64,000 nt of DNA from a virus (IMGVR_UViG_3300018080_000152:21914-85913), one strand, 5' to 3'; numbered from the stretch's first letter, positions 1 to 64,000 are shown. Numbers and translations: made by a program. Notes: generated by a model not told the origin, from the letters alone.

Positions 1-747
1 TGATTCTCGTATTAGTCTTGGTATGTCCCATCCAATATCTGGATATGCTGTGTGTAGATAAAGAAATGTTTTCTTTCCAATGTCTGGATATTGTCTTAGA
101 AACAGCTTAAATGCTTGAATCAAATCTGGGTAGAGCTTGCGTTTTTGGTTACGCATAATTGTACCAACAATATTAACACCTTTCTCAAAACCCATGGCTT
201 CTCGGTGTGCATCTTTATCTGGAACTGGTTTTAATAATTCGCCGTTCGCTGCCGGTGGAGCTAGACCGCAATAATTGACAGCTTCATTGGTTTCTTCCAA
301 TAGTGTGTCTCTACCAAATTCAGAATATGCGCATACTGAATCAGCATTGATGTATGTAGCTAACCAATTTTCCATTTGAGGGGCGCTATCAACCGTTGGC
401 ATAATAGCCCAATGAAAGTTCTTGCGAAATGGCGAGCGTGCTGTGTATTCAAACATCCACCAGTCACGTATATCCAAAACAACATCAGGCTTGAAGTCCA
501 AGCAGATTTCTTCTAATCTCCACGCCCCCCATTGATTGGCAGCTTGTGAGTTGTAGTGCTCTGCTTGTTCATCGTTGTCTGGCATGCAACCATAATAGGT
601 CCATGGTATAGTACGACCACGAGGGTCATTATAGTGACCATACCCACCAAGCTCAGCTATTTCATATTTTCCAGTAGCATGTAATCGTGATAGCACTTCG
701 TGTCCATAAATACCATAGCCGGTATTCAGGAACGTTGCCTCACCCAT
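1..747 (-). CDS. glycosyltransferase, GT-B type (3' part cut by window edge)
   Basis: The reading frame starts with ATG at 747 and stays open to the left edge, so 249 codons are present and the C-terminus is missing. The N-terminus (FLNTGYGIYGHEVLSRL) has the glycine-rich opening strand-loop of GT-B glycosyltransferases. About residue 200 there is GTIMRNQKRKLYPDLIQAF, typical of the inter-domain strand of GT4 enzymes that bind a nucleotide sugar. It overlaps the SSB-like gene upstream by 8 bases, suggesting coupled translation. The acceptor is unknown; other glycosyltransferases lie at 47-60 kb. The class is fairly sure, the substrate is not. Confidence 0.75.
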   Translation of the reverse strand, partial: MGEATFLNTGYGIYGHEVLSRLHATGKYEIAELGGYGHYNDPRGRTIPWTYYGCMPDNDEQAEHYNSQAANQWGAWRLEEICLDFKPDVVLDIRDWWMFEYTARSPFRKNFHWAIMPTVDSAPQMENWLATYINADSVCAYSEFGRDTLLEETNEAVNYCGLAPPAANGELLKPVPDKDAHREAMGFEKGVNIVGTIMRNQKRKLYPDLIQAFKLFLRQYPDIGKKTFLYLHTAYPDIGWDIPRLIRES

Positions 748-1123
748 CCACAAAATCCTGGGTTTTCTTGACATTCTTTCGTCCTAATAATACGCTTTGA
801 AAATTAAACTTGTCTACTCTAAACACTACACGATTTATCTTAGTTCCATCATCTAGTGTGACTGCATAACTACAAGCCGAAGCTCTATCTATTACAAGTA
901 GCTCACCCTTTTTACAGAATTTTGCCACAGTTTCGGCAGCAGTATCCCATATTTCAAAATCTAAAAATTGTGTTTGCTCCACAGTAGTTTTGTCAGATTT
1001 TTTGAATTGTCTATTAACAGCTAGTGTAAAATTTGTCAGAGCGATGGGATTCTTTCCAGGTCGCTCGTGACTAGTAAGTACCGGGTCTGCCGCTAATCTC
1101 CCAACAAAATGACATTCATTCAT
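740..1123 (-). CDS. single-stranded DNA-binding protein-like OB-fold protein
   Basis: This 127-residue protein has the SSB layout: NECHFVGRLAADPVL at the N-terminus, then LTNFTLAVNRQFK, then TQFLDFEIWDTAAETVAKF, the usual order of OB-fold strands with the aromatic and tryptophan positions of SSB. It lacks the acidic DDIPF-type C-terminal tip seen in the second SSB at 53014-53442, so it may be a specialised paralogue. The start overlaps the previous gene by 4 bases (ATGA), and it sits directly downstream of the Pol III C-terminal gene, which fits a role in replication. Confidence 0.7.
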   Translation of the reverse strand: MNECHFVGRLAADPVLTSHERPGKNPIALTNFTLAVNRQFKKSDKTTVEQTQFLDFEIWDTAAETVAKFCKKGELLVIDRASACSYAVTLDDGTKINRVVFRVDKFNFQSVLLGRKNVKKTQDFVDG

Positions 1124-1695
1124 TGATTCACTCCTTGTAATTCCTCGTCATCTGTTCCAAGCGTAAATAATTCACGAATTAACATAAAGCCTTCCAATAG
1201 TCCTTCGCTATCAGCTATTTCATCGTGTTTATCAGAAAAGCCATTTCTACAACCATCTGTGACAATTGCATCAAGTTTTTCTTCCTTCATTATATCGCTC
1301 ATATCCATGAATGGACTTAAATTTATGCTGTTGAAGTCTTCATATGATAACGTTTCCTTGCCAGACATAAACTTAATCATAGACGTATCATATTCCATTC
1401 TTATGCACTGAGATATAATAGTGTATATTATATATGCTCTTTGTACATACATTGGACATGATATAGTCCATTCACACAATTCTTGTCCATCTTCGTCATA
1501 CGCACATACAAAGACTCCTTCTGGTTTATACTCGTGGTATAACCTTGAGAAGGCAACCACTGGATATTCGACGCGCCCTGGAAAGTGTGTAACACAACCA
1601 GTATCGGTCTTCTTTACGACGACCCGATATTCATTACGGTCGAGAATTTCTTCGACTGTATTCGGGGATTTTTCTTCGGTGTTGTTGTTTATCAT
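1120..1695 (-). CDS. hypothetical protein
   Basis: A 191-residue acidic protein with no domain I recognise. The start is uncertain. ATG at 1695 is chosen because the possible in-frame TTG at 1713 lies inside a promoter-like sequence and is too close to the only GAGG motif. No Shine-Dalgarno sequence stands in front of 1695, and the promoter at 1700-1729 would start RNA almost on this ATG, so leaderless translation is possible. It lies between the Pol III C-terminal gene and the SSB-like gene. Confidence 0.6.
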   Translation of the reverse strand: MINNNTEEKSPNTVEEILDRNEYRVVVKKTDTGCVTHFPGRVEYPVVAFSRLYHEYKPEGVFVCAYDEDGQELCEWTISCPMYVQRAYIIYTIISQCIRMEYDTSMIKFMSGKETLSYEDFNSINLSPFMDMSDIMKEEKLDAIVTDGCRNGFSDKHDEIADSEGLLEGFMLIRELFTLGTDDEELQGVNQ

Positions 1696-1699
1696 ATCT

Positions 1700-1729
1700 A
1701 TTGTACCAGCCAAACCTCGTTGCTGTCAA
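1700..1729 (-). promoter_or_regulatory. sigma70-type promoter
   Basis: TTGACA and TACAAT are separated by 18 bases in the gap after the Pol III C-terminal gene. The minus-10 hexamer ends 4 bases before ATG 1695, so a transcript from here would have little or no leader. Confidence 0.5.
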
Positions 1730-3616
1730 CTATATCTGCCAAACTTTTTGAATAACAAACGAACTATTACCTTTGCGCGTGTTTTTTTCTCCCTGCACTA
1801 AGACGGTATTGCCCTCATACAAAATATGATTGTTCTCTCTCCACACATCTGAAAATACCACAGCGTCGTCTATTGCACAGGAACTATCAGACATACCAAT
1901 AAAGGCCATCTTCTGACCAGGATTCTTTCCTCGCTTAGTTTTCACTTCTTTTGTTCTTGTGATTTCTACGGCCAATACAGTATATCCGCTATGTCCCATC
2001 AACACTTCTTTGCATGTACAATTAGCCTCAACTGCTTTTTCACAACCGTCAACCTTACTACAGGTTATGGACGCCCCCAAGTATTTATCTTCACACCAAG
2101 CAATATAGTCAGCAGTATCATGTAATTTGTATGGAGGCTTCGCTAGTAGCTCTGCGAGGTCAGACACTATCTTTACGCGCTTGGCGTTGTGGCATCCACC
2201 ACCTTCTTTTTTGGTGCTGCCACATTCACGCAAGGCACTCAATAGATTTCCATAGCGCTTATCGGTGTTCTGTGTCAGAATCCACTCTTGTTCTTTCTTG
2301 GTTAGCTTATTCCACACACCAATCTCGTATAACATAGACGTGCGTGATTTCTTTAAGTAATCTAAACCACCAGAGGAAATTATGGCTTCATTAACTGTAA
2401 CCGGAACGTTATTTGCAAACAACAACAGATAATCCATCCAAGACCAATCATAAACATCTTTACCAGATGACTCGCGTGCTTCCTTTGCTTTGTCAAACAC
2501 TTTAAGCAAGGCAGCATTCCCTATTTGTTTGATGTCTCCAATCCCAAAGTAAATCTTATTGTCTTTCACGTATGGGATATCTTCTTGGTCTCTAAAATCT
2601 GGGACGCAAACCTCTACGTCTGCGAGCTTGGCATCGTTGACCAACTCATACACTTCCTCCCCGGTGTCTTGTTTCCACTGAGCACCATCTAAATAAGAGC
2701 AGTAAAACTGGACGGGGAAGTGAGCTTTAACATAGGCGGTCCAGTAGCCACCCTCCCCATAACACACGGCGTGGGATTTGTTGAAGGAGTACCGCTGAGA
2801 TTCACGAATCCAGCCGAAGATTTCCTGGGCCTGTTCCTTGCTCACAATCCCCTGCGAAGAACAACCGGATTCAAAGTCGCCCCACACCTTAGCCATAATA
2901 TCGGCTTTCTTCTTACCAATAGCTTTGCGCAATATGTCAGCTTGTTGCAAGTCAAATCCGGCCAGTGTTACGGCAATATTCATGCTCTGTTCTTGGTATG
3001 TGAGAACACCATACGTGGTGTTTAGTATGGGCTCCAACGCAGGATGTAGATACTCAACTGCTTCCACAAGGTGTTTTCTATCCTTGTAGTGTTCGGTCAT
3101 AGACTTGGCTGGAAAGATTTCCATGTCTTCATCTTCAACTAAAGCCGTGCCGTCATAGCCAGGAAACCAGAGTTGGGTTTGCCCCTTGCGATTGCTTTTA
3201 TGTCTTACTAGCTCATGTTTGTTGTGGTCTAATATGACACGCGACTGACCATTTAACTCGCCAGTCTCTTCGTCAGCAAATTCCAACGTGATACCCCTAT
3301 GGAATCTTACGTAGGGTTTGGACATAGCACGAAGACATCCGGGACGAATCAAACTTACTAAAGCTCCTAGTTCTTCCAAGCTTTCTGGTTTAATATGCAT
3401 AGCCCAGGTTTTTCCAAGATGGCCTTCAAGCTGAAACACACCCTTAGTGCTACCGTCCGCCAGCAAGTTCCATGTGCGTGCGCATGTATGTGGAATGTTG
3501 TAGATATCCACATCGATACCCAGCGGTAGTTGCCCTTGATGGGCGTCACCATCTATAATATCGTCAGTTCCAATAATTGGGAACTGGCAGCCGCAGTTGT
3601 ATATTAGTTTACCCAT
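1730..3616 (-). CDS. DNA polymerase III alpha subunit, C-terminal fragment
   Basis: This 628-residue protein matches DnaE from just after the third catalytic aspartate. Visible landmarks are GIDVDIYNIPHTCARTWNLL, GVFQLEGHLGKTW, LVSLIRPG, TTYGVLTYQEQSM with the finger helix around LRKAIGKKKADIM, FNKSHAVCYG, and a C-terminal OB-like domain ending VLVQGEKNTRKGNSSFVIQKVW. The PHP domain and all three catalytic aspartates are absent; they are in the separate gene at 6331-8286. The two products must therefore associate to give an active polymerase. The ATG abuts the TAA of the previous gene. No intein motif is visible at its N-terminus. Confidence 0.9.
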   Translation of the reverse strand: MGKLIYNCGCQFPIIGTDDIIDGDAHQGQLPLGIDVDIYNIPHTCARTWNLLADGSTKGVFQLEGHLGKTWAMHIKPESLEELGALVSLIRPGCLRAMSKPYVRFHRGITLEFADEETGELNGQSRVILDHNKHELVRHKSNRKGQTQLWFPGYDGTALVEDEDMEIFPAKSMTEHYKDRKHLVEAVEYLHPALEPILNTTYGVLTYQEQSMNIAVTLAGFDLQQADILRKAIGKKKADIMAKVWGDFESGCSSQGIVSKEQAQEIFGWIRESQRYSFNKSHAVCYGEGGYWTAYVKAHFPVQFYCSYLDGAQWKQDTGEEVYELVNDAKLADVEVCVPDFRDQEDIPYVKDNKIYFGIGDIKQIGNAALLKVFDKAKEARESSGKDVYDWSWMDYLLLFANNVPVTVNEAIISSGGLDYLKKSRTSMLYEIGVWNKLTKKEQEWILTQNTDKRYGNLLSALRECGSTKKEGGGCHNAKRVKIVSDLAELLAKPPYKLHDTADYIAWCEDKYLGASITCSKVDGCEKAVEANCTCKEVLMGHSGYTVLAVEITRTKEVKTKRGKNPGQKMAFIGMSDSSCAIDDAVVFSDVWRENNHILYEGNTVLVQGEKNTRKGNSSFVIQKVWQI

Positions 3617-3880
3617 TTATTTTACCCAACTTAGAGACCAACTATCGCCTGGGGCGCTTTCAATGCCTCCCCACACACCATGGAAGTATAATGGATAATC
3701 CTTACCAAAACACTGTTTAGTAGGACACCACAATTCTTCTCTTTTGCAACTTTCGTATGCCTTCCGCATTGCCTCTTTTCTTTTGATGGTTTCTGTGTCA
3801 TCCTCGTACCAATCAATTTCCGGCGGCTGGGTGCGGTCCTCAACATACTCCATTTTATTACCGCATAATGGACAATACAC
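3617..3880 (-). CDS. small zinc-ribbon protein
   Basis: This 87-residue protein has a CPLC pair at residues 3-6 and a second pair (CPTKQC) near residue 52, spaced like a split zinc ribbon. No enzymatic motif is present. It overlaps the next gene upstream by one base and its stop abuts the ATG of the Pol III C-terminal gene, so it belongs to the same operon. Function is unknown; a nucleic-acid-binding or regulatory role would be a guess. Confidence 0.65.
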   Translation of the reverse strand: MYCPLCGNKMEYVEDRTQPPEIDWYEDDTETIKRKEAMRKAYESCKREELWCPTKQCFGKDYPLYFHGVWGGIESAPGDSWSLSWVK

Positions 3881-4131
3881 TATACTGTTCTCCTTACGTC
3901 TTTCACACGTCTTTCAAATTCTTTCCAATCTCTTGTCCACAAATAAGCAAATTGGTTGTCTAAACTACTGCCAGCATTTTTACACACACACTTATCTAGT
4001 ACGAAATCTATGATGTCATTTAGGTGCTTGATTTTAGATTCCAACGCCACTATTTCTGTTGGACAAATGGTCGTGTAAATACTACGGCCAATGTCAGCAG
4101 AGTGACCAATGCGCGGTCCTGGGTGTCCCAT
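3880..4131 (-). CDS. hypothetical protein
   Basis: An 83-residue protein. ATG 4131 is preferred over longer in-frame starts because AGGAG lies 7 bases upstream and the longer form would overlap the neighbour by 50 bases. The C-terminal half is a charged helix ending DWKEFERRVKDVRRT. No domain recognised. It is packed between the zinc-ribbon gene and the GFVSNSS-family gene in the interval that separates the two polymerase pieces. Confidence 0.6.
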   Translation of the reverse strand: MGHPGPRIGHSADIGRSIYTTICPTEIVALESKIKHLNDIIDFVLDKCVCKNAGSSLDNQFAYLWTRDWKEFERRVKDVRRTV

Positions 4132-4141
4132 AACTATGCTC

Positions 4142-4516
4142 CTAACAACAACGTGTTCCAAGTAGCAACTGAATGTTTTCAGTTCCAACACCGTGTTCGG
4201 ATGCTATGCTACTAGCCATAACAGCCAAGTCTTCCAGCGTATACTGTTTGTTGTCTATTTGACCACAGTCTATATCTGCCAAGACCTGCCCCATGATAAA
4301 GCTATTGTCATCACTAAAGATGTCCTTCTCGTAACAAACTTCATGTAGGGCTTCTGAAAAATCATCTGGGTCATTCACATCTAAGTTATGTTTTTTAATG
4401 TAAGCTGCTATTTCAGTTTTGAATATAACAGCTATATCATCATTACTTAGTCTATAACCAAGCATTATGAATGACGACGTACTACTATTACTTACGAATC
4501 CACTTCTAACTTTCAT
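4142..4516 (-). CDS. GFVSNSSTSSF-leader family protein, copy 1
   Basis: This 124-residue protein begins MKVRSGFVSNSSTSSF. The same N-terminal signature occurs in the proteins at 54811-55233 and 38450-38956. Beyond the leader it resembles the 54811 protein along its whole length: an acidic middle, MGQVLADI against MGEVLATG, and a C-terminal helix SIASEHGV against AIAEQHGV. The leader is familiar from uncharacterised phage and bacterial proteins, where its job is unknown to me. Four-base overlap with the following gene suggests translational coupling. Confidence 0.7.
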   Translation of the reverse strand: MKVRSGFVSNSSTSSFIMLGYRLSNDDIAVIFKTEIAAYIKKHNLDVNDPDDFSEALHEVCYEKDIFSDDNSFIMGQVLADIDCGQIDNKQYTLEDLAVMASSIASEHGVGTENIQLLLGTRCC

Positions 4517-4743
4517 ATTGGTTTCTCCATTACATAAACAATAATTTTTTCAATCCTGTTTTCAATTGGCAGCCACTTAACCTCCACAACTTCCAGCGCT
4601 TCATGTTCAACATACATGAAATCTCCAACACGAGGTACTGCTAAACACAATATCGGGTCATGCAGCTTTTGTTTTAATGTGCCGTCTTCATGCATGAGAT
4701 ACACTGCTATTTTAGGTATTATATCTACTAGGTCAACATTCAT
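4513..4743 (-). CDS. hypothetical protein
   Basis: A 76-residue protein starting at ATG 4743, just after the stop of the upstream gene, with AAGGTG as ribosome-binding site. The pattern VGDFMYVEHEALEVVEVKWL resembles short phage proteins of one small beta-barrel in which a GD-x-V/M turn precedes two strands. No enzymatic residues are evident. It is part of the gene group lying between the two polymerase III pieces. Confidence 0.6.
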   Translation of the reverse strand: MNVDLVDIIPKIAVYLMHEDGTLKQKLHDPILCLAVPRVGDFMYVEHEALEVVEVKWLPIENRIEKIIVYVMEKPI

Positions 4744-4744
4744 A

Positions 4745-4945
4745 TTAGTACACCTTATATAATTTAGGACGTGGGTCTGGGTCATGTTCGTTGTTTATTC
4801 GTTGTCCCCAGATTTCAAATCGAGACTGGCCTGCTTGCCAATGTAACTTCCAACCCAATAACCACGCTATGGGATTCATACAGTGACATGCTGTGCGCAC
4901 AGGCCAATACCACGGATAGTCTTTGGCTAACGTCATGCGAAACAT
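4745..4945 (-). CDS. hypothetical protein
   Basis: A 66-residue tryptophan-rich protein that overlaps the exonuclease gene by 13 bases and ends one base before the next gene. Nothing in it matches a known domain to my eye. Evidence that it is real is positional: it fills an otherwise empty 180-base gap in a tightly packed operon and its stop codon sits at the expected coupling distance. Confidence 0.5.
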   Translation of the reverse strand: MFRMTLAKDYPWYWPVRTACHCMNPIAWLLGWKLHWQAGQSRFEIWGQRINNEHDPDPRPKLYKVY

Positions 4946-5604
4946 CCCTTCATTTCCAAGCGACGGCGACCATCCTCATTGGGGCTGGTCATATATTGGC
5001 CGAGCTTTATTAAGCGCTGGGCTATTTTCGCCGTCCATTCCACATCCCACATAGCATCATGTGCTCCTTGCTCAATCTCTTCCTTGGGAACTCCCATCCA
5101 CTCAAGTACGGTTGTCAGCTTCAAGTTCTTTAGCTCTGGATTATTCCTGTGCCAAAACCACATATGTTCCATGACATCAAAGTGAAACACTGGATTCAAC
5201 AACGTTTGATTACCCCATTTGTTGTCCCAGTATCCGTACTTCTGACAATACCTATTCATAATTGGCATGTCAAAGTTGTCGCCGCCATAGTAAACTGGCG
5301 TGGGCGCACCAAACGTATTCTTTTGTTTGTTGATGTTGTGCTTCTGTATCCAAGCTGCCCATGTGGGAAACATCACAGATGCTTCTGGGGCATCCATCAA
5401 CTGCTCTTTGGTTAGCCCATTAACACGCAGCGCTTCATCCTCTAGACTTTCAAAGTCCTCTGGTTTCATCAGTGTCTTAAATGTGTCTTTGACCGCTAAT
5501 GAATTTCTATCCAGAATGAGAGCCCCAATCTGAATCACTTCGCAAGTTTTAGAGTCTTTTCCGCCTGTCTCAAAATCGAACACACATAGATGTCTGTTAT
5601 CCAT
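4933..5604 (-). CDS. DnaQ-like 3'-5' exonuclease (DEDDh)
   Basis: This 223-residue protein carries the three exonuclease motifs of the DEDDh family: Exo I as FDFETGG near residues 9-15, Exo II as NFDMPIMNRY in the middle, and Exo III as HDAMWDVEWTAK, with histidine five residues before the aspartate. These residues bind the two catalytic metals in proofreading subunits such as DnaQ. It is encoded between the two halves of DNA polymerase III alpha, so proofreading for that polymerase is the natural role. ATG 5604 has AAGGCC just upstream. Confidence 0.85.
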   Translation of the reverse strand: MDNRHLCVFDFETGGKDSKTCEVIQIGALILDRNSLAVKDTFKTLMKPEDFESLEDEALRVNGLTKEQLMDAPEASVMFPTWAAWIQKHNINKQKNTFGAPTPVYYGGDNFDMPIMNRYCQKYGYWDNKWGNQTLLNPVFHFDVMEHMWFWHRNNPELKNLKLTTVLEWMGVPKEEIEQGAHDAMWDVEWTAKIAQRLIKLGQYMTSPNEDGRRRLEMKGCFA

Positions 5605-5616
5605 TGGCCTTATCCA

Positions 5617-6264
5617 TTAATTAGTTAATTGTTGAGTAGATATTTTCATACATAAATCCAAAAATCGTTCCATTGTCAAATCCCATTTCATAGTATTGAC
5701 ATTCTTGTGCAACCATTGCACATTTCCTTCTTCGTATGGTTTTGCGCTATCAATCCTGTCTAACGATGCGTCAACATTCATGGTAAGCGATTCACCAGAT
5801 AGAGCACATTTGCGACCTTGTTGTTCAAACAGTTGCCATATATAGTCGATTGTGATATTGAGTTCAATATGACGACTTTTTGCATTTGTGCGTAATGCTT
5901 TCCAAAGTCTCTTACCTATGTGGTCGTGGTCTGGGGATTGATTTGGTCTCAAACACCCACACGAATTGGTGTTGCCGCTGGTTAAAGCGTATCTTTTAAC
6001 CTTAAATTCATTTCCACAATCACACTTACATAAACACACCGGATGGCCACTGTCGCTCTTGGTAAAATACGGGTCTATAACCACAAGCTTACCTATGCGA
6101 GCGCCACTTTCTATTCTGCGTCTTTTGCGAAATCCATATTTAGTATTTGCCAAGTAAGAAATATTAGATTTGTGACATCCCAGTTCGCTTGCTATGTCTT
6201 CCGCTCGTCTGTTTTTTGTGACATATTCTTCATACAGCCACTCTTTTGTAACTTCAATTGCCAT
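5617..6264 (-). CDS. HNH homing-type endonuclease at the polymerase split
   Basis: This 215-residue protein has three parts: an N-terminal helix-turn-helix (RAEDIASELGCHKSNISYL), a cysteine-rich DNA-binding module (CLCKCDCGNEF then SCGC) as in phage AP2/HNH proteins, and a C-terminal nuclease-like domain with SLDRIDSAKPYEEGNVQWLH. The same C-terminal domain recurs at 10911-11438. It lies directly downstream of the N-terminal polymerase gene, exactly where the polymerase reading frame is broken, and has its own promoter-like element. This suggests a selfish element that inserted in or beside the gene; mobility is an inference. Confidence 0.8.
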   Translation of the reverse strand: MAIEVTKEWLYEEYVTKNRRAEDIASELGCHKSNISYLANTKYGFRKRRRIESGARIGKLVVIDPYFTKSDSGHPVCLCKCDCGNEFKVKRYALTSGNTNSCGCLRPNQSPDHDHIGKRLWKALRTNAKSRHIELNITIDYIWQLFEQQGRKCALSGESLTMNVDASLDRIDSAKPYEEGNVQWLHKNVNTMKWDLTMERFLDLCMKISTQQLTN

Positions 6265-6280
6265 ATAACTGCTCCCATGA

Positions 6281-6315
6281 AATAAAGTAAACCTTGATTT
6301 ACTTTATTATACACC
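6281..6315 (-). promoter_or_regulatory. GGTGTATAAT promoter element with overlapping 11-bp palindrome
   Basis: The minus strand reads GTTGTGGTGTATAATAAAGT before the HNH gene; TATAAT is at 6306-6311 and no good TTGACA lies upstream. A perfect 11-base inverted repeat (6281-6291 with 6298-6308, loop of 6) overlaps the minus-10 box, as an operator or a 5' mRNA hairpin would. A similar arrangement precedes the HNH gene at 40881-41324. Confidence 0.5.
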
Positions 6316-6330
6316 ACAACTAGATAAATC

Positions 6331-8286
6331 TTATCTCAATTTACCATATTTGAGTAAATTTAGTGCTCCGTGAACCTTGTCGAGAAAGGCCACCCCTAGA
6401 AAGTCAAACTTAACATGTCCCATTGCCTCTAAATCTCCCATTTCCATACCAGCTATCATCTGACCGGTGCTTTTGTCATATATCATAGGACAAATTTCAC
6501 ACAAAGGCTTTTGTGAGATAATCACACCAGCAGCGTGTTTACTCTGTGACTTCTTCGTTCCTTCAATCCGAATGGCCTGTTCAAATATACGAGCCATTGG
6601 TCCTTGAATACGACCTTCGTCATCCAAGTAGGCCCATTGTTTAAGTTCCTCCGAATTGTGTTCCAGCGCCCACTGAATAATAGAGGCTTCGCCGTCACCA
6701 CCAGCCTTCTTATCCAGTTCTCGCATGGCCTGCAACTGGTCGCTAATTTCAGCCTCGTCTGGGATGAACTTGGTGAGCATATTAACTTCTTCGTGGCTCA
6801 TAGCAGCGTGAGCGCGCACCACGTCTTTAATTGCTCCGCGCCCTTGCAAGCGCGTGAACGTAAGCATCTGGGCCACTCGGTCGTGACCATACTTATCTTT
6901 CACATAATCGATGATACGACCACGATTGCGAATCTCAAAGTCCATATCCACATCCGGCAAACTGACACGCTCGGCTGTATTACGACCCGCATTATAAAAT
7001 CGCTCAAACAACAGGTCATACTCGATGGGGTCAATGTGAGTTGTGTTTAATAGATATAGCGTGAGAGAGCCAGCGGCAGAACCACGCCCAGCACCAGTTA
7101 ATTGTCCATCTTTACGTGCCCAGTCGATAATGTCCCACACGATAAGGAAGTAGTCGGCTAGACCAACTTCGGTCAGCGTCTTATATTCCATGTTGAGTCT
7201 ATCCCTATACTCTTGTTCGGTGTGGTCACTAGACTCAATCACTTGTTGAATCTTTGGTAGGCGCATATCCCAGCCCTCATACATGAGTTGTTTCATGTAT
7301 TCCTTAGATGGCATGTTGTTAGGACATGGGAATTGAGGAAGCATAGGCGGGTGTGTCAAGTCGTACTCTTCACACATGTCTGCTATTTTAAGAGTGTTAG
7401 CCAATTCTTCTTCTGTGTTACCGCCTTCTATCATTTCATCATACGACGGTATATGATAGTTGTTAGAGCGGAAGAATGTACCCAGACCAATTTCTTCACC
7501 CCTAACCATCTTCTCGTCAATCTCTTTGAAGTTGGTATTGAGCGCATTACACAACAGAACACGTTGGTCATACGCATCTTCCTTTTCAGCGTAATGTGCA
7601 TCTGGCGTTGCGATACATGGAATACCGGTCTTCTTAGAGATATATCGCAGACCTTGAGCAAGAAGGGTCATGGCTGGGTAGTTTTTAGAATCCATGAGTT
7701 GGATTTCAATAAAGAAGTTGCCCTTACCGAAAATCTCTTGAAGCCTCAGCGCTTCTTTTGTGGCTCGTTCAACCCAGTCGCTACGTGTGTATTGTTTTGC
7801 ATCTTCTGGCGTGCGACATTGGTCTAAGTCATGCGTATCGGTAAATATACACGAGGCTAAGTGTGAGCCAAGGTGGCCACTAAAGGCTATCAGGTTTCCA
7901 TCGGCGTATTCAGCTAACCTATCCAGGTCAAGTCGTGGCTTGTAGTAATAATGTTCTGGCGCGTTAGAAGCACTACTAGCTTGAATTAGTTGACCCCAAC
8001 CTTTGGGGTTTTTAGCTAGAACCACAAGGTGGTGGAGTTTGCGGTCGCCGTCTTTAATGGTAGCGTCCTTTGGACATACGTACATTTCACAACCAATAAT
8101 TGGCTTCAAGTCTCTGTTGCTCATAGCTTCCATAAAGGATACTGCACCAGCCACAGTTCCGTGGTCGGTAATTGCAGACCCAGGCAGTCCAAGCTTTATA
8201 CAGCGCTTAGCAATTTGATTAGGCTTAGAAAGTCCGTCCAATAGACTATAATGGCTATGAACATGTAGTGGGAAATACGTTTTCAT
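6331..8286 (-). CDS. DNA polymerase III alpha subunit, N-terminal fragment (PHP plus palm)
   Basis: This 651-residue protein opens with a PHP domain (HVHSHYSLLDG at 8-18, SAITDHGT near 38-44) whose metal-binding histidines are present. GRGSAAGSL (401-409) and PDVDMDF (444-450) follow, with catalytic aspartates at about 447 and 449; HVKFDFLG near 624-631 brings the third. It then stops at LLKYGKLR, before the fingers, which the gene at 1730-3616 encodes. Both pieces carry GKL at the break (KYGKLR here, MGKLIY there). The pair together cover a whole bacterial-type DnaE. The break coincides with the HNH gene that follows. Confidence 0.9.
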   Translation of the reverse strand: MKTYFPLHVHSHYSLLDGLSKPNQIAKRCIKLGLPGSAITDHGTVAGAVSFMEAMSNRDLKPIIGCEMYVCPKDATIKDGDRKLHHLVVLAKNPKGWGQLIQASSASNAPEHYYYKPRLDLDRLAEYADGNLIAFSGHLGSHLASCIFTDTHDLDQCRTPEDAKQYTRSDWVERATKEALRLQEIFGKGNFFIEIQLMDSKNYPAMTLLAQGLRYISKKTGIPCIATPDAHYAEKEDAYDQRVLLCNALNTNFKEIDEKMVRGEEIGLGTFFRSNNYHIPSYDEMIEGGNTEEELANTLKIADMCEEYDLTHPPMLPQFPCPNNMPSKEYMKQLMYEGWDMRLPKIQQVIESSDHTEQEYRDRLNMEYKTLTEVGLADYFLIVWDIIDWARKDGQLTGAGRGSAAGSLTLYLLNTTHIDPIEYDLLFERFYNAGRNTAERVSLPDVDMDFEIRNRGRIIDYVKDKYGHDRVAQMLTFTRLQGRGAIKDVVRAHAAMSHEEVNMLTKFIPDEAEISDQLQAMRELDKKAGGDGEASIIQWALEHNSEELKQWAYLDDEGRIQGPMARIFEQAIRIEGTKKSQSKHAAGVIISQKPLCEICPMIYDKSTGQMIAGMEMGDLEAMGHVKFDFLGVAFLDKVHGALNLLKYGKLR

Positions 8287-8289
8287 TAT

Positions 8290-8721
8290 TCAAAAATTCT
8301 CCAAGTTTTGCTTTAGGGTATCTAGAAAACTTTCGTCGAATTCATAAGCAAAACGATTACTACCAAGCTGGTGAGCACGAGCGGGTTGTTTGTGTGCGTC
8401 CATACTGTTAATAATAACCCTTAACAATGTTTTGAGGTCTTCAACTTTTTTCTCTGCGTCTTTATAGCGGTCGTCTATGTCCGTCTGCTCTGGAACCAGG
8501 GCCAGATTTTCGGCTGCAAGCTGTGTGCAAACAGCCAGATTCACAAACGCAGGCAGCAGCACTTGGTGGTCATCTTCTGGTCCAAGAGACCTCATTTGGT
8601 CCCAGAGAGAATCCACCCCGTGTAGTATTATACCATAGGCGTGATGATTGTCAACCACAATCGAATTTATTCTGGCTTGGCTGACCAACTCCCAGACCAG
8701 TTCGTTAAATGTTTTGTTCAT
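8290..8721 (-). CDS. hypothetical protein
   Basis: A 143-residue, mainly helical acidic protein with no recognised domain. ATG 8721 has AGGATG ahead of it and overlaps the previous gene by 4 bases; the stop is 3 bases before the polymerase ATG. It is therefore co-transcribed and probably co-translated with the polymerase N-terminal piece, but nothing in the sequence shows that the products interact. Confidence 0.6.
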   Translation of the reverse strand: MNKTFNELVWELVSQARINSIVVDNHHAYGIILHGVDSLWDQMRSLGPEDDHQVLLPAFVNLAVCTQLAAENLALVPEQTDIDDRYKDAEKKVEDLKTLLRVIINSMDAHKQPARAHQLGSNRFAYEFDESFLDTLKQNLENF

Positions 8722-9044
8722 AGTAACATCCTAAAAATTCCAATTACCTTTTCCACATCATCCTTTTTACCTCTTTCGTGTGCGGTGACCAAAGCTTCCG
8801 CCAAATAGCGAATTCTATCATACTCCTCTACGAGTTCTGTCACAGCACTACCAGCAAGCATTTCCTTTGCCTTAGCTGTATCACGTAGTTGTGCAACAAT
8901 GGCGTGTGTCATCAACTTTCTGTTAATGTCAATATTGACACGCGGTTGCTGTATTGGTTCAACCTGTGGTTTTTGCTGCATGCTTTCCACTAGGTTATTC
9001 GGGATTTTTCCGCCTAGTGGTACTTTTTGTCTGTGCCGGTTCAT
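8718..9044 (-). CDS. hypothetical helical protein
   Basis: A 108-residue protein: a basic proline-rich N-terminus and a C-terminal helical region (DRIRYLAEALVTAHERGKK). GGGAG lies 9 bases before ATG 9044, which is why this start is kept despite a 50-base overlap with the preceding gene; ATG 8981 is the alternative. No domain recognised. Confidence 0.55.
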   Translation of the reverse strand: MNRHRQKVPLGGKIPNNLVESMQQKPQVEPIQQPRVNIDINRKLMTHAIVAQLRDTAKAKEMLAGSAVTELVEEYDRIRYLAEALVTAHERGKKDDVEKVIGIFRMLL

Positions 9045-9453
9045 CTGTTAAATGCTCCCAAACTGCTAACATGGCTTCGCGAGCCTTCTTCCATTTTTTC
9101 CTCAATTCTGGGTCTGCTATTTTTCTTGGAGCTATATACTCAAAGATACAGTCGCCCAGACCATTATATGAAACATAATCATGAATAGCTTCGTTGTCCG
9201 CTGGCCCAGAAGGTAAGTCTTCCGGTATTGGAATCTTTGGCATGCCCTTTGGTATGTCATAGACCCATAAGCCAGGAGATGCCTCATGGTGCCCTAAAGG
9301 ATGTTCTTTTTTTTTACTACGTTTTTTCTTATTGGGCCTTACGGGAGAGGGCTCCCTCTCTTGCTCAATGAACATGTATCCACAATCACATTTGATTTTT
9401 CTACAACCGTGCGATGCGCTACACTCGGGACACTCTTTTTTGCCTTTGGCCAT
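8995..9453 (-). CDS. zinc-ribbon protein
   Basis: This 152-residue protein starts with a cysteine-rich module (CPECSASHGCRKIKCDCGYMF, residues 8-28) able to bind zinc, followed by a lysine/arginine-rich linker and an acidic C-terminal part. A strong AGGAG precedes ATG 9453. It resembles other small cysteine-pair proteins in this window, but no known family beyond zinc ribbon could be named. Confidence 0.6.
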   Translation of the reverse strand: MAKGKKECPECSASHGCRKIKCDCGYMFIEQEREPSPVRPNKKKRSKKKEHPLGHHEASPGLWVYDIPKGMPKIPIPEDLPSGPADNEAIHDYVSYNGLGDCIFEYIAPRKIADPELRKKWKKAREAMLAVWEHLTDEPAQTKSTTRRKNPE

Positions 9454-9454
9454 A

Positions 9455-9868
9455 TTATCGCTCCTGCGGTTGTGGTTTAATATTTTGTAGTTCTACTGTT
9501 CCATAGAAACCCATGCGTCTTTGTCTATGCATATTTCTATCAGCATAAATACCAATGTGAGAGATGTATGTTTCTGGCGTACTTAGCTCAATAATTTTAT
9601 CCACTAAGCCATCTACTAGGAGTTGCATACATTCATATAAAACTTCTACATTACCCATCCTTGCATGTTTGATGAAAAAATCAGCAGATATACCAATTTC
9701 TTCTTCGTTTTGTGGTTCGGTTGGTGCTTCACCAATGTCTGTATTAGTTTTATATTGCACTGCTTCTGTAATGTTCTTAGCAACATATGCTTCAATTTCT
9801 CTCAGTGCTTCTTCTGAATTAAAGCTAGCATGTTCTTTTAATAGTTCAATTAGCTTATCTTTATTCAT
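9455..9868 (-). CDS. hypothetical protein
   Basis: A 137-residue protein preceded by GGAG at a normal distance. The N-terminal helix (KDKLIELLKEHASFNSEEALREIEAYV) and an acidic centre are visible, but no catalytic motif. It lies between the PD-(D/E)XK nuclease and the zinc-ribbon gene, one base from the latter, in the same operon. Confidence 0.55.
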   Translation of the reverse strand: MNKDKLIELLKEHASFNSEEALREIEAYVAKNITEAVQYKTNTDIGEAPTEPQNEEEIGISADFFIKHARMGNVEVLYECMQLLVDGLVDKIIELSTPETYISHIGIYADRNMHRQRRMGFYGTVELQNIKPQPQER

Positions 9869-9871
9869 TGT

Positions 9872-10906
9872 TTAACTCCCTGGGTTTTGATAAAAGCCAA
9901 CGTTGAATCCTGGCTCAGTATGGTTGCGAATGACATTATCGATGCCATGCTTGCGTGTTTCGTCGGCTATATGCTGACACATGGTTCGTTCACAATTTTG
10001 ATTAGCTGGATTTTTTGGACTACCAAACCAACACACGTATTTGCAGAACCAATGCTTATTACTTGAGGATTTGAGCTTTGGACGAACATTATGTTTGATA
10101 GTTTCAAAGCGTTTGCGCAGCATCTTCATGGTCGTTTCTATGTTTTCTGGACCATACGATAGCGTGAACGGACCCGCTGTGCGCACATAGTTGATGGTCA
10201 TAGCAAATGTTTCCACGTCGGGATACATCTGTGTTAGCGCCCAATGATATATACTAAGCTGTGGGTCAGCGCAAAAGTCATGATAGTGTTTGTCTTCGCC
10301 AGTAGCCCAGTTGACACACTTGCCACTCTTCCAGTCGATTACTTCGTAGAAGGTTGGGTCTATCTCTGTTACGAGGTCAATCGTGCCCTTGACATGTAGT
10401 CGTCCCTCTAACGTGCTGCCGTCTGGCATCTTATACTCGTACTCAGCCCACGGCTCCATAATTGGTAAGTCAAAATGTGGCTCAGCCTCTACAATCTTTC
10501 GCTTGCGCGGGTCAAACATACCGTCGTAATACTCTAGAGTTTGACACGACCATTCCCACACATCACCTTTATCCCGAGCGGAGTATTCGTGGATACTTTT
10601 GTCTGGCGCTGTGTAGTATTCAAACGACTTCTCAAAGAGCCACTCAACAAATTGAGGGTCTTCTAACTTTTCAGGAGAGATGGACACTTTGCCCATAACT
10701 TCGTCCACGAAATGTTTTTCATTGTCTTGCAACGCTTTTTTGCCATGAGCTAAACACTCCATAACCTTGTGTAAGATTGTACCCATCTCAGCTTTCTTAC
10801 CAGACGGAGATGGTTTGCCAAGCACATATGTTAGCATATATTGCTGTTGACATACTGACCAACAATTATAAGATGAGCTTCTAAAAAACGTAACTGGTAT
10901 TGCCAT
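9872..10906 (-). CDS. PD-(D/E)XK nuclease, RecB/Cas4-like
   Basis: This 344-residue protein shows the PDDEXK_1 layout: SSSYNCWSVCQQQYMLTYV at the start, GTILHKVMECL, then GTIDLV followed by EVIDWKSGK, giving the metal-binding D and D-x-K, and DPQLSIYHWAL afterwards. The C-terminal region contains several cysteines (HWFCKYVCWFG, then CERTMCQH) that could hold an iron-sulfur cluster, as in Cas4 and AddB-type nucleases. ATG 10906 follows the stop of the HNH gene by 4 bases. A role in DNA processing or recombination is likely; substrate polarity cannot be told. Confidence 0.75.
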   Translation of the reverse strand: MAIPVTFFRSSSYNCWSVCQQQYMLTYVLGKPSPSGKKAEMGTILHKVMECLAHGKKALQDNEKHFVDEVMGKVSISPEKLEDPQFVEWLFEKSFEYYTAPDKSIHEYSARDKGDVWEWSCQTLEYYDGMFDPRKRKIVEAEPHFDLPIMEPWAEYEYKMPDGSTLEGRLHVKGTIDLVTEIDPTFYEVIDWKSGKCVNWATGEDKHYHDFCADPQLSIYHWALTQMYPDVETFAMTINYVRTAGPFTLSYGPENIETTMKMLRKRFETIKHNVRPKLKSSSNKHWFCKYVCWFGSPKNPANQNCERTMCQHIADETRKHGIDNVIRNHTEPGFNVGFYQNPGS

Positions 10907-10910
10907 ATTA

Positions 10911-11438
10911 TTACTTTCTATTGACATTGGCTATTGATGTGCATAATCTAATAAATTCATCTTGTTGGAAATCCATTTTCATTTTTTGTACATCCTTGTG
11001 TATCCATTGAACATTGCCTTCAACATATCCTTTAGACGAATCTATTCTATCTAATGATGCAGTTTGTGTATGTTTATTGATATTGCTTTCCGTTATGGCA
11101 AATTGTAATATCCGACCAGATAAAGCGCAAATACCTTTTTGCTGTTGAAATAATAACCATGCATACTCTTTTGTTATAGCAAACATAAGATTTCTGCGTT
11201 TTGCCCCATCTTGAATCCTAAACCAACAACTATCAGTAATTAATCCAACCAAATTTCTTTTTTTATTTGGTTTGTTTAATCTACTATGTGCTCTTGGCGA
11301 TATATTATGTTGTTGTAATGCTAATAAAACAGACGTTTTTGAACACCCAACTTCCGCAGCAATTTCCCTAGTGGATTTTTGTTGTCGAATATAGTGGTTT
11401 GACAAAAATTCTTTAGTTAATGTTGTTTTTAGTGACAT
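10911..11438 (-). CDS. HNH homing-type endonuclease, paralogue of 5617-6264
   Basis: This 175-residue protein has an N-terminal helix-turn-helix (STREIAAEVGCSKTSVLLAL) and a C-terminal domain with SLDRIDSSKGYVEGNVQWIH, nearly the same as in the HNH protein at 5617-6264, but lacks the central cysteine-rich module. AAGGAG lies just before ATG 11438. It is wedged between the dNMP kinase and the PD-(D/E)XK gene, with its own GGTGTATATT promoter-like element. It is probably a free-standing homing endonuclease relative; activity is unproven. Confidence 0.75.
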   Translation of the reverse strand: MSLKTTLTKEFLSNHYIRQQKSTREIAAEVGCSKTSVLLALQQHNISPRAHSRLNKPNKKRNLVGLITDSCWFRIQDGAKRRNLMFAITKEYAWLLFQQQKGICALSGRILQFAITESNINKHTQTASLDRIDSSKGYVEGNVQWIHKDVQKMKMDFQQDEFIRLCTSIANVNRK

Positions 11439-11470
11439 ATTGGCTCTCCTTAATGTGATTGACTACCAAT

Positions 11471-11482
11471 AATATACACCAA
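11471..11482 (-). promoter_or_regulatory. GGTGTATATT minus-10 type element of an HNH gene
   Basis: TTTGGTGTATATTATT lies about 30 bases before the HNH start at 11438. It matches the elements before the other mobile-type HNH genes (6306, 41346, 53903) and has no clear TTGACA. Confidence 0.4.
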
Positions 11483-11503
11483 ATATATGTTTTCGGTCAG
11501 TAA

Positions 11504-12331
11504 TTACCCCTTCTGGTTTGGCAAATCATCAGCGGTACACCACTTCCAAGCATCATAACCCCACTCACGCATCTTTAATGTAACGTCTTTGTTTTGTTCT
11601 CCAATAGTCATGTTCGTATTGTCACATACGTAGTCATATTCAGAGTGTGGGAAATCGTCCAATGCAGTCTCGCTCTCGTGCTCGTCTTGTCCAGCAAATG
11701 GAGAGCGTAGGAGTCTGATGACTTTACCACCAGCGTTTTGAATGCCCCTCACTTCGTTCGGGAACCTACAGTCAGTGATGACAGCTAGCTCTGACCCATC
11801 ATCTTCGATGTTTTTGAGACACGCATCTACCCATACGTCACCATATATGGTGCGGAAAATGTCTGTGCCCATGACCTGTAGGATGTTGCGACCGCTCATT
11901 GGTTTCTTCCATGAGCCCTCTTCTTTAATTTTCTGGCGCGTACTATCTAACAAGAATGGGTCAAATTGGTCCCACCCAAACTTAGTGGGCGCATCCTTTT
12001 GCTCATTAGTGCCATTTACCTGCTCATACTCTAGACCAAAGATAGCACAGGCTGACATTTTGAGAATGTCTGCAAATGAGTATAGTTTACACACGGGCCA
12101 AACATACTGTGCCATCAGGTTTTGTATATGTGGGTCTTTACTGGTTGGGTCAAACGCGCCTTCGATAAGCTCTCCATTTTCGCCAACACAAGGAACTATG
12201 AGTTCGCCATGTGTGCTAATTTTTCTGTACGACACCATATCGACAGATACCATTTGTTCGCCTATAATCCAATTGGAGGCTGTGGTTTTGCCGCTCTGTT
12301 TCTTTCCTGATAGTCCAAGTATTTTAGTCAT
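11504..12331 (-). CDS. deoxynucleoside monophosphate kinase
   Basis: This 275-residue protein starts with a P-loop, GLSGKKQSGKTTAS, and carries GRNILQVMGTDIFR, DVWVDACL and VITDCRFPNEVRGI, the conserved stretches of phage dNMP kinases (T4 gp1 type). These transfer phosphate from ATP to dNMPs, feeding replication. ATG 12331 is chosen over longer forms because GGAG lies 7 bases upstream. With RNR, ThyX and dCMP deaminase elsewhere in the window it completes a dNTP supply route. Confidence 0.85.
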   Translation of the reverse strand: MTKILGLSGKKQSGKTTASNWIIGEQMVSVDMVSYRKISTHGELIVPCVGENGELIEGAFDPTSKDPHIQNLMAQYVWPVCKLYSFADILKMSACAIFGLEYEQVNGTNEQKDAPTKFGWDQFDPFLLDSTRQKIKEEGSWKKPMSGRNILQVMGTDIFRTIYGDVWVDACLKNIEDDGSELAVITDCRFPNEVRGIQNAGGKVIRLLRSPFAGQDEHESETALDDFPHSEYDYVCDNTNMTIGEQNKDVTLKMREWGYDAWKWCTADDLPNQKG

Positions 12332-12365
12332 TGATATACTCCATAAAAAGGTTATGTGTGAAAAT

Positions 12366-12562
12366 GCGCACGAGTGACGTAGTGAAATTTGAATTAACAA
12401 ACTGAGTCAGTGAACTACGTGCGCTGTGAATTAGAAAGGATACGAGTGACAAAGTGAAATTTGAATTAACAAATTGAGCTATTGAACTACGTATCCAAAA
12501 ACATACATACAAAACAAGGCTGTGAAACTTGATTAAACAAGTTGACTTTTTGAGTTTTGTAT
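12366..12562 (+). repeat. structured repeat array A, three units, downstream of the DEDD protein gene
   Basis: Three units lie at 12366-12424, 12438-12496 and 12507-12562. Each reads, on the plus strand: outer stem of 7-10 bp, N7, TGAAAY, N3, a six-base AT-rich loop (AATTAA or ATTAAA), the complement of N3, RYTGA, N5, TGA, and the outer stem complement. Units 1 and 2 also have one bulged A in the outer stem. Stem sequences differ between units but always pair, and the bases flanking the inner stem covary (T with A, C with G). TGA opposite TGA allows tandem sheared G-A pairs, as in a kink-turn, on the plus strand only. Unit 3 overlaps the 3' end of the DEDD gene. Confidence 0.85.
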
Positions 12563-13585
12563 AGTATCTTTTATAACTACAAACAACTCTTTTATTGACC
12601 GCGCATATTTGCTTCGGTGCGACAAAAATTGTTGTTCTTGTTCTTTGGTAAAATCTGAATCTGGTACTATAATGTTGTTTGCATCACGTTTACGACCGCG
12701 TTTTTTCTTCAAAACTTCCTTACGACTAATCTCATCACAGTCCATTTGATTTGCAATATAATGTCTCATTCCATGATAGTACAAGTTGCTTCTTGCTACT
12801 CCACCACGTAGGTGATGAGGTGACATACATAAAATGTGTTTTTTAACAAATCCCCATCCTGGTAACTCACCAGTAGAGTTTCTTATTCGCATTGTTCCAT
12901 CGTAAGCCATTAGTGTTGACGCAACAGAATATATTTGAGAAAAACATACTTTTTGTAGATTGAATTGTCCAGCTCTATCTCCTATTTTATATTTGCTGCT
13001 ATCCGTCAATCTAAATGCTGTCTTAGTATCGTCGGATAAATTCTCACAAATTGTATTTAAGTTTTCAATCAAAAATTGTGACAGCATATTGTCGTCTAAA
13101 AAGTATCCATCACCACCCAAACCCCTAGTAATGTTCAATATGTTGTTTGTTTCAGCCTTGAAAACATAACCTTCTTCGCGCACTGGGTCTGGTTCAAATG
13201 TAGTAGGAGGTTTTCTATAGGAGACCGTACATTCTTCTGTGAATTTATGTATGGCTCGTAAATCATTCTCGTCGTTTTTGTCAAGCCCAGCATAATTACG
13301 CGCTCGGTTGGTTTGTTGCTCTGGGAATAACAACAGAACTACATTTTTGTCTGCACACAACTTATAGAATGACAACAGTTCTTCCGCCGTAAACCACTGT
13401 GCCTTGGAATATTTGCGCTTTGGAACACCCATGTGGGCATTCTCGACAATCAAGCGCGTGCCAGACACAAGACTATTTGGCAAATCTAATATATCCGCTT
13501 TGTCTTTGAGTGTCCATATGGTGTTTGTAGTTGCATTAAATAACATTGCCGAGTTCTGACCAAAATCCATAATTACTTTTTGCAT
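12533..13585 (-). CDS. RuvC-like DEDD protein, IS110-transposase / TasR-like
   Basis: This 350-residue protein (ATG 13585, AAAGGAG upstream) has the acidic pattern of an IS110-type RuvC fold: D7 in VIMDFGQ, E48 in RLIVENAHMG, and D105 and D108 in LDKNDENDLRAIHKF, the counterpart of KTDxxDAxxIA. Residues 241-246 (LPGWGF) and 261-277 (GGVARSNLYYHGMRHYI) resemble the C-terminal part of IS110 transposases, related to Nop domains. A basic patch, KKKRGRKR, is at 293-300. Repeat arrays flank it on both sides with no terminal inverted repeats. RuvC plus Nop with an adjacent structured guide-like array is the layout described for TIGR-Tas (TasR) systems. The assignment is by eye; a domesticated transposase is the main alternative. 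Confidence 0.65.
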   Translation of the reverse strand: MQKVIMDFGQNSAMLFNATTNTIWTLKDKADILDLPNSLVSGTRLIVENAHMGVPKRKYSKAQWFTAEELLSFYKLCADKNVVLLLFPEQQTNRARNYAGLDKNDENDLRAIHKFTEECTVSYRKPPTTFEPDPVREEGYVFKAETNNILNITRGLGGDGYFLDDNMLSQFLIENLNTICENLSDDTKTAFRLTDSSKYKIGDRAGQFNLQKVCFSQIYSVASTLMAYDGTMRIRNSTGELPGWGFVKKHILCMSPHHLRGGVARSNLYYHGMRHYIANQMDCDEISRKEVLKKKRGRKRDANNIIVPDSDFTKEQEQQFLSHRSKYARSIKELFVVIKDTIQNSKSQLV

Positions 13586-13602
13586 CGTTTTCTCCTTTGA
13601 AA

Positions 13603-13792
13603 ATGGGGTGAGTATTTGAAATCGGAACAAACCGACTAACACTCTGAACCCCATATGTAATAAAAACACGGAATAGGATTCTGAAATCTGAACAAACAGA
13701 CTGACATGGTGAACTCCGTGCATAAAAACCTGCGTCAAATAGAGTAAGGATATGAAACCCAACTAAATGGGTTGACTCATTGAACTCTATTT
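13603..13792 (+). repeat. structured repeat array B, three units, upstream of the DEDD protein gene
   Basis: Three units at 13603-13654, 13667-13720 and 13737-13792 share the spacing of array A: stem, N7, TGAAAY, N3, loop (AACAAA or ACTAAA), N3 complement, RYTRA, N5, TGA, stem complement. Outer stems are 7 bp (ATGGGGT), 8 bp with one A-C mismatch, and 9 bp (AAATAGAGT), all different yet complementary. Inner stems CGG/CCG, CTG/CAG and CCA/TGG are likewise compensatory. The first unit ends 5 bases before the ribosome-binding site of the DEDD gene; the last overlaps the primase stop codon. Confidence 0.85.
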
Positions 13793-14917
13793 CACACCTA
13801 CTCCTCGATTAAATTCCTGTATTTGTTCTAAGACTGGATATATGTCATCAGTCACTTGGTCGGTTTGCAACTCTCCAACATCATCTGCGTTTAATGTTGG
13901 AAAGTATATTCTATGGCTACGTTGTAGCTGTTTTTTAATTTCGGCAGCGGCTTCTTTACCAGCATCGTCATTATCCATAATCACAACTACATTCATACAC
14001 CATGCTGATTCAATGAGCATTAGTTGTTCGTCGGTAAGCGAGGAACCAAAGATGGCCACACTGTTCTTAATACCAGCATCTTCTAATCTCCACACATCAC
14101 CGGGGCCTTCCACAAGCACCATCGTGCTGCTGTCCATAATATGTTGTCTGGCAAACCACAGGTTATATAGGTGGTGGGCACACTCAAAGCCTGGAGAATT
14201 TTTCCACTTACATGCGTTGATTTGGTCTGCAATACGCTCTGGGCATGACGTGTCTGGGTCATGATACCAACTACACTTCTTGCATTGCCCCCAATGTGTT
14301 CTGGCTGTCATACCAATAATTGTGTCATACGCCGTGTTATAAATTGGTACTACAGACCTATTAGTTTTTTCTGAGTAACCAACATCATAACGCGCTAGTA
14401 TTTCTTCACTGTAGTTACGGCCAATGTAATAAGGTGAAGGAATTTCTACGTTTTTGCGGTACACATCTGGTGTCCATACACGTTCTGCAATAGTTTTCGG
14501 TCTGGCATTTAGTCGTCGAGTCATGTTGTTGAACTTTTGACGCTCAAGCGTTGCCGCGTCTGGTACAGGTACGTCGGCCAGACTTTTGTATCCAAGAAAC
14601 TTAGCCATCCAATCTACAGCATAAGTCCAAGGAATTTCATCGCTGTGTTGTTTAGACAACATGGCGTGAACAAAACCTACCAGGGTTTTTCTCCACTTCT
14701 TTTCACAGTTACGAGTATGACAACCCCAAATACCACGTACTGTATCACCTTCTGGATATAGATTCCATGCCGCTGGATTATCTCCACCATGTACTGGACA
14801 TGGACCGAACAACCTTCTATTGCTGCGAGTATAAGTTACTTGCAGTTCAGTCAGCAGGTCTTCGATAGACTCACAGCATTCATCCGTTATCTGGTTCACC
14901 AGTGCTTGGCTGTACAT
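13787..14917 (-). CDS. DNA primase, DnaG-like
   Basis: This 376-residue protein contains a CHC2-type zinc finger (CPVH near residue 35, then WGCHTRNC) and a Toprim domain with VLVEGPGDVWRL and VVVIMDNDDAGKEAA, supplying the glutamate and DxD metal ligands of bacterial-type primases. It would synthesise RNA primers for the lagging strand. ATG 14917 (or 14920) follows GGAG inside the end of the helicase gene, overlapping it by about 38 bases, the usual phage arrangement for a helicase-primase pair. Confidence 0.85.
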   Translation of the reverse strand: MYSQALVNQITDECCESIEDLLTELQVTYTRSNRRLFGPCPVHGGDNPAAWNLYPEGDTVRGIWGCHTRNCEKKWRKTLVGFVHAMLSKQHSDEIPWTYAVDWMAKFLGYKSLADVPVPDAATLERQKFNNMTRRLNARPKTIAERVWTPDVYRKNVEIPSPYYIGRNYSEEILARYDVGYSEKTNRSVVPIYNTAYDTIIGMTARTHWGQCKKCSWYHDPDTSCPERIADQINACKWKNSPGFECAHHLYNLWFARQHIMDSSTMVLVEGPGDVWRLEDAGIKNSVAIFGSSLTDEQLMLIESAWCMNVVVIMDNDDAGKEAAAEIKKQLQRSHRIYFPTLNADDVGELQTDQVTDDIYPVLEQIQEFNRGVGVK

Positions 14918-16409
14918 CATCGTCTCCAAATGGGATATTGTCCACGTCTTGCGCTGGCTTTTTCTTTTCAGCAGTACGTTGTAATCCAAGTCGCGTTTCG
15001 CCTTCGCGAATACGACCACACTCTCCAATAAAATGCAGGTTGATATAATCACCAGCGGGTAATCCTGCGCCATGTCTAGCGCTAACAGGCACCAGTTTCA
15101 TGTTTCCATATTGTGGTCCTGTCTCACCAATCTCTTCTGGTGTCTTTGTTTTATAGACAGTGAAGTTTGTTACAAGCCACAAGATACGGTCGGAACCAGC
15201 AATAACGTCAGTAGACTCGCGGTCAATACCGTCTCTATTCAACTGGATAAGGCTAAACACAGGCACATCATGTCGAACAGCGAAGTTATGCAAGGCAGTC
15301 ATCATGAAGCCGAGCACTTGATATTCTCTCATGCTGTCATTCAGCCCTTCACCACTCATCATTTTCATATAATCATATATGATAAGACAATCATTTCTAA
15401 CACCATTCTCATCAAATCCCACCTCTTTTGTAACCCATCTGCGCATAATAGAGATAATCTCTTCAAATGGCTTACCAGATACATTGAGATAGTGTAATGG
15501 CAACGGAGCGTTTTCATCTGTTCCGGTGAGAATCTCAGCGACTTCCCTTACCTTCCCTTGCTTAAATGCGTTAAGCGAATACTGGCCAGTTTCAAGCTCG
15601 TCAATAGTGACCTTTACATTGTAATCCATGCATAGGTTTGGCAACATGCGAGTCCAGTGGTCTTCTTTACACATTTCAGTGTCAAGATACAAGACTGGGA
15701 TACCAAGGTTTTTAGCTACGTGTAGACCGATGTTTGCGGACACCATAGACTTACCAGTTTTTGGGCGCGCCCCCATCAAAGACACTGTCTTGCGACGGAA
15801 ACCACCGCCGATGGACTGGTCGTAGTATGGCATTCCACTGCTAATACCGACAATCTCTACTGGGTTTGATTCTAGCTCGTCTAGGTAATCACGAAGACCT
15901 TCACCAATAAGTTGTGGTGTCGAAGTCTCTTCGTTGTGTAGCATTGAACTAAAATCAAACACTACGCTTTCAGCAATACCCAGAATGGATTCAATAGACT
16001 CTGTGCCTTTGATATCCTCTAGTGTTAGCGCCGCTTGTTTAAGCTGGTCTCGCAGTAAACGTCCAACCTGTAGCTTGCGCACTTGTGCAGCCCATGTTCT
16101 AACGTTTTCTAACAAGACACGTCCGTTCATCAGACTGCGCAGGTGTTGTAAGTCAGACTTCGTTTCAAAGAACGTGTCATATCCAAGTTCACTAGCACAT
16201 GCAAGAAGAGATGTTTGGTCAAACTTAACCATATCCTTCTTTTCATACATGTGTTTAATACATTTGAACGTTGCCTCATTAAGAACATCGGTAAAGCTAC
16301 CGCTGTCAATAAAGTCAGCAACATCTAAATATGCATCTTCCCCGTATTGAAATAGTCCAACCAACACAGCGCGTTCAGCAGCACGGTCAGCCATTAACTC
16401 TTCACGCAT
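14880..16409 (-). CDS. replicative DNA helicase, DnaB-like
   Basis: This 509-residue protein has the DnaB N-terminal helical domain (AERAVLVGLFQYGEDAYLDV) and a RecA-like motor with Walker A GARPKTGKSM, LDTEM, Walker B LIIYDYMKMM and a QLNRDG arginine/glutamine region. It unwinds DNA at the fork and pairs with the primase downstream. The C-terminus, DNIPFGDDDVQP, resembles the acidic D-IPF tip of SSB proteins, which is unusual for a helicase and might mimic or compete for the same partner site; that is inference. Confidence 0.9.
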   Translation of the reverse strand: MREELMADRAAERAVLVGLFQYGEDAYLDVADFIDSGSFTDVLNEATFKCIKHMYEKKDMVKFDQTSLLACASELGYDTFFETKSDLQHLRSLMNGRVLLENVRTWAAQVRKLQVGRLLRDQLKQAALTLEDIKGTESIESILGIAESVVFDFSSMLHNEETSTPQLIGEGLRDYLDELESNPVEIVGISSGMPYYDQSIGGGFRRKTVSLMGARPKTGKSMVSANIGLHVAKNLGIPVLYLDTEMCKEDHWTRMLPNLCMDYNVKVTIDELETGQYSLNAFKQGKVREVAEILTGTDENAPLPLHYLNVSGKPFEEIISIMRRWVTKEVGFDENGVRNDCLIIYDYMKMMSGEGLNDSMREYQVLGFMMTALHNFAVRHDVPVFSLIQLNRDGIDRESTDVIAGSDRILWLVTNFTVYKTKTPEEIGETGPQYGNMKLVPVSARHGAGLPAGDYINLHFIGECGRIREGETRLGLQRTAEKKKPAQDVDNIPFGDDDVQPSTGEPDNG

Positions 16410-16411
16410 GC

Positions 16412-17173
16412 TTAAAATCTCCTGTTGGGACGACGCTTTCCATCCATTTCATCTCTACGTTGTTGTCTCAACACTCTATCGCGACCGGTTGGTGTATTAC
16501 AATCATTACAGCGATACGTGTTTTTTTCCGGGTCTTTATCATATCTGCTAGCCAACATTGGGGAAACCCTTTCCCATTTTTCACACAGGGAGCATTGCAC
16601 TTCTACCAGTGAACCAGTGTCTCTGTCGGTTGTGCTAACTCCCTTAGAACCTAGCTCTGGATGCCTTGTCACAAGTTCTTCTTGGAATGCTTGCATAGCA
16701 CCTTTTGGGTCGCTAACATTTTCTCCATCATCACTGAACTGATTTACACGGTCCTGTTTTGCTATTTCTTCTTGTCGACAATACACCTTGTCTCCCTCGC
16801 GTTGTTGTATTTTTGCTCCGGTATTTACAACGCGGAAATCTTCCATGTCAACATCACCGTCCTTAGTTTGAATCATATCGTGTCCCATTGGAACAAGTGC
16901 TTCTGCTTCTCTTTGTGCTTCAATAGAAGTCTCAGAAACTTCAATCACATTAGCTGGCAATGGATTTGCGTTTGGATTCACATAGTGTTCGGGGTCATGG
17001 AGTTCCTCTGGCGTCATAACTGTAGAATTAAGAATGTCATCAAGACTCTTTTGCATTGGCTGTCTTGTTGGTGGCGCTTCTTCTCCAGTGATAGCCTGAT
17101 ACACCTTGCGAATTTCAGACCAATTACCACTGGCTATGCCATCATGGAATATTTCTTTTACTGTTTTGCTCAT
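16412..17173 (-). CDS. hypothetical protein with C-terminal zinc finger
   Basis: This 253-residue protein is acidic and apparently disordered through most of its length. Near the C-terminus CSLC and CNDC pairs, about 26 residues apart, form a likely zinc ribbon, followed by a basic arginine-rich tail. It lies two bases from the helicase gene. A helicase-loading or DNA-binding role would fit the location but is not shown by any motif. Confidence 0.55.
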   Translation of the reverse strand: MSKTVKEIFHDGIASGNWSEIRKVYQAITGEEAPPTRQPMQKSLDDILNSTVMTPEELHDPEHYVNPNANPLPANVIEVSETSIEAQREAEALVPMGHDMIQTKDGDVDMEDFRVVNTGAKIQQREGDKVYCRQEEIAKQDRVNQFSDDGENVSDPKGAMQAFQEELVTRHPELGSKGVSTTDRDTGSLVEVQCSLCEKWERVSPMLASRYDKDPEKNTYRCNDCNTPTGRDRVLRQQRRDEMDGKRRPNRRF

Positions 17174-17682
17174 AGTTTTTGACTCCTCTTTGTCTGTTGT
17201 AGTTCAGAAAATGACTTAGCGGCAGCCGTTAGTTGATTGGGTATGTAAGCAAGACATTCAGCTTTAGCTTCGGCATTTGCTATGATTTGATGTAGTTTCA
17301 TAGCAACGTCATTATCTCTACTGGCCAACAATCTACGGTATTCAAACGGCGTGTACTTAGTGCCATACTGTGTGATTGTACGTGCTATTAACCATTCGAT
17401 GTATTTGTTACACCAATTGATATCAGCTTTAATCATGTTGAGTTGTAGCTGAATATAAGTGGCCTCTTGGTTGATAATAATAGATGCCTCGCCACACTCT
17501 TCCGCGCTTAACCTTCGTAGTTCAGTGCTTGTCATGGTTAAGAAACGTTCAACTTCATTAGCTGGTCTCAATAATCCAAGGCCGACTTCGGATGGATACC
17601 GCTTGATAAGCATTTGTATGCGACCGTGCTTTTCTTCTACAGTCTCAGTCTTCTGCGTTTTCGATTCGTTCTCTCCACTCAT
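17170..17682 (-). CDS. hypothetical protein
   Basis: A 170-residue helical protein starting at ATG 17682 with GGAG upstream. It overlaps the nuclease gene on one side by 38 bases and the zinc-finger protein gene by 4. The sequence has several long amphipathic helices and no catalytic motif that I recognise. Position between recA and the helicase suggests a replication or recombination accessory role, an inference from location only. Confidence 0.55.
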   Translation of the reverse strand: MSGENESKTQKTETVEEKHGRIQMLIKRYPSEVGLGLLRPANEVERFLTMTSTELRRLSAEECGEASIIINQEATYIQLQLNMIKADINWCNKYIEWLIARTITQYGTKYTPFEYRRLLASRDNDVAMKLHQIIANAEAKAECLAYIPNQLTAAAKSFSELQQTKRSQKL

Positions 17683-18052
17683 TATCCGTCTCCGAAAAAG
17701 GTAGTATGGCCATGCGTATGTTATTATTCTGACACCAGTCGCGCTTATTTTGGTCTCTTTTATTTGCCTGTGCGAATCCGAAACGGTCACCGTGGAAGTG
17801 TGGTACGAATTCGTAGTGCTGCCGACCATGACATTCTATGACAACTTTACGGAATGGTAAATAGAAATCACAGAAAAGTCGGCATCCAGGTATAGGCACT
17901 TCCTCTAAAATTTGTTGCGTAGGATACATCTGCCGCAGAAGTGCTCGACAACGCAAGTGTAATTCTGAACGAGGTCTAGTGTCATTAAAATCCACCGTGT
18001 GTCCTGATGGAGGCCACGGGTGAGATTTTCCTTTTAAGTCTACAACGCGCAT
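17645..18052 (-). CDS. Vsr/DUF559-like endonuclease
   Basis: This 135-residue protein has CDFYLPFRKVVIECHGRQHYEF, a PD-(D/E)XK core in which D, E and the HGRQHY segment match the DUF559/Vsr superfamily, followed by KRDQNKRDWCQNNNIRMAILPF, the usual C-terminal helix and strand. ATG 18052 follows the recA stop by one base. These enzymes nick DNA, for mismatch repair in the case of Vsr; the specificity here is unknown. Confidence 0.7.
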   Translation of the reverse strand: MRVVDLKGKSHPWPPSGHTVDFNDTRPRSELHLRCRALLRQMYPTQQILEEVPIPGCRLFCDFYLPFRKVVIECHGRQHYEFVPHFHGDRFGFAQANKRDQNKRDWCQNNNIRMAILPFSETDNEWRERIENAED

Positions 18053-18053
18053 G

Positions 18054-19091
18054 TTAAGTCCCCAACATTTGATTAAACACTTCTTGTAGCTCAACACGTT
18101 CACGCTCAACATCCCTTAGTCGTTGAACCAACTTAGCTTTACCTTGAACCTTGTATAGCTTTTCGTCATAATCTTCTTCGCTAAGAACGTTCTTCATATA
18201 TGCTAGTTTGAACCATGAACCTGACTGAACTATGAAGCCAAACTCAATTGCCATCTCTACCATTTCGTGCAATTCGTCAATACCAACACCATATGTGATA
18301 GTTGATGTTGCGCGTTGTCCAGGTGGGGCAAATGCTGTGGAAGTGGTAATCCAGTCAACACTTTGTCCTATTGGACGACCTTCTTCTGTGCCACCCTCGC
18401 GGATAAGCTTGAAAGTTTTACACTCTAGGCCAATATCCATAGCATACTTGATTTTGTTTCCACCACTGGCATGCTTGGCCTTACCAAATCCGCTGGTGTT
18501 GGCAATGAAGTGTAGGATGCCTACTAGAACAATGTCATTTACAGGAATAACATTAGACAGTCTCCGACAGAACTTAGACATTAATTTGGCACCAGGGGCA
18601 CGGTCTTGTGTGCTAAGGTCGTTTTCTATTTCGCCAGATGTGACCAGTTGTGATATAGAATCGATAACTATAACAGCGCCAGGAACATTGTGGATAACGT
18701 TCTCTACTATTTCCAGAAACTCCGAAGCTGTAAAGATGTGACTTTCACCATCTTCTCCGCGATAGGAACGAATAATGGTGAGTTTACTTGGGTCTAAGCA
18801 GGAAATACCATTGAGGTCTCGCGGCTTGATGCGGCCCTCCACGTTGACAAAGTAGGTGGGCCTACCCATTTCCTGTGCTTTACCTAAAATGTGTAGTGCT
18901 GTAACTGTCTTTCCACACTTAGGGTCTCCTGCTAATGTCACTACACTTCCACCAGGAATACCTCCGCCAAGGATTAAATCAACATATGGGCTCACATGAA
19001 TGGTGTCATTAGTATATTCTGATAGTGTATCACCTGAAATAAACGCTGCTTCGCCATATTTTTTGATTAAGTCTTTGGAAATTTCTGTCAT
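18054..19091 (-). CDS. recA: RecA-like recombinase
   Basis: This 345-residue protein has GGGIPGGSVVTLAGDPKCGKT (Walker A), VIVIDSISQLV (Walker B) and a loop region followed by GGNKIKYAMDIGLE, typical of RecA/UvsX ATPases that form filaments on single-stranded DNA and drive strand exchange. The length matches bacterial RecA. Its start overlaps the previous gene by 4 bases, and the nuclease gene follows at once. With two SSBs and the nucleases it makes a recombination-dependent replication set. Confidence 0.88.
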   Translation of the reverse strand: MTEISKDLIKKYGEAAFISGDTLSEYTNDTIHVSPYVDLILGGGIPGGSVVTLAGDPKCGKTVTALHILGKAQEMGRPTYFVNVEGRIKPRDLNGISCLDPSKLTIIRSYRGEDGESHIFTASEFLEIVENVIHNVPGAVIVIDSISQLVTSGEIENDLSTQDRAPGAKLMSKFCRRLSNVIPVNDIVLVGILHFIANTSGFGKAKHASGGNKIKYAMDIGLECKTFKLIREGGTEEGRPIGQSVDWITTSTAFAPPGQRATSTITYGVGIDELHEMVEMAIEFGFIVQSGSWFKLAYMKNVLSEEDYDEKLYKVQGKAKLVQRLRDVERERVELQEVFNQMLGT

Positions 19092-19537
19092 TGTTCAGCC
19101 TCTTTCAATTGTGAGAATAGTGATTTCTTACCCGTCTTCTTTTTAGGACGACGAGGTTGCTGAACAGTCGATGTTTTTGTCAACACTTTGTCCGATTGCT
19201 GTGCCAATTGTGCGTCATGCGCTCGCTGTTTCTCCGCTAGCAATGGTCCTAATAGCCAATTAGCTCCAAAAGAACGCATCTTCCAACATCGCTTATCTCT
19301 CATTGCTGAAAGAATCACTTCAATTGGATGCTTCTTTAGGAGCTTAACGGCCAGCGGCACTTGTCTACGAAATATAGATTCCCAAGGTTCATGTTTCCAG
19401 AACTTTGGTTGTAGGTCTTTTTTCTCTGCTTTAGCAATTAGTACGCACAGACATTCAGTAATGTACTGAGCCTGAGTTACCCATCCTCCGTCATAGCGAG
19501 ACGGATATCGACTTGCATCTGTTCTGTTCTTACCCAT
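19088..19537 (-). CDS. hypothetical protein, possibly leaderless
   Basis: This 149-residue basic protein precedes recA. The ATG at 19537 lies only 5 bases after the TATAAT of the promoter at 19543-19570, so the mRNA would start about at the initiation codon and no ribosome-binding site is possible. No other in-frame start is near. The C-terminus KKSLFSQLKEAEQ resembles a sliding-clamp-binding peptide (a weak inference). Confidence 0.6.
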   Translation of the reverse strand: MGKNRTDASRYPSRYDGGWVTQAQYITECLCVLIAKAEKKDLQPKFWKHEPWESIFRRQVPLAVKLLKKHPIEVILSAMRDKRCWKMRSFGANWLLGPLLAEKQRAHDAQLAQQSDKVLTKTSTVQQPRRPKKKTGKKSLFSQLKEAEQ

Positions 19538-19542
19538 ACCCT

Positions 19543-19570
19543 ATTATACAGCGAACTAACAGCCTGTCAA
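19543..19570 (-). promoter_or_regulatory. sigma70-type promoter of the recA operon
   Basis: Perfect TTGACA and TATAAT separated by 16 bases. It faces the 149-residue gene and recA, and the transcription start is predicted on or within 2 bases of ATG 19537. Confidence 0.75.
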
Positions 19571-20026
19571 GTCCCCAATGAGTTGTTCTGGGCGACAATC
19601 CGAGATTTTTTTCAGCCTCTCGTCGGCCACTATTAGCTCTGGTATCTTATACCACAAGCACTCAACATCACCATTGTCGTTTAGACATCCAACCACATGA
19701 AAATGCAAACCGTCGTCCATTCCTGTGTGTTGAATTATAGCTCTAGAATAGTAATAAAAAGGTTGTTCTTGAGGCATCTCAACCAAATGAGTTCCAAACT
19801 TTAAGAACATGCGATGAATTTTATTCTCAGGATTATCACGTATATATGCATCTAGACGCTTCCATGCGCTTGGCTCTTTAGCGCCTGGACGATTATCGTC
19901 TTGGAAGACTCTTGTGCCATCCTTCAATTCAATTATCCATACACACTTATCTATGACAAAGTTGTCTTTGCCTTTCGTGCATAATTCATATTCTGCTGGA
20001 ATCGACATGTTAGTGAACTTTCTCAT
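19556..20026 (-). CDS. hypothetical protein
   Basis: This 156-residue protein has alternating strands (KCVWIIELKDGTRVFQDDN, GLHFHVVGCLNDNGDVECLWYKIPEL) suggestive of a small beta-rich fold. No family recognised. Its start overlaps the upstream gene by 17 bases, and its 3' end overlaps the recA-operon promoter. Confidence 0.55.
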   Translation of the reverse strand: MRKFTNMSIPAEYELCTKGKDNFVIDKCVWIIELKDGTRVFQDDNRPGAKEPSAWKRLDAYIRDNPENKIHRMFLKFGTHLVEMPQEQPFYYYSRAIIQHTGMDDGLHFHVVGCLNDNGDVECLWYKIPELIVADERLKKISDCRPEQLIGDLTGC

Positions 20027-20387
20027 TTTTGTTCATAATGTGAATACGTCCCTCTTGTCGTTGTGCTGCTTGTTTTTTGGTGGGTGTATTTACTTTACGT
20101 CTGGCGTCAGCCAATTCAGAAGCTCCTGGTGTCATAGCTACAATACCGCGCTCTGGGTCTCGTGCCATTAACTTACCAGCCGTAAGACCAGTTTTCTTTT
20201 GAAGCGTCTCCTGGCGTTCCTCTGGTGTTTCATCCTGCTTCATCTCTGGTAAGATGGAGGTTTCAATGAATTTTTCCACAGTTTTTGTGCCAACTCCAGG
20301 CATATCAGCACAGATTTGTGCTGGAGTCATCTTGTCATGATTGGCTTCAATGTACGTTTGTTCGGCTTTGCTTAATTCTCTAGGCAT
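20010..20387 (-). CDS. hypothetical protein with helix-turn-helix-like N-terminus
   Basis: A 125-residue protein. ATG 20387 overlaps the upstream stop and has AAGGG at a good distance, so it is preferred to ATG 20426. Residues 2-40 (LSKAEQTYIEANHDKMTP, then KTVEKFIE) look like a helix-turn-helix of the kind found in small phage regulators. The C-terminal half is basic and glutamine-rich. Function unknown. Confidence 0.5.
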   Translation of the reverse strand: MPRELSKAEQTYIEANHDKMTPAQICADMPGVGTKTVEKFIETSILPEMKQDETPEERQETLQKKTGLTAGKLMARDPERGIVAMTPGASELADARRKVNTPTKKQAAQRQEGRIHIMNKNEKVH

Positions 20388-20844
20388 CTCTAATATCCCT
20401 TTCACATGCTCGTAGGTGTGCGCCATTGCGCGTGACTAAATACTTTAGGAATGACATGATTGCGCGTTCGCGCACACGACGAAATTCCCATTCTGGGCGA
20501 CCAGTATGATTGGCTATGCGCGCATTTTGAGCACTGTCTCCATATAAACCCCATGGGTCAGACACGTCACCTCTACCATTCATACGCACATAAAATGTAT
20601 ACTCTTCATCTCCCTCAAATTTGATAATCTTAGCATAACAGTGTGGATTATCAATAATACGTTCTTGACCACTAACTCCCACTACAGACTTGGTTGGGAT
20701 TGGGACTAGACCTGTTTGTCCAGTAATGGTGTCTATAGCCGTGTCAATACCATATCCAACCTCTTCAACAATGTGTGGAATGAAACCGTCTACAGGAGTT
20801 TTACCATCTGGGTTCATTATAAATTGATTTTGACTTTCGCTCAT
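20380..20844 (-). CDS. hypothetical protein
   Basis: This 154-residue protein overlaps both neighbours by a few bases. A central stretch YAKIIKFEGDEEYTFYVRMN followed by DPWGLYGDS looks like a compact beta domain; no known family comes to mind. It is part of the run of short coupled genes between the Tat-leader genes and the recA operon. Confidence 0.5.
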   Translation of the reverse strand: MSESQNQFIMNPDGKTPVDGFIPHIVEEVGYGIDTAIDTITGQTGLVPIPTKSVVGVSGQERIIDNPHCYAKIIKFEGDEEYTFYVRMNGRGDVSDPWGLYGDSAQNARIANHTGRPEWEFRRVRERAIMSFLKYLVTRNGAHLRACERDIRDA

Positions 20845-21188
20845 ACTTCTCCCTTTTCTGTTTTTATGGTGATGTTCTGAATCAACATTCCTGATTCAGA
20901 TGTGTCATAAGTTGTTGGTGTGTCTATCAAAAGCGTGCGGCCGGACTCTACTTTGCCAACGCAAAATTGTCCACTTATTTCTTCTAAGAAAGATTTGTCT
21001 CCACAATGAGGGCATTCTGCTACAATTTTAGATAACATCTGAGCATTAGGTCGGACAACCCAGATTTCAACCAAGGCTTCTTCACAATTTGAACATTTGA
21101 TAATGACCTTGGAGCCATCTTCTATGAACTCTTCGTCTCTGTGTTCAGCAAGTCCCCTAAGCTCACGATACGTCTCTTCTCGTCCCAT
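20841..21188 (-). CDS. zinc-ribbon protein
   Basis: This 115-residue protein has CSNC near residue 32 and CPHC near residue 59, a four-cysteine zinc ribbon, then a beta-rich tail. AAGGAG precedes ATG 21188. The start lies 67 bases inside the gene upstream, an unusually long overlap even here. Function unknown. Confidence 0.6.
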   Translation of the reverse strand: MGREETYRELRGLAEHRDEEFIEDGSKVIIKCSNCEEALVEIWVVRPNAQMLSKIVAECPHCGDKSFLEEISGQFCVGKVESGRTLLIDTPTTYDTSESGMLIQNITIKTEKGEV

Positions 21189-21439
21189 TCTTGCTTTATC
21201 TCCTTGAGTCGTAATATAACTTCTTGTTTGGCTTGTTCTGGTTCGCGTGTGTCAAGTATAATGTTGTAGTTATCATTAAATGCAGACACCAATCTCCATG
21301 TGCCATCTGTCATAGGCTCACACACGGTGATTGTCGTAAGAACAATAGCTTGACATGGTTCATCAAGCTTTGGTTCTACTGGGGGTGTCCTATCTGTAAC
21401 ACGAGTTCCGTCTGATTTTATTGTTGTTTGTTCGGACAT
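21122..21439 (-). CDS. hypothetical protein
   Basis: This 105-residue acidic protein overlaps the Tat-leader gene upstream by 22 bases and the zinc-ribbon gene downstream by 67. It has no domain I recognise. Its ribosome-binding site is weak, suggesting translational coupling to the upstream gene. Confidence 0.5.
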   Translation of the reverse strand: MSEQTTIKSDGTRVTDRTPPVEPKLDEPCQAIVLTTITVCEPMTDGTWRLVSAFNDNYNIILDTREPEQAKQEVILRLKEIKQEWDEKRRIVSLGDLLNTETKSS

Positions 21440-22026
21440 TTGATTTCTTCCGTGGTTTCTACTGGGAAGTTTACATATTTGGCATATGGCTCTTTGATGG
21501 TTGTTGCGATGTCGGCAATTTTAGATTCAGTATTGCGTGGGATGCGAAACACTATTGGTTCTCCCTCAATAATTGGTTTTGTTGGCAATGAACAGCCGGG
21601 TATTGTATATGCACCGTCTTCGTCAAGCATAGACACGCTATGTAGTTTGATGTCTTCTACTTCCTGTCCAAGTATTTCTTTGCGCGTAGTGTCATCTACT
21701 TGGTCAACACTCCAATCTTTAATATCGTCGATAGCCTCTTGGCTCATATCACCAAGAAGAATGCGGCGGTTATCCAATACGGCATAGCCATGCTCTGCCC
21801 AGCCATAAAATCCTTCGGAGAAATCCCTAGTGGCTTTTGCTGCTTTGTCGGCTGCCTTACCAAGACCCTTAATAACCTCAATGTGTTCTGGTTTAATCTT
21901 TATCGCAGATTTAGTGCTAGCCGTTCCGACTAGTTCTTTAGCAGGAGATGGTGTGGGGGTTATTGCCAGGGCCACCGGAGCGGCGCAGACTGCTGCTAAC
22001 CTTTTTAGAAAATCTCTTCTTTTCAT
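21418..22026 (-). CDS. exported protein with Tat signal
   Basis: This 202-residue protein starts MKRRDFLKRLAAVCAAPVAL, a textbook twin-arginine leader (RRDFLK plus a hydrophobic stretch) with a probable cleavage site after the alanine-rich part. A proline-rich PTPSPAKEL follows, close to TPSPAQEL in the Tat protein at 48135-48758. The mature part is acidic and unrecognised. It would be exported folded by the host Tat pathway to the periplasm or surface. Phage Tat leaders are uncommon; this window has four. Confidence 0.75.
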   Translation of the reverse strand: MKRRDFLKRLAAVCAAPVALAITPTPSPAKELVGTASTKSAIKIKPEHIEVIKGLGKAADKAAKATRDFSEGFYGWAEHGYAVLDNRRILLGDMSQEAIDDIKDWSVDQVDDTTRKEILGQEVEDIKLHSVSMLDEDGAYTIPGCSLPTKPIIEGEPIVFRIPRNTESKIADIATTIKEPYAKYVNFPVETTEEIKCPNKQQ

Positions 22027-22475
22027 GCGTGGTTCCTAACTATTGGTGATATTTTGTATGAAAGTCCCGGTGATTTATCTGGGTGGTTTTCTACACGACC
22101 CATGACAGTGTGACCTTTCATGTCACACATTCTATCAGGATTCAACATGTGAATACAATCACTCATATCTGGTTCAGTTTGTTGTAAGCGGAATTCCTCA
22201 ATAAGTTCCAACATTTCCTTTACTGTTAGAACATCTTGTGCAGAGTGGGTGGTGGTGTAATTGGCCAACGTATCGTCTGTAAGCCACGCAGGGGGCGGTT
22301 CTGAGGCGTCTAAGTCTTTAGGCGTACATGAGACACCCATTAAAACTGCAAGCGCTCCTAGCGCGGACAGGGCCTCTCTCCTGCTTATTTCCCCTCCTGA
22401 ACATACTTCTTGGTCTGCTCTGGGGTCATCGCTATCACTTCTTTGGTGGTTTTTGTCTGTCCGTCTTTCATCCAT
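22023..22475 (-). CDS. Tat-type lipoprotein, start uncertain
   Basis: The frame encodes ISRREALSALGALAVLMGVSC: twin arginines, hydrophobic core and a lipobox ending in cysteine, so the mature protein would be a lipoprotein exported by Tat. ATG 22475 has GGAG 9 bases upstream but puts 29 polar residues before the signal and overlaps the FmdB-like gene by 91 bases. Alternatively, an AUA at 22388 overlaps the upstream stop as ATAA and follows a strong AGGAGG, giving a leader that starts two residues before the arginines. The mature part is unrecognised. Confidence 0.65.
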   Translation of the reverse strand: MDERRTDKNHQRSDSDDPRADQEVCSGGEISRREALSALGALAVLMGVSCTPKDLDASEPPPAWLTDDTLANYTTTHSAQDVLTVKEMLELIEEFRLQQTEPDMSDCIHMLNPDRMCDMKGHTVMGRVENHPDKSPGLSYKISPIVRNHA

Positions 22476-22795
22476 TGTGGTTTCTCCGGTAAAGATTCGT
22501 TTTCTATGGTCTTTGGCTTTAAGTGGTCAGGTATACGGTCGATAGTTTTCGCCGTCTTATAGCGTTGCTGCACCATATCCATCTCTTCCTTGGACATACG
22601 CTTCGCATTTCTTTCGGCCAACTGCCCAACGGTGGTGGGCTCTCCCTTTATTTGTACATGTAATGGCGAGTGTAAAACACGATGCAGGCTTTCCTGCTCA
22701 CATTCTGGACACACAGTAAATGGGTCATCTTTAATACTTTGCATTACATCAAAGTTTGCGTTACACTCAGAGCATTCATATTCATACGTAATCAT
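22385..22795 (-). CDS. FmdB-like zinc-ribbon protein
   Basis: This 136-residue protein begins YEYECSECNANFDVMQSIKD, with CPEC some 18 residues on and a histidine/valine segment, matching the FmdB/CxxC_CxxC_SSSS putative regulatory family. The rest is a charged helical tail. One unit of the structured repeat (22833-22884) lies in its 5' untranslated region, downstream of the promoter at 22917-22946. Confidence 0.75.
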   Translation of the reverse strand: MITYEYECSECNANFDVMQSIKDDPFTVCPECEQESLHRVLHSPLHVQIKGEPTTVGQLAERNAKRMSKEEMDMVQQRYKTAKTIDRIPDHLKPKTIENESLPEKPQWMKDGQTKTTKEVIAMTPEQTKKYVQEGK

Positions 22796-22832
22796 TTATA
22801 CTTACCTATGTGTACATAGTTGGAAAAAGAGC

Positions 22833-22884
22833 ATGGAGTGACAAATTGAAATCCGACTGAACAGATTGAGTATATGAACTCCAT
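22833..22884 (+). repeat. structured repeat, single unit
   Basis: This isolated seventh unit, 9 kb from the arrays, keeps the exact spacing: ATGGAGT stem, N7, TGAAAT, CCG, ACTGAA, CAG, ATTGA, N5, TGA, ACTCCAT. The inner stem has one mismatch. It lies in the leader of the FmdB-like/Tat-lipoprotein operon in the same orientation as the others. Confidence 0.75.
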
Positions 22885-22916
22885 ACTCCAAAAAAATGGC
22901 AAAACTGGCCCATAGT

Positions 22917-22946
22917 ATTATACAAGCCAGCTTCGCCAATTGTCAA
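22917..22946 (-). promoter_or_regulatory. sigma70-type promoter
   Basis: TTGACA and TATAAT are separated by 18 bases. The minus-35 overlaps the last codons of the HNH gene at 22943-23626. It drives the FmdB-like gene, and the leader of about 115 nt contains one structured repeat. Confidence 0.7.
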
Positions 22947-23626
22947 CTTCCAGGCAAACTTTTTCTGAAAGGTGCTACATAAACTTCCCATTCTTTGGGA
23001 ATATTACGGTACGTCAACCCAAGTGCTATTTCTTGGGACGTGGGAGTTTTGGGCTTCTTATATGTGACCCACTTACCTCTCACAAGTTTTTTAAGCGGCA
23101 TCCCCGCTTGTTCTGGTGTGCGGTCAGCTTTTGTGTGGTTACACTTTAGGCATGCCGCTACGATATTTTTCCAACACGTTGGAGTGTCGTTTCCATTCCA
23201 CTTACTGCGTGGCACAACATGGTCCATTGTTAGTTCGTGTGGAGGAAATTGTTTACCACAGAACTGACAACGGAAACCATCTCGTCGTAATACGTTGGGT
23301 TTGGAAAAGGGCACTTTTCTGTGCTTGCGACTTACGTGGTGAGAATTAACAATGACCGCTGGCACTAAGTGCTCATTGCCTTTACCATCTCTCACAGAAT
23401 ATCCCTCGTCGAAATATTCCGCACATGTGGATGGAGGCAATATGCCAGTTCCATTGCAATAACTACATTTCTTTCGCACACCATTGATGAACACGAATCC
23501 ACGACTGTCGCATCTCACACAGGGTGACTCAAATAGTCTTTTCATTGCCTTTTTCCAGTGTACCGCATTTAGTGGAACGTAATCATCGTTGAGAACCAAA
23601 ACCTTTGTTCCTTCTGGTACAGGCAC
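22943..23626 (-). CDS. HNH endonuclease, McrA-like, with DnaJ-like zinc finger
   Basis: This 227-residue protein opens with KVLVLNDDYVPLNAVHWKKAMKR, typical of McrA-type HNH proteins, has a C-x-x-C pair module (CVRCDSRG, CSYCNGTG) like a DnaJ zinc finger, and a C-terminal HNH core: RDGFRCQFCG, ELTMDHVVPRSKWNG, NIVAACLKCNHTKADRTPEQAGM. HNH proteins of this family cut DNA. Unlike the other HNH genes here it lacks the GGTGTATAAT element and sits in operon spacing with the neighbour upstream, so it may serve the phage and not be selfish. Confidence 0.8.
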   Translation of the reverse strand: MPVPEGTKVLVLNDDYVPLNAVHWKKAMKRLFESPCVRCDSRGFVFINGVRKKCSYCNGTGILPPSTCAEYFDEGYSVRDGKGNEHLVPAVIVNSHHVSRKHRKVPFSKPNVLRRDGFRCQFCGKQFPPHELTMDHVVPRSKWNGNDTPTCWKNIVAACLKCNHTKADRTPEQAGMPLKKLVRGKWVTYKKPKTPTSQEIALGLTYRNIPKEWEVYVAPFRKSLPGS

Positions 23627-23628
23627 TA

Positions 23629-23796
23629 TTATTCCTCCTTGTCTAAAAATTTAATTGGTGTCCAAATTATGCCAGTGTAGTGATATAAAATTGTTGCGGT
23701 TTCCAACCATCTAGTTTCATTACCAGCAGAAATTGGCAACCACATAAATTTAGTAACTATTTTTGTATCACCGTAACTAGGTACTGGCCATCTCAT
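23629..23796 (-). CDS. hypothetical protein
   Basis: A 55-residue protein starting at ATG 23796, which overlaps the stop of the polynucleotide kinase gene (TAATG). It contains GNETRWLETATI, a pattern I associate with short conserved phage proteins of unknown role. It is followed two bases later by the HNH gene. Confidence 0.55.
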   Translation of the reverse strand: MRWPVPSYGDTKIVTKFMWLPISAGNETRWLETATILYHYTGIIWTPIKFLDKEE

Positions 23797-24713
23797 TAGA
23801 AATCTCCATAGTTTACTTGGAAGCATGGCACTCCAGCTTCCTGTCTCCAGTAATCGACCATTTGATTACGGTCATCAAACACAACTACGACGTTGTATTT
23901 ACCCTTGACGTGTTCCTCATAGAGTTCGCCCTTAATGACAGCATCCTTACGATTGTCACCTTTGGCTCTCATGTATAGGTCGTCAAATTGAATCTTGTGT
24001 TTGTTTAAGAAGCGCAGCGTAGCATCTCTATATTCAGAGCTACGACCAGACATTGCTATTAAGCGCATGTCTGGATTCTCAATACGCAATGCGTATAGGA
24101 TAAGCAACAGAGGATGATTTGGTCTATCAATCTCGTCACAACGACTTGCGTCGTAAGGTGAACGGTCACCCATAATGGCAGCCGTGCCATCTAGGTCAAA
24201 GATAACACAGCCGGGCAATTCATTGCGCGCAAATTCCTCAAGGTCTAACTCGGGGATTGCACCCTTGGCGCTGTATTCACCGTCCGGTGACCATTGACGG
24301 GCCATCTTAATGATAACGTCAGCACCAACAGACTTTTCTCGCTTGAGGTCTCTTTCAATACATTCGTCCACGCTTGTATCAAAGGTTTTCACCTCAACCG
24401 TAACTGTGCAATTGTTTGCATCTCCAAAGTCCTCAACAAGACAGCGAATATCATCCTCGTGTTTTGGTGCTAAGTTGGTGTCATCAACAATAACGTTCTT
24501 ACCATCTCGTAAAGCCTCCCAAATGAGGGAGTTGCGCATTGTAAGAACAAACTTTTCGTTGCCCTTGCTCCACTTACCGCCGTCAATCATATCGCGCAGG
24601 TCGTCTTTGTTCACACGCTTATACGAACCTTGACTCTCAAGCACTTTTTGCTTTGCCCACGTAGACTTACCAGACGCAGGCAGTCCTTTCAGTATGATTA
24701 CTTTCCTAGCCAT
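23796..24713 (-). CDS. pseT: polynucleotide 5'-kinase / 3'-phosphatase
   Basis: This 305-residue protein has two domains. The N-terminal kinase has the P-loop ILKGLPASGKST and VDDTNL; the C-terminal HAD phosphatase has VIFDLDGTAAI, AMSGRSSEYR and VVVFDDRNQMVDYWR. This is the arrangement of T4 Pnkp, which heals tRNA ends cut by host nucleases by phosphorylating the 5' end and removing the 2',3'-phosphate. The RNA ligase gene lies 300 bases away, so a complete repair pair is encoded. Confidence 0.9.
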   Translation of the reverse strand: MARKVIILKGLPASGKSTWAKQKVLESQGSYKRVNKDDLRDMIDGGKWSKGNEKFVLTMRNSLIWEALRDGKNVIVDDTNLAPKHEDDIRCLVEDFGDANNCTVTVEVKTFDTSVDECIERDLKREKSVGADVIIKMARQWSPDGEYSAKGAIPELDLEEFARNELPGCVIFDLDGTAAIMGDRSPYDASRCDEIDRPNHPLLLILYALRIENPDMRLIAMSGRSSEYRDATLRFLNKHKIQFDDLYMRAKGDNRKDAVIKGELYEEHVKGKYNVVVVFDDRNQMVDYWRQEAGVPCFQVNYGDF

Positions 24714-25029
24714 TATAACTTTCTCCTATCTGCCGCAGTTCTGCTTGTGTTCCTGCGGCTAGTACAAATTTCCAGTTGCCGGGCGCAACCTGAAAAATCA
24801 TCAAACCAATTACGTCACCTTCGTTTTCTTGTAGCCACGCAAGCACGCTTTCATCCTTGGGTAAAATACCTTGTTCAAGAACCATATATGCGTTCAAAGC
24901 TCTTTGCGCGCTTGCCATCGTGTCAAGTTTTGCTGTTGTCAACGCTCCAATCATGAGCTTCTTAAAAGCATCAGCTTGGAACTCCAACAGTTTTTCTCGT
25001 GGCAAACTTAGCGCGCCTATGAGCCGCAT
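24706..25029 (-). CDS. hypothetical protein
   Basis: A 107-residue protein between the kinase and ligase genes. ATG 25029 has GGGGAG upstream and overlaps the end of the ligase gene. It is helical in the first two thirds (LEFQADAFKKLMIGALTTAKLDT) with a short beta tail. No domain recognised; genetic linkage to RNA repair is its only clue. Confidence 0.55.
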   Translation of the reverse strand: MRLIGALSLPREKLLEFQADAFKKLMIGALTTAKLDTMASAQRALNAYMVLEQGILPKDESVLAWLQENEGDVIGLMIFQVAPGNWKFVLAAGTQAELRQIGESYNG

Positions 25030-26147
25030 GACTGGTCTCCCCAAAAAGGCTTGGTCGCCTCTGGTCTAACCATTCGCCAGATGGTCTCTTTATATTCTTT
25101 ATTATCAAGCATCTGAAACATGACAGCCTTGTAGTCATAGTCCTTATACTTGATTGCTAATTGTTTACGTGTTAGAGGAGGATTACGCTTTGTAATCTCC
25201 TTGTTTATTACACCACTAACATGCATAAGAATATCCATGTAGGCTCTATGCAACTTATCTTGTGTCGCACGTACCCAGTCATAGAACTCGTCTGGAACTA
25301 GCTCCAAAAACTCGTCTATAGACTCATTGTTACGAAGCTTCCACCAAATGTCACGCGCTGTAACATTGGTGATAATGCGATGCAACCGTAGGTATTCCTC
25401 AAACTTAATCTTGACACGAAGTCCGTTATCAAATCTGACTACGTACCCCTCGGCTTCGCAACCCATTTGTTGATTTAACACTTCATCAAAATTGGTGAAG
25501 TGGAATTCTTGTCGGGTTAGCCCACCGTCTTGCGCCCAAGCGTCAATACCTTCTTGAACGTCTTCTCCTGTATCGTTGTCTAAACAAGTAAGCAGGAAAA
25601 GCTGGTCCAGGTCACCATAGTCAACAACTATGCGGTTCTCTGGATATACGATTTCAAAAATGTATGTGGTGTCTGGGCGAAAATCATGGTCCTTGAACTG
25701 TTGGATTAGCTCAGTAGCATGTACGGCCTGTGGAGACATAAACGACCCACGACTTGCTACATGTACTTTGCCGTCCCATAAGTACAGAGTACCCATAGAG
25801 CCATCGACTTTTTCTGTTGTGGTAAATCCACCCCTGTATAGTTCTTTGTACCGTAGCCCATACAGGTGATGCACATGATTGCGCAGTGTCTTGTATTGCT
25901 CAGGTGTAAAAAACTTAGGGAATGGACGTGCCACAACATTGTCGTGTTCGTCTAGAATGAGACCTCGACACGTGATGGTCTCTGGCGTCCAGTGCCAGTC
26001 GAATTGACACTGGGGCGTGTAATTGTATATGAATAGTGGGTATTCAGGGTGTTGTTTTACAGAAATATACCCTTCGTCAATTAGTTGACGTACCTTGTCC
26101 ATATCAAGTTGTAGTCCACACATGTTATCCAATCTCCAAATAAACAT
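25017..26147 (-). CDS. rnlA: RNA ligase, T4 Rnl1-like
   Basis: This 376-residue protein has the nucleotidyltransferase motif I EKVDGSMGTL, whose lysine is adenylated, ASRGSF downstream, FEIVYPENRIVVDYG (motif IIIa/IV region) and EGYVVRF followed by VKIKFEEYLRLH (motif V). The length and order fit T4 RNA ligase 1, which reseals cut tRNA anticodon loops after the kinase/phosphatase has healed the ends. AGGACATC precedes ATG 26147. Confidence 0.88.
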   Translation of the reverse strand: MFIWRLDNMCGLQLDMDKVRQLIDEGYISVKQHPEYPLFIYNYTPQCQFDWHWTPETITCRGLILDEHDNVVARPFPKFFTPEQYKTLRNHVHHLYGLRYKELYRGGFTTTEKVDGSMGTLYLWDGKVHVASRGSFMSPQAVHATELIQQFKDHDFRPDTTYIFEIVYPENRIVVDYGDLDQLFLLTCLDNDTGEDVQEGIDAWAQDGGLTRQEFHFTNFDEVLNQQMGCEAEGYVVRFDNGLRVKIKFEEYLRLHRIITNVTARDIWWKLRNNESIDEFLELVPDEFYDWVRATQDKLHRAYMDILMHVSGVINKEITKRNPPLTRKQLAIKYKDYDYKAVMFQMLDNKEYKETIWRMVRPEATKPFWGDQSCGS

Positions 26148-26219
26148 CTTTTTGATGTCCTATGTATTGCAATGTTCGGCAATTAACTTACATATTAGAG
26201 CACAATATATTACCGTGGA

Positions 26220-28691
26220 TTAGAGGCACTTAGACCAACCACAGGCTGTACACTTAACACAGCCTTCCTGTCTTATAACCGAATCTCCATGAATATTACA
26301 TTCGGGGCATTGTTCACCCTCTTTGGTGCCATCAGGTATGTACTTCTTCAATACACGAGCTACACCACGAGCGAAACTGTTCATTTCCTTGCTCTCACCA
26401 ACCTTTTCCAACTGCTGTACTACCCTGTGCATGTCTGCGCCTTCACGTAGCGACAGCGAAGTCAACCTTGTGACAATCTCTTCCATCTCTGTTGTAGATG
26501 CCGTTATGGGCGACAGGTGTTCGTCGGTTCCATCGAAGTGAACAATGTAGAAATTCTTGCGCTTGCGTGTAATACTGCCTGTCTTGACACTCTTGGGAAT
26601 AAACCCGTTCTTGCCAGCGAATACCTCGTAAGGTCTGCCGTCAATTAGGCCAACCAACACGAAATAACTCTGCCCCTTAACGGACGTATGATGAACTTCA
26701 CACTTAACTATGCGCGGCCTTACGTCTATTATAGCACCGTTAGCGGATTTGTCAAGAGCCTTTTTGTCTAAAATCACGCCATCTCTACAGCCCTTGCGGT
26801 AGACCGTGATTCCTTTGCAGCCTTTCTTCCAGGCCGCTTCATATATCACCTTTACGTCTTCAACAGTAGCCTCAGCCGGTAAGTTGATGGTACTACTAAT
26901 AGCATGGTCTACATGTTGTTGGGCGGCAGCTTGTAGTTCTACTCGCTGTTGCCAGTCTAAGTCTTCCGCACAATTGTCAAACCACGGGGATTCAGTCAGA
27001 CATTTCTTGCCAGTAATGTCGAGCCATCGTTGTACTTGTGGGTGTTTAACGGAAAACTCCATCCAGTTATCACCATTGTCGTCGATAAAGTCAGAGCGGA
27101 AACCATCATCTCCTGGGTTGCCTTTCTTACGACGCACGCTAGACATGAAGTACAGTGGTTCAATACTAGACGTAGTTTGTGTTAACATACTAACAGAGCC
27201 ACCCGGCGCAGTAGTTAGAAGACCAATGTTTCTACGGCCATATTGACACATGTTTTCCATAAGGTCTTGACCATAAATAACTGTTCCGTCTTCAAACTCA
27301 ACTTTTTCTTTACGAATACGTTGGAAAAATGGACACTCTTTTTCTAGTTGTTCGTCGAAGATTGGGAATGGACCCAATGTCTCTGCCATTTCAATTGAAG
27401 CTGCATAACATCCGAATTTGAGTGTTCTATATACTCGTTCGGTGAAATCGATGGCATCTTGGCTTCCATAAGCAATTCTGAGTGAGGCAATCGTGTCACC
27501 CAAGGCTGTAATCCCAGTTCCGGTACGACGCCCAGTCTCACAACTCTTATGTATCCTTTTCCACATGGCGAGTTCTCGGCTTTTAATTTCATCTGACTCC
27601 AAATCATTTGTAATTTTGTCGATAATCCTGTCGATACATTCAAGTTCAAGGTCCACGATATCATCATGCAAACGTTGCGCAATCTTACTATAGTCATAAA
27701 ATTTTCTCCAGTTGAAAGACGCACTGTCTGTAAATGCATCATCCACAAAACCCATAAGATTAAGCAAGAGAAGCCTGCATGAGTCAAGGACTGAGAGTGG
27801 TAGTTCACTACATGGATTTGTAGACACCGTCTTAAAGCCATAGGCGGCATAGCAATCTGCGGGACTTTCAGATATGATGCGGTCCCAAAAAAGAAGTCCA
27901 GGCTCGGCATTAGAGTGAGCGTTTTCAACTATGGTGTTCCATACTTGTCTAGCGCTAACGTATCCACAATGATGTGTTTTACCCGATAGGTCTGTCCATC
28001 TTTGTTCATATTCTTTGTCGCTAGCAACTGCCTGTAAAAACTCGTCAGATAAACGAATGGAGATATTGGCTCCAGTCACCTTGGTTTTGTCTGCCTTGCA
28101 ATACGCAAATTCCTCTACATCAGGATGGTGAACGTCCAGTGTGAGCATAAGAGCACCACGGCGTCCATCTTGTCCAACTTCTCTTACAGAATTAGAGAAG
28201 CGGTGAGCAAAGCATACAGGACCAGTGCTACTGCGAGAAGAATTGTTTGTTGAGGTTCCGTTGGGTCGTAGGAAGGATATATCTGTGCCACAGCCTCCCC
28301 TCCTCTTGCTAATTTGTACTATTTGTTCATCAGTCCACATGATGCCACCATATGAATCCAATGGTGGGTCAATGACATAACAATTACTGAGTGTGATGAA
28401 ACTTGGATTATCGATTCCGTACATGGAACCACCTTGAGGAACAATATATTTGAACCTATCTATGTATCCAAATATTTCCTCTTGTGTTAAACCTGCATCT
28501 CCATACTTAGTTTTTTCAACACGAGCTAGCGCAGACGCAATTCTATTATGCATGTCTGCTGGAGTAAGCTCAACTAGCTTCTTATCACTATTTCTTAACG
28601 CATACTTGTCTACAAAAACTTTTGCCGCTAATTCATCACCACCAAAATACTCAATACTTTCTTTCAACGCACGTTTATATGTATATGTCAT
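26220..28691 (-). CDS. nrdJ: ribonucleotide reductase, class II (B12-dependent)
   Basis: This 823-residue protein has LSNCYVIDPPLDS (first redox cysteine), GGCGTDISFLRP, NPCSELPL (the N-x-C-x-E active-site pair) and a C-terminal zinc ribbon, CPECNIHGDS then CTACGWSKCL. No separate radical-generating subunit or NrdB is nearby, which fits the single-subunit adenosylcobalamin-dependent NrdJ type. It makes deoxynucleotides from ribonucleotides. A perfect promoter for the RNA-repair genes lies inside its coding sequence at 26728-26755. Confidence 0.88.
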   Translation of the reverse strand: MTYTYKRALKESIEYFGGDELAAKVFVDKYALRNSDKKLVELTPADMHNRIASALARVEKTKYGDAGLTQEEIFGYIDRFKYIVPQGGSMYGIDNPSFITLSNCYVIDPPLDSYGGIMWTDEQIVQISKRRGGCGTDISFLRPNGTSTNNSSRSSTGPVCFAHRFSNSVREVGQDGRRGALMLTLDVHHPDVEEFAYCKADKTKVTGANISIRLSDEFLQAVASDKEYEQRWTDLSGKTHHCGYVSARQVWNTIVENAHSNAEPGLLFWDRIISESPADCYAAYGFKTVSTNPCSELPLSVLDSCRLLLLNLMGFVDDAFTDSASFNWRKFYDYSKIAQRLHDDIVDLELECIDRIIDKITNDLESDEIKSRELAMWKRIHKSCETGRRTGTGITALGDTIASLRIAYGSQDAIDFTERVYRTLKFGCYAASIEMAETLGPFPIFDEQLEKECPFFQRIRKEKVEFEDGTVIYGQDLMENMCQYGRRNIGLLTTAPGGSVSMLTQTTSSIEPLYFMSSVRRKKGNPGDDGFRSDFIDDNGDNWMEFSVKHPQVQRWLDITGKKCLTESPWFDNCAEDLDWQQRVELQAAAQQHVDHAISSTINLPAEATVEDVKVIYEAAWKKGCKGITVYRKGCRDGVILDKKALDKSANGAIIDVRPRIVKCEVHHTSVKGQSYFVLVGLIDGRPYEVFAGKNGFIPKSVKTGSITRKRKNFYIVHFDGTDEHLSPITASTTEMEEIVTRLTSLSLREGADMHRVVQQLEKVGESKEMNSFARGVARVLKKYIPDGTKEGEQCPECNIHGDSVIRQEGCVKCTACGWSKCL
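26728..26755 (-). promoter_or_regulatory. promoter inside the nrdJ coding sequence
   Basis: TTGACA, 16 bases and TATAAT, all perfect, with GTGC before the minus-10 (extended TGC). It lies about 500 bases before the nrdJ stop and faces the RNA ligase and kinase genes, in the same format as the intergenic promoters. Confidence 0.6.
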
Positions 28692-28720
28692 TTACTTATT
28701 TCTCCACCCAAATTGTTTTA

Positions 28721-29278
28721 CTACGAAAGCGGTGTAAAGTCTACTCTTCGCACACACACCCGGTCCCTAACTAAAAATTGGGCCACTTCCATTTCCGTCT
28801 CACGGCCCTGTGAGTTTGTCGTTAATCGACTATCATTAACATACACCACTTCTGCTATTCCGGCTATAACACAATTTGAAAAACACGAAAGACATGGTTC
28901 GTGTGTTACGTAGATAGTAGCACCACGGGGGCGGTGCTCACAATTGAGTAGAGCATTCAGCTCTGCATGAATTACCCATGTGTGTTTGTCTGGTCTAATG
29001 TTTGGTATTAAACTGTCGTCTATACCTGGCATCCAACCATTATAACCAACACTAAGAATGTGTTTGTTCTTATCAACAATTACAGCCCCGCACTGAGTCT
29101 CAGAGTCGGGGCTGCGTTTGGCTATATCATGCGCTATCTGTAAGAAGGTTGCGTCCCAAGAGGGTCGTTTGTGAGGCGCATGTTTTTTTGACATTTCCAA
29201 TAGGAGGTTAATAGCTTCGTCGGACAGATTTTCGTGTTTTAAGTGACTGTATAGATTCTGTATCTTGTCCATGGTCAT
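28721..29278 (-). CDS. dCMP deaminase
   Basis: This 185-residue protein carries the zinc motif of deoxycytidylate deaminases: HAELNALLNC and, about 25 residues on, HEPCLSCFSNCVIAG. It also has QCGAVIVDKNKHILSVGYNG and a second histidine-containing N-terminal region. It converts dCMP to dUMP, the substrate of ThyX encoded at 33981-34934. The start overlaps the small basic protein gene. Confidence 0.88.
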   Translation of the reverse strand: MTMDKIQNLYSHLKHENLSDEAINLLLEMSKKHAPHKRPSWDATFLQIAHDIAKRSPDSETQCGAVIVDKNKHILSVGYNGWMPGIDDSLIPNIRPDKHTWVIHAELNALLNCEHRPRGATIYVTHEPCLSCFSNCVIAGIAEVVYVNDSRLTTNSQGRETEMEVAQFLVRDRVCVRRVDFTPLS

Positions 29279-29372
29279 CTGCCGTGTAATTCCTGTTGAC
29301 TTTTTGGCTGCCGCCCTTGCGACGTTGCTTACGGTGTCGCTTGCGGTCTTCTCGCCTGTATGTTCTACCCAT
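29208..29372 (-). CDS. small basic protein
   Basis: An ATG at 29372 overlaps the stop of the gene upstream and opens a 54-codon frame that runs 70 bases into the dCMP deaminase gene. The product is very rich in arginine and lysine (RREDRKRHRKQRRKGG), so it could bind nucleic acid. The frame fills an otherwise empty 87-base gap. The ribosome-binding site is weak; it may be a chance frame. Confidence 0.4.
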   Translation of the reverse strand: MGRTYRREDRKRHRKQRRKGGSQKVNRNYTADDHGQDTESIQSLKTRKSVRRSY

Positions 29373-29592
29373 CTTCTTGCTCTAATTCTTTTCGTTCTTT
29401 GTCAACAGCCTTCTTGACACAGTGACAAACAACTTTAGATTGTGTCCATTCAGTAGCGTCTTTGTGTCGTGTATCCATCATGAGATAGCCACGACCATAA
29501 CACTTACATTTTTTACTTGCGTAGAACACCAACAAGTGTGGATTTTCTAGAATATCATTAAGACGTTGGCTCCGCGTCAATTTCTTCTCCAT
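29365..29592 (-). CDS. cysteine-rich small protein
   Basis: A 75-residue protein with CKCYGRGY near residue 29 and CHC near residue 57, plausible zinc ligands of the DnaJ-like C-x-C-x-G-x-G type. Basic at both ends. The ATG lies 35 bases inside the upstream gene. No specific function can be named. Confidence 0.5.
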   Translation of the reverse strand: MEKKLTRSQRLNDILENPHLLVFYASKKCKCYGRGYLMMDTRHKDATEWTQSKVVCHCVKKAVDKERKELEQEDG

Positions 29593-29908
29593 CTTTTGCT
29601 CCTAACATTGTTCCGTCTAGTAAAGCTGGTGCTTCTACTACATCTTCTACAACAATTTCTTCGTTGTTGACTATATTGGTTTCTTCTTCCAGTTTTTCAA
29701 TGCGTACATTACCAAAAGCTCTAAAAACTTCTTGGGCTACACCGGGAATAACACTGCCATCAGGCATGATAATATTACAATATCCGAATTCATTTTTCTG
29801 TATGTAATCTACCGGATGAACACTTCCAGACGCAAAAGGTACAAGTGTTTCTTGTCCATCAAATTCAACTTGTAAGTTCATATTTTTCAAAAATCTTACT
29901 GAACCCAT
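29558..29908 (-). CDS. hypothetical protein, paralogue of 29920-30231
   Basis: This 116-residue protein begins GSVRFLKNMNLQV and contains VDYIQKNEFGYCNIIMPDGS followed by IPGVAQEVFRA. The neighbour at 29920-30231 has the same order: SVRFLAS, IYTVEQYQRHQDGKLDLHFPDTSPLAGVANRIE. The two are probably a tandem duplication of a small beta domain. The C-terminal third is acidic. Function unknown. Confidence 0.55.
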   Translation of the reverse strand: MGSVRFLKNMNLQVEFDGQETLVPFASGSVHPVDYIQKNEFGYCNIIMPDGSVIPGVAQEVFRAFGNVRIEKLEEETNIVNNEEIVVEDVVEAPALLDGTMLGAKDGEEIDAEPTS

Positions 29909-29919
29909 ATGTATTTCCC

Positions 29920-30231
29920 CTATTGTTTCTTGTTTTTACCGCAGCTTCCACATCCACCAGAAGCTTTTTTCTTAGCTATGGCCTGTGGAACAACTAGTTC
30001 ACAATAATCTGGCTCAATACGATTAGCAACACCGGCCAACGGAGATGTATCGGGAAAGTGCAAATCCAACTTACCATCTTGATGGCGTTGATATTGCTCT
30101 ACTGTGTAGATGTCGCCAACCTTGACTGGTTTCTGCGCCTGAGATACAACAAGCTGTCCTGTTTCATCATCAATAGTTGTTTGAACAATTGTGATTATGA
30201 AGCTTGCTAAAAATCTAACACTTATAGACAT
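29920..30231 (-). CDS. hypothetical protein, paralogue of 29558-29908
   Basis: A 103-residue protein with the same small-domain pattern as its downstream neighbour, and a distinct C-terminal tail ending GGCGSCGKNKKQ whose cysteines could bind metal or form a disulfide. It is the last protein gene before the tRNA-Leu/Glu cluster. Confidence 0.55.
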   Translation of the reverse strand: MSISVRFLASFIITIVQTTIDDETGQLVVSQAQKPVKVGDIYTVEQYQRHQDGKLDLHFPDTSPLAGVANRIEPDYCELVVPQAIAKKKASGGCGSCGKNKKQ

Positions 30232-30261
30232 AATTATCTTTCATTGAACCATAAAAAAAAG

Positions 30262-30344
30262 TAGCGCTGGTGGGAGTCGAACCCACATGGTCAAAGACCA
30301 CGACTTTTTGAAAGTCGCGCGTATACCGGTTCCGCCACAGCGCC
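30262..30344 (-). tRNA. tRNA-Leu(CAA)
   Basis: Acceptor stem GGCGCTG/CAGCGCT, anticodon stem CGACT/AGTCG with loop TTCAAAA (anticodon CAA), a long variable arm and a GTTCGACTC T-loop fit class II tRNA-Leu. CCA is not encoded; the discriminator A is followed by CTTTTTTTT, which probably ends transcription. Confidence 0.9.
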
Positions 30345-30349
30345 ATAAG

Positions 30350-30421
30350 TACCCCCAGCGGGAGTCGAACCCGCATCGCAACCTTGAGAGGGTTGTATCC
30401 TTACCGTTAGACGATAGGGGC
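30350..30421 (-). tRNA. tRNA-Glu(CTC)
   Basis: Anticodon stem CAACC/GGTTG with loop CTCTCAA gives anticodon CTC, reading GAG. The acceptor GCCCCTA pairs with TGGGGGT through two wobble pairs. No encoded CCA; CTT follows the discriminator. Confidence 0.85.
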
Positions 30422-30488
30422 ACAGCGGTAGTTTTGCTTCTTTGGTGTATAAACACCACTCACAGGTGACCAGGACTCCTACCGCTGT
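30422..30488. other. unidentified structured element in the tRNA cluster
   Basis: A perfect 10-base inverted repeat, ACAGCGGTAG (30422-30431) with CTACCGCTGT (30479-30488), encloses a palindrome GGTGTATAAACACC. It has tRNA-like size and a closed outer stem but no T-loop, so it is not a normal tRNA. It may be a decayed tRNA or a small RNA. Confidence 0.35.
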
Positions 30489-30540
30489 ACTGTAGACATC
30501 ACATGTGTGAGCCATTCAGTCTGCGAGTCCTCAAGTCAAG

Positions 30541-30613
30541 TGGTGCGCCCAGGAGTCGAGCCTGGATTATTAGCTTATGAAGCTAACGAGGCCACCCGGC
30601 CTTCCCACGCACA
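30541..30613 (-). tRNA. tRNA(CAT), possible initiator Met
   Basis: Anticodon stem TTAGC/GCTAA with loop TTCATAA gives CAT. If the discriminator is A followed by CTT, as in the other tRNAs here, position 1 (T) faces position 72 (C) unpaired, a feature of initiator tRNA. The three G-C pairs usual in the initiator anticodon stem are absent, so elongator Met or Ile(CAT) remains possible. Confidence 0.75.
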
Positions 30614-30615
30614 AG

Positions 30616-30684
30616 TAGCGACGGGCGGAATTGAACCGCCTAAACATCCGTATGAAAGATGCGTGATTACCAAATCACGTCGCC
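30616..30684 (-). tRNA. tRNA(CAT), Met or Ile2
   Basis: Acceptor GGCGACG/CGTCGCT, anticodon stem CATCT/GGATG with loop TTCATAC (anticodon CAT), T-arm GGCGG/CCGCC. It is rather short (69 nt). Its 5' end overlaps the stop of the protein gene at 30675-30878. CTT follows the discriminator. Confidence 0.8.
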
Positions 30685-30878
30685 TCTTCAAGTTCATGTT
30701 CTTCATAATGACCGATTGAACCGTCTTCGTGTTCTACTTCAAATGTCAACCCATGTGAGTTATGTTCCTTCACAACCGTTCCCTCGACACCCCACTTTCT
30801 ACTAAGTAAAGCTGCGGCGGTCCAATCGGTCGCTTGAGGTTCACATTTGATAGTTCGCACTCTTTGTCCACATTGCAT
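30675..30878 (-). CDS. hypothetical protein
   Basis: A 67-residue acidic protein (GTVVKEHNSHGLTFEVEHEDGS) whose last codons overlap the 5' end of the adjacent tRNA by 10 bases. It looks like a small beta barrel. It lies within the tRNA cluster, between tRNA(CAT) and tRNA-Thr. No family recognised. Confidence 0.5.
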   Translation of the reverse strand: MQCGQRVRTIKCEPQATDWTAAALLSRKWGVEGTVVKEHNSHGLTFEVEHEDGSIGHYEEHELEEAT

Positions 30879-30906
30879 GTCATATTCCCTTATTGATATT
30901 AAAAAG

Positions 30907-30976
30907 AGCCTCTTGTGAGAATCGAACTCACCCTAGCGCATTACAAGTGCGCCGTCGTCAGCCAGAGCGAAGAGGC
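30907..30976 (-). tRNA. tRNA-Thr(TGT)
   Basis: Acceptor GCCTCTT/AAGAGGC, anticodon stem GCGCA/TGCGC with loop CTTGTAA (anticodon TGT), T-loop TTCGATT. Discriminator T followed by CTTTTT. A T-arm-like hairpin (GGCGGG/CCCGCC) lies just upstream at about 30979-30997. Confidence 0.88.
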
Positions 30977-31007
30977 AATGGCGGGATTTTCACCCGCCGC
31001 GTATTCT

Positions 31008-31035
31008 ATTATACACCGAAATTACGGATTGTCAA
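31008..31035 (-). promoter_or_regulatory. promoter of the first tRNA cluster
   Basis: TTGACA, 16 bases, GGTG and TATAAT. The minus-35 lies in the last codons of the membrane protein gene at 31022-31447; the transcript would start about 25 nt before tRNA-Thr. Confidence 0.75.
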
Positions 31036-31447
31036 CCGCCACCACGGCATATTTTTTTGCAACATCAATTTGAAGCTGCAATATTTTGTCTAACAGGGCT
31101 TTTTGCTCCTGTCGTTGCTCGTGTAATTCTCTTTTCACTTCATCAAGTTTTTCAACTATAGCCTTGTCAGAACTGGCTTGTCTAGCAGTATGTGTATCTA
31201 GAGCAGTTCTAACTTTAATAACTTCATCATGTGCTGTAGTTTTAACCTCATGAACAATATTAACCATGTCATTATACCCAGCATTAGCACCTGATGCTTG
31301 GCTAGAGGCATATACAACAAGGGCAAGAAACACACTAAGCACGCCCATAAATAAACCACCAACATATCTAATGCTCCGAGTACGAGCATCGCATGCTTCT
31401 TTGGTGATGTATGGACATTCTGGTATTGTGTCATTTTTCTTTGCCAT
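31022..31447 (-). CDS. membrane protein with one transmembrane helix and coiled coil
   Basis: A 141-residue protein with a cytoplasmic-looking N-terminus, one hydrophobic helix (YVGGLFMGVLSVFLALVVYA) near residues 28-47 and a long charged, probably coiled-coil, region. The size and topology resemble phage lysis accessory (spanin or holin-like) proteins, but no lysis cassette is nearby, so this is only a possibility. Its 3' end carries the promoter for the tRNA cluster. Confidence 0.6.
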   Translation of the reverse strand: MAKKNDTIPECPYITKEACDARTRSIRYVGGLFMGVLSVFLALVVYASSQASGANAGYNDMVNIVHEVKTTAHDEVIKVRTALDTHTARQASSDKAIVEKLDEVKRELHEQRQEQKALLDKILQLQIDVAKKYAVVAVDNP

Positions 31448-31496
31448 AGCAATTACCCTTCTTTATAGTAGGTTTAATGAGAAAAAACGCTACTCA

Positions 31497-32063
31497 TTAA
31501 CCAGTCTTAGATGGGATTGCTGTGTCAACTGGCACCTTACCCGTTGGCAATGTGGTTACATTACCTGGAAGTGCGCGGGTTGCTCTTGTGTGACTTGCAC
31601 CAAAGTTATCATCACTGGTACTTGAGGAGATAATTCCTCCAGTTGTGTAGTACCAATTTGTGATAATAAGAGTCTTACGTGTCAGCAACGTGTGCGGATT
31701 GCGAATCTGCATTGGGTTGCCTGCACTTCTCAAGCCAGTGTATGCTACGCCAGCCAATGTGGTTGTAATATTTCCACCCTTGACGATGTAGTTGCCAGCA
31801 TCCATGACAGCAAATTGACGACCAGAAAATACTTCTGCCGTACCCACATTTGCTTTGGTTGCAGCAGATGCACCAGTTGCATTGTAAGGCTTTGGTTGCT
31901 TTTCACGACCAGCGCCAGTAATTGTCATATCTGGAGCATTAGTCACTGTGTCATTGGTGGTCTCAATGTTACCACCCATTAGAACGGTTGCGCCATTGTC
32001 ACGTCGGGCATTTGCGGTAATCGCCTTGCCCCACATACTAGTATCAGCAGGATTTTGAGCCAT
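31497..32063 (-). CDS. hypothetical Thr/Ala/Gly-rich protein
   Basis: This 188-residue protein (ATG 32063, AAGGTG upstream) is rich in small and polar residues (GGNIETTNDTVTNAPDMTITGAG), with a beta-repeat look like virion decoration or adhesion proteins. There is no signal peptide. It stands alone with its own promoter-like element. A structural role is a guess from composition. Confidence 0.5.
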   Translation of the reverse strand: MAQNPADTSMWGKAITANARRDNGATVLMGGNIETTNDTVTNAPDMTITGAGREKQPKPYNATGASAATKANVGTAEVFSGRQFAVMDAGNYIVKGGNITTTLAGVAYTGLRSAGNPMQIRNPHTLLTRKTLIITNWYYTTGGIISSSTSDDNFGASHTRATRALPGNVTTLPTGKVPVDTAIPSKTG

Positions 32064-32138
32064 AATATTCACCTTTTTTCGTTGGCTTCAAATCCATGTC
32101 CATTTATTCCCACAATACGATTCCATTTTTCCTACAAG

Positions 32139-32150
32139 ATTATACACCAA
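32139..32150 (-). promoter_or_regulatory. TTTGGTGTATAAT element
   Basis: TATAAT at 32139-32144, preceded by TTTGGTG, without a recognisable TTGACA. It overlaps the stop region of the sigma-like gene and faces the gene at 31497-32063. It may be a second promoter class. Confidence 0.4.
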
Positions 32151-32151
32151 A

Positions 32152-32649
32152 TTACGCTTCTGTTTGAGCAAGTTCCGCCATAAGTGCGACAGAGCGCTCA
32201 ACAATATTCTTTATTCCTTGCTTAGAATAACCTTCTCTATGAGCTATTTCTTGAAACGTACAGTTTTCCAAAAACCTTGCTTCTACCATACGTCTGTCAC
32301 GATTAGATAATATAGATAGGTAATCATCTAATATCATTTTTTGTGATACAGAATCATCCATGGCTTCTACATCACCACCATTCATATGTACTTCACGACC
32401 CTTTGTTTTATCTTGTAACGCGCGCAAACATTCCCACTTGATAAATCTATGTAAGGACGATGTAAAACTTTGTCCAAAACTTTCATCGAAATTTTGTAGC
32501 GCTCTCCATAGTGCTATATCCCCACAAGCAGTAAGTGCGTCTGGAGATAGTGCGCCGGAAAATGCCCTACATGTATTCTGTATTCTTTCTAAATGAGCCT
32601 CTCTGGCATTGTTAAACTCTTTATCACTAACAGCATTTTTAGCAACCAT
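32152..32649 (-). CDS. sigma-70 family-like factor A
   Basis: This 165-residue protein has a region-2-like helical part (DALTACGDIALWRALQNFDESFG then SSLHRFIKWECLRAL) and a region-4-like helix-turn-helix (LSNRDRRMVEARFLENCTF then EIAHREGYSKQGIKNIVERSV). This is the layout of short alternative sigma factors, which direct RNA polymerase to a specific promoter set. A second one is encoded at 36244-36867. Which promoters it reads is unknown; the GGTGTATAAT elements are candidates. Confidence 0.7.
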   Translation of the reverse strand: MVAKNAVSDKEFNNAREAHLERIQNTCRAFSGALSPDALTACGDIALWRALQNFDESFGQSFTSSLHRFIKWECLRALQDKTKGREVHMNGGDVEAMDDSVSQKMILDDYLSILSNRDRRMVEARFLENCTFQEIAHREGYSKQGIKNIVERSVALMAELAQTEA

Positions 32650-32651
32650 AT

Positions 32652-33353
32652 TTACTCTTCTTCTTCTCTTAATTTGGAGATTGTTTCATAGCCTTCGTCT
32701 CCTAAAACAGCGTCGGCAAATCCCTTGTTTACAGCCTCCCTAGCGGTCATATAGAATTCCTGTTTATTGTTGATGGTCTCTCTTAACCATTGCAGCGTTT
32801 GCTTAAAATCCATCCCCTCTCGCTGGAAAAACTGGCCTTCTTGTATGCGCTTGGCGTAAATTTCCAACATGACCTCTGTTAACTTTTTTGCCCATTCTGC
32901 TTCTGCTATCGTGTTGGTGTAGTTACCACCTACTCCAAGCTCACCATAATGGACTAGATAATCGGCGTTGGGCATCAAAACCCTGTAAGTTGCAGCTTGT
33001 GGAATTACAGATGACATACTACGAGCATGCGCATGAGACAAAACCACAATGTCTGACAGCGCTTCATCTTCACAACTGTTCTTAATGGCATCATACATAG
33101 CAATCCCATAATTCCAGTCGCCCCCACATGTTGCCATGTGAACTAGAATAGTGTCATTACCCATACTATTCAGTACGCTTAGGTTGCGTAAAAACTGATG
33201 ACAAACAGCGTGGTCTATACATGCTGTACCCACATCGTCTGATGCCGGTGGACCAACAAAGATTTCTCTTGTGTCCAATATCACGCCAAACGTATGAGCA
33301 TCATAAACCATTTCACTTCGCTGTGAAATGTTTCTCCTGGGAATTTTTGCCAT
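32652..33353 (-). CDS. ClpP-like serine protease
   Basis: This 233-residue protein has the ClpP/crotonase-type core: ILVHMATCGGDWNYGIAMYDAI, then HARSMSSVIPQAA where the middle serine would be the nucleophile, and NADYLVHYGELGVGG with the histidine. It could be a regulatory protease or a prohead protease relative; no ATPase partner gene is in the window. It is co-transcribed with the sigma-like gene, two bases away. Confidence 0.75.
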   Translation of the reverse strand: MAKIPRRNISQRSEMVYDAHTFGVILDTREIFVGPPASDDVGTACIDHAVCHQFLRNLSVLNSMGNDTILVHMATCGGDWNYGIAMYDAIKNSCEDEALSDIVVLSHAHARSMSSVIPQAATYRVLMPNADYLVHYGELGVGGNYTNTIAEAEWAKKLTEVMLEIYAKRIQEGQFFQREGMDFKQTLQWLRETINNKQEFYMTAREAVNKGFADAVLGDEGYETISKLREEEE

Positions 33354-33354
33354 G

Positions 33355-33978
33355 TTATTCTCTTTCCTCGGAAGTCAATAATCTACCGCCCACGCTTTCC
33401 TGACACTCTTTAAGCAAGGAAACCTTATCCTTGTAATGTTCATCCATTGTGTCTGAGCCAACCACTTCTAGGTTACCATTGGGCACAACATAGATAGCCC
33501 AATGCTCAAACTTTTTATCTATGTCTTTGCGCATTTCTATGACACGCTCTGCGACACTGAGTTCTAAACCAACCAACAGTTGATTTTGTTCCTCATTACT
33601 CATATCTCTGACTGCCTCTTCAATTGCATATCTAACATCTTGGCTGTTAAATAAACCAGATTTAGGAAAACCGAGACGTGCGCGATACCGTGTATAAACC
33701 TCAATGCTTTCTACACCATCAACAGCCTCGATAATTGCTGCGATTTTATTTGTGATGCCAAAGTTTGTGTGCATTATCCAGAAGTCAAAGCTTGTACATG
33801 CCATCGAAGCGTCTACGACACTTAACATGCCGTGTGGCGTATGCATAACGGGCTGTCTCTCGATGCTGTGAATTGGAATTGGATTGCCACTTTCGTCTTC
33901 CTCGCATGGCCATCCATCCTCCTCATAATCACTCAACAACGGGTCTCTCCAACGCTCCCATGCAAATTTCTTTTTCAT
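33355..33978 (-). CDS. hypothetical protein
   Basis: A 207-residue acidic protein between ThyX and the ClpP-like gene. The middle part (FDFWIMHTNFGITNKIAAIIEAVDGVESIEVYTRYRARLGF) resembles a small alpha-beta sandwich. No catalytic residues could be picked out. Operon spacing (1-2 bases either side) supports a real gene. Confidence 0.55.
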   Translation of the reverse strand: MKKKFAWERWRDPLLSDYEEDGWPCEEDESGNPIPIHSIERQPVMHTPHGMLSVVDASMACTSFDFWIMHTNFGITNKIAAIIEAVDGVESIEVYTRYRARLGFPKSGLFNSQDVRYAIEEAVRDMSNEEQNQLLVGLELSVAERVIEMRKDIDKKFEHWAIYVVPNGNLEVVGSDTMDEHYKDKVSLLKECQESVGGRLLTSEERE

Positions 33979-33980
33979 GA

Positions 33981-34934
33981 TTACACCTTTACTGCATTGT
34001 CCTGCATCATTTGTGCGTAGAATTCAGGAGATTTCGCTTTGGTCATATCTAAGTCTACACTTTCTGTAAACTGACCACCAAGAAATTCTACCTTAGAGAA
34101 GAATGCTTTTGTTTCTCTAACTGACATTCCAAGGTCACGACAATTCATTTCAATAAGCTCTCTGTCTGTTCGGTCACTCAAATTGAAATCAACCATCCTT
34201 AATACGTCTAGTAGAACAATCTGTTCTTGCCTACTGAAAGACGTGCCATTTAAGACATAGTCATCAAATGCCTCCCAGGTAATTGGCAACCAGTGCTGTA
34301 CCATACCAGCAATGACTTTTGCGTATTCACGAATTTCCCACTGGGCATGCGTGTCCAGCCTCAGTCTTAGGAAATGCAGTAAGTTTTTCAAATCAATTTT
34401 CCAGTACCAATAAGTGTATGTACTTAAAGGCAGGTCTATACGAGCTAGCTCTCGCGACAAGTCAGCACGAAGACATGTTTGATAGAGGTCTACGCTAGTA
34501 TTACGAGCCCTACCTCTCCCAGAATCAATTCTACTCTGGTCGTACTTGGACACTAGCTGGTCTGTGCTTCCTTGCTTATTACTTTGGTCCTGTGTTTGGT
34601 GTCTGTTTTTGTCTGGTGTGTAAAAAATCTGTGGCATTACACTGTAGCGACCACTATATTCATTTAATGATGCAGTTCTGTGTCTCACCCATTGACGAGC
34701 CACAAAGATTGGAAGACCAACATGCAACACAACCTCGCACATTTCAAATGGGCTAGTGTGCATATCACGCATGAGCGTGCGAATTAAACCCCTGTCGTCT
34801 GACACTTTCTTTGTGCCTTGTCCGTAACTACAACGTGCTGCACGCGCTATAGCGGCGTCATTACCCATCCAGTCCACCACAGCACAAAATCCATTGTCGA
34901 GCACTGGAAAATACTTATCTTTTAAGCTATCCAT
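33981..34934 (-). CDS. thyX: flavin-dependent thymidylate synthase
   Basis: This 317-residue protein contains the ThyX motif RHRTASLNEYSGRYS (R-H-R-x7-S) and EMCEVVLHVGLPIFVARQWVRH just before it. ThyX methylates dUMP to dTMP with FAD and methylene-tetrahydrofolate, so with the dCMP deaminase it provides thymidylate for replication. It overlaps its upstream neighbour by 8 bases. It is somewhat longer than many bacterial ThyX proteins because of an insertion around residues 105-140. Confidence 0.9.
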   Translation of the reverse strand: MDSLKDKYFPVLDNGFCAVVDWMGNDAAIARAARCSYGQGTKKVSDDRGLIRTLMRDMHTSPFEMCEVVLHVGLPIFVARQWVRHRTASLNEYSGRYSVMPQIFYTPDKNRHQTQDQSNKQGSTDQLVSKYDQSRIDSGRGRARNTSVDLYQTCLRADLSRELARIDLPLSTYTYWYWKIDLKNLLHFLRLRLDTHAQWEIREYAKVIAGMVQHWLPITWEAFDDYVLNGTSFSRQEQIVLLDVLRMVDFNLSDRTDRELIEMNCRDLGMSVRETKAFFSKVEFLGGQFTESVDLDMTKAKSPEFYAQMMQDNAVKV

Positions 34935-35355
34935 CAGCTAGTCTCCCTCGCGAAAAAACGTTTCTTGGTTGCATACACAAATCGTCATTAAATTGTGGAT
35001 AGTTGGGTTCTGTTTTGGCAAGACGACCCCACTCTTGAAGGATGCGCACGGCTGTTGCCTGTTGGTTGTTTTCTGAACCATATGCGTGTACGGCATCTAC
35101 AGTTGGCGATTTCCAGTTGCCGGAAGAAATATTGTTTAGCATCCGAGATATAGGATGTGACTCATCTTTCTTAGCTGCTGTGTCAGGCCAACGAACTATT
35201 ATTTTGACATTGTCCTGTTCGTCCGCAGCAAAGATGACTTGATATGGAAAGTCGCGCACAACCCCATCACTATCCGATTCTGCCTGCTTTATATGCTTCG
35301 TAATGACCTCTTCTAATTCTTTGGTTAGCGCGAGCGTTTGAGAGTTCTTCATCAT
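34927..35355 (-). CDS. hypothetical protein
   Basis: A 142-residue protein upstream of thyX. It has a helical N-terminus, a beta hairpin (FPYQVIFAADEQDNVKIIVRWP) and a helical end, with no motif I know. It overlaps the Nudix-like gene by 86 bases, so one of the two ends may be mis-drawn, although both have ribosome-binding sites. Confidence 0.5.
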   Translation of the reverse strand: MMKNSQTLALTKELEEVITKHIKQAESDSDGVVRDFPYQVIFAADEQDNVKIIVRWPDTAAKKDESHPISRMLNNISSGNWKSPTVDAVHAYGSENNQQATAVRILQEWGRLAKTEPNYPQFNDDLCMQPRNVFSRGRLADG

Positions 35356-35758
35356 TCATAAACCTTAGATTTGGGTGTACTGGTATGCCTGGATAAATTT
35401 TAGTTTTATAGCCTAAGTAAATAATACGATTCTTTTTTTGGGTTTCGCCCAACGCAGGAACCATTGGGTCAAAAAATCCGTATGGAACTATGTCGATGGT
35501 CCTTGGGTCTACGCCCACGGTTTCTTTGAACAGTTCATATGCTACTTCGGCAGCATGTTGTTTATTGGTAATACTTGAGCAAGGAAGATGTAGTACGCCG
35601 TCGTCACACTCTATGAAACCACATGTAATATTTTCACTTCCATCATTTGCAGTACCACACAAATACACACTGGCGACTACCTGCACATTAAACTGGTCAG
35701 CTACAGGATACCAGTTGTTTGTGTTGTCATGCCAGTTGTCTGGGTATGAGTCAGTCAT
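35270..35758 (-). CDS. Nudix-like hydrolase, divergent
   Basis: This 162-residue protein contains LHLPCSSITNKQHAAEVAYELFKETVGVD, which follows the Nudix pattern (glycine loop, helix, A-x-x-E-L-x-x-E-T) though the usual GG and REUXEE residues are partly replaced. Nudix enzymes cleave nucleoside diphosphates linked to another group. ATG 35758 has GGAG upstream and overlaps the preceding gene by 8 bases. The family call is tentative. Confidence 0.45.
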   Translation of the reverse strand: MTDSYPDNWHDNTNNWYPVADQFNVQVVASVYLCGTANDGSENITCGFIECDDGVLHLPCSSITNKQHAAEVAYELFKETVGVDPRTIDIVPYGFFDPMVPALGETQKKNRIIYLGYKTKIYPGIPVHPNLRFMNDEELSNARANQRIRRGHYEAYKAGRIG

Positions 35759-36269
35759 TGTTTTGCTCCATATGCTCATGGATAAACGCCCGTAGTTTAT
35801 CGGGCTTCATCGTATCAATCCTGGTAAATGCGCTCGGCAGAATAGCGGCGCTACTGTATAGATAGAGCGAGGCGTTGTCGTCTCCCCCACTATCTATTAT
35901 ACGCTTTGGGGACACCCTGTCAATATAGTCCTTGAGAATATCTACGGTGGTTAGCCAAACTACATTGCCCTGCAACACATGTGCCCAAAAAAACGCCCGC
36001 GTAGCCGTAATACCTGACGGCGTACACGAGCGTGTATTGAATACTTCGATTGCAACATTGCCGCTACGTGCCTCATACGCATCAAACTTTACTTCTGTTG
36101 TGAAGTGTGTTTGTTTGTACTCAGATATAACGTCATGAGCTATACGTGCTTCCTTGTCAATAGAACTTGGAAAGCCAGCCGATGTAAATAAGTCCGCAAC
36201 ACATTGTTCGGCTTTGTTGCCAGCCTTCAAGTCCCGTAGAAAATTACTTCTTTTTTTCTTCATTTTCAA
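35751..36269 (-). CDS. PD-(D/E)XK-like nuclease
   Basis: This 172-residue protein has GNKAEQCVADLFTSAGF, a helix found at the start of many Holliday-junction-resolvase-type nucleases, then HDVISEYKQTHFTTEVKFDAY and VAIEVFN, giving D ... E-x-K. It is probably a nuclease of the restriction-enzyme fold. A perfect promoter lies inside the gene at 35896-35923. Start overlaps the sigma-like gene by 26 bases. Confidence 0.6.
   Translation of the reverse strand: MKMKKKRSNFLRDLKAGNKAEQCVADLFTSAGFPSSIDKEARIAHDVISEYKQTHFTTEVKFDAYEARSGNVAIEVFNTRSCTPSGITATRAFFWAHVLQGNVVWLTTVDILKDYIDRVSPKRIIDSGGDDNASLYLYSSAAILPSAFTRIDTMKPDKLRAFIHEHMEQNND
35896..35923 (-). promoter_or_regulatory. promoter inside a nuclease gene
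   Basis: TTGACA, 16 bases and TATAAT, all perfect, within the coding sequence of the PD-(D/E)XK-like protein. It faces the Nudix-like and thyX genes. Confidence 0.6.
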
Positions 36270-36867
36270 TCGCTGTCCGTATCTTTTTGATTCCAGCGGT
36301 CAAACATTGGTCAACACGTTGCCTACTTACATTTAAGTCTCTAGCAACGTCAGACGCCATTTGACCACATACATAAACAGAATTTATACATTGTAGTTGT
36401 CGCTCGGTGAGGTCTATGTTGTGTATCAAGTTACGTAGCTCTTGAGCTTCTAGTATTTCATCTGCTGATTTGGACTTTACATCAGCTATGATTTCATATA
36501 GCTGACTATCCTCTTCGGCTCCCATTGGAGCGTTCAGAGACATGTGGGATTTAGACATGCTTTTTTGTGATATCTCAATCCATCTTTTGATGCACCAAGA
36601 AGCACATTGGTTCAGATATGAGCGCAGTGAACGACCACCGGGGTACTGCTCCCATCTTTGCGCTGCATACATGAGATGTTCTGCAACAAATGAAATTGCA
36701 TCTTCGTTTTGTAGCATGCTCTGTGCTAAATCACTAGAAGCAAACGCACCTATACATCGCGTAGCCACGTCATGATAATCTTGTACGCCCCAATCTACAG
36801 CAGTTTCTTTACTAATGTGTTTGTTAGCCGCTCTTTTTTTCTTGTCGATATCCCATAGAACTACCAT
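36244..36867 (-). CDS. sigma-70 family-like factor B
   Basis: This 207-residue protein has a region-2-like part (YAAQRWEQYPGGRSLRSYL then CASWCIKRWIEI) and a clear C-terminal region 4 (LTERQLQCINSVYVCGQMA then VARDLNVSRQRVDQCLTAGIKKI). It resembles factor A at 32152-32649 but has a distinct acidic linker. It has its own consensus promoter (36915-36942), suggesting early expression, so it may switch on later genes. Confidence 0.75.
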   Translation of the reverse strand: MVVLWDIDKKKRAANKHISKETAVDWGVQDYHDVATRCIGAFASSDLAQSMLQNEDAISFVAEHLMYAAQRWEQYPGGRSLRSYLNQCASWCIKRWIEISQKSMSKSHMSLNAPMGAEEDSQLYEIIADVKSKSADEILEAQELRNLIHNIDLTERQLQCINSVYVCGQMASDVARDLNVSRQRVDQCLTAGIKKIRTAIENEEKKK

Positions 36868-36914
36868 TTGAGAGTCTCCTTGTCATGGTCAAAGTTTTCG
36901 TTTCGTTACTCTAT

Positions 36915-36942
36915 ATTATAGCACAGATTGGGAGTTTGTCAA
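36915..36942 (-). promoter_or_regulatory. promoter of sigma-like gene B
   Basis: TTGACA, 16 bases ending GTGC, TATAAT. Leader of about 40 nt to ATG 36867. Confidence 0.75.
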
Positions 36943-36959
36943 CCCCCAAAGTAGAAAAG

Positions 36960-37031
36960 TAGGTCTGCCAGGAATCGAACCCGGACTAAAATTTTAGAAG
37001 AATTTTGTGCTATCCTTTACACCACAGACCC
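36960..37031 (-). tRNA. tRNA-Arg(TCT)
   Basis: Anticodon stem AAATT/AATTT with loop CTTCTAA (anticodon TCT, reading AGA), T-arm CCGGG/CCTGG with TTCGATT, acceptor GGGTCTG/CAGACCT. CTTTT follows discriminator A. Confidence 0.88.
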
Positions 37032-37042
37032 AAAATTGAACC

Positions 37043-37336
37043 TTAGCGCCTGCCAACGCTAGGGCGTGATTGTAGTTTTTGTACTTCCTTGGCGCGTTTG
37101 TGGTTGGGCTGAATCTCTCTATCGGAGACTAAGCCACACACTTCACATTCGTACCATTGTTCGTAGGTTTCAAAATGTGGTTTTGATGTATGTTCGCACC
37201 GTGACCGAATATCATCAGCTTCGGCTTTTAATCTGCGCATTTCACGGTCAAATACGGCCTGTAAATCATTCCGCTGACGCATGTTTTTTGCTAGACGCTT
37301 GCGCACAGTTGATGGTTTAAGAAATGGTGTCGCCAT
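37043..37336 (-). CDS. hypothetical zinc-finger protein
   Basis: A 97-residue basic protein with a cysteine at about residue 48 (RCEHT) and CEVCG near 66-70, so perhaps a zinc finger, and basic ends. It overlaps the release-factor-like gene by 20 bases. Close coupling suggests a shared role in translation or RNA binding (inference). Confidence 0.5.
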   Translation of the reverse strand: MATPFLKPSTVRKRLAKNMRQRNDLQAVFDREMRRLKAEADDIRSRCEHTSKPHFETYEQWYECEVCGLVSDREIQPNHKRAKEVQKLQSRPSVGRR

Positions 37337-37727
37337 GCAATAACCCTAATTTGCCTTTGTCTAGTATATTCTTCAACGATGCTGTCTTGCCAGTGCGATG
37401 GTCCTTAACCACACCACGACTAAAATCATACGTGCGCACAACGGTGTGGTCGTGAATCTTGGCGTCTCGATGCGCCTTTTTATGAGCAGCTTGTTGCTGC
37501 CGCTTTGATTCACGAAGCCTACGCTCCAACTCTGCAAGAGCAGCCCTGCGATTTTTGTGCTGGTGTCTACCATCTACAGTCACAACAATCCCGGTTGGTT
37601 TGTGGGTAATCCGCACCATTGAAGAAGTCTTATTCTTGTGCTGACCACCTGGGCCTTTACCCTTCGTGTACTCTATCTTGATGTCTTTTTTTGGTATCAT
37701 TTGGTTGTACTGACAAAGTTGGCACAT
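37317..37727 (-). CDS. GGQ release-factor-like peptidyl-tRNA hydrolase
   Basis: This 136-residue protein has the catalytic GGQ motif in IEYTKGKGPGGQHKNKTSSM, followed by VRITHKPTGIVVTV and a basic helix, then VVRTYDFSRGVVKDHRTG, which matches the C-terminal part of class I release factors. The codon-recognition domain is absent, so it cannot read stop codons like RF1/RF2; ribosome rescue as with ArfB, or a PrfH-like role, is more likely. It lies in a tRNA-rich region. Confidence 0.8.
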   Translation of the reverse strand: MCQLCQYNQMIPKKDIKIEYTKGKGPGGQHKNKTSSMVRITHKPTGIVVTVDGRHQHKNRRAALAELERRLRESKRQQQAAHKKAHRDAKIHDHTVVRTYDFSRGVVKDHRTGKTASLKNILDKGKLGLLHGDTIS

Positions 37728-37797
37728 TTTCTATTCGTATTTGCAGCGCTTCCTCTGGAATGAACGGTGAGTACGGCGCTGCCTCTTTCAATTCCTC

Positions 37798-37841
37798 ATA
37801 CTTAACAGCCGGTCTTTCGATACTTAACAGCCGGTCTTTCG
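37798..37841. repeat. 22-bp perfect tandem duplication
   Basis: ATACTTAACAGCCGGTCTTTCG occurs twice in direct succession at 37798-37819 and 37820-37841. As 22 is not a multiple of three, it shifts the reading frame of the membrane protein gene and creates its stop codon at 37802. Confidence 0.9.
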
Positions 37842-38215
37842 TATATGCCGTTGTATGGGCCTTCACTAAAGACTGTCACTTTGATTCTTGAGGAGTTATA
37901 GAACCGCTTTTCAAACTCTTCATTCACGTTGACAATAACGGGTAGACCTGTGTCTGGGTCCGCATGCTGTATGTATTGAACGTCTTCAATCTCATACACT
38001 GGGCAGATAATCTCTTTCTCTATCTTTTCTGGAGCTACACAATATGCGGCTACGCCCAAGATGGAAGCAACGAATAAGCAAGAAGAGACACAGCAGACTA
38101 CCTTCCAGGCCGTTCTATCTCTTGCGTCCAACCATGTGTCATCCTTCGCACAGAATGAGATTGGCGCCACAACACCAGCAATAAGAGCACATATAACTAC
38201 AGCTATCAAATACAT
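37802..38215 (-). CDS. membrane protein, C-terminus truncated by a duplication
   Basis: This 137-residue protein starts at ATG 38215 (AAGGA upstream) with a hydrophobic helix, MYLIAVVICALIAGVVAPI, and a second at about residues 35-58. It now ends IYERPAVKYRKTGC. Removing one copy of the 22-bp repeat would extend the frame as IYERPAVKYEELKEAAP and on for about 48 residues to a stop at 37657, overlapping the release-factor-like gene. The present form therefore looks like a recent frameshift, unless the duplication is an assembly error. Confidence 0.65.
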   Translation of the reverse strand: MYLIAVVICALIAGVVAPISFCAKDDTWLDARDRTAWKVVCCVSSCLFVASILGVAAYCVAPEKIEKEIICPVYEIEDVQYIQHADPDTGLPVIVNVNEEFEKRFYNSSRIKVTVFSEGPYNGIYERPAVKYRKTGC

Positions 38216-38242
38216 ACTAAAATCCTTCCTTCCTAAAAAAAG

Positions 38243-38314
38243 TGGCTCCGAAGGGATTTGAACCCCCACCGAACTGATTAAAAGTCAGCCATGCTACCAT
38301 TACACTACGAAGCC
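38243..38314 (-). tRNA. tRNA-Lys(TTT), copy 1
   Basis: Acceptor GGCTTCG/CGGAGCC, anticodon stem GCTGA/TCAGT with loop CTTTTAA (anticodon TTT), T-loop TTCAAAT. Discriminator A followed by CTTTTTTT, a likely terminator. Confidence 0.88.
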
Positions 38315-38319
38315 TAAAG

Positions 38320-38394
38320 TAGGGCTGGTGGGATTTGAACCCACGGTCTACGGATTAAAAGTCCGTTGCTTTAGGCCATCTAAGCTACAACCCC
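38320..38394 (-). tRNA. tRNA-Lys(TTT), copy 2
   Basis: Acceptor GGGGTTG/CAGCCCT, anticodon stem ACGGA/TCCGT with loop CTTTTAA (anticodon TTT). The body differs from copy 1, so it is not a recent duplicate. CTTT follows discriminator A. Confidence 0.88.
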
Positions 38395-38449
38395 ACATTA
38401 CTAGGGCGTGCGTTTCAATCTTGTGATAGTCATGGTAATATCTCTTTCT

Positions 38450-38956
38450 TTAACCGTCTCTATAAGCTTCTTCATACGTACCGAATTCGTCAGCATTAGG
38501 GTCTATTTCTAGAATTGCTGCCTTAACACGCTCGCAGAATTGATTGCGAGTTTCTTCACCGCGAATACTATCCCAGCTTGCGCCAAGATAACGACCGTCC
38601 CACTCGCTATACTCCATGGTAATTCCAAGCTCGTTGAGCTTGTCCCATAGATAACCTTCGCCTTCCCAGTTGTCTTCACTAACGCTTGTTCGGGCTCCGT
38701 AAATACAAAAACTCGTCGTTGAGCTATTGCTCACAAATCCTCTGCGTGTCTTCATGTCTTTGTCCTTTTCTTTTATCTCCCAACGAAATGTGCCTTGCCA
38801 CGCTGGGTCAACACACATGTCATAGTGCCACCATTTATATAGTAGCGCTTTCCAATACGTATCAAATGACTGAATATGTAGATTGTGACCAGTCTTGAGA
38901 ATGGGTTTGCCGGTCTTCATATCCAGTATGTTGCATTTTTGAGTGATTGTCCACAT
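38450..38956 (-). CDS. GFVSNSSTTSF-leader family protein, copy 2
   Basis: The frame from ATG 38956 (AAGGA upstream) encodes 168 residues; the family signature MKTRRGFVSNSSTTSF lies at residue 68, ATG 38755, which also has AAGGAC upstream. In the other two family members this signature is at the true N-terminus. Either two products are made, or an unrelated 67-residue segment has been fused in front. The C-terminal part (ILEIDPNADEFGTYEEAYRDG) is acidic. Function unknown. Confidence 0.6.
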   Translation of the reverse strand: MWTITQKCNILDMKTGKPILKTGHNLHIQSFDTYWKALLYKWWHYDMCVDPAWQGTFRWEIKEKDKDMKTRRGFVSNSSTTSFCIYGARTSVSEDNWEGEGYLWDKLNELGITMEYSEWDGRYLGASWDSIRGEETRNQFCERVKAAILEIDPNADEFGTYEEAYRDG

Positions 38957-38977
38957 TCTCTTTCCTTGCTAAAAAAG

Positions 38978-39050
38978 TGGTACGCCTAAGAGTCGAACTT
39001 AGCACAGCTTCGTTATCAGCGAAGCCCGCACAGACCGGCGCGCACGTACC
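38978..39050 (-). tRNA. tRNA-Ile(GAT)
   Basis: Anticodon stem CTTCG/CGAAG with loop CTGATAA (anticodon GAT), acceptor GGTACGT/GCGTACC, T-loop TTCGACT. CTTTTTT follows discriminator A. Confidence 0.85.
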
Positions 39051-39065
39051 GTGTATGTGGGCTCA

Positions 39066-39146
39066 AAGGGGGTGCAGGAGTCGAACCTGACATTATCCAC
39101 TACCAGCCCCTCGTATCCCTGGTAAAGACACGGAGTTGTTCCCACA
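39066..39146 (-). pseudogene. degenerate tRNA-like sequence
   Basis: A T-arm (CAGG/CCTG around TTCGACT) and a CCCCC 3' strand are present, but no complete acceptor or seven-base anticodon loop can be drawn. A D-arm-like TGGTAGTGGATAA directly precedes the T-arm, as if the anticodon arm were deleted. Flanked by intact tRNA-Ile and tRNA-Arg. Confidence 0.4.
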
Positions 39147-39148
39147 AG

Positions 39149-39220
39149 TAGCTCCAGGGGGAGTCGAACCCAATCCCAACCGGGTTTCGTAGACCCAGTG
39201 CCTATTCCGTAGGTGAAGCC
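39149..39220 (-). tRNA. tRNA-Arg(ACG)
   Basis: Acceptor GGCTTCA/TGGAGCT, D-stem CCTA/TAGG, anticodon stem TGGGT/ACCCG with loop CTACGAA (anticodon ACG, reading CGN after deamination). CTT follows discriminator A. Its 5' end adjoins the large structured RNA. Confidence 0.82.
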
Positions 39221-39874
39221 AAAAATGACACCTTAGCACAAAATCTTGTGTCAATGTTGATGACCGAGCATTTTGAGTAGCAACACATTTTCATGGTAGC
39301 TCGTCTGTACACGCGCTTGCGAAACGCTTCATCAACTTTGTCCCTGTTATTGGGCGCTACCCCACGTAACAGCACGTTACTATAGCAGTGTTTGTTCTAA
39401 GGTCGCCTCGGAACACTTGCAAGATGCCCTTGACTAGCCTCACATGACTCTACCATTCTTGGGCAATGGCCGAACCATGTCCCTTTCGGGTTGACGGTTT
39501 CACCTTTCGGTTCCACCCGTAGACACTTCCGCACACTACTACTGTGTTTCACGGGTCACCCCGCTTTCCCAAGACAAATGATAAACCAATATCATAAATT
39601 GTCCCAACCGGTACGTCTGATAAACACAGAAAAACCACTATGCCTTACAGGTAGTAGTCCATATGGGGATATGGCTCATACCTTCCGGCTACTTGAGACT
39701 TTCAACGGTCCCCACCGTCTTATGTCCCGACAGTTTCGTTGTTATTAGAACGGAAACACGCCCTGCCAACAACCTGTCTTTCACATATGAGCATTCGAGA
39801 ATGCCCCTGAGCGCCCCGGTATCGAAATAAGCAACTCAGTTTCTCTACCCTGTGACAAAGGGTACGTTTTCGAG
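39221..39874 (-). ncRNA. large structured noncoding RNA candidate between tRNA-Arg and tRNA-Cys
   Basis: This 654-base tract has no credible protein gene and fits exactly between two tRNA genes. Many perfect hairpins are visible: CACAA/TTGTG (39237-39250), GTAAC/GTTAC, CAGTGTT/AACACT, CCATAT-GGGG-ATATGG, ACGGT-CCCC-ACCGT, GCATT-CGAG-AATGC, CCC-TTTC-GGG and a long ACCCGT/ACGGGT arm with an inner stem. Size, hairpin density and tRNA linkage match the giant ornate phage RNAs GOLLD and ROOL as I know them, but I could not align it to either. It would be transcribed with the tRNAs on the minus strand. Confidence 0.65.
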
Positions 39875-39950
39875 AGGCAAGCGTGGGAGTCGAACCCATG
39901 ATACGAGTTTTGCAGACTCGCCGCCAGTACCGCTGACTTAATCACTTGCC
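39875..39950 (-). tRNA. tRNA-Cys(GCA)
   Basis: Acceptor GGCAAGT/GCTTGCC, anticodon stem CGAGT/ACTCG with loop CTGCAAA (anticodon GCA), T-loop TTCGACT. Discriminator T followed by CTC. The 5' end overlaps the stop of the neighbouring protein gene by 13 bases. Confidence 0.88.
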
Positions 39951-40171
39951 TTTTTTGTAATCTGTAGTAAGTTCATAAGAAAATCGTTGAAGAATGATTC
40001 ACGAATCTTTGGTGTATCATCGACTGGTTGTGAAATCATTGTGCCTTGAGCCTTAATGGCCGCACCCTGTTTGGCGGCTTTGGTCTTGGCCCCTGGCCCC
40101 GTGTAGCACTTCCCTTGCTTACCCCAGCGCCAACCACTCTTACCATCAACCGTGCATCGTTCAACTGGCAT
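39938..40171 (-). CDS. small conserved phage protein
   Basis: A 77-residue protein starting MPVERCTVDGKSGWRWGKQG then KCYTG, a pattern I recall at the N-terminus of short phage proteins of unknown function. ATG 40171 follows GAGGTTC and lies just after the upstream stop. Basic in the middle (AKTKAAKQGAAIKAQ). The 3' end runs into the tRNA-Cys gene. Confidence 0.6.
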   Translation of the reverse strand: MPVERCTVDGKSGWRWGKQGKCYTGPGAKTKAAKQGAAIKAQGTMISQPVDDTPKIRESFFNDFLMNLLQITKKASD

Positions 40172-40178
40172 ATGAACC

Positions 40179-40487
40179 TCAATCTTCTTTCCACCAGTCC
40201 TCAACATCAGTTACTTCTGCTGGAACGGTGGTGCCATCTGGCAATGTAACCGCAACTTCATAATTGGCTTCGTCATGAACATCAATATTGGTGTCCAAGA
40301 CGATGTTATCCACTTGAATTCTCAATTGAACATAATTATATCCATCTTTTATATTCAATATCTCTTTTGTGGTTTGTTCCCAGTCTTCTGCGTCACTACA
40401 CTGTAAGTCTATTTGACCATTTTTGCGCAGTTGCATAAACTTCTGTAAATGAGCTTCCAACTCAGCCTTGGTCTTTTTCTTGGCCAT
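40179..40487 (-). CDS. hypothetical protein
   Basis: A 102-residue protein: a basic helix (AKKKTKAELEAHLQKFMQLRK) then an acidic beta-rich domain (YNYVQLRIQVDNIVLDTNIDV). AGGA lies before ATG 40487. Overlaps its upstream neighbour by 26 bases. No family recognised. Confidence 0.5.
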   Translation of the reverse strand: MAKKKTKAELEAHLQKFMQLRKNGQIDLQCSDAEDWEQTTKEILNIKDGYNYVQLRIQVDNIVLDTNIDVHDEANYEVAVTLPDGTTVPAEVTDVEDWWKED

Positions 40488-40719
40488 TTTCCTGTTCCTC
40501 AATCAAATCCTTAAACACATTTACTAACCAGTCTTTTCTGACGCCGGGTTTGTCTTCATAGTGTTTATGCAAACCTAAGATACGCTTACAATTTGAACAA
40601 ATATCTATGTAAGTGCTGTTAACACAACTCGTACTACCACTAATGGGAAATTTTATCCAATCATTGGGGTATTCTTTGTCACTAATACCCTTACAAACGT
40701 CACACTGTAGTATCTTCAT
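40462..40719 (-). CDS. small zinc-ribbon protein
   Basis: An 85-residue protein with CDVCKG near residue 6 and CSNCKRILG near residue 42, a likely four-cysteine zinc ribbon. ATG 40719 is chosen for the GGAG upstream; a longer TTG-initiated form reaches 40779. Function unknown. Confidence 0.55.
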   Translation of the reverse strand: MKILQCDVCKGISDKEYPNDWIKFPISGSTSCVNSTYIDICSNCKRILGLHKHYEDKPGVRKDWLVNVFKDLIEEQENGQEKDQG

Positions 40720-40845
40720 TCCTATGCTCCATATCCTATGTGTTTGGTGTGACGCGGGGTCATTAACCTTATAAGACAAAAATAATGCGCGTCATTTTCG
40801 TCTCCACGACGGTCATGCGCATGATGCAACCGTCTACGTCACAAG

Positions 40846-40917
40846 TGGCCCCCAAGGGAGTCGAACCCTCATCTAACTCGTTAAGAGCGAGCAATGTTAC
40901 CATTACACCAAGGAGCC
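40846..40917 (-). tRNA. tRNA-Lys(CTT)
   Basis: Anticodon stem GCTCG/CGAGT with loop CTCTTAA (anticodon CTT, reading AAG), T-arm GAGGG/CCCTT, CTT after discriminator A. This is a third lysine tRNA. The HNH gene upstream reads 37 bases into it. Confidence 0.85.
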
Positions 40918-41324
40918 TGAATTTTCTTTGCGTGTATTTTTCTATGACAATTCGCACAAACAACAACACACTTAGCAATTTCTGACCAGATGCGTTTTTT
41001 GCCACTGTCAGCTACTAAACGCGACACATCTTTTTCCTTTGTTGCTCCGTCTGGATGGTGAAAATCTAAACAACAAGGGTCGTTTTCAGGACAGCATGCA
41101 CATCCCTGTGCTTGTTTGTAGTTATTGATTTCTTGTAGTCTTGCTTGATACTGTTGTTTGTTGTACTTTAGGTAATACAGCTTATTACGTTGGTAATAAT
41201 CAGCATCGTGTTTCTTTTTACATTCACGACAACGTGTCTGCAAGCCATCTTTTTTAGCTTTGTTTTTGGCAAAAGCAGATACAAGAAGTGTTCTATCACA
41301 ACCACCACAATATTTCTTTTTCAT
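40881..41324 (-). CDS. HNH endonuclease next to tRNA-Lys
   Basis: This 147-residue protein has an N-terminal zinc ribbon (YCGGCDRTL then CRECKKKHDADYYQRNK, found in many phage HNH proteins) and a nuclease core: CACCPENDPCCLDFHHPDG and CVVVCANCHRKIHAKK. The start is ATG 41324, not the longer in-frame GTG. Its last codons (about 37 bases) lie inside the tRNA-Lys(CTT) gene. A GGTGTATAAT element and palindrome precede it, as for the other free-standing HNH genes. Probably a mobile homing-type gene. Confidence 0.75.
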   Translation of the reverse strand: MKKKYCGGCDRTLLVSAFAKNKAKKDGLQTRCRECKKKHDADYYQRNKLYYLKYNKQQYQARLQEINNYKQAQGCACCPENDPCCLDFHHPDGATKEKDVSRLVADSGKKRIWSEIAKCVVVCANCHRKIHAKKIQAPWCNGNIARS

Positions 41325-41325
41325 A

Positions 41326-41351
41326 TATAATACCCCTTTCAAGGTATTATA
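41326..41351 (-). promoter_or_regulatory. GGTGTATAAT element with 9-bp palindrome
   Basis: TATAAT at 41346-41351 follows TTTTGGTG. A perfect 9-base inverted repeat (41326-41334 with 41343-41351) covers both the minus-10 box and the AAAGGGG ribosome-binding site, so it could act as an operator or block translation. Confidence 0.5.
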
Positions 41352-41392
41352 CACCAAAATACTCTTAACTCCAACAGAATTAAGAGTCAAAG

Positions 41393-41464
41393 TACGAGTA
41401 GGGAGAATCGAACTCCTCGTCCTCTGGTTGGAAGCCAGATACTCTACCATTGAGCTATACTCGC
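41393..41464 (-). tRNA. tRNA-Gly(TCC)
   Basis: Acceptor GCGAGTA/TACTCGT, anticodon stem TCTGG/CCAGA with loop CTTCCAA (anticodon TCC), T-loop TTCGATT. CTTT follows discriminator A. Confidence 0.88.
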
Positions 41465-41778
41465 AGACGACTGCCGAAACAGTCGAAAGGACGTTGAGCT
41501 TAAAGTCGGTCGCCCCCACCGACTATTGTATGGCCACCCCACCTGGACGCTACCCCAGGACTAACCGGTGACGCCCGGCCGTGCGCTTCGCACTCTGAGA
41601 TGTTATGGAATGTAAGGTGCCCATTTCATTCAAATTATTGGGGACCGCTTTTGAATTGCGTCAGGCTTTTTTCTATCCCCTGTTCCTCACATTCGTTTTT
41701 GTTGGTCGCCCCTCCCAGGTGCTAAACTGGTGCCTACTCCCCCATGGGAGCCGTGCGCACTTACACTCAAGGGCGCAG
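41465..41778 (-). ncRNA. second structured gene-free tract, between tRNA-Gly and tRNA-Ala
   Basis: A 314-base tract with no plausible protein gene. Perfect hairpins are visible: GACTG/CAGTC, AGTCGGT/ACCGACT, CCTGG/CCAGG, GTGCG-CTT-CGCAC and CTCCC-CCAT-GGGAG. It abuts tRNA genes on both sides, like the 654-base tract. It lacks the landmarks I know for tmRNA or RNase P RNA. Identity unknown. Confidence 0.5.
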
Positions 41779-41847
41779 TGGAGCACTGGGTAGTCGAAAC
41801 CCATCTTCCGCGTTGCAAGCGCAGAGTCCAAACCCCTTGGGTGCCCC
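41779..41847 (-). tRNA. tRNA-Ala(TGC)
   Basis: Acceptor GGGGCAC/GTGCTCC, D-stem CCAA/TTGG, anticodon stem CTGCG/CGCGG with loop CTTGCAA (anticodon TGC), T-loop TTCGACT. CT follows discriminator A. It starts about 6 nt after the predicted start site of the promoter upstream. Confidence 0.82.
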
Positions 41848-41859
41848 TCTCGTACCCTT

Positions 41860-41887
41860 ATTATACACCAGAAACTTGATTTGTCAA
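41860..41887 (-). promoter_or_regulatory. promoter of the second tRNA cluster
   Basis: TTGACA, 16 bases ending GGTG, TATAAT. It lies wholly in the 3' end of the zinc-ribbon gene at 41861-42049 and drives tRNA-Ala and what follows. Confidence 0.75.
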
Positions 41888-42049
41888 GCCACTTTTTTCC
41901 GATTTTTTGTCGTCGAGTTCTACGTGTGGCCAGCCTTTCAATCTGTGAAATTCCACAGGTTCTATCTCAGCGCCACAATCCAAGCAGTGATATTTACCCA
42001 CGAGGGAATACAAGCCCTTAAATTGATAATTGTCATGTTTGCATGTCAT
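41861..42049 (-). CDS. small zinc-ribbon protein
   Basis: A 62-residue protein with a cysteine and histidine at residues 3-5 (CKHD) and CLDCGAEI near residue 22, forming a possible zinc site. Its last codons contain the tRNA promoter. Four-base overlap with the membrane protein gene upstream. Function unknown. Confidence 0.55.
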   Translation of the reverse strand: MTCKHDNYQFKGLYSLVGKYHCLDCGAEIEPVEFHRLKGWPHVELDDKKSEKSGLTNQVSGV

Positions 42050-42291
42050 AATAAAACCACTAGGAGATATGTTAATACAGTGATAAGCAATAATATGACC
42101 GTGAAGAATGAACTGCGCGTATGTGTATACAGGATTTCAATGAAGCCAGCCAACACTGTCAGCACTATGCCAATCAAAACCAACGTGAAAACCACACATT
42201 GAGGCATCCACGATATCAGTGGTGTCAACAACAATAAAATTCCCAACAGAGCTAATAGCCCAATACCTACCCCAAACACACATTGCCTCAT
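42046..42291 (-). CDS. small membrane protein, three transmembrane helices
   Basis: An 81-residue, almost wholly hydrophobic protein with predicted helices at about 4-27, 31-54 and 61-81 and short polar turns. It has no signal cleavage site. Holin-like function is possible by size and topology, but no endolysin is nearby; a host-membrane modifier is as likely. Confidence 0.55.
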   Translation of the reverse strand: MRQCVFGVGIGLLALLGILLLLTPLISWMPQCVVFTLVLIGIVLTVLAGFIEILYTHTRSSFFTVILLLITVLTYLLVVLL

Positions 42292-42307
42292 GATATCACC
42301 TCATTTT

Positions 42308-42751
42308 TTATGAGAATGTACCAGAATCATATCTTCGTATCATATAATCAATAAGTAGTGATGCCAATACATCTATAACTAAAGTCTTTACGGATTTGCC
42401 AAAGGGTTTAACCCACCAAGGTAGCTTCGCACCTGTGATTACTGTGTCGTACAGAGCAGATATTGACGCTAAAATAGTGGCTTTCAACTCTATTGTGTTG
42501 TGTGTTTGCACCATGGCAATACGCACAAAATCATCTAAAGCCTCTAGCAAATACCTACCAATTACACGGATACTACGCTTACGTTTCTCGTCTACTTTCC
42601 AGAATTCCCACCATTCTCGGTTTGGAGGGGTCTCTGTAGAAGTCTCTTTACTGTGCCAGTTCCATATCAAAAACTTCAATTGTTGGTCCATGGACGGACA
42701 CGCTTTGACTTCTTGGTCTTCTGTGGAAAATACTACTTCTGTCTCATTCAT
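42308..42751 (-). CDS. hypothetical protein, membrane-associated?
   Basis: A 147-residue protein with a tryptophan-rich middle (REWWEFWKVDEKRKRSIRV) and a hydrophobic C-terminal segment (VKTLVIDVLASLLIDYMI) that may associate with membrane. One-base overlap with the neighbour upstream. No family recognised. Confidence 0.5.
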   Translation of the reverse strand: MNETEVVFSTEDQEVKACPSMDQQLKFLIWNWHSKETSTETPPNREWWEFWKVDEKRKRSIRVIGRYLLEALDDFVRIAMVQTHNTIELKATILASISALYDTVITGAKLPWWVKPFGKSVKTLVIDVLASLLIDYMIRRYDSGTFS

Positions 42752-43140
42752 TACAACATCCCCAGTAAAACACTGTCGTGATTATTTATGTCAATAGCCA
42801 CAATGGTTGACGTACAACCATGCGAATAACAACCGCCAAGCTTTTCATAATGTCTATGTGCAAGCCCTCCCAAATTGAGCGCATCACACGGGCAGATTTC
42901 AACTCCGTCTACCACACAATTACCCCAACGTCTACCATCTCTGTCATCTTCAAAATCAACAACATGCCTACCAACAAACAAATGCGTTGGCTTATCTATA
43001 TTGTTTTCCAGAGCAACATCAAGCATTAGTCTCACTAATCGAATAGTAAGTTTACCCTCTGGGTTGTTACTGTCAAATACAACTAGGTTGTTATCCACAC
43101 CTTGTTCAATAGCGTCTAATAGTTCCTGGTCAGTAATCAT
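42751..43140 (-). CDS. hypothetical protein
   Basis: A 129-residue protein starting at ATG 43140 (AAGGGAAT upstream), overlapping the DUF4326 gene by 4 bases. It contains THLFVGRHVVDFEDDRDGRRWG and several cysteines and histidines near the C-terminus (ICPCDALNLGG, GGCYSHGC). The pattern suggests a small enzyme or metal-binding protein, but I cannot name it. Confidence 0.5.
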   Translation of the reverse strand: MITDQELLDAIEQGVDNNLVVFDSNNPEGKLTIRLVRLMLDVALENNIDKPTHLFVGRHVVDFEDDRDGRRWGNCVVDGVEICPCDALNLGGLAHRHYEKLGGCYSHGCTSTIVAIDINNHDSVLLGML

Positions 43141-43406
43141 ATAATTCCCTTTTGTCTCATAACATGAATCAAAATATCTCCGTGACACAACTTAGGGGCA
43201 CAGTAGCATCCCAGTGTTTTGTCTTTAAGCGAGGGAAGAGATGCCAATAACTCGGGCGACTCTAGGAGATACCCGAGATATTTGGCACACACCTCTTCTC
43301 TTGTGCCGTCTTTTCCAATCTCAAACGGATTGCCCCAACGGCCGCCACGCCCAATGTACACGTCGTATTTTGAGCGTCGTTTGTTCACCACTTTTGTCTG
43401 CTGCAT
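43137..43406 (-). CDS. DUF4326 protein
   Basis: An 89-residue protein with YIGRGGRWGNPFEIG, an R...C..Y spaced helix, and LGCYCAPKLCHGDIL, the diagnostic pattern of DUF4326, common in phages. The family has no confirmed function; the cysteine/histidine cluster suggests metal binding. It overlaps the next gene upstream by 22 bases. Confidence 0.8.
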   Translation of the reverse strand: MQQTKVVNKRRSKYDVYIGRGGRWGNPFEIGKDGTREEVCAKYLGYLLESPELLASLPSLKDKTLGCYCAPKLCHGDILIHVMRQKGII

Positions 43407-43645
43407 GCCGTTAACATATCTACTGTGCCACGATGTAGTTCTTGTTCCTGGTCAAGTCTTTTCAACATCATAGCCGCTATGGTTATTAGGTCTTCTTTGT
43501 CAAACTCATGGATAGGAACACCAAAACATCGAAGGTCTCGGTCAAGCTCCATGTCGGCCAAACTTCTTTTGGCTCTTGCAATTTTGGCGAGATACCGAGC
43601 TTCATCTTCATCTGCCAAATGTTCTATTGCTTTCCATCCAGGCAT
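43385..43645 (-). CDS. hypothetical protein
   Basis: An 86-residue helical charged protein (DEDEARYLAKIARAKRSLADMELDRDL) with no recognised motif. It lies two bases from the secreted-protein gene upstream and overlaps the DUF4326 gene. Confidence 0.5.
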   Translation of the reverse strand: MPGWKAIEHLADEDEARYLAKIARAKRSLADMELDRDLRCFGVPIHEFDKEDLITIAAMMLKRLDQEQELHRGTVDMLTACSRQKW

Positions 43646-43647
43646 TT

Positions 43648-44010
43648 TTATCTCACAACATTAGGACCAATGCGAAAACCCCAACCATGTGGGCCATAAT
43701 AGTATCGGAACAACGGACCCTTGCCTTGACCACCCTGACCTGGAGTGCGATGAAATTCTGGCCACGGACTCCATCTTGGCAATGGCTCTGGGCTACGACG
43801 CCGTGGGATAATATGTATGTGTGGCTGCTCGCTGTACGGGCGAATAATCGGACGGTAGGGGCGTCCCCAGGCATCACGATAAAACTCTCCCGGTCCCATA
43901 CTGTGTGTATGTGGATAAATACGCGGTGTGCTATGAACCTCAGAGCCACTGGCTTGTACTGCGAAAAACGTAACTAAAACAAAAACAAGTGAATAAACGA
44001 TTGATTTCAT
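43648..44010 (-). CDS. secreted Pro/His/Arg-rich protein
   Basis: A 120-residue protein with an N-terminal signal peptide (KSIVYSLVFVLVTFFAVQASGSE) and a mature part dominated by proline, histidine, tyrosine and arginine (RPYRPIIRPYSEQPHIHIIPRRR). ATG 44010 has GGAG upstream. Low complexity points to an exported adhesive or metal-binding peptide, but the function is unknown. Confidence 0.6.
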   Translation of the reverse strand: MKSIVYSLVFVLVTFFAVQASGSEVHSTPRIYPHTHSMGPGEFYRDAWGRPYRPIIRPYSEQPHIHIIPRRRSPEPLPRWSPWPEFHRTPGQGGQGKGPLFRYYYGPHGWGFRIGPNVVR

Positions 44011-44024
44011 GTTTATCTCCATAA

Positions 44025-44204
44025 TTAAGTAAGTGAAAGTGAATAACGAACGGTTGCCTTTTGTCCTTCTGGCACTTCAATCTGATACACGCCTGGAGGC
44101 AACACCGTGTCTTGTCCAATCCCCGGTGTCATTTCTTCCTCAATAACGCATGTCATTTCAACTGAATCCCCGACTTGAATCTCATTGCCGTTTTCGTCCT
44201 GCAT
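44025..44204 (-). CDS. small acidic protein
   Basis: ATG 44204 follows a strong ACAGGAG and opens 59 codons: QDENGNEIQVGDSVEMTC, then a second beta segment ending KATVRYSLSLT. It resembles small beta-barrel phage proteins with a VGD turn. The tract has no competing frame. Confidence 0.6.
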   Translation of the reverse strand: MQDENGNEIQVGDSVEMTCVIEEEMTPGIGQDTVLPPGVYQIEVPEGQKATVRYSLSLT

Positions 44205-44222
44205 AGATGCATCTCCTGTGAA

Positions 44223-44354
44223 TTAAATGAAAAAGAATTCAAAGCATGTATGTAGCCACCATGCGCCAAAAGCAAGAATTGGACAGGCAATTCCAACAAT
44301 CGCGACAATACCCAAAATCATACCAACAACACCAAAAAAGTCTTCTAGTCGCAT
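44223..44354 (-). CDS. small membrane peptide
   Basis: ATG 44354 follows AAAAGGAAAA and opens 43 codons with one hydrophobic helix (FGVVGMILGIVAIVGIACP) continuing into a second hydrophobic stretch. It lies between the sulfotransferase and the small acidic protein in operon spacing. Function unknown. Confidence 0.55.
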   Translation of the reverse strand: MRLEDFFGVVGMILGIVAIVGIACPILAFGAWWLHTCFEFFFI

Positions 44355-44366
44355 GTGATTTTCCTT

Positions 44367-45035
44367 TTAAGTAAGTGCATCCACAAGTTCCGTTATCTGG
44401 ATAGGATGCGGCTGCGTTGAATATCCAAACACGTTAAAATCCTGTTGGTACGTAGATACTACAGCGTCCACAATCTCTTGCTTATTGTAGTATGTGCGCC
44501 AATCCTTACGACCTACTGTTTTATTGACCCATTCTAGGTCTACGCTTAGGCCAGTTTGTCGCTTGACTTCTTCCCACGACTCTTTCATTTGTTCATATCG
44601 ACCAACATAGTTGACAATAACTGTCTGTTGGTCTTCCGAGCAAACGAACTGAACCTGCGGTCTAAAATGTAGTCCATTGCACGCCATCAGCGGCAGGCCG
44701 CGCAAACAAAAATCCTCAAAGCCGTTGAACTGCTGTAGAATTCTCTGGTCTGCCAAGTCAGTGTAGTATCCCAGACCACCACGAATAATGAATTCATATG
44801 CAGAAACCAGCCTGTCGAATGGATTTCTAACGAATGCAAACGTGAAACAGTCTATGAATGCATTTGGTCTCTTGTCACGATAATCCATCGCTGTGGCATG
44901 CATGCTGTTAATACCCAGGGCATCATCAATACTACAACCAGCAACCTTCGGAACATGAACAAAGAGAATCTTGTTCTTCATGTCAAACAATGGTCTCTGC
45001 ATTCTATCTGGCGTGTGTCTGTATTCTTCCGTCAT
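44367..45035 (-). CDS. sulfotransferase
   Basis: This 222-residue protein has ILFVHVPKVAGCSID, the 5' phosphosulfate loop of PAPS-dependent sulfotransferases (variant of PKxGxT/S), and FAFVRNPFDRLVSAYEF, the 3' phosphate-binding motif. It fits the Sulfotransfer_2 group that sulfates carbohydrates. Its ATG touches the NAMPT stop. In this window it could decorate a glycan made by the glycosyltransferases; the acceptor is not known. Confidence 0.8.
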   Translation of the reverse strand: MTEEYRHTPDRMQRPLFDMKNKILFVHVPKVAGCSIDDALGINSMHATAMDYRDKRPNAFIDCFTFAFVRNPFDRLVSAYEFIIRGGLGYYTDLADQRILQQFNGFEDFCLRGLPLMACNGLHFRPQVQFVCSEDQQTVIVNYVGRYEQMKESWEEVKRQTGLSVDLEWVNKTVGRKDWRTYYNKQEIVDAVVSTYQQDFNVFGYSTQPHPIQITELVDALT

Positions 45036-46447
45036 TATATCTCCCAGTCATAAATCTTAGCTCGTTGACGAACACGCTCAAGAGTTGCGTTGTTGTAAAC
45101 TACTCCGTTTTCAAACACATCCCGCATTACGTCTTGTCTATCATCTGACGCAGACACAGTATTCAACCAACGACCGTGGCTCGACTCTTCCCATACAAGC
45201 TTTAGCCTACCAGCCTTAGATTTCTTACCAGCATCTGTGATGGGGTCTTTCTGCACAATGCGCGACTGTCCGCGAACTTCTACTTCGGAACACTTAAATG
45301 CAAAGCGCTGTGTGTCACGATTGAGTTTTTGTAGTAAACCGCCACCGGAACCCATAGCCAAGTTATCGGCAGAAATTCCGTCTTCCTTCAATGTTTCCAG
45401 AATTCTAGACACCATATCGAAATCGATACCGTCACCCTGAATAACACGCACTTGTGGAGGAAGCACATCGTAACCCTTGTCATTTGTGGTATACCCAAAT
45501 TCTTTCATGAGCAGTTGGATAACCTTCTTGACTGTTGATGGTGGGTCTCCACTATCAGGACGCACGACAAGCGTACCCTCCCTGTTCATAATATCTTCTT
45601 TGAGGGTTTTACCCCATTTGTTTGTGCAGGCATCCCAAATATCGTAGCTGTCGCTCACACATGCAACAAGAGGTACTTCTGGATATGCCAACAGCATATT
45701 CTTCATGGCGTAAATTTCATTCGCTCGACCCCAACTCGTAATGGTTGAGTGCTCACTTGCTGGAATGGAAAAACCAGCTATATTACAACCATAAATCTTA
45801 TCTGCAAGGACCAAAGCTGGAAGTGTATCTGTGCCCTGGAAGTTTACCAAGTGGGCTGCGCCACCCAAAGCTGCTTGTTCAGGACATGTCACACCACGAC
45901 AACCGAAGTCGTGCAACTTAAAGTCTACACCATTAGGGTCGCCAGTTTCTTTAAGGTATCTCAACCACACCTTCTTCATTTCTCGTGATTGCGTAGCCAC
46001 CGTACAGGGATACCACACATTGACCAGCAAAGTCTCTAGGTAATTTGTCAGCCAAAAGTGCTTCGGGTCAGTTGCTTCAACTGTCATCATAACATTGCTG
46101 ACCGGAACGGGCGTTCCTTCTGGCACGGCCTTAATGCGCACGGGCAATCTACCTTCATGCCGCGTGGCAATATCCATCCAACCATCATAGTTGAACAGCG
46201 TTGCTCCAAAGTGAAGCTTAGCATATCTAGCTGCTTCCTCAACCTTTTCTTCGGTTACCACATTACCGTGCAGGTACTTAGCAAGGAAGTATTGAAGGCC
46301 AAAAAATACAGTCTTGCGCCAACGTGCGCCATCCCTGCTCTCAAAGTAAGAATACACGTTGTTTGTCCCAGCCGGGTACTGCCTATAGTGACTCATTTTA
46401 TACGAGTCGGTCAACATCATAATGTTATCACAACAATCCAAGCTCAT
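45035..46447 (-). CDS. nadV: nicotinamide phosphoribosyltransferase
   Basis: This 470-residue protein begins LTDSYKMSHYRQYPAGTNNVYSYFESR, the NAMPT/NadV signature, and carries HDFGCRG, GTDTLPALVLADKIYG, PASEHSTITSWG and VRPDSGDP for PRPP and nicotinamide binding. It makes NMN from nicotinamide and PRPP. Together with the NMNAT domain encoded at 48758-49864 the phage can rebuild NAD+ from nicotinamide, a route established in phages as a counter to NAD+-depleting defences. Confidence 0.93.
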   Translation of the reverse strand: MSLDCCDNIMMLTDSYKMSHYRQYPAGTNNVYSYFESRDGARWRKTVFFGLQYFLAKYLHGNVVTEEKVEEAARYAKLHFGATLFNYDGWMDIATRHEGRLPVRIKAVPEGTPVPVSNVMMTVEATDPKHFWLTNYLETLLVNVWYPCTVATQSREMKKVWLRYLKETGDPNGVDFKLHDFGCRGVTCPEQAALGGAAHLVNFQGTDTLPALVLADKIYGCNIAGFSIPASEHSTITSWGRANEIYAMKNMLLAYPEVPLVACVSDSYDIWDACTNKWGKTLKEDIMNREGTLVVRPDSGDPPSTVKKVIQLLMKEFGYTTNDKGYDVLPPQVRVIQGDGIDFDMVSRILETLKEDGISADNLAMGSGGGLLQKLNRDTQRFAFKCSEVEVRGQSRIVQKDPITDAGKKSKAGRLKLVWEESSHGRWLNTVSASDDRQDVMRDVFENGVVYNNATLERVRQRAKIYDWEI

Positions 46448-46459
46448 TTTTTTCTCCTA

Positions 46460-47020
46460 CTATCCAATCTTAAATACCCAACTAGAATCCTGAAACAGTT
46501 TCGGCTTACCAAACTTTTGACTCAATTCATCAACCGCTTGTGTTACACCTGGATGACCATTGTTGTAGTCATGCCCAGACAAATAACCATCGGGCCTTAT
46601 CTTGCTAATCCAAGCATTGCTGTCTCTAATAACACCTTCATATGTGTGTTCTGCATCAATATAGACTATGTCGATACTACCGTCTTCAATACGACTTGTT
46701 GCCTCAACAGTATCCATTTTCATTTTTACAACATCATGTCCATCTGCACACCAGCGTGATAAACATTCGTCGAATACTGGCTCTGCATCATCTGGACGAA
46801 CACCTGGAAGTGGTGTTTTATATGTCATTGGTGCCCATATGTCAATAGCATAAAACTTCTGTATTTTACCACTACGTAAAAACACAGAAGCGCTTTCCCC
46901 AGCAAAACTCCCAAGTTCTGCCATGACAATATTTGACAGTCCGGTAAAGTCTATTAGGTCTAACAGGCCGTTGGTTTCGGCAGTAGTCATCCTCATTGGA
47001 TACAATGGCGCTTTTATCAT
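46460..47020 (-). CDS. class I SAM-dependent methyltransferase
   Basis: This 186-residue protein has MAELGSFAGESASVFL (motif I with the SAM-binding glycines), KFYAIDIW (motif II aspartate), IDIVYIDAEHTYEGV (motif IV) and GYLSGHDY, the layout of Methyltransf_24-type O-methyltransferases. ATG 47020 has GGAG upstream, 18 nt after the predicted start of the promoter at 47045-47072. It is likely to act on a sugar or small molecule. Confidence 0.75.
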   Translation of the reverse strand: MIKAPLYPMRMTTAETNGLLDLIDFTGLSNIVMAELGSFAGESASVFLRSGKIQKFYAIDIWAPMTYKTPLPGVRPDDAEPVFDECLSRWCADGHDVVKMKMDTVEATSRIEDGSIDIVYIDAEHTYEGVIRDSNAWISKIRPDGYLSGHDYNNGHPGVTQAVDELSQKFGKPKLFQDSSWVFKIG

Positions 47021-47044
47021 TCTTTTCTCCAGTCTTCTACCGAT

Positions 47045-47072
47045 ATTATACACCAGTTTTTCATCCTGTCAA
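47045..47072 (-). promoter_or_regulatory. sigma70-type promoter
   Basis: TTGACA, 16 bases ending GGTG, TATAAT; the minus-35 overlaps the end of the glycosyltransferase gene at 47069-48151. It drives the methyltransferase, NAMPT and sulfotransferase genes. Confidence 0.75.
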
Positions 47073-48151
47073 CCCCAAATCTCTGACGAACCCAAGATTG
47101 TTTGTGCTGCGAATTTCCACGTTAGTTTTTGCGCAGTTTTAATACCCGCGACATTCTCTTGTTTATTATCATGAACAGCTCTCATGTGTGAAACTAAACA
47201 ATCGACTTGTTCATTTCCTAAAGCCGCCCATCTACCACCTTCGTGTTGTCCTTTGAAGAACACTCCGTCATATGCTTCTTCCGTGTCAGTGATTGGTATG
47301 AGATAACAATTGTTTTCATTGCAGAATTCTGTATGGGCCGAGTAATCTGTAGCAATTACTTGCTTGCCCATCGACATCATTTCCAGTAGCTCTAGGTTCC
47401 AGCCTTCACCACGCGCCGGAAATACGCCACAGTCCGCTTCTGCCATAACCTTAGCAACCTCTTTGTGCGACTGAACACGAGGTAAGAAGTTGATGCGATG
47501 GCCCATCTCTGTATTTCGATACATGTTCTGCCACGCCTTGTCATCTTCCTCGCTAATAAATGGGTTGTGGTTCATCATCCACAGGCGCACACGGTCTTTG
47601 GGGTTAAACGCTTTCGAGAATGCCTCTGCAATAATGTCGTGCCCCTTACGATACTCCCACTTGCCCACGTTTAAGAATGTCGTCCACGACGGGTCTGGCT
47701 CTCCAACTTGTTCGTTAAAAATTTCCCTATCAACTCCCAGCGGCACCACCTCCACTTGCTTACCGCCAAGGGGACAATTATCCAAAACTACCGTCTTTGC
47801 CCATTGTGAGCAAACAAGCACAACATCCATTACACTAACTTCATTTTTTTCAGCCTGGGTGAACCTATCAAGTTCAAAAATTGGATAACCAACATGAACT
47901 CCCCGACCAACGTGTTGCGCAAGGTCATGTTGATGCCAGATTCTTAAAGACGGAGCCCGTGGATAGTAGTTGTGTTTCTCATTATACGCACGTTGCACAA
48001 GAGGCATGAGAGACGGGTGACAATCCACTTGACCAATAGGCCACAACTTTACATCGACGCTTGCTGCGCAAAACTCTTTGAACAAGTTTGTGCCTACACA
48101 ACCGTATCCCAGTGTGTTAATTGGGCATGTCAGATTAAGACTTTTGAGCAT
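47069..48151 (-). CDS. glycosyltransferase, GT4 type
   Basis: This 360-residue protein shows a GT-B fold: an N-terminal glycine-containing segment (NTLGYGCVGTNLFKEF), VVPLGVDREIF, FLNVGKWEYRKGHDIIAEAF and PARGEGWNLELLEMMSMGKQVIATDYSAHTEF with the E-x7-E donor-binding motif. It transfers sugar from a nucleotide donor to an unknown acceptor. It overlaps the Tat protein gene upstream by 17 bases. Confidence 0.85.
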   Translation of the reverse strand: MLKSLNLTCPINTLGYGCVGTNLFKEFCAASVDVKLWPIGQVDCHPSLMPLVQRAYNEKHNYYPRAPSLRIWHQHDLAQHVGRGVHVGYPIFELDRFTQAEKNEVSVMDVVLVCSQWAKTVVLDNCPLGGKQVEVVPLGVDREIFNEQVGEPDPSWTTFLNVGKWEYRKGHDIIAEAFSKAFNPKDRVRLWMMNHNPFISEEDDKAWQNMYRNTEMGHRINFLPRVQSHKEVAKVMAEADCGVFPARGEGWNLELLEMMSMGKQVIATDYSAHTEFCNENNCYLIPITDTEEAYDGVFFKGQHEGGRWAALGNEQVDCLVSHMRAVHDNKQENVAGIKTAQKLTWKFAAQTILGSSEIWG

Positions 48152-48758
48152 TCAAATGCCTTTCCATTGCTGCTTTGTTGACGAACAAATTCACTTCCAT
48201 GTTAACAAATCCATTTTGGTCCGAATTTGTACGTGCGACTCCAATTGCATGACCAATATGCTGTGTTGTAAGCTTACCATCATTGTTGTAATACAACATG
48301 TCACCAATTTGCACTTGTTCATCAAACTGTCCAATCAGCAGTTGCCCACCCTGAGCAATGCGAACCTTACCACCTACTTGAACTTCATTCTTGTGGAAGT
48401 CCAAGTGGCGTCTTCCTAAATCAGCGTTGACAACATTATCAAGTAGGATACCAAGTGGTTGTCCACCGTGTCTTCCTGGTCGCACAACAGCATATTGATT
48501 ACCAACCATGCTGGGTTCAAATTTTACAAGTTCTACGACCGAGCCTTGTTCTGCTACCACATCACAAAAACAACAGCTTAGGTCAAGTGGAACATCCTTC
48601 ATTTGAGGAACTTTAGCCCCACTCTGTAACGTTGCATGTTGTCGTATTAACTCTTGAGCAGGAGATGGTGTCTCTGCTTTTGAGTCATCAACCGTGCGTG
48701 TTAAAGCTGCCGCAGGTAATAGTGCGGCACAAGCCTTCAAAAAACCTCGTCGTTCCAT
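48135..48758 (-). CDS. exported protein with Tat signal
   Basis: This 207-residue protein begins MERRGFLKACAALLPAAALT, a twin-arginine leader, followed by ETPSPAQEL. The mature part is beta-rich (GGKVRIAQGGQLLIGQFDEQVQIGDMLYY, then AIGVARTNSDQNGFVNMEVNLFV), which reminds me of phage decoration or capsid-cement folds, a low-confidence impression. Export to the cell surface or periplasm is expected. The start overlaps the CinA-NMNAT stop by one base. Confidence 0.7.
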   Translation of the reverse strand: MERRGFLKACAALLPAAALTRTVDDSKAETPSPAQELIRQHATLQSGAKVPQMKDVPLDLSCCFCDVVAEQGSVVELVKFEPSMVGNQYAVVRPGRHGGQPLGILLDNVVNADLGRRHLDFHKNEVQVGGKVRIAQGGQLLIGQFDEQVQIGDMLYYNNDGKLTTQHIGHAIGVARTNSDQNGFVNMEVNLFVNKAAMERHLNAQKS

Positions 48759-49864
48759 TATGTATTACTCCTTATTTCTGTTGAATTTTCTCCAGCGTCT
48801 TCGTAGTCATCAATAACCTGAACCATTCTTTCCATACCAATGTGTTTGTATGGTTTTCTTAAAACGCCCTTGCGATTAAATGCTAAAAAGTTCACGCCTC
48901 TGTGTACCATTTCATTGATGGCATTTACATATTCATTGTTTGTATCGTAATACTTGTAGTCATCAATACGATTAAGCGTATCCATACCAACAATAAAGGT
49001 TGCGCCAGGAAATAGTCGTGACTTCTTAACGAACAGTGGCTCTTGAGTTAATACAATCCCACCCAAAGCTGGGTCGCTCTCATACTTACTAAAAGAATCT
49101 ATTCGATTTCTACAAGATATCCAATCTACAGATGGCTTGGAACAATTTCTTATTGAAATCTCAAACCACACTGGCTTACCCGCGAGTTCATAAGCCTTAC
49201 GTGCCACTTTAATGTGTCCATCGTGTGCTGGATTAAAAGACCCAGGAAAGATAAGTGCATTTTGACCAGGGTGACCGTATGGTTCCTTGCATAGAGGCAC
49301 ATAAAACTTACCCTGTTTATCCATATCCCATGTTGTAGGTGCTGTTTCAGAACCCCAAAATTCATCTGTATCTATAGATGGATTCAAACAACTAACATTC
49401 AGATATTCAGCATAAGCCTTTAGGATAGTTTGCGAGGCAACTCTTTCCTGCTCATGCCTATCTCCATATTTAAGCAATACAGTGTGTGATGTAGTTTGTT
49501 GTTTGCCATGTATAGACACATAGATTTTGTGTTCACGACCTATGCGTTCTATGCCGTTTTTGCGCAAGGAGGATGTGGCTCCAACACCAATTACATTGCT
49601 GTGTCCAGAAATCATCTGTGCTCGTTCATACGCACAAACTGCAAGCTGACGCGATGCTTCCGGGGAACAAAACTTGTTTGGTTTGTAGCCGTTGAGCAAT
49701 TGAGTAAAACACACATGTGAGTATGGAACTTGTGCGTCAAGAAAGAACGAAGATGCACCACCTCGATTCAATAGTGTTGAGATTACCTCAGAACCACCTC
49801 CCGTTATATAGAATACGGTCGGAGTTGCTGCCTCTTGGAGCTTTTCCAGGGTTTTTGTTAGCAT
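48758..49864 (-). CDS. CinA-like plus NMN adenylyltransferase fusion
   Basis: This 368-residue protein joins two domains. Residues 16-155 resemble CinA/PncC nicotinamide-nucleotide amidases (TGGGSEVISTLLNRGGASSFF, CSPEASRQLAVCAYERA, VIGVGATSSLRK). Residues 203-368 are a nucleotidyltransferase with FPGSFNPAHDGH (HxGH at 214-217) and a C-terminal STEIRS (ISSTxxR-like). The second domain would convert NMN plus ATP to NAD+, completing the pathway begun by NAMPT. Whether the CinA part still hydrolyses NMN is uncertain; that would compete with synthesis. Confidence 0.8.
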   Translation of the reverse strand: MLTKTLEKLQEAATPTVFYITGGGSEVISTLLNRGGASSFFLDAQVPYSHVCFTQLLNGYKPNKFCSPEASRQLAVCAYERAQMISGHSNVIGVGATSSLRKNGIERIGREHKIYVSIHGKQQTTSHTVLLKYGDRHEQERVASQTILKAYAEYLNVSCLNPSIDTDEFWGSETAPTTWDMDKQGKFYVPLCKEPYGHPGQNALIFPGSFNPAHDGHIKVARKAYELAGKPVWFEISIRNCSKPSVDWISCRNRIDSFSKYESDPALGGIVLTQEPLFVKKSRLFPGATFIVGMDTLNRIDDYKYYDTNNEYVNAINEMVHRGVNFLAFNRKGVLRKPYKHIGMERMVQVIDDYEDAGENSTEIRSNT

Positions 49865-49866
49865 CG

Positions 49867-50397
49867 TTAATTTCCTTCCTTGCTTCTCATTCGTTTATGT
49901 ACTTGTGCTAGAGAAATTGGTTTATAGTCGTGACAATCTACACCAACGTCGAAAGATTCCTTGTATTTTGACAACGTACCATGACTGTGTCCATACAAAT
50001 GCCAAGAGCCATGAAAAGAGGCGTTCCACACACGCATACTGTAGTGACACAATACAATCTTCTTTCTATTGGTGATATCTAGGTCATATATTTTGTGTAC
50101 ACCATGAAATAGCTTACGCAAATCTTGACTGTCTTCTATTCTACGGTCGTGGTTTCCAAGAATCAAAACCACTTTCTTACAGTTAATCATGTTGCGGAAA
50201 CCCTCTATCCACATAGCATTTCCCCAGGAGAAATCACCAAGGTGATACAATGTGCCGTTGGCAGGAACACAAGCATTGATATTATCTGCTATGGCGTGTG
50301 TCATATCATGAGCATTATCCCACGGCCTGTTGCAATACTTGATAATATTTGTATGCCACGCATGTGTATCTGACGTAAACCATATGTCCTTTTTCAT
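49867..50397 (-). CDS. metallophosphoesterase
   Basis: This 176-residue protein has the calcineurin-like signature in order: FTSDTHAWHTN (D-x-H), HLGDFSWGN (GD), LILGNHDRR (GNHD), CHYSM and YGHSHGT (GHxH). These ligands hold two metal ions for hydrolysis of phosphate esters. Phage enzymes of this type have been linked to cyclic nucleotide or DNA-end processing; the substrate here is unknown. Confidence 0.85.
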   Translation of the reverse strand: MKKDIWFTSDTHAWHTNIIKYCNRPWDNAHDMTHAIADNINACVPANGTLYHLGDFSWGNAMWIEGFRNMINCKKVVLILGNHDRRIEDSQDLRKLFHGVHKIYDLDITNRKKIVLCHYSMRVWNASFHGSWHLYGHSHGTLSKYKESFDVGVDCHDYKPISLAQVHKRMRSKEGN

Positions 50398-51413
50398 TGG
50401 TCCTCTCTTCTGTTTACGAAGAATGCCTTAATCGCAGGCAACAACCTTTTTCCTTCGTCGCTAACGCGCCACAGCCCATTTTCTTGCTTAACCAAATCTC
50501 TACGTGGGTCATAATCCAGTTCATTCATAATATCTAGGCGTTGTGACGATGCTCTGTTGTGTACACTACCATGCCACAAATGATACACGAAGCTTGGAAT
50601 ACATGCTATGCTAAAATCAACCTCATCACAGAAACGTTGTGACCATTCAAAGTAGTTGCGAAGTTGAAAGCGACTATGTTTTGCGCACAAATCCCCAGCA
50701 TACTGTGAATATGTAGCAGCGCGAGCCATTAGGATATCAGCACCCCCAATGATAGATTCGTCGTAGAATTTAACCTTGTCTATAATTTCTCGTCTAATAC
50801 CCCACGACATACCACATAGACCATCTGGTTTCTGGATACTCTGATGCACCATACCACATATGTAACCATACATGCTAGCGCAATCATCATAACGAGTTGG
50901 AAAACTGTTTATATCAAGTTCATCAACAAACTCCAGTCCCTTTGGAAGATTAGCTGCGAAAGAAAATCCCTGCACCAAGTTGTAGATTTCCAAAGCATCG
51001 CTCATTTTCTGATGCCAGTCATCAGCTTGATACAATATGTCTTGGTCTATCCAACAAACTTTGTCACAGTCGTCTGGCAAGTGTTCTAGTGCTAGATTTA
51101 ACAATGCTTCTTTTTGCCACAGAATATCATTAGATACCACCTGTACAGCTATCTTTTCCTCTGGAACAATATTCTTTAATTGAAAAGCGCGGTCGTGTAA
51201 TGCAGCTTCCGCAAACAGAATATTGACACCTTGTCTATTCATACGTTCGTAGAATATAGCCACGTTTTCATCACGGCTAGTAAGCCCCAATGAATTAAAA
51301 TACGGACATATACACCACAATGAACCCGGTAGAGATTTCGGCCTTTTATTAGGCGTTGTCATCCGGCGTGGTTGTTGAGTCTGATTCTGGTTCTGTATTG
51401 GCTGTTGTGTCAT
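50394..51413 (-). CDS. glycosyltransferase, GT-A-like
   Basis: This 339-residue protein has KVCWIDQDILYQ with a D-x-D metal motif, CGMSWGIRREIIDKVKFYDESIIGGAD, and YHLWHGS, the pattern of the galactosyltransferase C-terminal type (a WHG or similar end motif). It is therefore likely a GT-A sugar transferase. It has a proline/glutamine-rich N-terminal tail and overlaps the next gene upstream by 65 bases. Confidence 0.65.
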   Translation of the reverse strand: MTQQPIQNQNQTQQPRRMTTPNKRPKSLPGSLWCICPYFNSLGLTSRDENVAIFYERMNRQGVNILFAEAALHDRAFQLKNIVPEEKIAVQVVSNDILWQKEALLNLALEHLPDDCDKVCWIDQDILYQADDWHQKMSDALEIYNLVQGFSFAANLPKGLEFVDELDINSFPTRYDDCASMYGYICGMVHQSIQKPDGLCGMSWGIRREIIDKVKFYDESIIGGADILMARAATYSQYAGDLCAKHSRFQLRNYFEWSQRFCDEVDFSIACIPSFVYHLWHGSVHNRASSQRLDIMNELDYDPRRDLVKQENGLWRVSDEGKRLLPAIKAFFVNRREDQ

Positions 51414-52179
51414 TTCCTATTATCCTTCCTTTGGCTTCAATCCAAAGTTCATTAAAATATTCATCGTACTGTTCGTATAACCATGCAAATTGTGGCGACC
51501 TAACATCACCAGGAACAGACGCAAAACTACGTAGCGTTGGCCCCTTGGTTGTATTGATAAGGTCTATACGCATATATGGTTCTGCAATTGCAGCGGAGAT
51601 TCTTTCAGCAGTATCGCATAGTTGTTGAATAACAGTAGCGTCTGGAATTAAATGAGTCAAATCGTTCTTTGAAGTTGAGCCCAACTGTGTTTTAGATACG
51701 TCAAACCACAATGTATCATTTGGTGTTATAGCTTGAATACACGCTACTCCTACTTCTCCACCAAATGTATGCATACAATAAGCTATAGGAATGCCCAGTT
51801 CATTACCACATAAGGGAAATTCCTCAAACAGAATATCAGCGCCAAGCTTCTGAGCCGCATCTATTTGAGCTTGTATTACATCGCCTGGAAACTCATGCTT
51901 ATTACTGTTAAACGAAAACAACCCATTATCGCCATCGTCTCTAACATGCATATATGTGTTTGTGTTGACATATATTGTTGGTCTAACAACAAACAAGTTG
52001 GGCAGCCTTCCGCTTAGTTCATCCCATGGCGGTACTTCATCTGGTGCGAAAAGCCCGTACACTTTTGGGCGAATGACGTTGGCCTCCATTGCCGTTCCAT
52101 ATACTTGAGTCATGTCTTTGTATTTAGCATAATCTTCTAAGTGGTTAACACGCTCCTTAACCCTATTTATGAATCCCAT
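51349..52179 (-). CDS. TupA-like ATP-grasp protein (tentative)
   Basis: This 276-residue protein has YMRIDLINTTKGPTLRSFAS followed by VPGDVR, resembling the C-terminal R-(V/I)-D-(L/F)-Y...G-x-x-x-F-(G/A)-E segment of TupA-like ATP-grasp enzymes used in cell-surface polymer synthesis. The upstream part (HEFPGDVIQAQIDAAQKLGADILFEEF) is not diagnostic. The acidic, threonine-rich tail overlaps the downstream gene. The family call is tentative. Confidence 0.45.
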   Translation of the reverse strand: MGFINRVKERVNHLEDYAKYKDMTQVYGTAMEANVIRPKVYGLFAPDEVPPWDELSGRLPNLFVVRPTIYVNTNTYMHVRDDGDNGLFSFNSNKHEFPGDVIQAQIDAAQKLGADILFEEFPLCGNELGIPIAYCMHTFGGEVGVACIQAITPNDTLWFDVSKTQLGSTSKNDLTHLIPDATVIQQLCDTAERISAAIAEPYMRIDLINTTKGPTLRSFASVPGDVRSPQFAWLYEQYDEYFNELWIEAKGRIIGNDTTANTEPESDSTTTPDDNA

Positions 52180-52931
52180 TTATGGTTCTCCTGTGTAATA
52201 TAGTCCCAATAATGAATGATGTTGCTGCTAGATGCAAATTTACGCGCAAAAAATGCAGTAGAATTTTTGAAACGTTCTACATCTATTGGATTAAGCTCAC
52301 CAACATATTCTTTTGGTGTTGATTGTACTTCTGATATCCTACCCCAATTTACATCAGACTGGTCTGTGTGAATAACGTTATGCAGTTCGCCAAGATGACA
52401 CATGACTGTACTAACATAGTGTTCGTCTGGCACTACGCATCGCGCAAAGTCTCCTGTAAAATTATACCGTATGAGAAGCTCTGCGTGGTCTCTTGTTAGA
52501 AACACCCATTGAGAATTTTTTCTGAAATGCTTCTTTGGAATCGTGGTGGTCTTAGACATGCGGTTTGTCCACTGTGTGGTGTGACAAAACCTAGATTTGT
52601 TTTCACTAAATGCTATGTCATAAATTTTGTGCCATGGTTTAATTGGTACGCACGAACCAGAGCAAAACGCAACACGTTGCACATCTGGGTCTCTTAAAGC
52701 ATATCGTATAAGCTCCAATTGTGCTATTACAAGACCAAGTTTACCCCACATTGTAGATACCCAACAGGGAATAAGATTGTCTTTTAGCCATGGTGTGTGT
52801 GTTTCATCTTGGTTTGCGGCATGACAACAAATAGTCATTGTGTCTTCATGGCCTTTGAAGTATTCTTCCCACAGACGTGGTTGGCTCATGTCACCATATA
52901 CTAAAAATGTATAAGCAATCTTTGGTTTCAT
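52167..52931 (-). CDS. GT14/core-2-branching-like glycosyltransferase
   Basis: This 254-residue protein starts KIAYTFLVYGDMSQPRLWEEYF, has VIAQLELIRYALRDPDVQRVAFCSGSCVPIKPW, and NSQWVFLTRDHAELL, the sequence order of core-2/I-branching N-acetylglucosaminyltransferases and their bacterial relatives. ATG 52931 has GAGGAC upstream. It is the first gene after the terminator that follows ssb. Confidence 0.7.
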   Translation of the reverse strand: MKPKIAYTFLVYGDMSQPRLWEEYFKGHEDTMTICCHAANQDETHTPWLKDNLIPCWVSTMWGKLGLVIAQLELIRYALRDPDVQRVAFCSGSCVPIKPWHKIYDIAFSENKSRFCHTTQWTNRMSKTTTIPKKHFRKNSQWVFLTRDHAELLIRYNFTGDFARCVVPDEHYVSTVMCHLGELHNVIHTDQSDVNWGRISEVQSTPKEYVGELNPIDVERFKNSTAFFARKFASSSNIIHYWDYITQENHKWDS

Positions 52932-52950
52932 ATTAGTCCTCAACATAAGC

Positions 52951-52988
52951 AAAACACCCACCAACCCTAATTAGAGATTGATGGGTGT
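52951..52988 (-). terminator. intrinsic terminator after ssb
   Basis: On the minus strand ACACCCA-T-CAA pairs with TTG-G-TGGGTGT across a 13-base loop and is followed by TTTT. It lies 25 bases after the ssb stop and separates ssb from the glycosyltransferase genes. Confidence 0.7.
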
Positions 52989-53013
52989 CTGTTGTTCGTC
53001 TTGAAGCCTATAC

Positions 53014-53442
53014 TTAGAACGGGATATCTTCATCACCACCGGCCTCATTGTTGTTTGCTGGCGCAGAGGTTTGCGCAGAAGTAGGAGCAGAACCACCGTT
53101 ACTACCACCCTTCGTACCAATCATCTGCATGCGGTCACCAACAACCTTGAGTTTTTGTCGCCTCTCGCCGTCATCTGTCTCCCACTGGTCCAACTTGAGA
53201 CGACCCTCGATAAGGACAGGTGCTCCCTTGCTCAAATATTCACCAGCAACTTCGGCGTTGCGACCCCACAGTGTGATGTCAACAAACGTGGTTTCCTCAA
53301 CCATGTTGCCGCCCTTGTCTTTGCGCTTTTCATTAACTGCCAAACCCATGTCAGTTACAGCGGCTCCACTTGGCGTGTATCTTAGCTCTACGTCTCGGGT
53401 AAGATTACCCATGAGAATAACTTTGTTAAAACTTCCAGCCAT
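53014..53442 (-). CDS. ssb: single-stranded DNA-binding protein
   Basis: This 142-residue protein begins [20 protein letters not shown] and has [21 protein letters not shown], a glycine/serine-rich linker and the acidic tip DEDIPF. That is the complete bacterial SSB layout: OB-fold, flexible linker and partner-binding tip. ATG 53442 has AAGGAG upstream. It coats single-stranded DNA and recruits replication and repair proteins. The OB-fold protein at 740-1123 is a second, tip-less SSB. Confidence 0.9.
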
Positions 53443-53476
53443 GTCTTGAATCTCCTTGTTGAGTAAAAGAAAAATA

Positions 53477-53689
53477 TTACTTGTCGTCGAACTCACCAAG
53501 CAAACCGCAAGATGGACATTCTGGAACCCAACGGTCGTTATATGACCATGTCATATTGTGTGTTGTTTCGCTATCAACAGTGAAGGCATCACCGCACTGT
53601 TCGCACTCAAGTTCACCAACGATGTAGCTACCGTGATGGTAGACTTCTAGGACTGTAAATCCTATCCACGATGTAGTCTCAAGTTCCAT
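53477..53689 (-). CDS. small zinc-ribbon protein
   Basis: A 70-residue protein with CEQCGDAF near residue 29 and CPSCGLLGE near residue 58, four cysteines of a zinc ribbon. It is the first gene after the consensus promoter at 53735-53762 and is followed by ssb. Function unknown. Confidence 0.6.
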
Positions 53690-53734
53690 GTTATGTACCC
53701 TTGTGTTCAGAGTGAGTTTCGTTTTGTCTACTGT

Positions 53735-53762
53735 ATTATACCACGGATGTGCGCTATGTCAA
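53735..53762 (-). promoter_or_regulatory. promoter of the ssb operon
   Basis: TTGACA, 16 bases and TATAAT, perfect. It drives the zinc-ribbon gene and ssb. Confidence 0.75.
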
Positions 53763-53772
53763 CCCCTATTCA

Positions 53773-53809
53773 CAAAAAAAGTGTCGGCGGCGGGAGTCGA
53801 ACCCGCCAG
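53773..53809 (-). terminator. orphan tRNA T-arm followed by a T-tract
   Basis: A perfect T-arm hairpin (GGCGGG/CCCGCC around TTCGACT) with part of a 3' acceptor strand, but no tRNA body, follows tRNA-Leu(TAA). It ends in ACTTTTTTT, so it has the form of an intrinsic terminator, probably left over from a tRNA. Confidence 0.6.
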
Positions 53810-53891
53810 TGACCAAGGTGGGAATCGAACCCACACGCCCGAAGGCACGGCATTTTAAGTGCCGCATGTCTACCAATTCCATCACTTGGCC
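53810..53891 (-). tRNA. tRNA-Leu(TAA)
   Basis: Acceptor GGCCAAG/CTTGGTC, anticodon stem CGGCA/TGCCG with loop CTTAAAA (anticodon TAA), a long variable arm, T-loop TTCGATT. CT follows discriminator A. Confidence 0.9.
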
Positions 53892-53894
53892 AAA

Positions 53895-53908
53895 TTTTGG
53901 TGTATAAT
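53895..53908 (+). promoter_or_regulatory. TTTGGTGTATAAT element of the plus-strand HNH gene
   Basis: TATAAT at 53903-53908 preceded by TTTTGGTG, 44 bases before ATG 53952, with no TTGACA. It is the same element as before the minus-strand HNH genes, here in the opposite orientation with its gene. Confidence 0.45.
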
Positions 53909-53951
53909 TAAGTGTGCGCCCTTATGTGTCTACCAATTATGAGAGGATGCT

Positions 53952-54413
53952 ATGAGACAATATCGTAAATACACAGAAGCACAGTTTATCGAAGCTGTGC
54001 GAACATCCACTTCCAAACGGCAAGTGTTGATAAAGCTGGGGCTAGCCCCACAAGGTGGCAACTACGCCACTGTCACTCGACTTATTCAACAACTTAGTTT
54101 GGATACATCACATTTTTTAGGTCAAGGACACGCCAAAGGCAAAAGGTTTGATTGTAGAGTCAAGCCAATTGAAGATTACTTGTCTGGCAAGCGAGACATT
54201 AAAAGCTATAAGCTCAAAAAAAGACTACTAGACGACGGCTTGTTCCAACATCGCTGTTGTCGTTGTAGACGCACTACCTGGATGAAACAACCAATCCCAC
54301 TAGAGCTTCATCACATTGATGGTAATTCTAGCAACAATCAACTTCACAACTTGGAACTATTGTGTCCTAACTGTCACGCACAAACGCCCAATTATCGTGG
54401 TCGAGGTATTTAG
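53952..54413 (+). CDS. HNH endonuclease, only plus-strand gene
   Basis: This 153-residue protein has an N-terminal helix-turn-helix region (YTEAQFIEAVRTSTSKRQVLIKLG), typical of small phage HNH proteins, and an HNH core: CCRCRRTTWMKQPIPLELHHIDGNSSNNQLHNLELLCPNCHAQT. GAGAGGATGCT precedes the ATG. It is the only gene opposed to the general direction, sits beside tRNA-Leu and is flanked by tRNA fragments, which fits recent insertion of a mobile element. It converges with the Tat-leader gene at 54422-54814. Confidence 0.85.
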   Translation: MRQYRKYTEAQFIEAVRTSTSKRQVLIKLGLAPQGGNYATVTRLIQQLSLDTSHFLGQGHAKGKRFDCRVKPIEDYLSGKRDIKSYKLKKRLLDDGLFQHRCCRCRRTTWMKQPIPLELHHIDGNSSNNQLHNLELLCPNCHAQTPNYRGRGI

Positions 54414-54421
54414 ACACAGAC

Positions 54422-54814
54422 CTACACTGACGCTAGAAGCATTTTCCACGCTTCTTCTTCTCGTTTTCTAGCAAACTCCTGTTCCATCACGTCCATAGCC
54501 CTGGCGACAATATCCCACCGGGCATCACTGGCGTGTTCCAACATGAAGTCTACGGCCCCGCCCACGTCGGGCAGCTTTGGAGTTTTGACCTCTTCTTTAG
54601 CGGGAACCTTCTTGTGCGGAATCGTGTAGGCAACATAGTTGTCGCCCTTCACTACCACTGGTTTGTCGGGAACCGGCCCCATCTCAATGGACTTGTCAGC
54701 ACGAAAGATACGCTGCTCTTTTTCAGCAGGAGAGGCTGCCTTCCCTGCTAACCCCCCACACGTAGCCAGCGCTATTGCACCCAGCGCATTTTTCAGGAAG
54801 TCTCGTCGTTTCAT
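54422..54814 (-). CDS. exported protein with Tat signal
   Basis: This 130-residue protein starts MKRRDFLKNALGAIALATCG, a twin-arginine leader with a cysteine after the hydrophobic part, then GKAASPAEKEQ. The mature part is charged, with a helical C-terminus (DVMEQEFARKREEEAWKMLL). ATG 54814 overlaps the upstream stop as ATGA. Function unknown; it is one of four Tat-leader proteins in the window. Confidence 0.7.
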   Translation of the reverse strand: MKRRDFLKNALGAIALATCGGLAGKAASPAEKEQRIFRADKSIEMGPVPDKPVVVKGDNYVAYTIPHKKVPAKEEVKTPKLPDVGGAVDFMLEHASDARWDIVARAMDVMEQEFARKREEEAWKMLLASV

Positions 54815-55233
54815 GTTCCCATAATCTCCGTGGCCTTGGCTATTGGACCATCCATAGGAATGTCTGGCCCCCAAATGAGGTCGCCTAGAGACACTTTGTG
54901 ACGTGGGTTGTCTTCATCCTTGGCGGGCATTGGCACGTAGGGGTCGCAAATGTATAGCGAAATGTCGCGTGGAGACACGCCATGTTGTTCCGCTATTGCA
55001 CAAGCCTTCTTGTTGAGTTCTTCTAGTGATGTGACCGACTCAGTGAAGTCGTAGTCGGGACCAGTAGCAAGAACCTCACCCATGTACACGTCGCCGTCAT
55101 CTACGATAACACCGCTCACACCCCACAGGTCTTCGTACTCTTCTTCGGTAAACTCCTTGGCGTTTTTCTTGATACCCAAGAGAACGAAAGAAGAAGTGCT
55201 GCTGTTGCTCACAAATCCAAGTCTACGTTTCAT
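54811..55233 (-). CDS. GFVSNSSTSSF-leader family protein, copy 3
   Basis: This 140-residue protein starts MKRRLGFVSNSSTSSFVLLG at ATG 55233, with AAGGAAC upstream. The body matches the protein at 4142-4516 throughout (MGEVLATG, AIAEQHGVSPRDI) and adds a C-terminal extension. The conserved leader (K-x-R-x-GFVSNSST-S/T-SF) with a variable body suggests a processing or targeting tag; I know of no proven function. Confidence 0.7.
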   Translation of the reverse strand: MKRRLGFVSNSSTSSFVLLGIKKNAKEFTEEEYEDLWGVSGVIVDDGDVYMGEVLATGPDYDFTESVTSLEELNKKACAIAEQHGVSPRDISLYICDPYVPMPAKDEDNPRHKVSLGDLIWGPDIPMDGPIAKATEIMGT

Positions 55234-55261
55234 GTCATGTTCCTTATACAAGTCCTGTTAG

Positions 55262-55345
55262 TACCGGGAGGGGGAGTCGAACCCCCACGGCCTTGCGGCC
55301 ACCAGATTCTAAGTCTGGCGCGTCTACCAGTTCCGCCACCCCGGC
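55262..55345 (-). tRNA. tRNA-Leu(TAG)
   Basis: Acceptor GCCGGGG/TCCCGGT, anticodon stem CCAGA/TCTGG with loop CTTAGAA (anticodon TAG), long variable arm, T-loop TTCGACT. CT follows discriminator A. Confidence 0.9.
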
Positions 55346-55348
55346 ATA

Positions 55349-55615
55349 TCACTTTTTCAACCTGATGATAGGCTTGAAGCCTACGACTTCGTACTTCTTA
55401 TTGAAGGCGTCACGACGCCGACAGTATTCCACCCATATTGCATTGTCAATATCTCGTGCGCCATTAACACCACTATAGACAACGTGATGAACAATACTGT
55501 TCCAGCATGAGTCGCAAATATCTGGCAGAAATCTTCCTTGGTGTGTGCTGAGGTCTCTCTGCTCAGCAGAACAACCACAACAACCACATGTTAGCCAGTT
55601 TATCATCGACGCCAT
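55349..55615 (-). CDS. cysteine-rich small protein
   Basis: An 88-residue protein with CGCCGCSAEQRDLS near residue 10 and CDSCWNSI near residue 34, probably a zinc-binding module similar to small phage HNH-like or recombination endonuclease VII-like fingers, but without a catalytic core. It lies between tRNA-Leu and tRNA-Thr. Confidence 0.5.
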   Translation of the reverse strand: MASMINWLTCGCCGCSAEQRDLSTHQGRFLPDICDSCWNSIVHHVVYSGVNGARDIDNAIWVEYCRRRDAFNKKYEVVGFKPIIRLKK

Positions 55616-55631
55616 GCTTCAATCCTCCAAG

Positions 55632-55704
55632 AGCCCCAGGTGGGAATCGAACCCAATCTTCATCCTTACCAAGGATGTGTGCTAACCTTTATCACTTCTG
55701 GGGC
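55632..55704 (-). tRNA. tRNA-Thr(GGT)
   Basis: Acceptor GCCCCAG/CTGGGGC, anticodon stem CATCC/GGATG with loop TTGGTAA (anticodon GGT), T-loop TTCGATT. Discriminator T followed by CTT. Confidence 0.87.
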
Positions 55705-55709
55705 TTACA

Positions 55710-56024
55710 CTATCCAGTTTTTACTAGCAATAGCCCTATAATTGTCATGGCCACTCCGCTCCATTGCCACAAACCAAAGCTTTCTGTTTTACCATATGCG
55801 GCAAGCACAGCTACGCAGGTAACCATCAATATGCCATCAAACAACAGACCGTCGAATAACAGGCTTTTTGAATACCGAGCCACCACTGGCCATAAACCAA
55901 ACGCTTGTATCAACCACATATAGAACATTGGTGCAATAGCCCGTGTATCGTTTGCCCACACTGAACAGTAGTAGTAGAATACTGTAGTCAGTATTAACAC
56001 TGGAACCCACCAATATAATATCAT
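55710..56024 (-). CDS. membrane protein, four transmembrane helices
   Basis: This 104-residue protein starts at ATG 56024 with AAAGGAC upstream; longer frames run into the tRNA. Hydrophobic segments are at about 1-18, 32-48, 56-75 and 86-102. Size and topology resemble small multidrug-resistance-type transporters, but their conserved glutamate is not evident. It lies between tRNA-Ala and tRNA-Thr. Confidence 0.55.
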   Translation of the reverse strand: MILYWWVPVLILTTVFYYYCSVWANDTRAIAPMFYMWLIQAFGLWPVVARYSKSLLFDGLLFDGILMVTCVAVLAAYGKTESFGLWQWSGVAMTIIGLLLVKTG

Positions 56025-56038
56025 GTGCTGTCCTTTAG

Positions 56039-56111
56039 TGGAGCCGATGGGACTTGAACCCACAACCTCTTGTCTGCCAGACAAGCGCTCACCCAGTTGA
56101 GCTACGGCCCC
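56039..56111 (-). tRNA. tRNA-Ala(GGC)
   Basis: Acceptor GGGGCCG/CGGCTCC, anticodon stem CTTGT/ACAAG with loop CTGGCAG (anticodon GGC), T-loop TTCAAGT. CT follows discriminator A. Confidence 0.88.
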
Positions 56112-56112
56112 G

Positions 56113-56586
56113 TTACTTAAATGTGTCATCCAACAATAGGTCAAGAAATGTTTTGATTTCTTTATACACTCGACCTTGTGTCGTAAATCCCCACCGCTTT
56201 GTTGCCTTTTCCTTAACCCACTCTCGCAAATCAGTTCCAAATTCTGCGCTGCGAGCCTTCCAACCACAAACCATCTCAGCAACATACACACTAGGCATGT
56301 TCTCAATCCCCTCCCAATATTCTGGGTGGTGAGGATTAGTCCTCGTGTGTTGTTCTACGGCACACTGAAAACGTTCTAAGTTATTTTCCTTAGATGATTC
56401 GTCCAGGTATTCCCATTCTATGCCACGAAATTTGCTGTTGTCGTGCAACATGCTGTTAGCAAGGAGAGACCGTGCGAAGGTGTGCTTCCCTTGCTCAATA
56501 AGACGCTCAGCCAACAGCGCGCATTCGTCCTGCACGTTGTTAATATGGCGCACGAGCGCCCTGATAGGTTTTTCTTCGTCAGTCAT
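56113..56586 (-). CDS. DUF5662-like protein
   Basis: This 157-residue protein has HINNVQDECALLAERLIEQGKHTFARSLLANSMLHDNSKF and IEWEYLD, then HHPEYWEGIENMP, the pattern of the phage/bacterial DUF5662 family (HD-like helical protein with conserved HDNSK and HHPEYW). The family has histidine/aspartate pairs suggesting a metal-dependent hydrolase, but no activity known to me. It is co-transcribed with the 52-residue gene (TAATG overlap). Confidence 0.75.
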   Translation of the reverse strand: MTDEEKPIRALVRHINNVQDECALLAERLIEQGKHTFARSLLANSMLHDNSKFRGIEWEYLDESSKENNLERFQCAVEQHTRTNPHHPEYWEGIENMPSVYVAEMVCGWKARSAEFGTDLREWVKEKATKRWGFTTQGRVYKEIKTFLDLLLDDTFK

Positions 56587-56744
56587 TACCAGAATTTCCA
56601 GAATGGTTTGTCGTTAGCTTTGCGTTCAAGTAGCCGCTTAATACACATATCAATGTGCTCGTCAAGCTTTTTGTCGATAATGCCAGCCTTGAATTCTTTA
56701 AGCTCTGTAGCTAAACAAGCAATGTCTTTTTCTGTGAATTTCAT
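56586..56744 (-). CDS. small hypothetical protein
   Basis: ATG 56744 follows GGGAG and opens 52 codons ending DKPFWKFW. It is the first gene after the consensus promoter at 56767-56794, and its TAA overlaps the ATG of the DUF5662-like gene. Helical and charged; function unknown. Confidence 0.65.
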   Translation of the reverse strand: MKFTEKDIACLATELKEFKAGIIDKKLDEHIDMCIKRLLERKANDKPFWKFW

Positions 56745-56766
56745 AAATTTCTCCCTTCTGAATACT

Positions 56767-56794
56767 ATTATACACTAAATCTCGAAAATGTCAA
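56767..56794 (-). promoter_or_regulatory. sigma70-type promoter
   Basis: TTGACA, 16 bases, AGTG and TATAAT, directly after the glycosyltransferase gene. The leader is about 16 nt with a ribosome-binding site. Confidence 0.75.
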
Positions 56795-56796
56795 GC

Positions 56797-57528
56797 CTAA
56801 ATCCACCTTCTTTTTTTACAGCCGTTCTCGCCGGGGTGAAAAACCTTGACGTTCGTATCTACACAAATAAGCCCCTTGTGCTTACGAACACTAGAACACA
56901 ATTCCCTAAAGGCCCCTGTGCCAAATGAAATATTATTATTACATAGAAAGTTTGCATCCATAACTGCACAAGAACCAACAGATGACATTCTTACTATTCG
57001 CTGCTGAGGTATTAGGCTTGCGCTTGCCCATGGTTTATCTTCTGAGTCAACAAAGCCCCAAGTATCATAAAATCTCTCTGTGCTGTTCTTCTCTTGTAAA
57101 AAAACCAACGGCGCTACTATTGCCGCTTCTGTTTCCTTTAAGGTCGTCAGTAGGTCTTCAATAACGTTGGGCTCTATAATTAAGTCTGATTCTATCCAGG
57201 CTATATACTGACATCTATCCTTTAGTTCGTTCAACACTCTATTTGCTATTGTTGATAAGTATGATATTCTTTGTTGATTTGTGGTGGACTGCACAGTGGT
57301 ACTACATTGTTGCTCACAACTCAACAATAAAACATTGTTCATTCTATTGGCATAAGCTTGTAATACCATGCGTGTGTCGTCAACAGAATGGCCCTCTAGA
57401 ATACATATAAGCGGCTGTGAACATGTTTGCTGCTCTATCTGCTGAAAGTATCTATCTACTTGGTTGATGTGAATACCACACCATTGTTGACTGTCTCTGA
57501 AAAGAGACCCTATTCCAATTTCCCACAT
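56797..57528 (-). CDS. GT2/Anp1-like glycosyltransferase
   Basis: This 243-residue protein has YIAWIESDLIIEPNVIEDLL (an E-S-D in place of the usual D-x-D), AAIVAPLVFLQ and VRMSSVGSCAVMDANFL, the sequence order of Anp1/mannan-polymerase-like GT-A proteins. It is likely a sugar transferase in the glycan cluster. Its start overlaps the HAD gene by 19 bases. Confidence 0.65.
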   Translation of the reverse strand: MWEIGIGSLFRDSQQWCGIHINQVDRYFQQIEQQTCSQPLICILEGHSVDDTRMVLQAYANRMNNVLLLSCEQQCSTTVQSTTNQQRISYLSTIANRVLNELKDRCQYIAWIESDLIIEPNVIEDLLTTLKETEAAIVAPLVFLQEKNSTERFYDTWGFVDSEDKPWASASLIPQQRIVRMSSVGSCAVMDANFLCNNNISFGTGAFRELCSSVRKHKGLICVDTNVKVFHPGENGCKKRRWI

Positions 57529-57833
57529 TCTTTCGCCTCGGCTAATGACACATAGCTTCTATCATCAATTAGAACATCACATATTGGTTTGCCACATATC
57601 AAAACGTGGTATTTCACACCATGTCTTTTTAACCAGTCTTCCAACGTGAGTAGTTCTGCCCATCCACACGCCGTGTGTAATGTTACATGCCAACCAGAAT
57701 CATACACTGCGTTCAATATGTTGATTTCAGATTGGATTGCTGGAGCCAATGGTTTGTCAAACGTTGGACTTTCAACGCGGAGTACCCCATCTATGTCACA
57801 TACTAGACGCTTACGCTTGGAAGAAGTGGTCAC
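57510..57833 (-). CDS. HAD-like phosphatase
   Basis: This 107-residue protein has LVCDIDGVLRV (nucleophile aspartate, D-x-D), GWHVTLHTACG (threonine motif II) and VLIDDRSYVS (motif IV). That is a minimal HAD fold without a cap, as in small phage phosphatases and LicD-linked hydrolases. The substrate could be a sugar phosphate given its neighbours. Confidence 0.7.
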   Translation of the reverse strand: MTTSSKRKRLVCDIDGVLRVESPTFDKPLAPAIQSEINILNAVYDSGWHVTLHTACGWAELLTLEDWLKRHGVKYHVLICGKPICDVLIDDRSYVSLAEAKECGKLE

Positions 57834-58689
57834 GAAATGTTCTCCTCATATAAACTCCATATTGTGGTGCGTAATGTCCACGCAATGTTCTTATTGGAAG
57901 CCGACGACATATGTGGTCTGTAGCACATTCAATCATATTAAAACCAGCCGCATGAGACAGTGTATTGCCACCGCCAAAACGTGCGTTTACTTCAAAGCAA
58001 AAAATTGCGCCATCACCACGCACTCGAAACTGCGCACAACATGGTCCATCTATTTGCATTCGCTCACCAATAGCTTTGGTTATGCTATGCAGTTCTTTGT
58101 TATTTACCGTTACACTATCTACTACCTCGCCACCAGCCACACGAAGTCTCTGTCTGGGCAGCGTACCAATACAAACACCATGCCGAAAATAGGCATCTAC
58201 AGTAAACTCGTTTCCTGGTATTTCTTCTTGTACCACAATGTCATTTGAGTCATCAACACGATATGGTATAACCATTGGTGGAATGTGCCTAATTCCCGCA
58301 GAACCACATCCAAGCCGTGGCTTTATAATTAGAGGTTTATTTACTTGAGGTGACGGATATATGTCAGGAAAATGATTTTCCATCCAATCGGCAAACTTGT
58401 GTTTGTCTCCACATATATCTATTGCTTGCGGAGATGATACCAAGATGTTATCATGGTCCATTCCGAGATATGCAGCTTTTGGCAAAACACGCTCATGTAA
58501 TGGAATAACCAAGTCATAGTCGTCTACAATATCTGACAGTTGTGTTTCTTGTGTTAAAAACACATGGCTAACAACTTCTGAAATTGGTACGTGTCTATCT
58601 GTTTCATATGCATCTACTGCTGTTGCAGAATTGCGAACCAGCGATGCGAATGCTACACGACGACCGGCTCCTACTAATAGAATTTTCAT
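57811..58689 (-). CDS. ATP-grasp ligase, CarB/PylC-like
   Basis: This 292-residue protein opens with a Rossmann-like segment (KILLVGAGRRVAFASL), has PLIIKPRLGCGSAGI (the ATP-grasp glycine-rich loop), IVVQEEIPGNEFTVDAYF and FCFEVNARFGGGNTLS with the E-x-N metal ligands. It joins a carboxylate to an amine or other group using ATP; in this cluster modification of a sugar is plausible. It overlaps neighbours by 23 and 4 bases. Confidence 0.8.
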   Translation of the reverse strand: MKILLVGAGRRVAFASLVRNSATAVDAYETDRHVPISEVVSHVFLTQETQLSDIVDDYDLVIPLHERVLPKAAYLGMDHDNILVSSPQAIDICGDKHKFADWMENHFPDIYPSPQVNKPLIIKPRLGCGSAGIRHIPPMVIPYRVDDSNDIVVQEEIPGNEFTVDAYFRHGVCIGTLPRQRLRVAGGEVVDSVTVNNKELHSITKAIGERMQIDGPCCAQFRVRGDGAIFCFEVNARFGGGNTLSHAAGFNMIECATDHICRRLPIRTLRGHYAPQYGVYMRRTFRDHFFQA

Positions 58690-59930
58690 AATACAAGCCC
58701 TTGTTTTTCAAACAGGCTTCGCCATTGCTGCGCCAACACGTCTCTGCCATAAATACTAATTGCCTTTTTTCTACCTGCTTCACCCACGCGCTTTGCTAAG
58801 TCATGGTCTTCCATCAACATGTTGATACAGTCAGCAAGCTGAGGGATAGTGTCTGCATAAAATCCATCCACTCCATTTTCAACCAATTCTGGAATTTCAC
58901 ATGATGTAGAGCCCCAAAGACGAGGTCCAAAACACACAACTGGAATGCCCATAATCCATGCTTCAACAAACGAATATGTGTTGTTGGCTCCTGGCGTTCC
59001 GCTGATTAGACATACTCGACTCTTTTGTAACATTTCTATCTTTTGTTTATGAGAAGCAAAACCGTGTATGAATGGAGAACCCTGGCTAAGTCTCTGTTGC
59101 GATGCAGCGCCATAAATGTTAACTGGATATGAAATTCTAGAACATAGCTTGTTGACATTTTGTAAGCGACTGTTTGTTCCAACTGTGGTGTTGTAGTTAT
59201 TACTAAACATTACCACGCTTTTGTTTTCACCAGTCCATCCTGATATTTCATGTTCGTCTCTGACGACCGAGCCGCGTATACAAGCGTCCATACCACCAAA
59301 CGCGCTTGGATTTCTTATATGTTCAGTTGGTGAATTACGAATGGACACGGCTCCGTATCTTCTGATGTTCTGAATTAAACACTCGTCGTGGATGTCATGC
59401 ATACCAAATGTTTTTAACATTACAGACGCGCCATTAAAACTATGCCAGTTGGATAAAACCGTTTTTGCAAAATGAGCCACTAAAACTGCATCAAAATTAC
59501 TTACAAAGTCTGGTGTTAGTTCCCACACGTTTTTTACAGTAGTTCCAGTATAGTCTTTGTTTTTTTTGCCAATCTGGTTCTTTGACTTATCAGAGTGAAT
59601 TGTTGTTGCCTTTTGATATATGTCTGCAAACTGCCTACGTATTTCTTTGTCATTTTCTCCAAGTGTTGGTCGTGTGATACACGGCAAATCTCCTGGTCTA
59701 TCAGTATTCCAATAATACCCAGTTGAAAACCACTCGATACCAAGCCTGTCCCACATTAGACAATCGTCTGCTTCTTGTAGCGGGTGACCACATGGAATAT
59801 ATAGTAGGCGCATTTTATTGAAACGTCTTGGTCGATACACAGGCAAGGCATACATTTGTGTCTCTTCCCAATTGTTTTGTCTGGCGCTACATGTTGCATA
59901 ATGTACGTTGCGCAAAGCAGAATGTGCCAT
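58686..59930 (-). CDS. glycosyltransferase, GT-B (GT1/GT4-like)
   Basis: This 414-residue protein has MRLLYIPCGHPLQEADDCLMW near residue 40, a central linker, and a C-terminal half with GFASHKQKIEMLQKSRVCLISG, GANNTYSFVEAWIMGIPVVCFG and VENGVDGFYADT, typical nucleotide-sugar-binding elements. ATG 59930 has GGGGAG upstream. It is one of several sugar transferases in this cluster. Confidence 0.75.
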   Translation of the reverse strand: MAHSALRNVHYATCSARQNNWEETQMYALPVYRPRRFNKMRLLYIPCGHPLQEADDCLMWDRLGIEWFSTGYYWNTDRPGDLPCITRPTLGENDKEIRRQFADIYQKATTIHSDKSKNQIGKKNKDYTGTTVKNVWELTPDFVSNFDAVLVAHFAKTVLSNWHSFNGASVMLKTFGMHDIHDECLIQNIRRYGAVSIRNSPTEHIRNPSAFGGMDACIRGSVVRDEHEISGWTGENKSVVMFSNNYNTTVGTNSRLQNVNKLCSRISYPVNIYGAASQQRLSQGSPFIHGFASHKQKIEMLQKSRVCLISGTPGANNTYSFVEAWIMGIPVVCFGPRLWGSTSCEIPELVENGVDGFYADTIPQLADCINMLMEDHDLAKRVGEAGRKKAISIYGRDVLAQQWRSLFEKQGLVL

Positions 59931-59932
59931 GT

Positions 59933-60445
59933 TTATGCTCCCCAATACGAATTTGTTTTCTTTGGTGTCATATAGTCTTTGTACCACAATGTCAACAACT
60001 TGTCATATTCGACTGGAATACACGCCTTTGTTCCCAAAAAATCTACCCACAGCCTTTCATCTGTCCACGCAGCCTTGTTGTCTGGTACAGCAAAGCACTT
60101 TTGAACATGGCCAACCATATCACCATTGCGTACATATGGATACACGTCAATCCACGGTGCGTTTTTACTCAATAACGGATGGTGTTTAATCTTGAACCCG
60201 CCATCCCATGTTGCACACACATTGTTAATCAAGCCCTTTTTGACAATTTTAGGAATTACTTGTGCTACCAAATGAGAGTGTTCTTGCATGATACATATAT
60301 CTGCGTCATCATCCCACTCAATAATATCCTTTTCCCTAATTGCTCCAAGTAATGTACCACAAGATAACCAATATGGTATCTCATGCTCGTTGAAAATATT
60401 CAATACATGACGTGTCATGTCTTGGAGAGTTTTGTGCTTACTCAT
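59933..60445 (-). CDS. LicD-like nucleotidyl/phosphocholine transferase
   Basis: This 170-residue protein has IPYWLSCGTLLGAIREKDIIEWDDDADICI, the hallmark of LicD/fukutin-type transferases (G-T-L-L-G, then W-D-D-D-x-D), followed by a histidine-containing segment. LicD proteins attach phosphocholine or similar groups to surface glycans. It is coupled to the methyltransferase gene by a 4-base overlap. Confidence 0.8.
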   Translation of the reverse strand: MSKHKTLQDMTRHVLNIFNEHEIPYWLSCGTLLGAIREKDIIEWDDDADICIMQEHSHLVAQVIPKIVKKGLINNVCATWDGGFKIKHHPLLSKNAPWIDVYPYVRNGDMVGHVQKCFAVPDNKAAWTDERLWVDFLGTKACIPVEYDKLLTLWYKDYMTPKKTNSYWGA

Positions 60446-61026
60446 ATTTTTGTTCCTATATATCTAATGACTATTGGATTCTCATTTTGATAGCGAGCAA
60501 CCCCATCTATTTCTTGACAACAGCCAATCATACGCAGGGAAGCTAGTTGTTGTTCCACTTCATCCTTGTTAACTAACCACCTGTCGTGTCCTCCATATGT
60601 ATGATGCATGCCGTGGTTCTTGTCGCTACGACACTCAAAACACATTAGCCCACCAAATCTAAGTGCTTCAACGCTATTTTTGATGATTTTCACTTGGCTC
60701 TCTGGCGGTACAGCGTGGAGAAAAAACCTGTGGTAAACAACATCGCAGTTGTTATATATGTGTCTTTTAGTGGCGTCTGCTTCATAAGCTTGAATTTGTC
60801 GGCGCTCACCAATCTTGTCTTGCACTTGTTTTAATGCGGACACACTAGTGTCCAAGGCTGTAATGTTTAAGCAAGGACGTTGTGAGGCAAAATACATTGT
60901 GTCTCTGCCGTTTCCACAACCAAGCTCTAGAAGCCTGCCAGTAATTGGCAAACAAATACTGCTGGCGAAATTAGATGGAGCATCCACATTAAAGTCTTTG
61001 TAAAATTTATCCCAATATTCAGTCAT
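60442..61026 (-). CDS. class I SAM-dependent methyltransferase
   Basis: This 194-residue protein has LLELGCGNGRDTMYFAS (motif I), ITALDTSVSAL (motif II), CDVVYHRFFLHAVP (motif IV) and GGLMCFECR (motif V), close to the Methyltransf_25/TehB type. It probably methylates a sugar or small molecule of the glycan pathway. Overlaps both neighbours by 4 bases. Confidence 0.8.
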   Translation of the reverse strand: MTEYWDKFYKDFNVDAPSNFASSICLPITGRLLELGCGNGRDTMYFASQRPCLNITALDTSVSALKQVQDKIGERRQIQAYEADATKRHIYNNCDVVYHRFFLHAVPPESQVKIIKNSVEALRFGGLMCFECRSDKNHGMHHTYGGHDRWLVNKDEVEQQLASLRMIGCCQEIDGVARYQNENPIVIRYIGTKI

Positions 61027-62102
61027 CTAACATACCTAAGAATTATATCCGAAATTTTTTCCACTTCCCAATCTCTCAGCTCTGGATAAGACGGTAGCAT
61101 TATACCGGTGCGACTAAGTTTATACGAAATCGGCAACGCACTGCTTTTGTATTGACGATATGGAGGCAATTCGTGTATTGGCTGGAACCACTTACGAGTG
61201 TCTATGCCTTCCTTGCTTAACTGTTTTATGATGTGGTTTCTATCATGTTCTGGCACAGTTATACCAGTCATCCAATTAGCAGACTTGTGAATGGTAGTGC
61301 TTTGTGGTTGTAATCTCACATGTTTATGTAAATAACCGTAGTATAGTTCATTAAGCCTAAGCTTTTGAGCACATATAACGCTGTAATTATCCATTTGAGC
61401 ACAGCCTATTGCTGCTGCCACATTGGTCATCCGATAATTATACCCAATCACGGGATGAAAATATGGTTCGGTTTGACCTTGGCCTTGAAATAAACGAATG
61501 TATTCTGCAACCCTGTCGTCATTTGTTACAACACATCCTCCTTCGCCTGTCGTAATCACTTTGTTGCCGAAAAAGCTGAAAGCGCCAGTTAAACCTATTG
61601 TTCCAAGCTTTTGTTCTTCATACATTCCACCAAATGCTTCACAAGCATCTTCAATCAACAATAGATTATATTGTTCACATATGCTTTTAAGATGTGATAT
61701 AAAACATGGATAACCCATTAAATGCACAACGAAAATAGCTTTGGTTTTTTCTGTGATAGCAGCAGCAATAAGTGATGTGTTTATATTCCATGAATCTTTA
61801 CTAACATCTACAAGAACTGGAGTTGCTCCACAATAACGAACTGCGTTGGCTGTGGCAACATATGTAGAGTCTGGAATAATTACTTCGTCTCCTGGACCAA
61901 TACCAGCGGCTAAGAGAGCAAGATGGCACGCAGAAGTGCCAGAATTGGTAAGTATGACGTGCTTAGCACCTAAAAATTGACGAAGTTTTCCCTCAAACTG
62001 CTCCAGAAATTCCCCTTTGGAAGAAATCCATGTGGACTCCATGGCTTTTGCCACATATTCCTGTTCTAATTCGGTTATGAAAGGTTTATATACTGGTATC
62101 AT
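61023..62102 (-). CDS. DegT/DnrJ/EryC1/StrS sugar aminotransferase
   Basis: This 359-residue protein has ESTWISSKGEFLEQFE, VILTNSGTSACHLAL (phosphate-binding SGT-x-A), IEDACEAFGG (PLP-binding aspartate) and FSFFGNKVITTGEGG with the catalytic lysine, and RMTNVAAAIGCAQ. It is therefore a PLP-dependent sugar aminotransferase that makes 3- or 4-amino sugars such as perosamine. ATG 62102 follows the upstream stop by one base. Confidence 0.9.
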   Translation of the reverse strand: MIPVYKPFITELEQEYVAKAMESTWISSKGEFLEQFEGKLRQFLGAKHVILTNSGTSACHLALLAAGIGPGDEVIIPDSTYVATANAVRYCGATPVLVDVSKDSWNINTSLIAAAITEKTKAIFVVHLMGYPCFISHLKSICEQYNLLLIEDACEAFGGMYEEQKLGTIGLTGAFSFFGNKVITTGEGGCVVTNDDRVAEYIRLFQGQGQTEPYFHPVIGYNYRMTNVAAAIGCAQMDNYSVICAQKLRLNELYYGYLHKHVRLQPQSTTIHKSANWMTGITVPEHDRNHIIKQLSKEGIDTRKWFQPIHELPPYRQYKSSALPISYKLSRTGIMLPSYPELRDWEVEKISDIILRYVR

Positions 62103-62103
62103 T

Positions 62104-62664
62104 TCATACTTTCTTCTGCAACACAACCATCACATCATCCCATTGTTGGTTATCCCTATGTCTTCTATCATATACGCGAATAGCAGCCACGTTTCTGTAT
62201 ATACTATGTGCTGACCAATACAGAATACTATTTCTAGAACCTCTACCTACATGCTGCAAATCTTCGATTACATAGAGACCATCATTCTTGAGTGCTGGCC
62301 ATAACATGTGTTGTGTCAGCGCTTGGTCTTCTGCAAAATGAGAGCCGTCATCAATTACAATGTCTAACGATGATGGCTCAAACAAAGTTGGTACGGTTGT
62401 AAAGTCTGTTTGGTGACAGTCAACGTATGTAAAGCGAGGATGTTGTATGTTGTCTTGATTGATTATGTCCATGCCAAAGATACGTGCGTTGGGAAAATAC
62501 TCTAACCACATAGCAATAGAACCACCTGTGTCAACACCAATCTCCAATAACGTGATTGGTAATAGACGCAGTGGTTCAAATATTTGTTCATACACGGTTA
62601 GGTAATCGTGCGTTGTTCCCTTGTCAGTGTCTTTGCCTACTGATATTTCTTTTAGTGTTTTCAT
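62104..62664 (-). CDS. class I SAM-dependent methyltransferase, mRNA starting at a tRNA end
   Basis: This 186-residue protein has ITLLEIGVDTGGSIAMWLEYF (motif I), RIFGMDIINQDN (motif II), LDIVIDDGSHFAEDQ (motif IV with D-D-G-S-H) and NDGLYVIEDLQ, the pattern of sugar O-methyltransferases of the mycinamicin type. ATG 62664 is 4 nt after the discriminator base of tRNA-Ser(GCT), with no ribosome-binding site. Cleavage of the tRNA would leave a leader of only CTT. Confidence 0.75.
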   Translation of the reverse strand: MKTLKEISVGKDTDKGTTHDYLTVYEQIFEPLRLLPITLLEIGVDTGGSIAMWLEYFPNARIFGMDIINQDNIQHPRFTYVDCHQTDFTTVPTLFEPSSLDIVIDDGSHFAEDQALTQHMLWPALKNDGLYVIEDLQHVGRGSRNSILYWSAHSIYRNVAAIRVYDRRHRDNQQWDDVMVVLQKKV

Positions 62665-62667
62665 AAG

Positions 62668-62759
62668 CAGAGGGCAAGGGAATCGAACCCTCACCGCACC
62701 CTAAAGGTACGGAACTGATTAGCAGTCAGCCCCAACGAACCAGTATTTGGCTACCCTCT
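62668..62759 (-). tRNA. tRNA-Ser(GCT)
   Basis: Acceptor AGAGGGT/GCCCTCT, anticodon stem GCTGA/TCAGT with loop CTGCTAA (anticodon GCT), long variable arm, T-loop TTCGATT, discriminator G as expected for Ser. CTTATG follows, the ATG being the next gene. Confidence 0.9.
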
Positions 62760-62826
62760 ATGGCGTTCGGAATTTTACCTACCTGGACTTGCGTCGATGT
62801 AGGAAGCGCCCCGTCCCCGGCGCTAG

Positions 62827-62900
62827 TCAAGCAGACTGGAATTGAACCAGCGGCCTCGTGGACCCAAACCACGCGCTCTACCAAGCTGAGCTACTGCCTG
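62827..62900 (-). tRNA. tRNA-Pro(TGG)
   Basis: Acceptor CAGGCAG/CTGCTTG, anticodon stem CGTGG/CCACG with loop TTTGGGT (anticodon TGG), T-loop TTCAATT. The C1-G72 pair is typical of tRNA-Pro. CT follows discriminator A. Confidence 0.87.
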
Positions 62901-62962
62901 TTGTTTCGCAACATGTTGCGAGTTGTTGTTGTGTGTGGCGTTAAGTCGTCACACACTACGAG

Positions 62963-63037
62963 TCAGTGTGACAGGATTTGAACCTGCGAACCTCGTGGCC
63001 CCCGACCACGCGCTCTACCAAGCTGAGCTACACACTG
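62963..63037 (-). tRNA. tRNA-Pro(GGG)
   Basis: Acceptor CAGTGTG/CACACTG, anticodon stem CGTGG/CCACG with loop TCGGGGG (anticodon GGG), T-loop TTCAAAT. Its D and anticodon arms closely resemble those of tRNA-Pro(TGG). The upstream promoter would start RNA at or one base before its 5' end. Confidence 0.87.
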
Positions 63038-63042
63038 TTAGT

Positions 63043-63216
63043 CTATTCTAGCACGATTTCTGCGTTTGTCAAGCGCAAAGCCACCGTAAATCTCTCGTTA
63101 ATTTTCCAAACACCCTTCTGTATGACCCGAACCATCTGTCCAGGGTACAACCCCACGTCATGTAGCTGTGCTACTTCGTGTGGTGGGCCATTCACTTTGA
63201 GTATTTGTTTTGTCAT
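63043..63216 (-). CDS. FeoA-like small protein
   Basis: ATG 63216 opens 57 codons. HDVGLYPGQMVRVIQKG and FTVALRLTNAEIVLE match the FeoA/SH3-like pattern (L-x-x-x-G-L-x-P-G-x-x-V-x-V, then a final strand and a basic/acidic turn), though it is shorter than bacterial FeoA (about 75). FeoA domains occur in iron transport and in metal-dependent repressors; the role here is unknown. The tRNA-Pro promoter is embedded in its last codons. Start overlaps the upstream stop as ATGA. Confidence 0.6.
   Translation of the reverse strand: MTKQILKVNGPPHEVAQLHDVGLYPGQMVRVIQKGVWKINERFTVALRLTNAEIVLE
63045..63072 (-). promoter_or_regulatory. promoter of the tRNA-Pro/Ser group
   Basis: TTGACA, 16 bases ending GTGC and TAGAAT, lying entirely in the 3' end of the FeoA-like gene. 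The predicted start is at the first base of tRNA-Pro(GGG). Confidence 0.7.
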
Positions 63217-63341
63217 GTTGTTCTGCCTGCTGATTGTATTCTGGGCTCAGCACTGCACCACACCACATTGGTAAGGCTTACAGCCACAATTTCCAGTCGA
63301 CACCCAAGCTCTGGATGAACATATCTATGTAGACTTAACAT
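63213..63341 (-). CDS. small hypothetical protein
   Basis: ATG 63341 (AGGTG upstream) opens 42 codons ending SAGRTT; the stop overlaps the next ATG as ATGA. The product (LSLHRYVHPELGCRLEIVAV) is short and of unknown function. Coupling to both neighbours is the main evidence that it is translated. A longer frame in the same phase up to 63512 lacks a good start. Confidence 0.5.
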   Translation of the reverse strand: MLSLHRYVHPELGCRLEIVAVSLTNVVWCSAEPRIQSAGRTT

Positions 63342-63345
63342 GCTG

Positions 63346-63477
63346 TCACCTACAAGTGAATGGATGACCAAGGCTGTCAAATACCATGCCGTACCCCTTA
63401 TCAAGCCAGCGCTTGTAGACAAGGGAGCCGTTGTAATAGACGTATAGCTCGTGTCCGATGATGTTTGAGTGCCACAT
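63346..63477 (-). CDS. small conserved phage protein
   Basis: ATG 63477 follows a strong AGGAG and opens 43 codons: MWHSNIIGHELYVYYNGSL, then VYKRWLDKGYG. I recall short phage proteins with this YYNG...YKRWLD pattern. It probably forms a small beta hairpin domain. It starts a three-gene coupled run (63477 to 63043). Confidence 0.6.
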   Translation of the reverse strand: MWHSNIIGHELYVYYNGSLVYKRWLDKGYGMVFDSLGHPFTCR

Positions 63478-63603
63478 GATGCTCTCCTGCTAATGTTTTG
63501 TCCCCCTAACACCGCCGTTTACAAGCTAGTTCAATAGGCTGGTACAGCTTGATACAGGTAAGTGTATGTTCCTATCACGCGCCAGGGTATACGCGCCTTT
63601 GAG

Positions 63604-63687
63604 CGGAGGGGCCGGGAATCGAACCCGAGCCCGTGTTACCGGGGACAGTTTTCAAAACTGTGTAGCAAGCCAACTGCAATCCCCTCC
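63604..63687 (-). tRNA. tRNA-Ser(TGA)
   Basis: Acceptor GGAGGGG/CCCCTCC, anticodon stem ACAGT/ACTGT with loop TTTGAAA (anticodon TGA), long variable arm, T-loop TTCGATT, discriminator G. CT follows. GAGCGG/CCGCTC flanks pair outside the tRNA, perhaps aiding processing. The surrounding gene-free bases (63478-63603) show no other clear feature. Confidence 0.9.
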
Positions 63688-63741
63688 TTGTAACCGCTCT
63701 AGTTTTGTAGAGGTAGAACGGTAAGCAACAGCCTCTTTGTT

Positions 63742-64000
63742 TTACTCTGCAAGTTCCGTGCGTTCATCAGCGCTGAACGAACAGAAAGCCTCGCCGCCTT
63801 GTGACACAGAATGCCTCATGTTCGACACCTTGCTGGACATCATTTTGAGTGCCTTAGCTGTGTTGCATGTCTTGTAGTTAGCAGAGCTACATTGAGCAAT
63901 ACCAATCTGAGCACTCTCTTTGAAGGCATCTTGGTTTGCACCAAGATAGATGACCTTCCAATTGTACGTCTCTTCTTGAGTCTTAATCATGTCGTGGACT
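63742..64000 (-). CDS. C-terminal part of a VWA-domain-like protein (cut by window edge)
   Basis: The frame is open to the right edge (V-H-D before the first methionine in view), so the N-terminus is missing. YNWKVIYLGANQDAFKESAQIGI resembles the last strand and helix of von Willebrand factor A domains in phage and bacterial proteins (W-x-(F/V)-I-(F/Y)-L-G-A-N-x-D-A). The tail is serine-rich and charged. The function cannot be judged from this part. Confidence 0.55.
   Translation of the reverse strand, partial: VHDMIKTQEETYNWKVIYLGANQDAFKESAQIGIAQCSSANYKTCNTAKALKMMSSKVSNMRHSVSQGGEAFCSFSADERTELAE

What the first reader, a model, noticed from the sequence alone, without database searches (positions are those of the whole stretch)
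45035..49864. NAD+ rebuilding pathway: NAMPT plus a CinA-NMNAT fusion
NAMPT makes NMN from nicotinamide; the NMNAT domain makes NAD+. Phage pathways of this kind are known to counter defences that destroy NAD+ (Thoeris, DSR, SIR2-type). The added CinA-like domain is odd because active CinA would deamidate NMN, so it may regulate the route or work on damaged nucleotides.
Basis: partly seen in the sequence, partly recalled or inferred. Interest (0 to 1): 0.7.

Follow-up and report, generated by a model that had tools for sequence, protein, structure and literature searches.

The report
Phage NAD-rebuilding gene pair, unusual enzyme
A bacterial virus carries two linked genes that together should turn nicotinamide back into the essential cofactor NAD+; the second enzyme belongs to an unrecognised family, also found in many bacteria, in which an NAD-making domain is fused to what looks like a disabled copy of an enzyme that would otherwise divert the intermediate.

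Summary
The NAMPT gene (45035-46447, minus strand) keeps its active-site residues, is 50% identical to human NAMPT, and lacks the Namat (NARP1) signature. ORF 48758-49864 (minus strand) is a real two-domain protein: a PncC/CinA-like domain plus a NadD-like nucleotidyltransferase domain (AF2 pTM 0.90; Foldseek hits are CinA and NadD).

The PncC catalytic lysine is absent in all 93 fusion sequences examined, while the phosphate-site residues are kept. So the domain probably holds NMN (or a similar nucleotide) without deamidating it.

The fusion is not phage-specific: it is common in bacterial chromosomes, with no NAMPT beside it in 79 of 80 loci. In divergent phages it sits near NAMPT, several times directly adjacent. 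In SAR86, 50 of 61 genomes have the fusion while none has NadC, NadD, NadE or NAMPT/PncB above cut-off. It is therefore the only visible candidate NMN adenylyltransferase there, and NMN deamidation would be a dead end.

Best reading: a NARP2-type NAMPT + NMNAT pathway using an undescribed NMNAT family. Counter-defence is plausible but untested. New variant of a known kind.

The parts
45035..46447 (-). NAMPT (nicotinamide phosphoribosyltransferase, NadV type), 470 aa; makes NMN from nicotinamide and PRPP
   Evidence: active-site residues incl. the phosphorylated His (human H247 = H233) kept; GSGGGLLQKLNRD instead of the Namat motif
48758..49864 (-). CinA/PncC-like domain fused to a NadD-like nucleotidyltransferase domain, 368 aa; proposed NMN adenylyltransferase
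49385..49864 (-). PncC-like domain of the fusion, residues ~1-160; phosphate-site residues G36, S38, Y48, R136 kept, catalytic Lys position = F53
   Evidence: hhalign mapping; conservation; Foldseek
48761..49255 (-). NadD-like domain of the fusion, residues ~204-368; PGSFNPxHxGH and (S/N)STEIR motifs
46460..47053 (-). Methyltransf_24 methyltransferase lying between the two genes (not part of the pathway as far as known)
   Evidence: a similar-sized gene also lies between the two in the relative L017
47069..48151 (-). family-4-type glycosyltransferase lying between the two genes
48135..48758 (-). 207-aa protein of unknown function with a twin-arginine-like N-terminus, between the two genes
   Evidence: counterpart in the same place in L017

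Best explanation
The phage encodes a two-enzyme nicotinamide-to-NAD+ route. NAMPT joins nicotinamide to PRPP to give NMN. The NadD-like domain of the fusion then adenylylates NMN to NAD+. The fused PncC-like domain has lost the catalytic lysine of NMN deamidase but kept the pocket that holds the nucleotide phosphate; it most likely binds NMN (or a related mononucleotide) and acts as a substrate-holding or regulatory domain rather than as an amidase. The phage took this NMNAT from a widespread but unrecognised bacterial family, which appears to be the only NMN adenylyltransferase in the SAR86 clade. The benefit to the phage is restored or raised NAD+ during infection, possibly against NAD-depleting defences. 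Shown by computation: gene identities, intact motifs, absent lysine, conserved linkage to NAMPT, SAR86 gene distribution. Inferred: NMN as substrate, NMN binding by the PncC-like domain, direction of transfer, the counter-defence role.
For: NAMPT identity and intact active site. NMNAT domain: closest solved sequences and folds are NadD; HxGH and SxxxR motifs plus K243, K281, D295, R299, R331 invariant or nearly so in 93 sequences. Linkage: the fusion lies within about 50 bp of NAMPT in L005, L006, L010, L011 and L032, and within about 4 kb in the window, L016, L017 and L018. PRPP synthetase lies about 2 kb away in L006's phage. A Nudix gene lies near the fusion in L010, L012 and L016, and an NrtR-type NAD regulator lies beside an NMNAT-only relative in L015. 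PncC Lys63 equivalent never K in 93 sequences; Ser31 equivalent is T, A or S; G46, S48, Y58 and R145 equivalents near-invariant; K63A and S31A abolish activity in A. tumefaciens CinA (PMC5384747). SAR86: 0/61 NadD, 0/61 NadE, 0/61 NadC, 0/61 NAMPT/PncB above cut-off, against 50/61 with the fusion. A census of HxGH nucleotidyltransferases in 12 of these genomes leaves no other NMNAT candidate.
Against: No assay exists. In 17 of 20 fusion-bearing cellular genomes a normal NadD is present above cut-off, so outside SAR86 the fusion is not the housekeeping enzyme and could do something else. Cellular neighbours are not NAD genes. Eleven of 61 SAR86 genomes show no convincing fusion gene (some are surely incomplete), and the source of NMN in SAR86 was not established. 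Several phages carry the fusion or the NMNAT domain without a detectable NAMPT (LR745208, LR756511, L007 type, L013, L015), though many records may be fragments. The residue map rests on a profile alignment at about 17% identity, not on a superposed structure.
Confidence: 0.72

Rival explanations
1. Same enzymes, but the role is general metabolic support (auxiliary metabolic genes raising NAD(P)+ for nucleotide synthesis and burst size), not counter-defence. This differs from the best explanation only in the biological purpose.
For: The record also carries ribonucleotide reductase, thymidylate synthase and many tRNAs, i.e. a generally self-sufficient phage. NAMPT occurs in 1,893 of 50,697 phage records of many hosts.
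Against: Published NAD+ reconstitution pathways restore NAD+ against NADase defences (PMC12774641, PMC12043709, PMC11984713). The host and its defences are unknown here, so the two cannot be told apart.
Confidence: 0.5
2. The PncC-like domain is an active amidase or another catalytic enzyme (with a different nucleophile), for example converting NMN to NaMN or repairing damaged NMN, and works in sequence with a NaMN/NMN adenylyltransferase.
For: A threonine sits at the nucleophile position in 63 of 93 sequences, T97 (AtCinA T105) is mostly kept, and a family-specific G-x-x-H motif (G109, H112) is strongly conserved. The asparaginase-like alternative mechanism uses Thr and Lys (PMC4246079).
Against: The Lys required in both proposed mechanisms is absent in 93/93; the nucleophile position is Ala in 15 of 93. 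SAR86 has no NadE to use NaAD, so NaMN production would be a dead end there.
Confidence: 0.15
3. The adenylyltransferase domain acts on something other than NMN (NaMN, FMN or another phosphorylated cofactor precursor), and the closeness to NAMPT is incidental.
For: The family matches no NMNAT model above its curated cut-off. Cellular copies are not next to NAD genes and mostly coexist with NadD.
Against: Repeated direct adjacency to NAMPT in divergent phages, a nearby NrtR regulator, NadD as nearest fold, and the SAR86 gene pattern.
Confidence: 0.13

Closest known systems
Phage NAD+ reconstitution pathway 2 (NARP2: Nampt + NMN adenylyltransferase)
   Same: A phage-borne NAMPT makes NMN and a second phage enzyme should adenylylate it to NAD+.
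   Different: As recalled from the original NARP2 work (not held in the library), the adenylyltransferase there is of an established type; here it is a NadD-like domain fused to a PncC-like domain, and no anti-defence activity has been tested.
NARP1 (Adps + Namat)
   Same: Namat is a NAMPT homologue and the end product is NAD+.
   Different: The window NAMPT has the ordinary Nampt sequence GSGGGLLQKLNRD, not the shorter Namat consensus ending in TRD with aromatic residues (PMC12774641).
NadD (nicotinate/nicotinamide mononucleotide adenylyltransferase, TIGR00482)
   Same: Fold, GxFxPxHxGH and SxxxIR motifs; nearest solved relatives.
   Different: Far below the family cut-off (18.8 against 112.45 bits); fused to a second domain; in SAR86 it occurs where NadD is absent.
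PncC / CinA C-terminal domain (NMN deamidase, PF02464)
   Same: Fold (Foldseek TM normalised to target ~0.7) and phosphate-binding residues.
   Different: Catalytic Lys absent in all 93 fusions, catalytic Ser mostly replaced by Thr or Ala, and the ESCTGG block changed to xTGGG.
NadM-Nudix bifunctional NMNAT (Synechocystis slr0787; Vibrio phage KVP40 NatV)
   Same: Two-domain NMNAT; in KVP40 it works with a phage NAMPT (NadV) (KVP40 recalled from memory; NadM-Nudix described in PMC3680494).
   Different: The partner domain is a Nudix ADP-ribose pyrophosphatase there, a PncC-like domain here.

Membership tests
NAMPT (NadV) | Full-length NAMPT_N + NAPRTase domains above Pfam cut-offs | tested here: met
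   (132.4 and 185 bits against 25 and 20.8)
NAMPT (NadV) | Catalytic His and nicotinamide/PRPP-binding residues | tested here: met
   D16, Y18, F193, R196, D219, H247, D279, R311, D313, G353, D354, G384, R392 all kept
Namat (NARP1) | GS-x-x-x-x-x-x-TRD selectivity-clamp motif with aromatic residues | tested here: not met
   GSGGGLLQKLNRD
NMN adenylyltransferase (works like) | Nucleotidyltransferase signature H-x-G-H and S-x-x-x-R with Rossmann-type fold | tested here: met
NMN adenylyltransferase (works like) | NMN + ATP to NAD+ activity | not testable with these tools
   indirect support only: NAMPT linkage and SAR86 distribution
NadD family TIGR00482 | Score above the curated cut-off | tested here: not met
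   18.8 against 112.45 bits
PncC NMN deamidase | Ser/Lys catalytic dyad (AtCinA S31, K63) | tested here: not met
   K absent in 93/93; S only in 12/93
PncC NMN deamidase | Phosphate site G46, S48, Y58, R145 | tested here: met
   G36, S38, Y48, R136
NARP2 phage counter-defence | Phage-encoded NAMPT + NMNAT-type gene | tested here: met
   (gene content only)
NARP2 phage counter-defence | Restores NAD+ and phage growth against an NAD-depleting defence | not testable with these tools
   needs infection assays; host unknown

The most novel reading that the evidence does not exclude
The fusion is a further bacterial NMN adenylyltransferase family (beside NadD, NadM and NadR), with a built-in PncC-derived NMN-binding pseudo-amidase domain that senses or feeds NMN. 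It is the sole last step to NAD+ in SAR86, a very common group of ocean bacteria, and has been taken up by phages to pair with NAMPT.
Probability: 0.5. Interest if true: 0.75.

Novelty: new variant of a known kind. Interest (0 to 1): 0.55.

Why it matters
If right, it assigns a function to a widespread two-domain protein that current family libraries do not call an NMNAT, explains how SAR86 could finish NAD+ synthesis without NadD and NadE, and shows a dead deamidase recycled as a nucleotide-binding partner of the enzyme it would otherwise compete with. It also extends phage NAD+ rebuilding to a new kind of second enzyme. The main points can be tested with one purified protein.

Tried and rejected
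A single-sequence viral scan with the fusion found nothing; an alignment was needed. A paper on 'NMNAT-C' (PMC13036487) looked like the same protein but 'C' is not a CinA fusion: its tested HxGH histidines are residues 16 and 19. PnuC in 35/61 SAR86 genomes was first taken as proof of nicotinamide-riboside uptake; dropped, because the operon is TonB-type receptor - PnuC - choline-kinase/APH-like kinase, which could equally be a thiamine system. The ~258-aa weak NadD hits in SAR86 look by sequence like an RfaE-like nucleotidyltransferase followed by a cupin-like part, not an NMNAT. L032 is labelled an archaeal MAG but groups with a phage fusion and has NAMPT next door, so it is probably a mis-binned phage contig (not proven, and long branches are involved). 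Monophyly of the phage fusions was neither shown nor rejected (p-AU 0.32, quick tree). No paper on this fusion was found in the open library.

Full report
What is there. The window is part of an 85.9-kb virus record with phage DNA polymerase, primase, DnaB helicase, ribonucleotide reductase, thymidylate synthase and RNA ligase genes and 19 tRNA genes. On the minus strand, 45035-46447 encodes a 470-aa NAMPT and 48758-49864 a 368-aa two-domain protein. Three other genes lie between them: a methyltransferase, a glycosyltransferase and a protein with a twin-arginine-like N-terminus. The closest relative (L017, NAMPT 77% identical, fusion ~46-47%) keeps a similar order with one further gene inserted.

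NAMPT. It scores far above Pfam and NCBIfam cut-offs and matches a PHROG family at 1.8e-162. It is 50% identical to human NAMPT (227 of 456 aligned positions) and keeps the catalytic His and the nicotinamide/PRPP site. The published signature separating Namat (NARP1) from Nampt is absent (PMC12774641), so the product should be NMN, which needs an adenylyltransferase. NAMPT as such is common in phages: 1,893 of 50,697 annotated phage records.

The fusion. The C-terminal half is a NadD-like nucleotidyltransferase. The N-terminal half is related to PncC/CinA: weakly by Pfam in 7 of 12 viral members, clearly by profile-profile alignment (97% probability, 1.4e-10 in global mode; 96%, 2.1e-9 in local mode), and by structure. 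The AF2 model has pLDDT 89.7 and pTM 0.90, and Foldseek ranks CinA/PncC structures first, then NadD. In annotated phages the fusion is rare: one record with both domains (LR745208) and one with the NMNAT domain alone (LR756511); alignment-based scanning of IMG/VR found twelve loci.

Is the CinA-like domain an active deamidase? In A. tumefaciens CinA, Ser31 and Lys63 form the catalytic dyad, and S31A and K63A are inactive; G46, S48 and Y58 hold the nucleotide phosphate, and Arg145 corresponds to the phosphate-binding Arg377 of the T. thermophilus enzyme (PMC5384747; PMC4246079). Mapping by hhalign and counting over 93 fusion proteins: the Lys position is never Lys (F in the window); the Ser position is Thr in 63, Ala in 15, Ser in 12; the phosphate-site residues are invariant or nearly so. 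The simplest reading is a domain that still binds a nucleotide monophosphate such as NMN but does not deamidate it by the known route. A family-specific, strongly conserved G109/H112 leaves room for another chemistry. The NMNAT domain also occurs without it (L003, L015), so the PncC-like part is probably accessory.

Not a phage invention. The genome scan found relatives at 213 of 243 pattern matches; the 80 kept are mostly Gammaproteobacteria, Planctomycetota, Rokubacteria and Chloroflexota, 27-36% identical. Their neighbours are not NAD genes; the commonest is an alpha/beta hydrolase (judged from sequence) just upstream in about 20 of 80 loci. Only L032, probably a mis-binned phage contig, has NAMPT beside it. 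In a quick tree the phage fusions cluster, though a single clade is neither shown nor rejected.

Linkage to NAD metabolism in phages. The fusion lies within about 50 bp of an NAMPT gene in L005, L006, L010, L011 and L032, and within about 4 kb in the window, L016, L017 and L018. In L006's phage a PRPP synthetase gene follows about 2 kb on, giving a possible PRPP-NMN-NAD+ line. Nudix genes lie near it in L010, L012 and L016, and an NrtR-type regulator (NrtR is a known regulator of NAD genes) lies beside the NMNAT-only gene in L015. Some phage records show no NAMPT, but many may be fragments.

SAR86 as a natural test. Of 20 cellular genomes with the fusion, 17 also have NadD above cut-off; the three exceptions are SAR86 (two are so titled, the third falls in the same group). 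In 61 genomes of that family, NadD, NadE, NadC and NAMPT/PncB are above cut-off in none (control genomes positive in each search), while the fusion is strongly matched in 50 (one copy is interrupted by stops, one is cut by a contig end). A census of HxGH nucleotidyltransferases in twelve of them gives, judged by size and partly by sequence, PPAT-like (~164 aa), RfaE-like and RibF-like (~317 aa) proteins and the fusion. So the fusion is the only visible candidate for the last step of NAD+ synthesis; without NadE the substrate should be NMN, and NMN deamidation would be a dead end. How SAR86 gets NMN is open: PnuC is present in 35 of 61, but its operon could serve thiamine. Absence of genes is judged on many incomplete genomes, though one (G036) has a single 1.23-Mb contig.

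Verdict. It is a NARP2-type phage NAD+ route with an undescribed kind of NMNAT. The counter-defence role is borrowed from published NARP systems (PMC12774641, PMC12043709, PMC11984713) and not tested here; general metabolic support is an equally open alternative. Steps shown are sequence, structure prediction and gene distribution; activity, ligand and role are inferred.

Noticed in passing
window 48135-48758, 21418-22026, 54422-54874 (minus strand); L017 ~512-1149 and 6774-7379: Three proteins of this phage and three of its relative L017 begin with twin-arginine (Tat-like) signal sequences (e.g. MKRRDFLK, MERRGFLK). Tat signals on several phage proteins are odd and unexplained; the same scan found none in five other loci.
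   Followed up: partly
window 1730-8286 (minus strand): The DNA polymerase gene is split: ORF 6331-8286 covers profile positions 42-615 and ORF 1730-3616 covers 683-1078 of phrog_405, with several ORFs between, including an HNH endonuclease (5617-6264) and an exonuclease-subunit-like gene (4933-5604).
   Followed up: partly
window 44367-62694: A long same-strand block with sulfotransferase, methyltransferase, glycosyltransferase and ATP-grasp genes surrounds the NAD genes, suggesting phage-encoded glycan or surface modification.
   Followed up: no
L015:6784-8483: An NrtR-type Nudix/winged-helix regulator gene sits directly before a stand-alone NMNAT-domain gene in another phage, i.e. possible phage-borne control of NAD genes.
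   Followed up: no
SAR86 family genomes (G035 and 60 relatives): NadC, NadD, NadE and NAMPT/PncB are all absent above cut-off, implying dependence on an external NMN- or nicotinamide-riboside-like precursor.
   Followed up: partly
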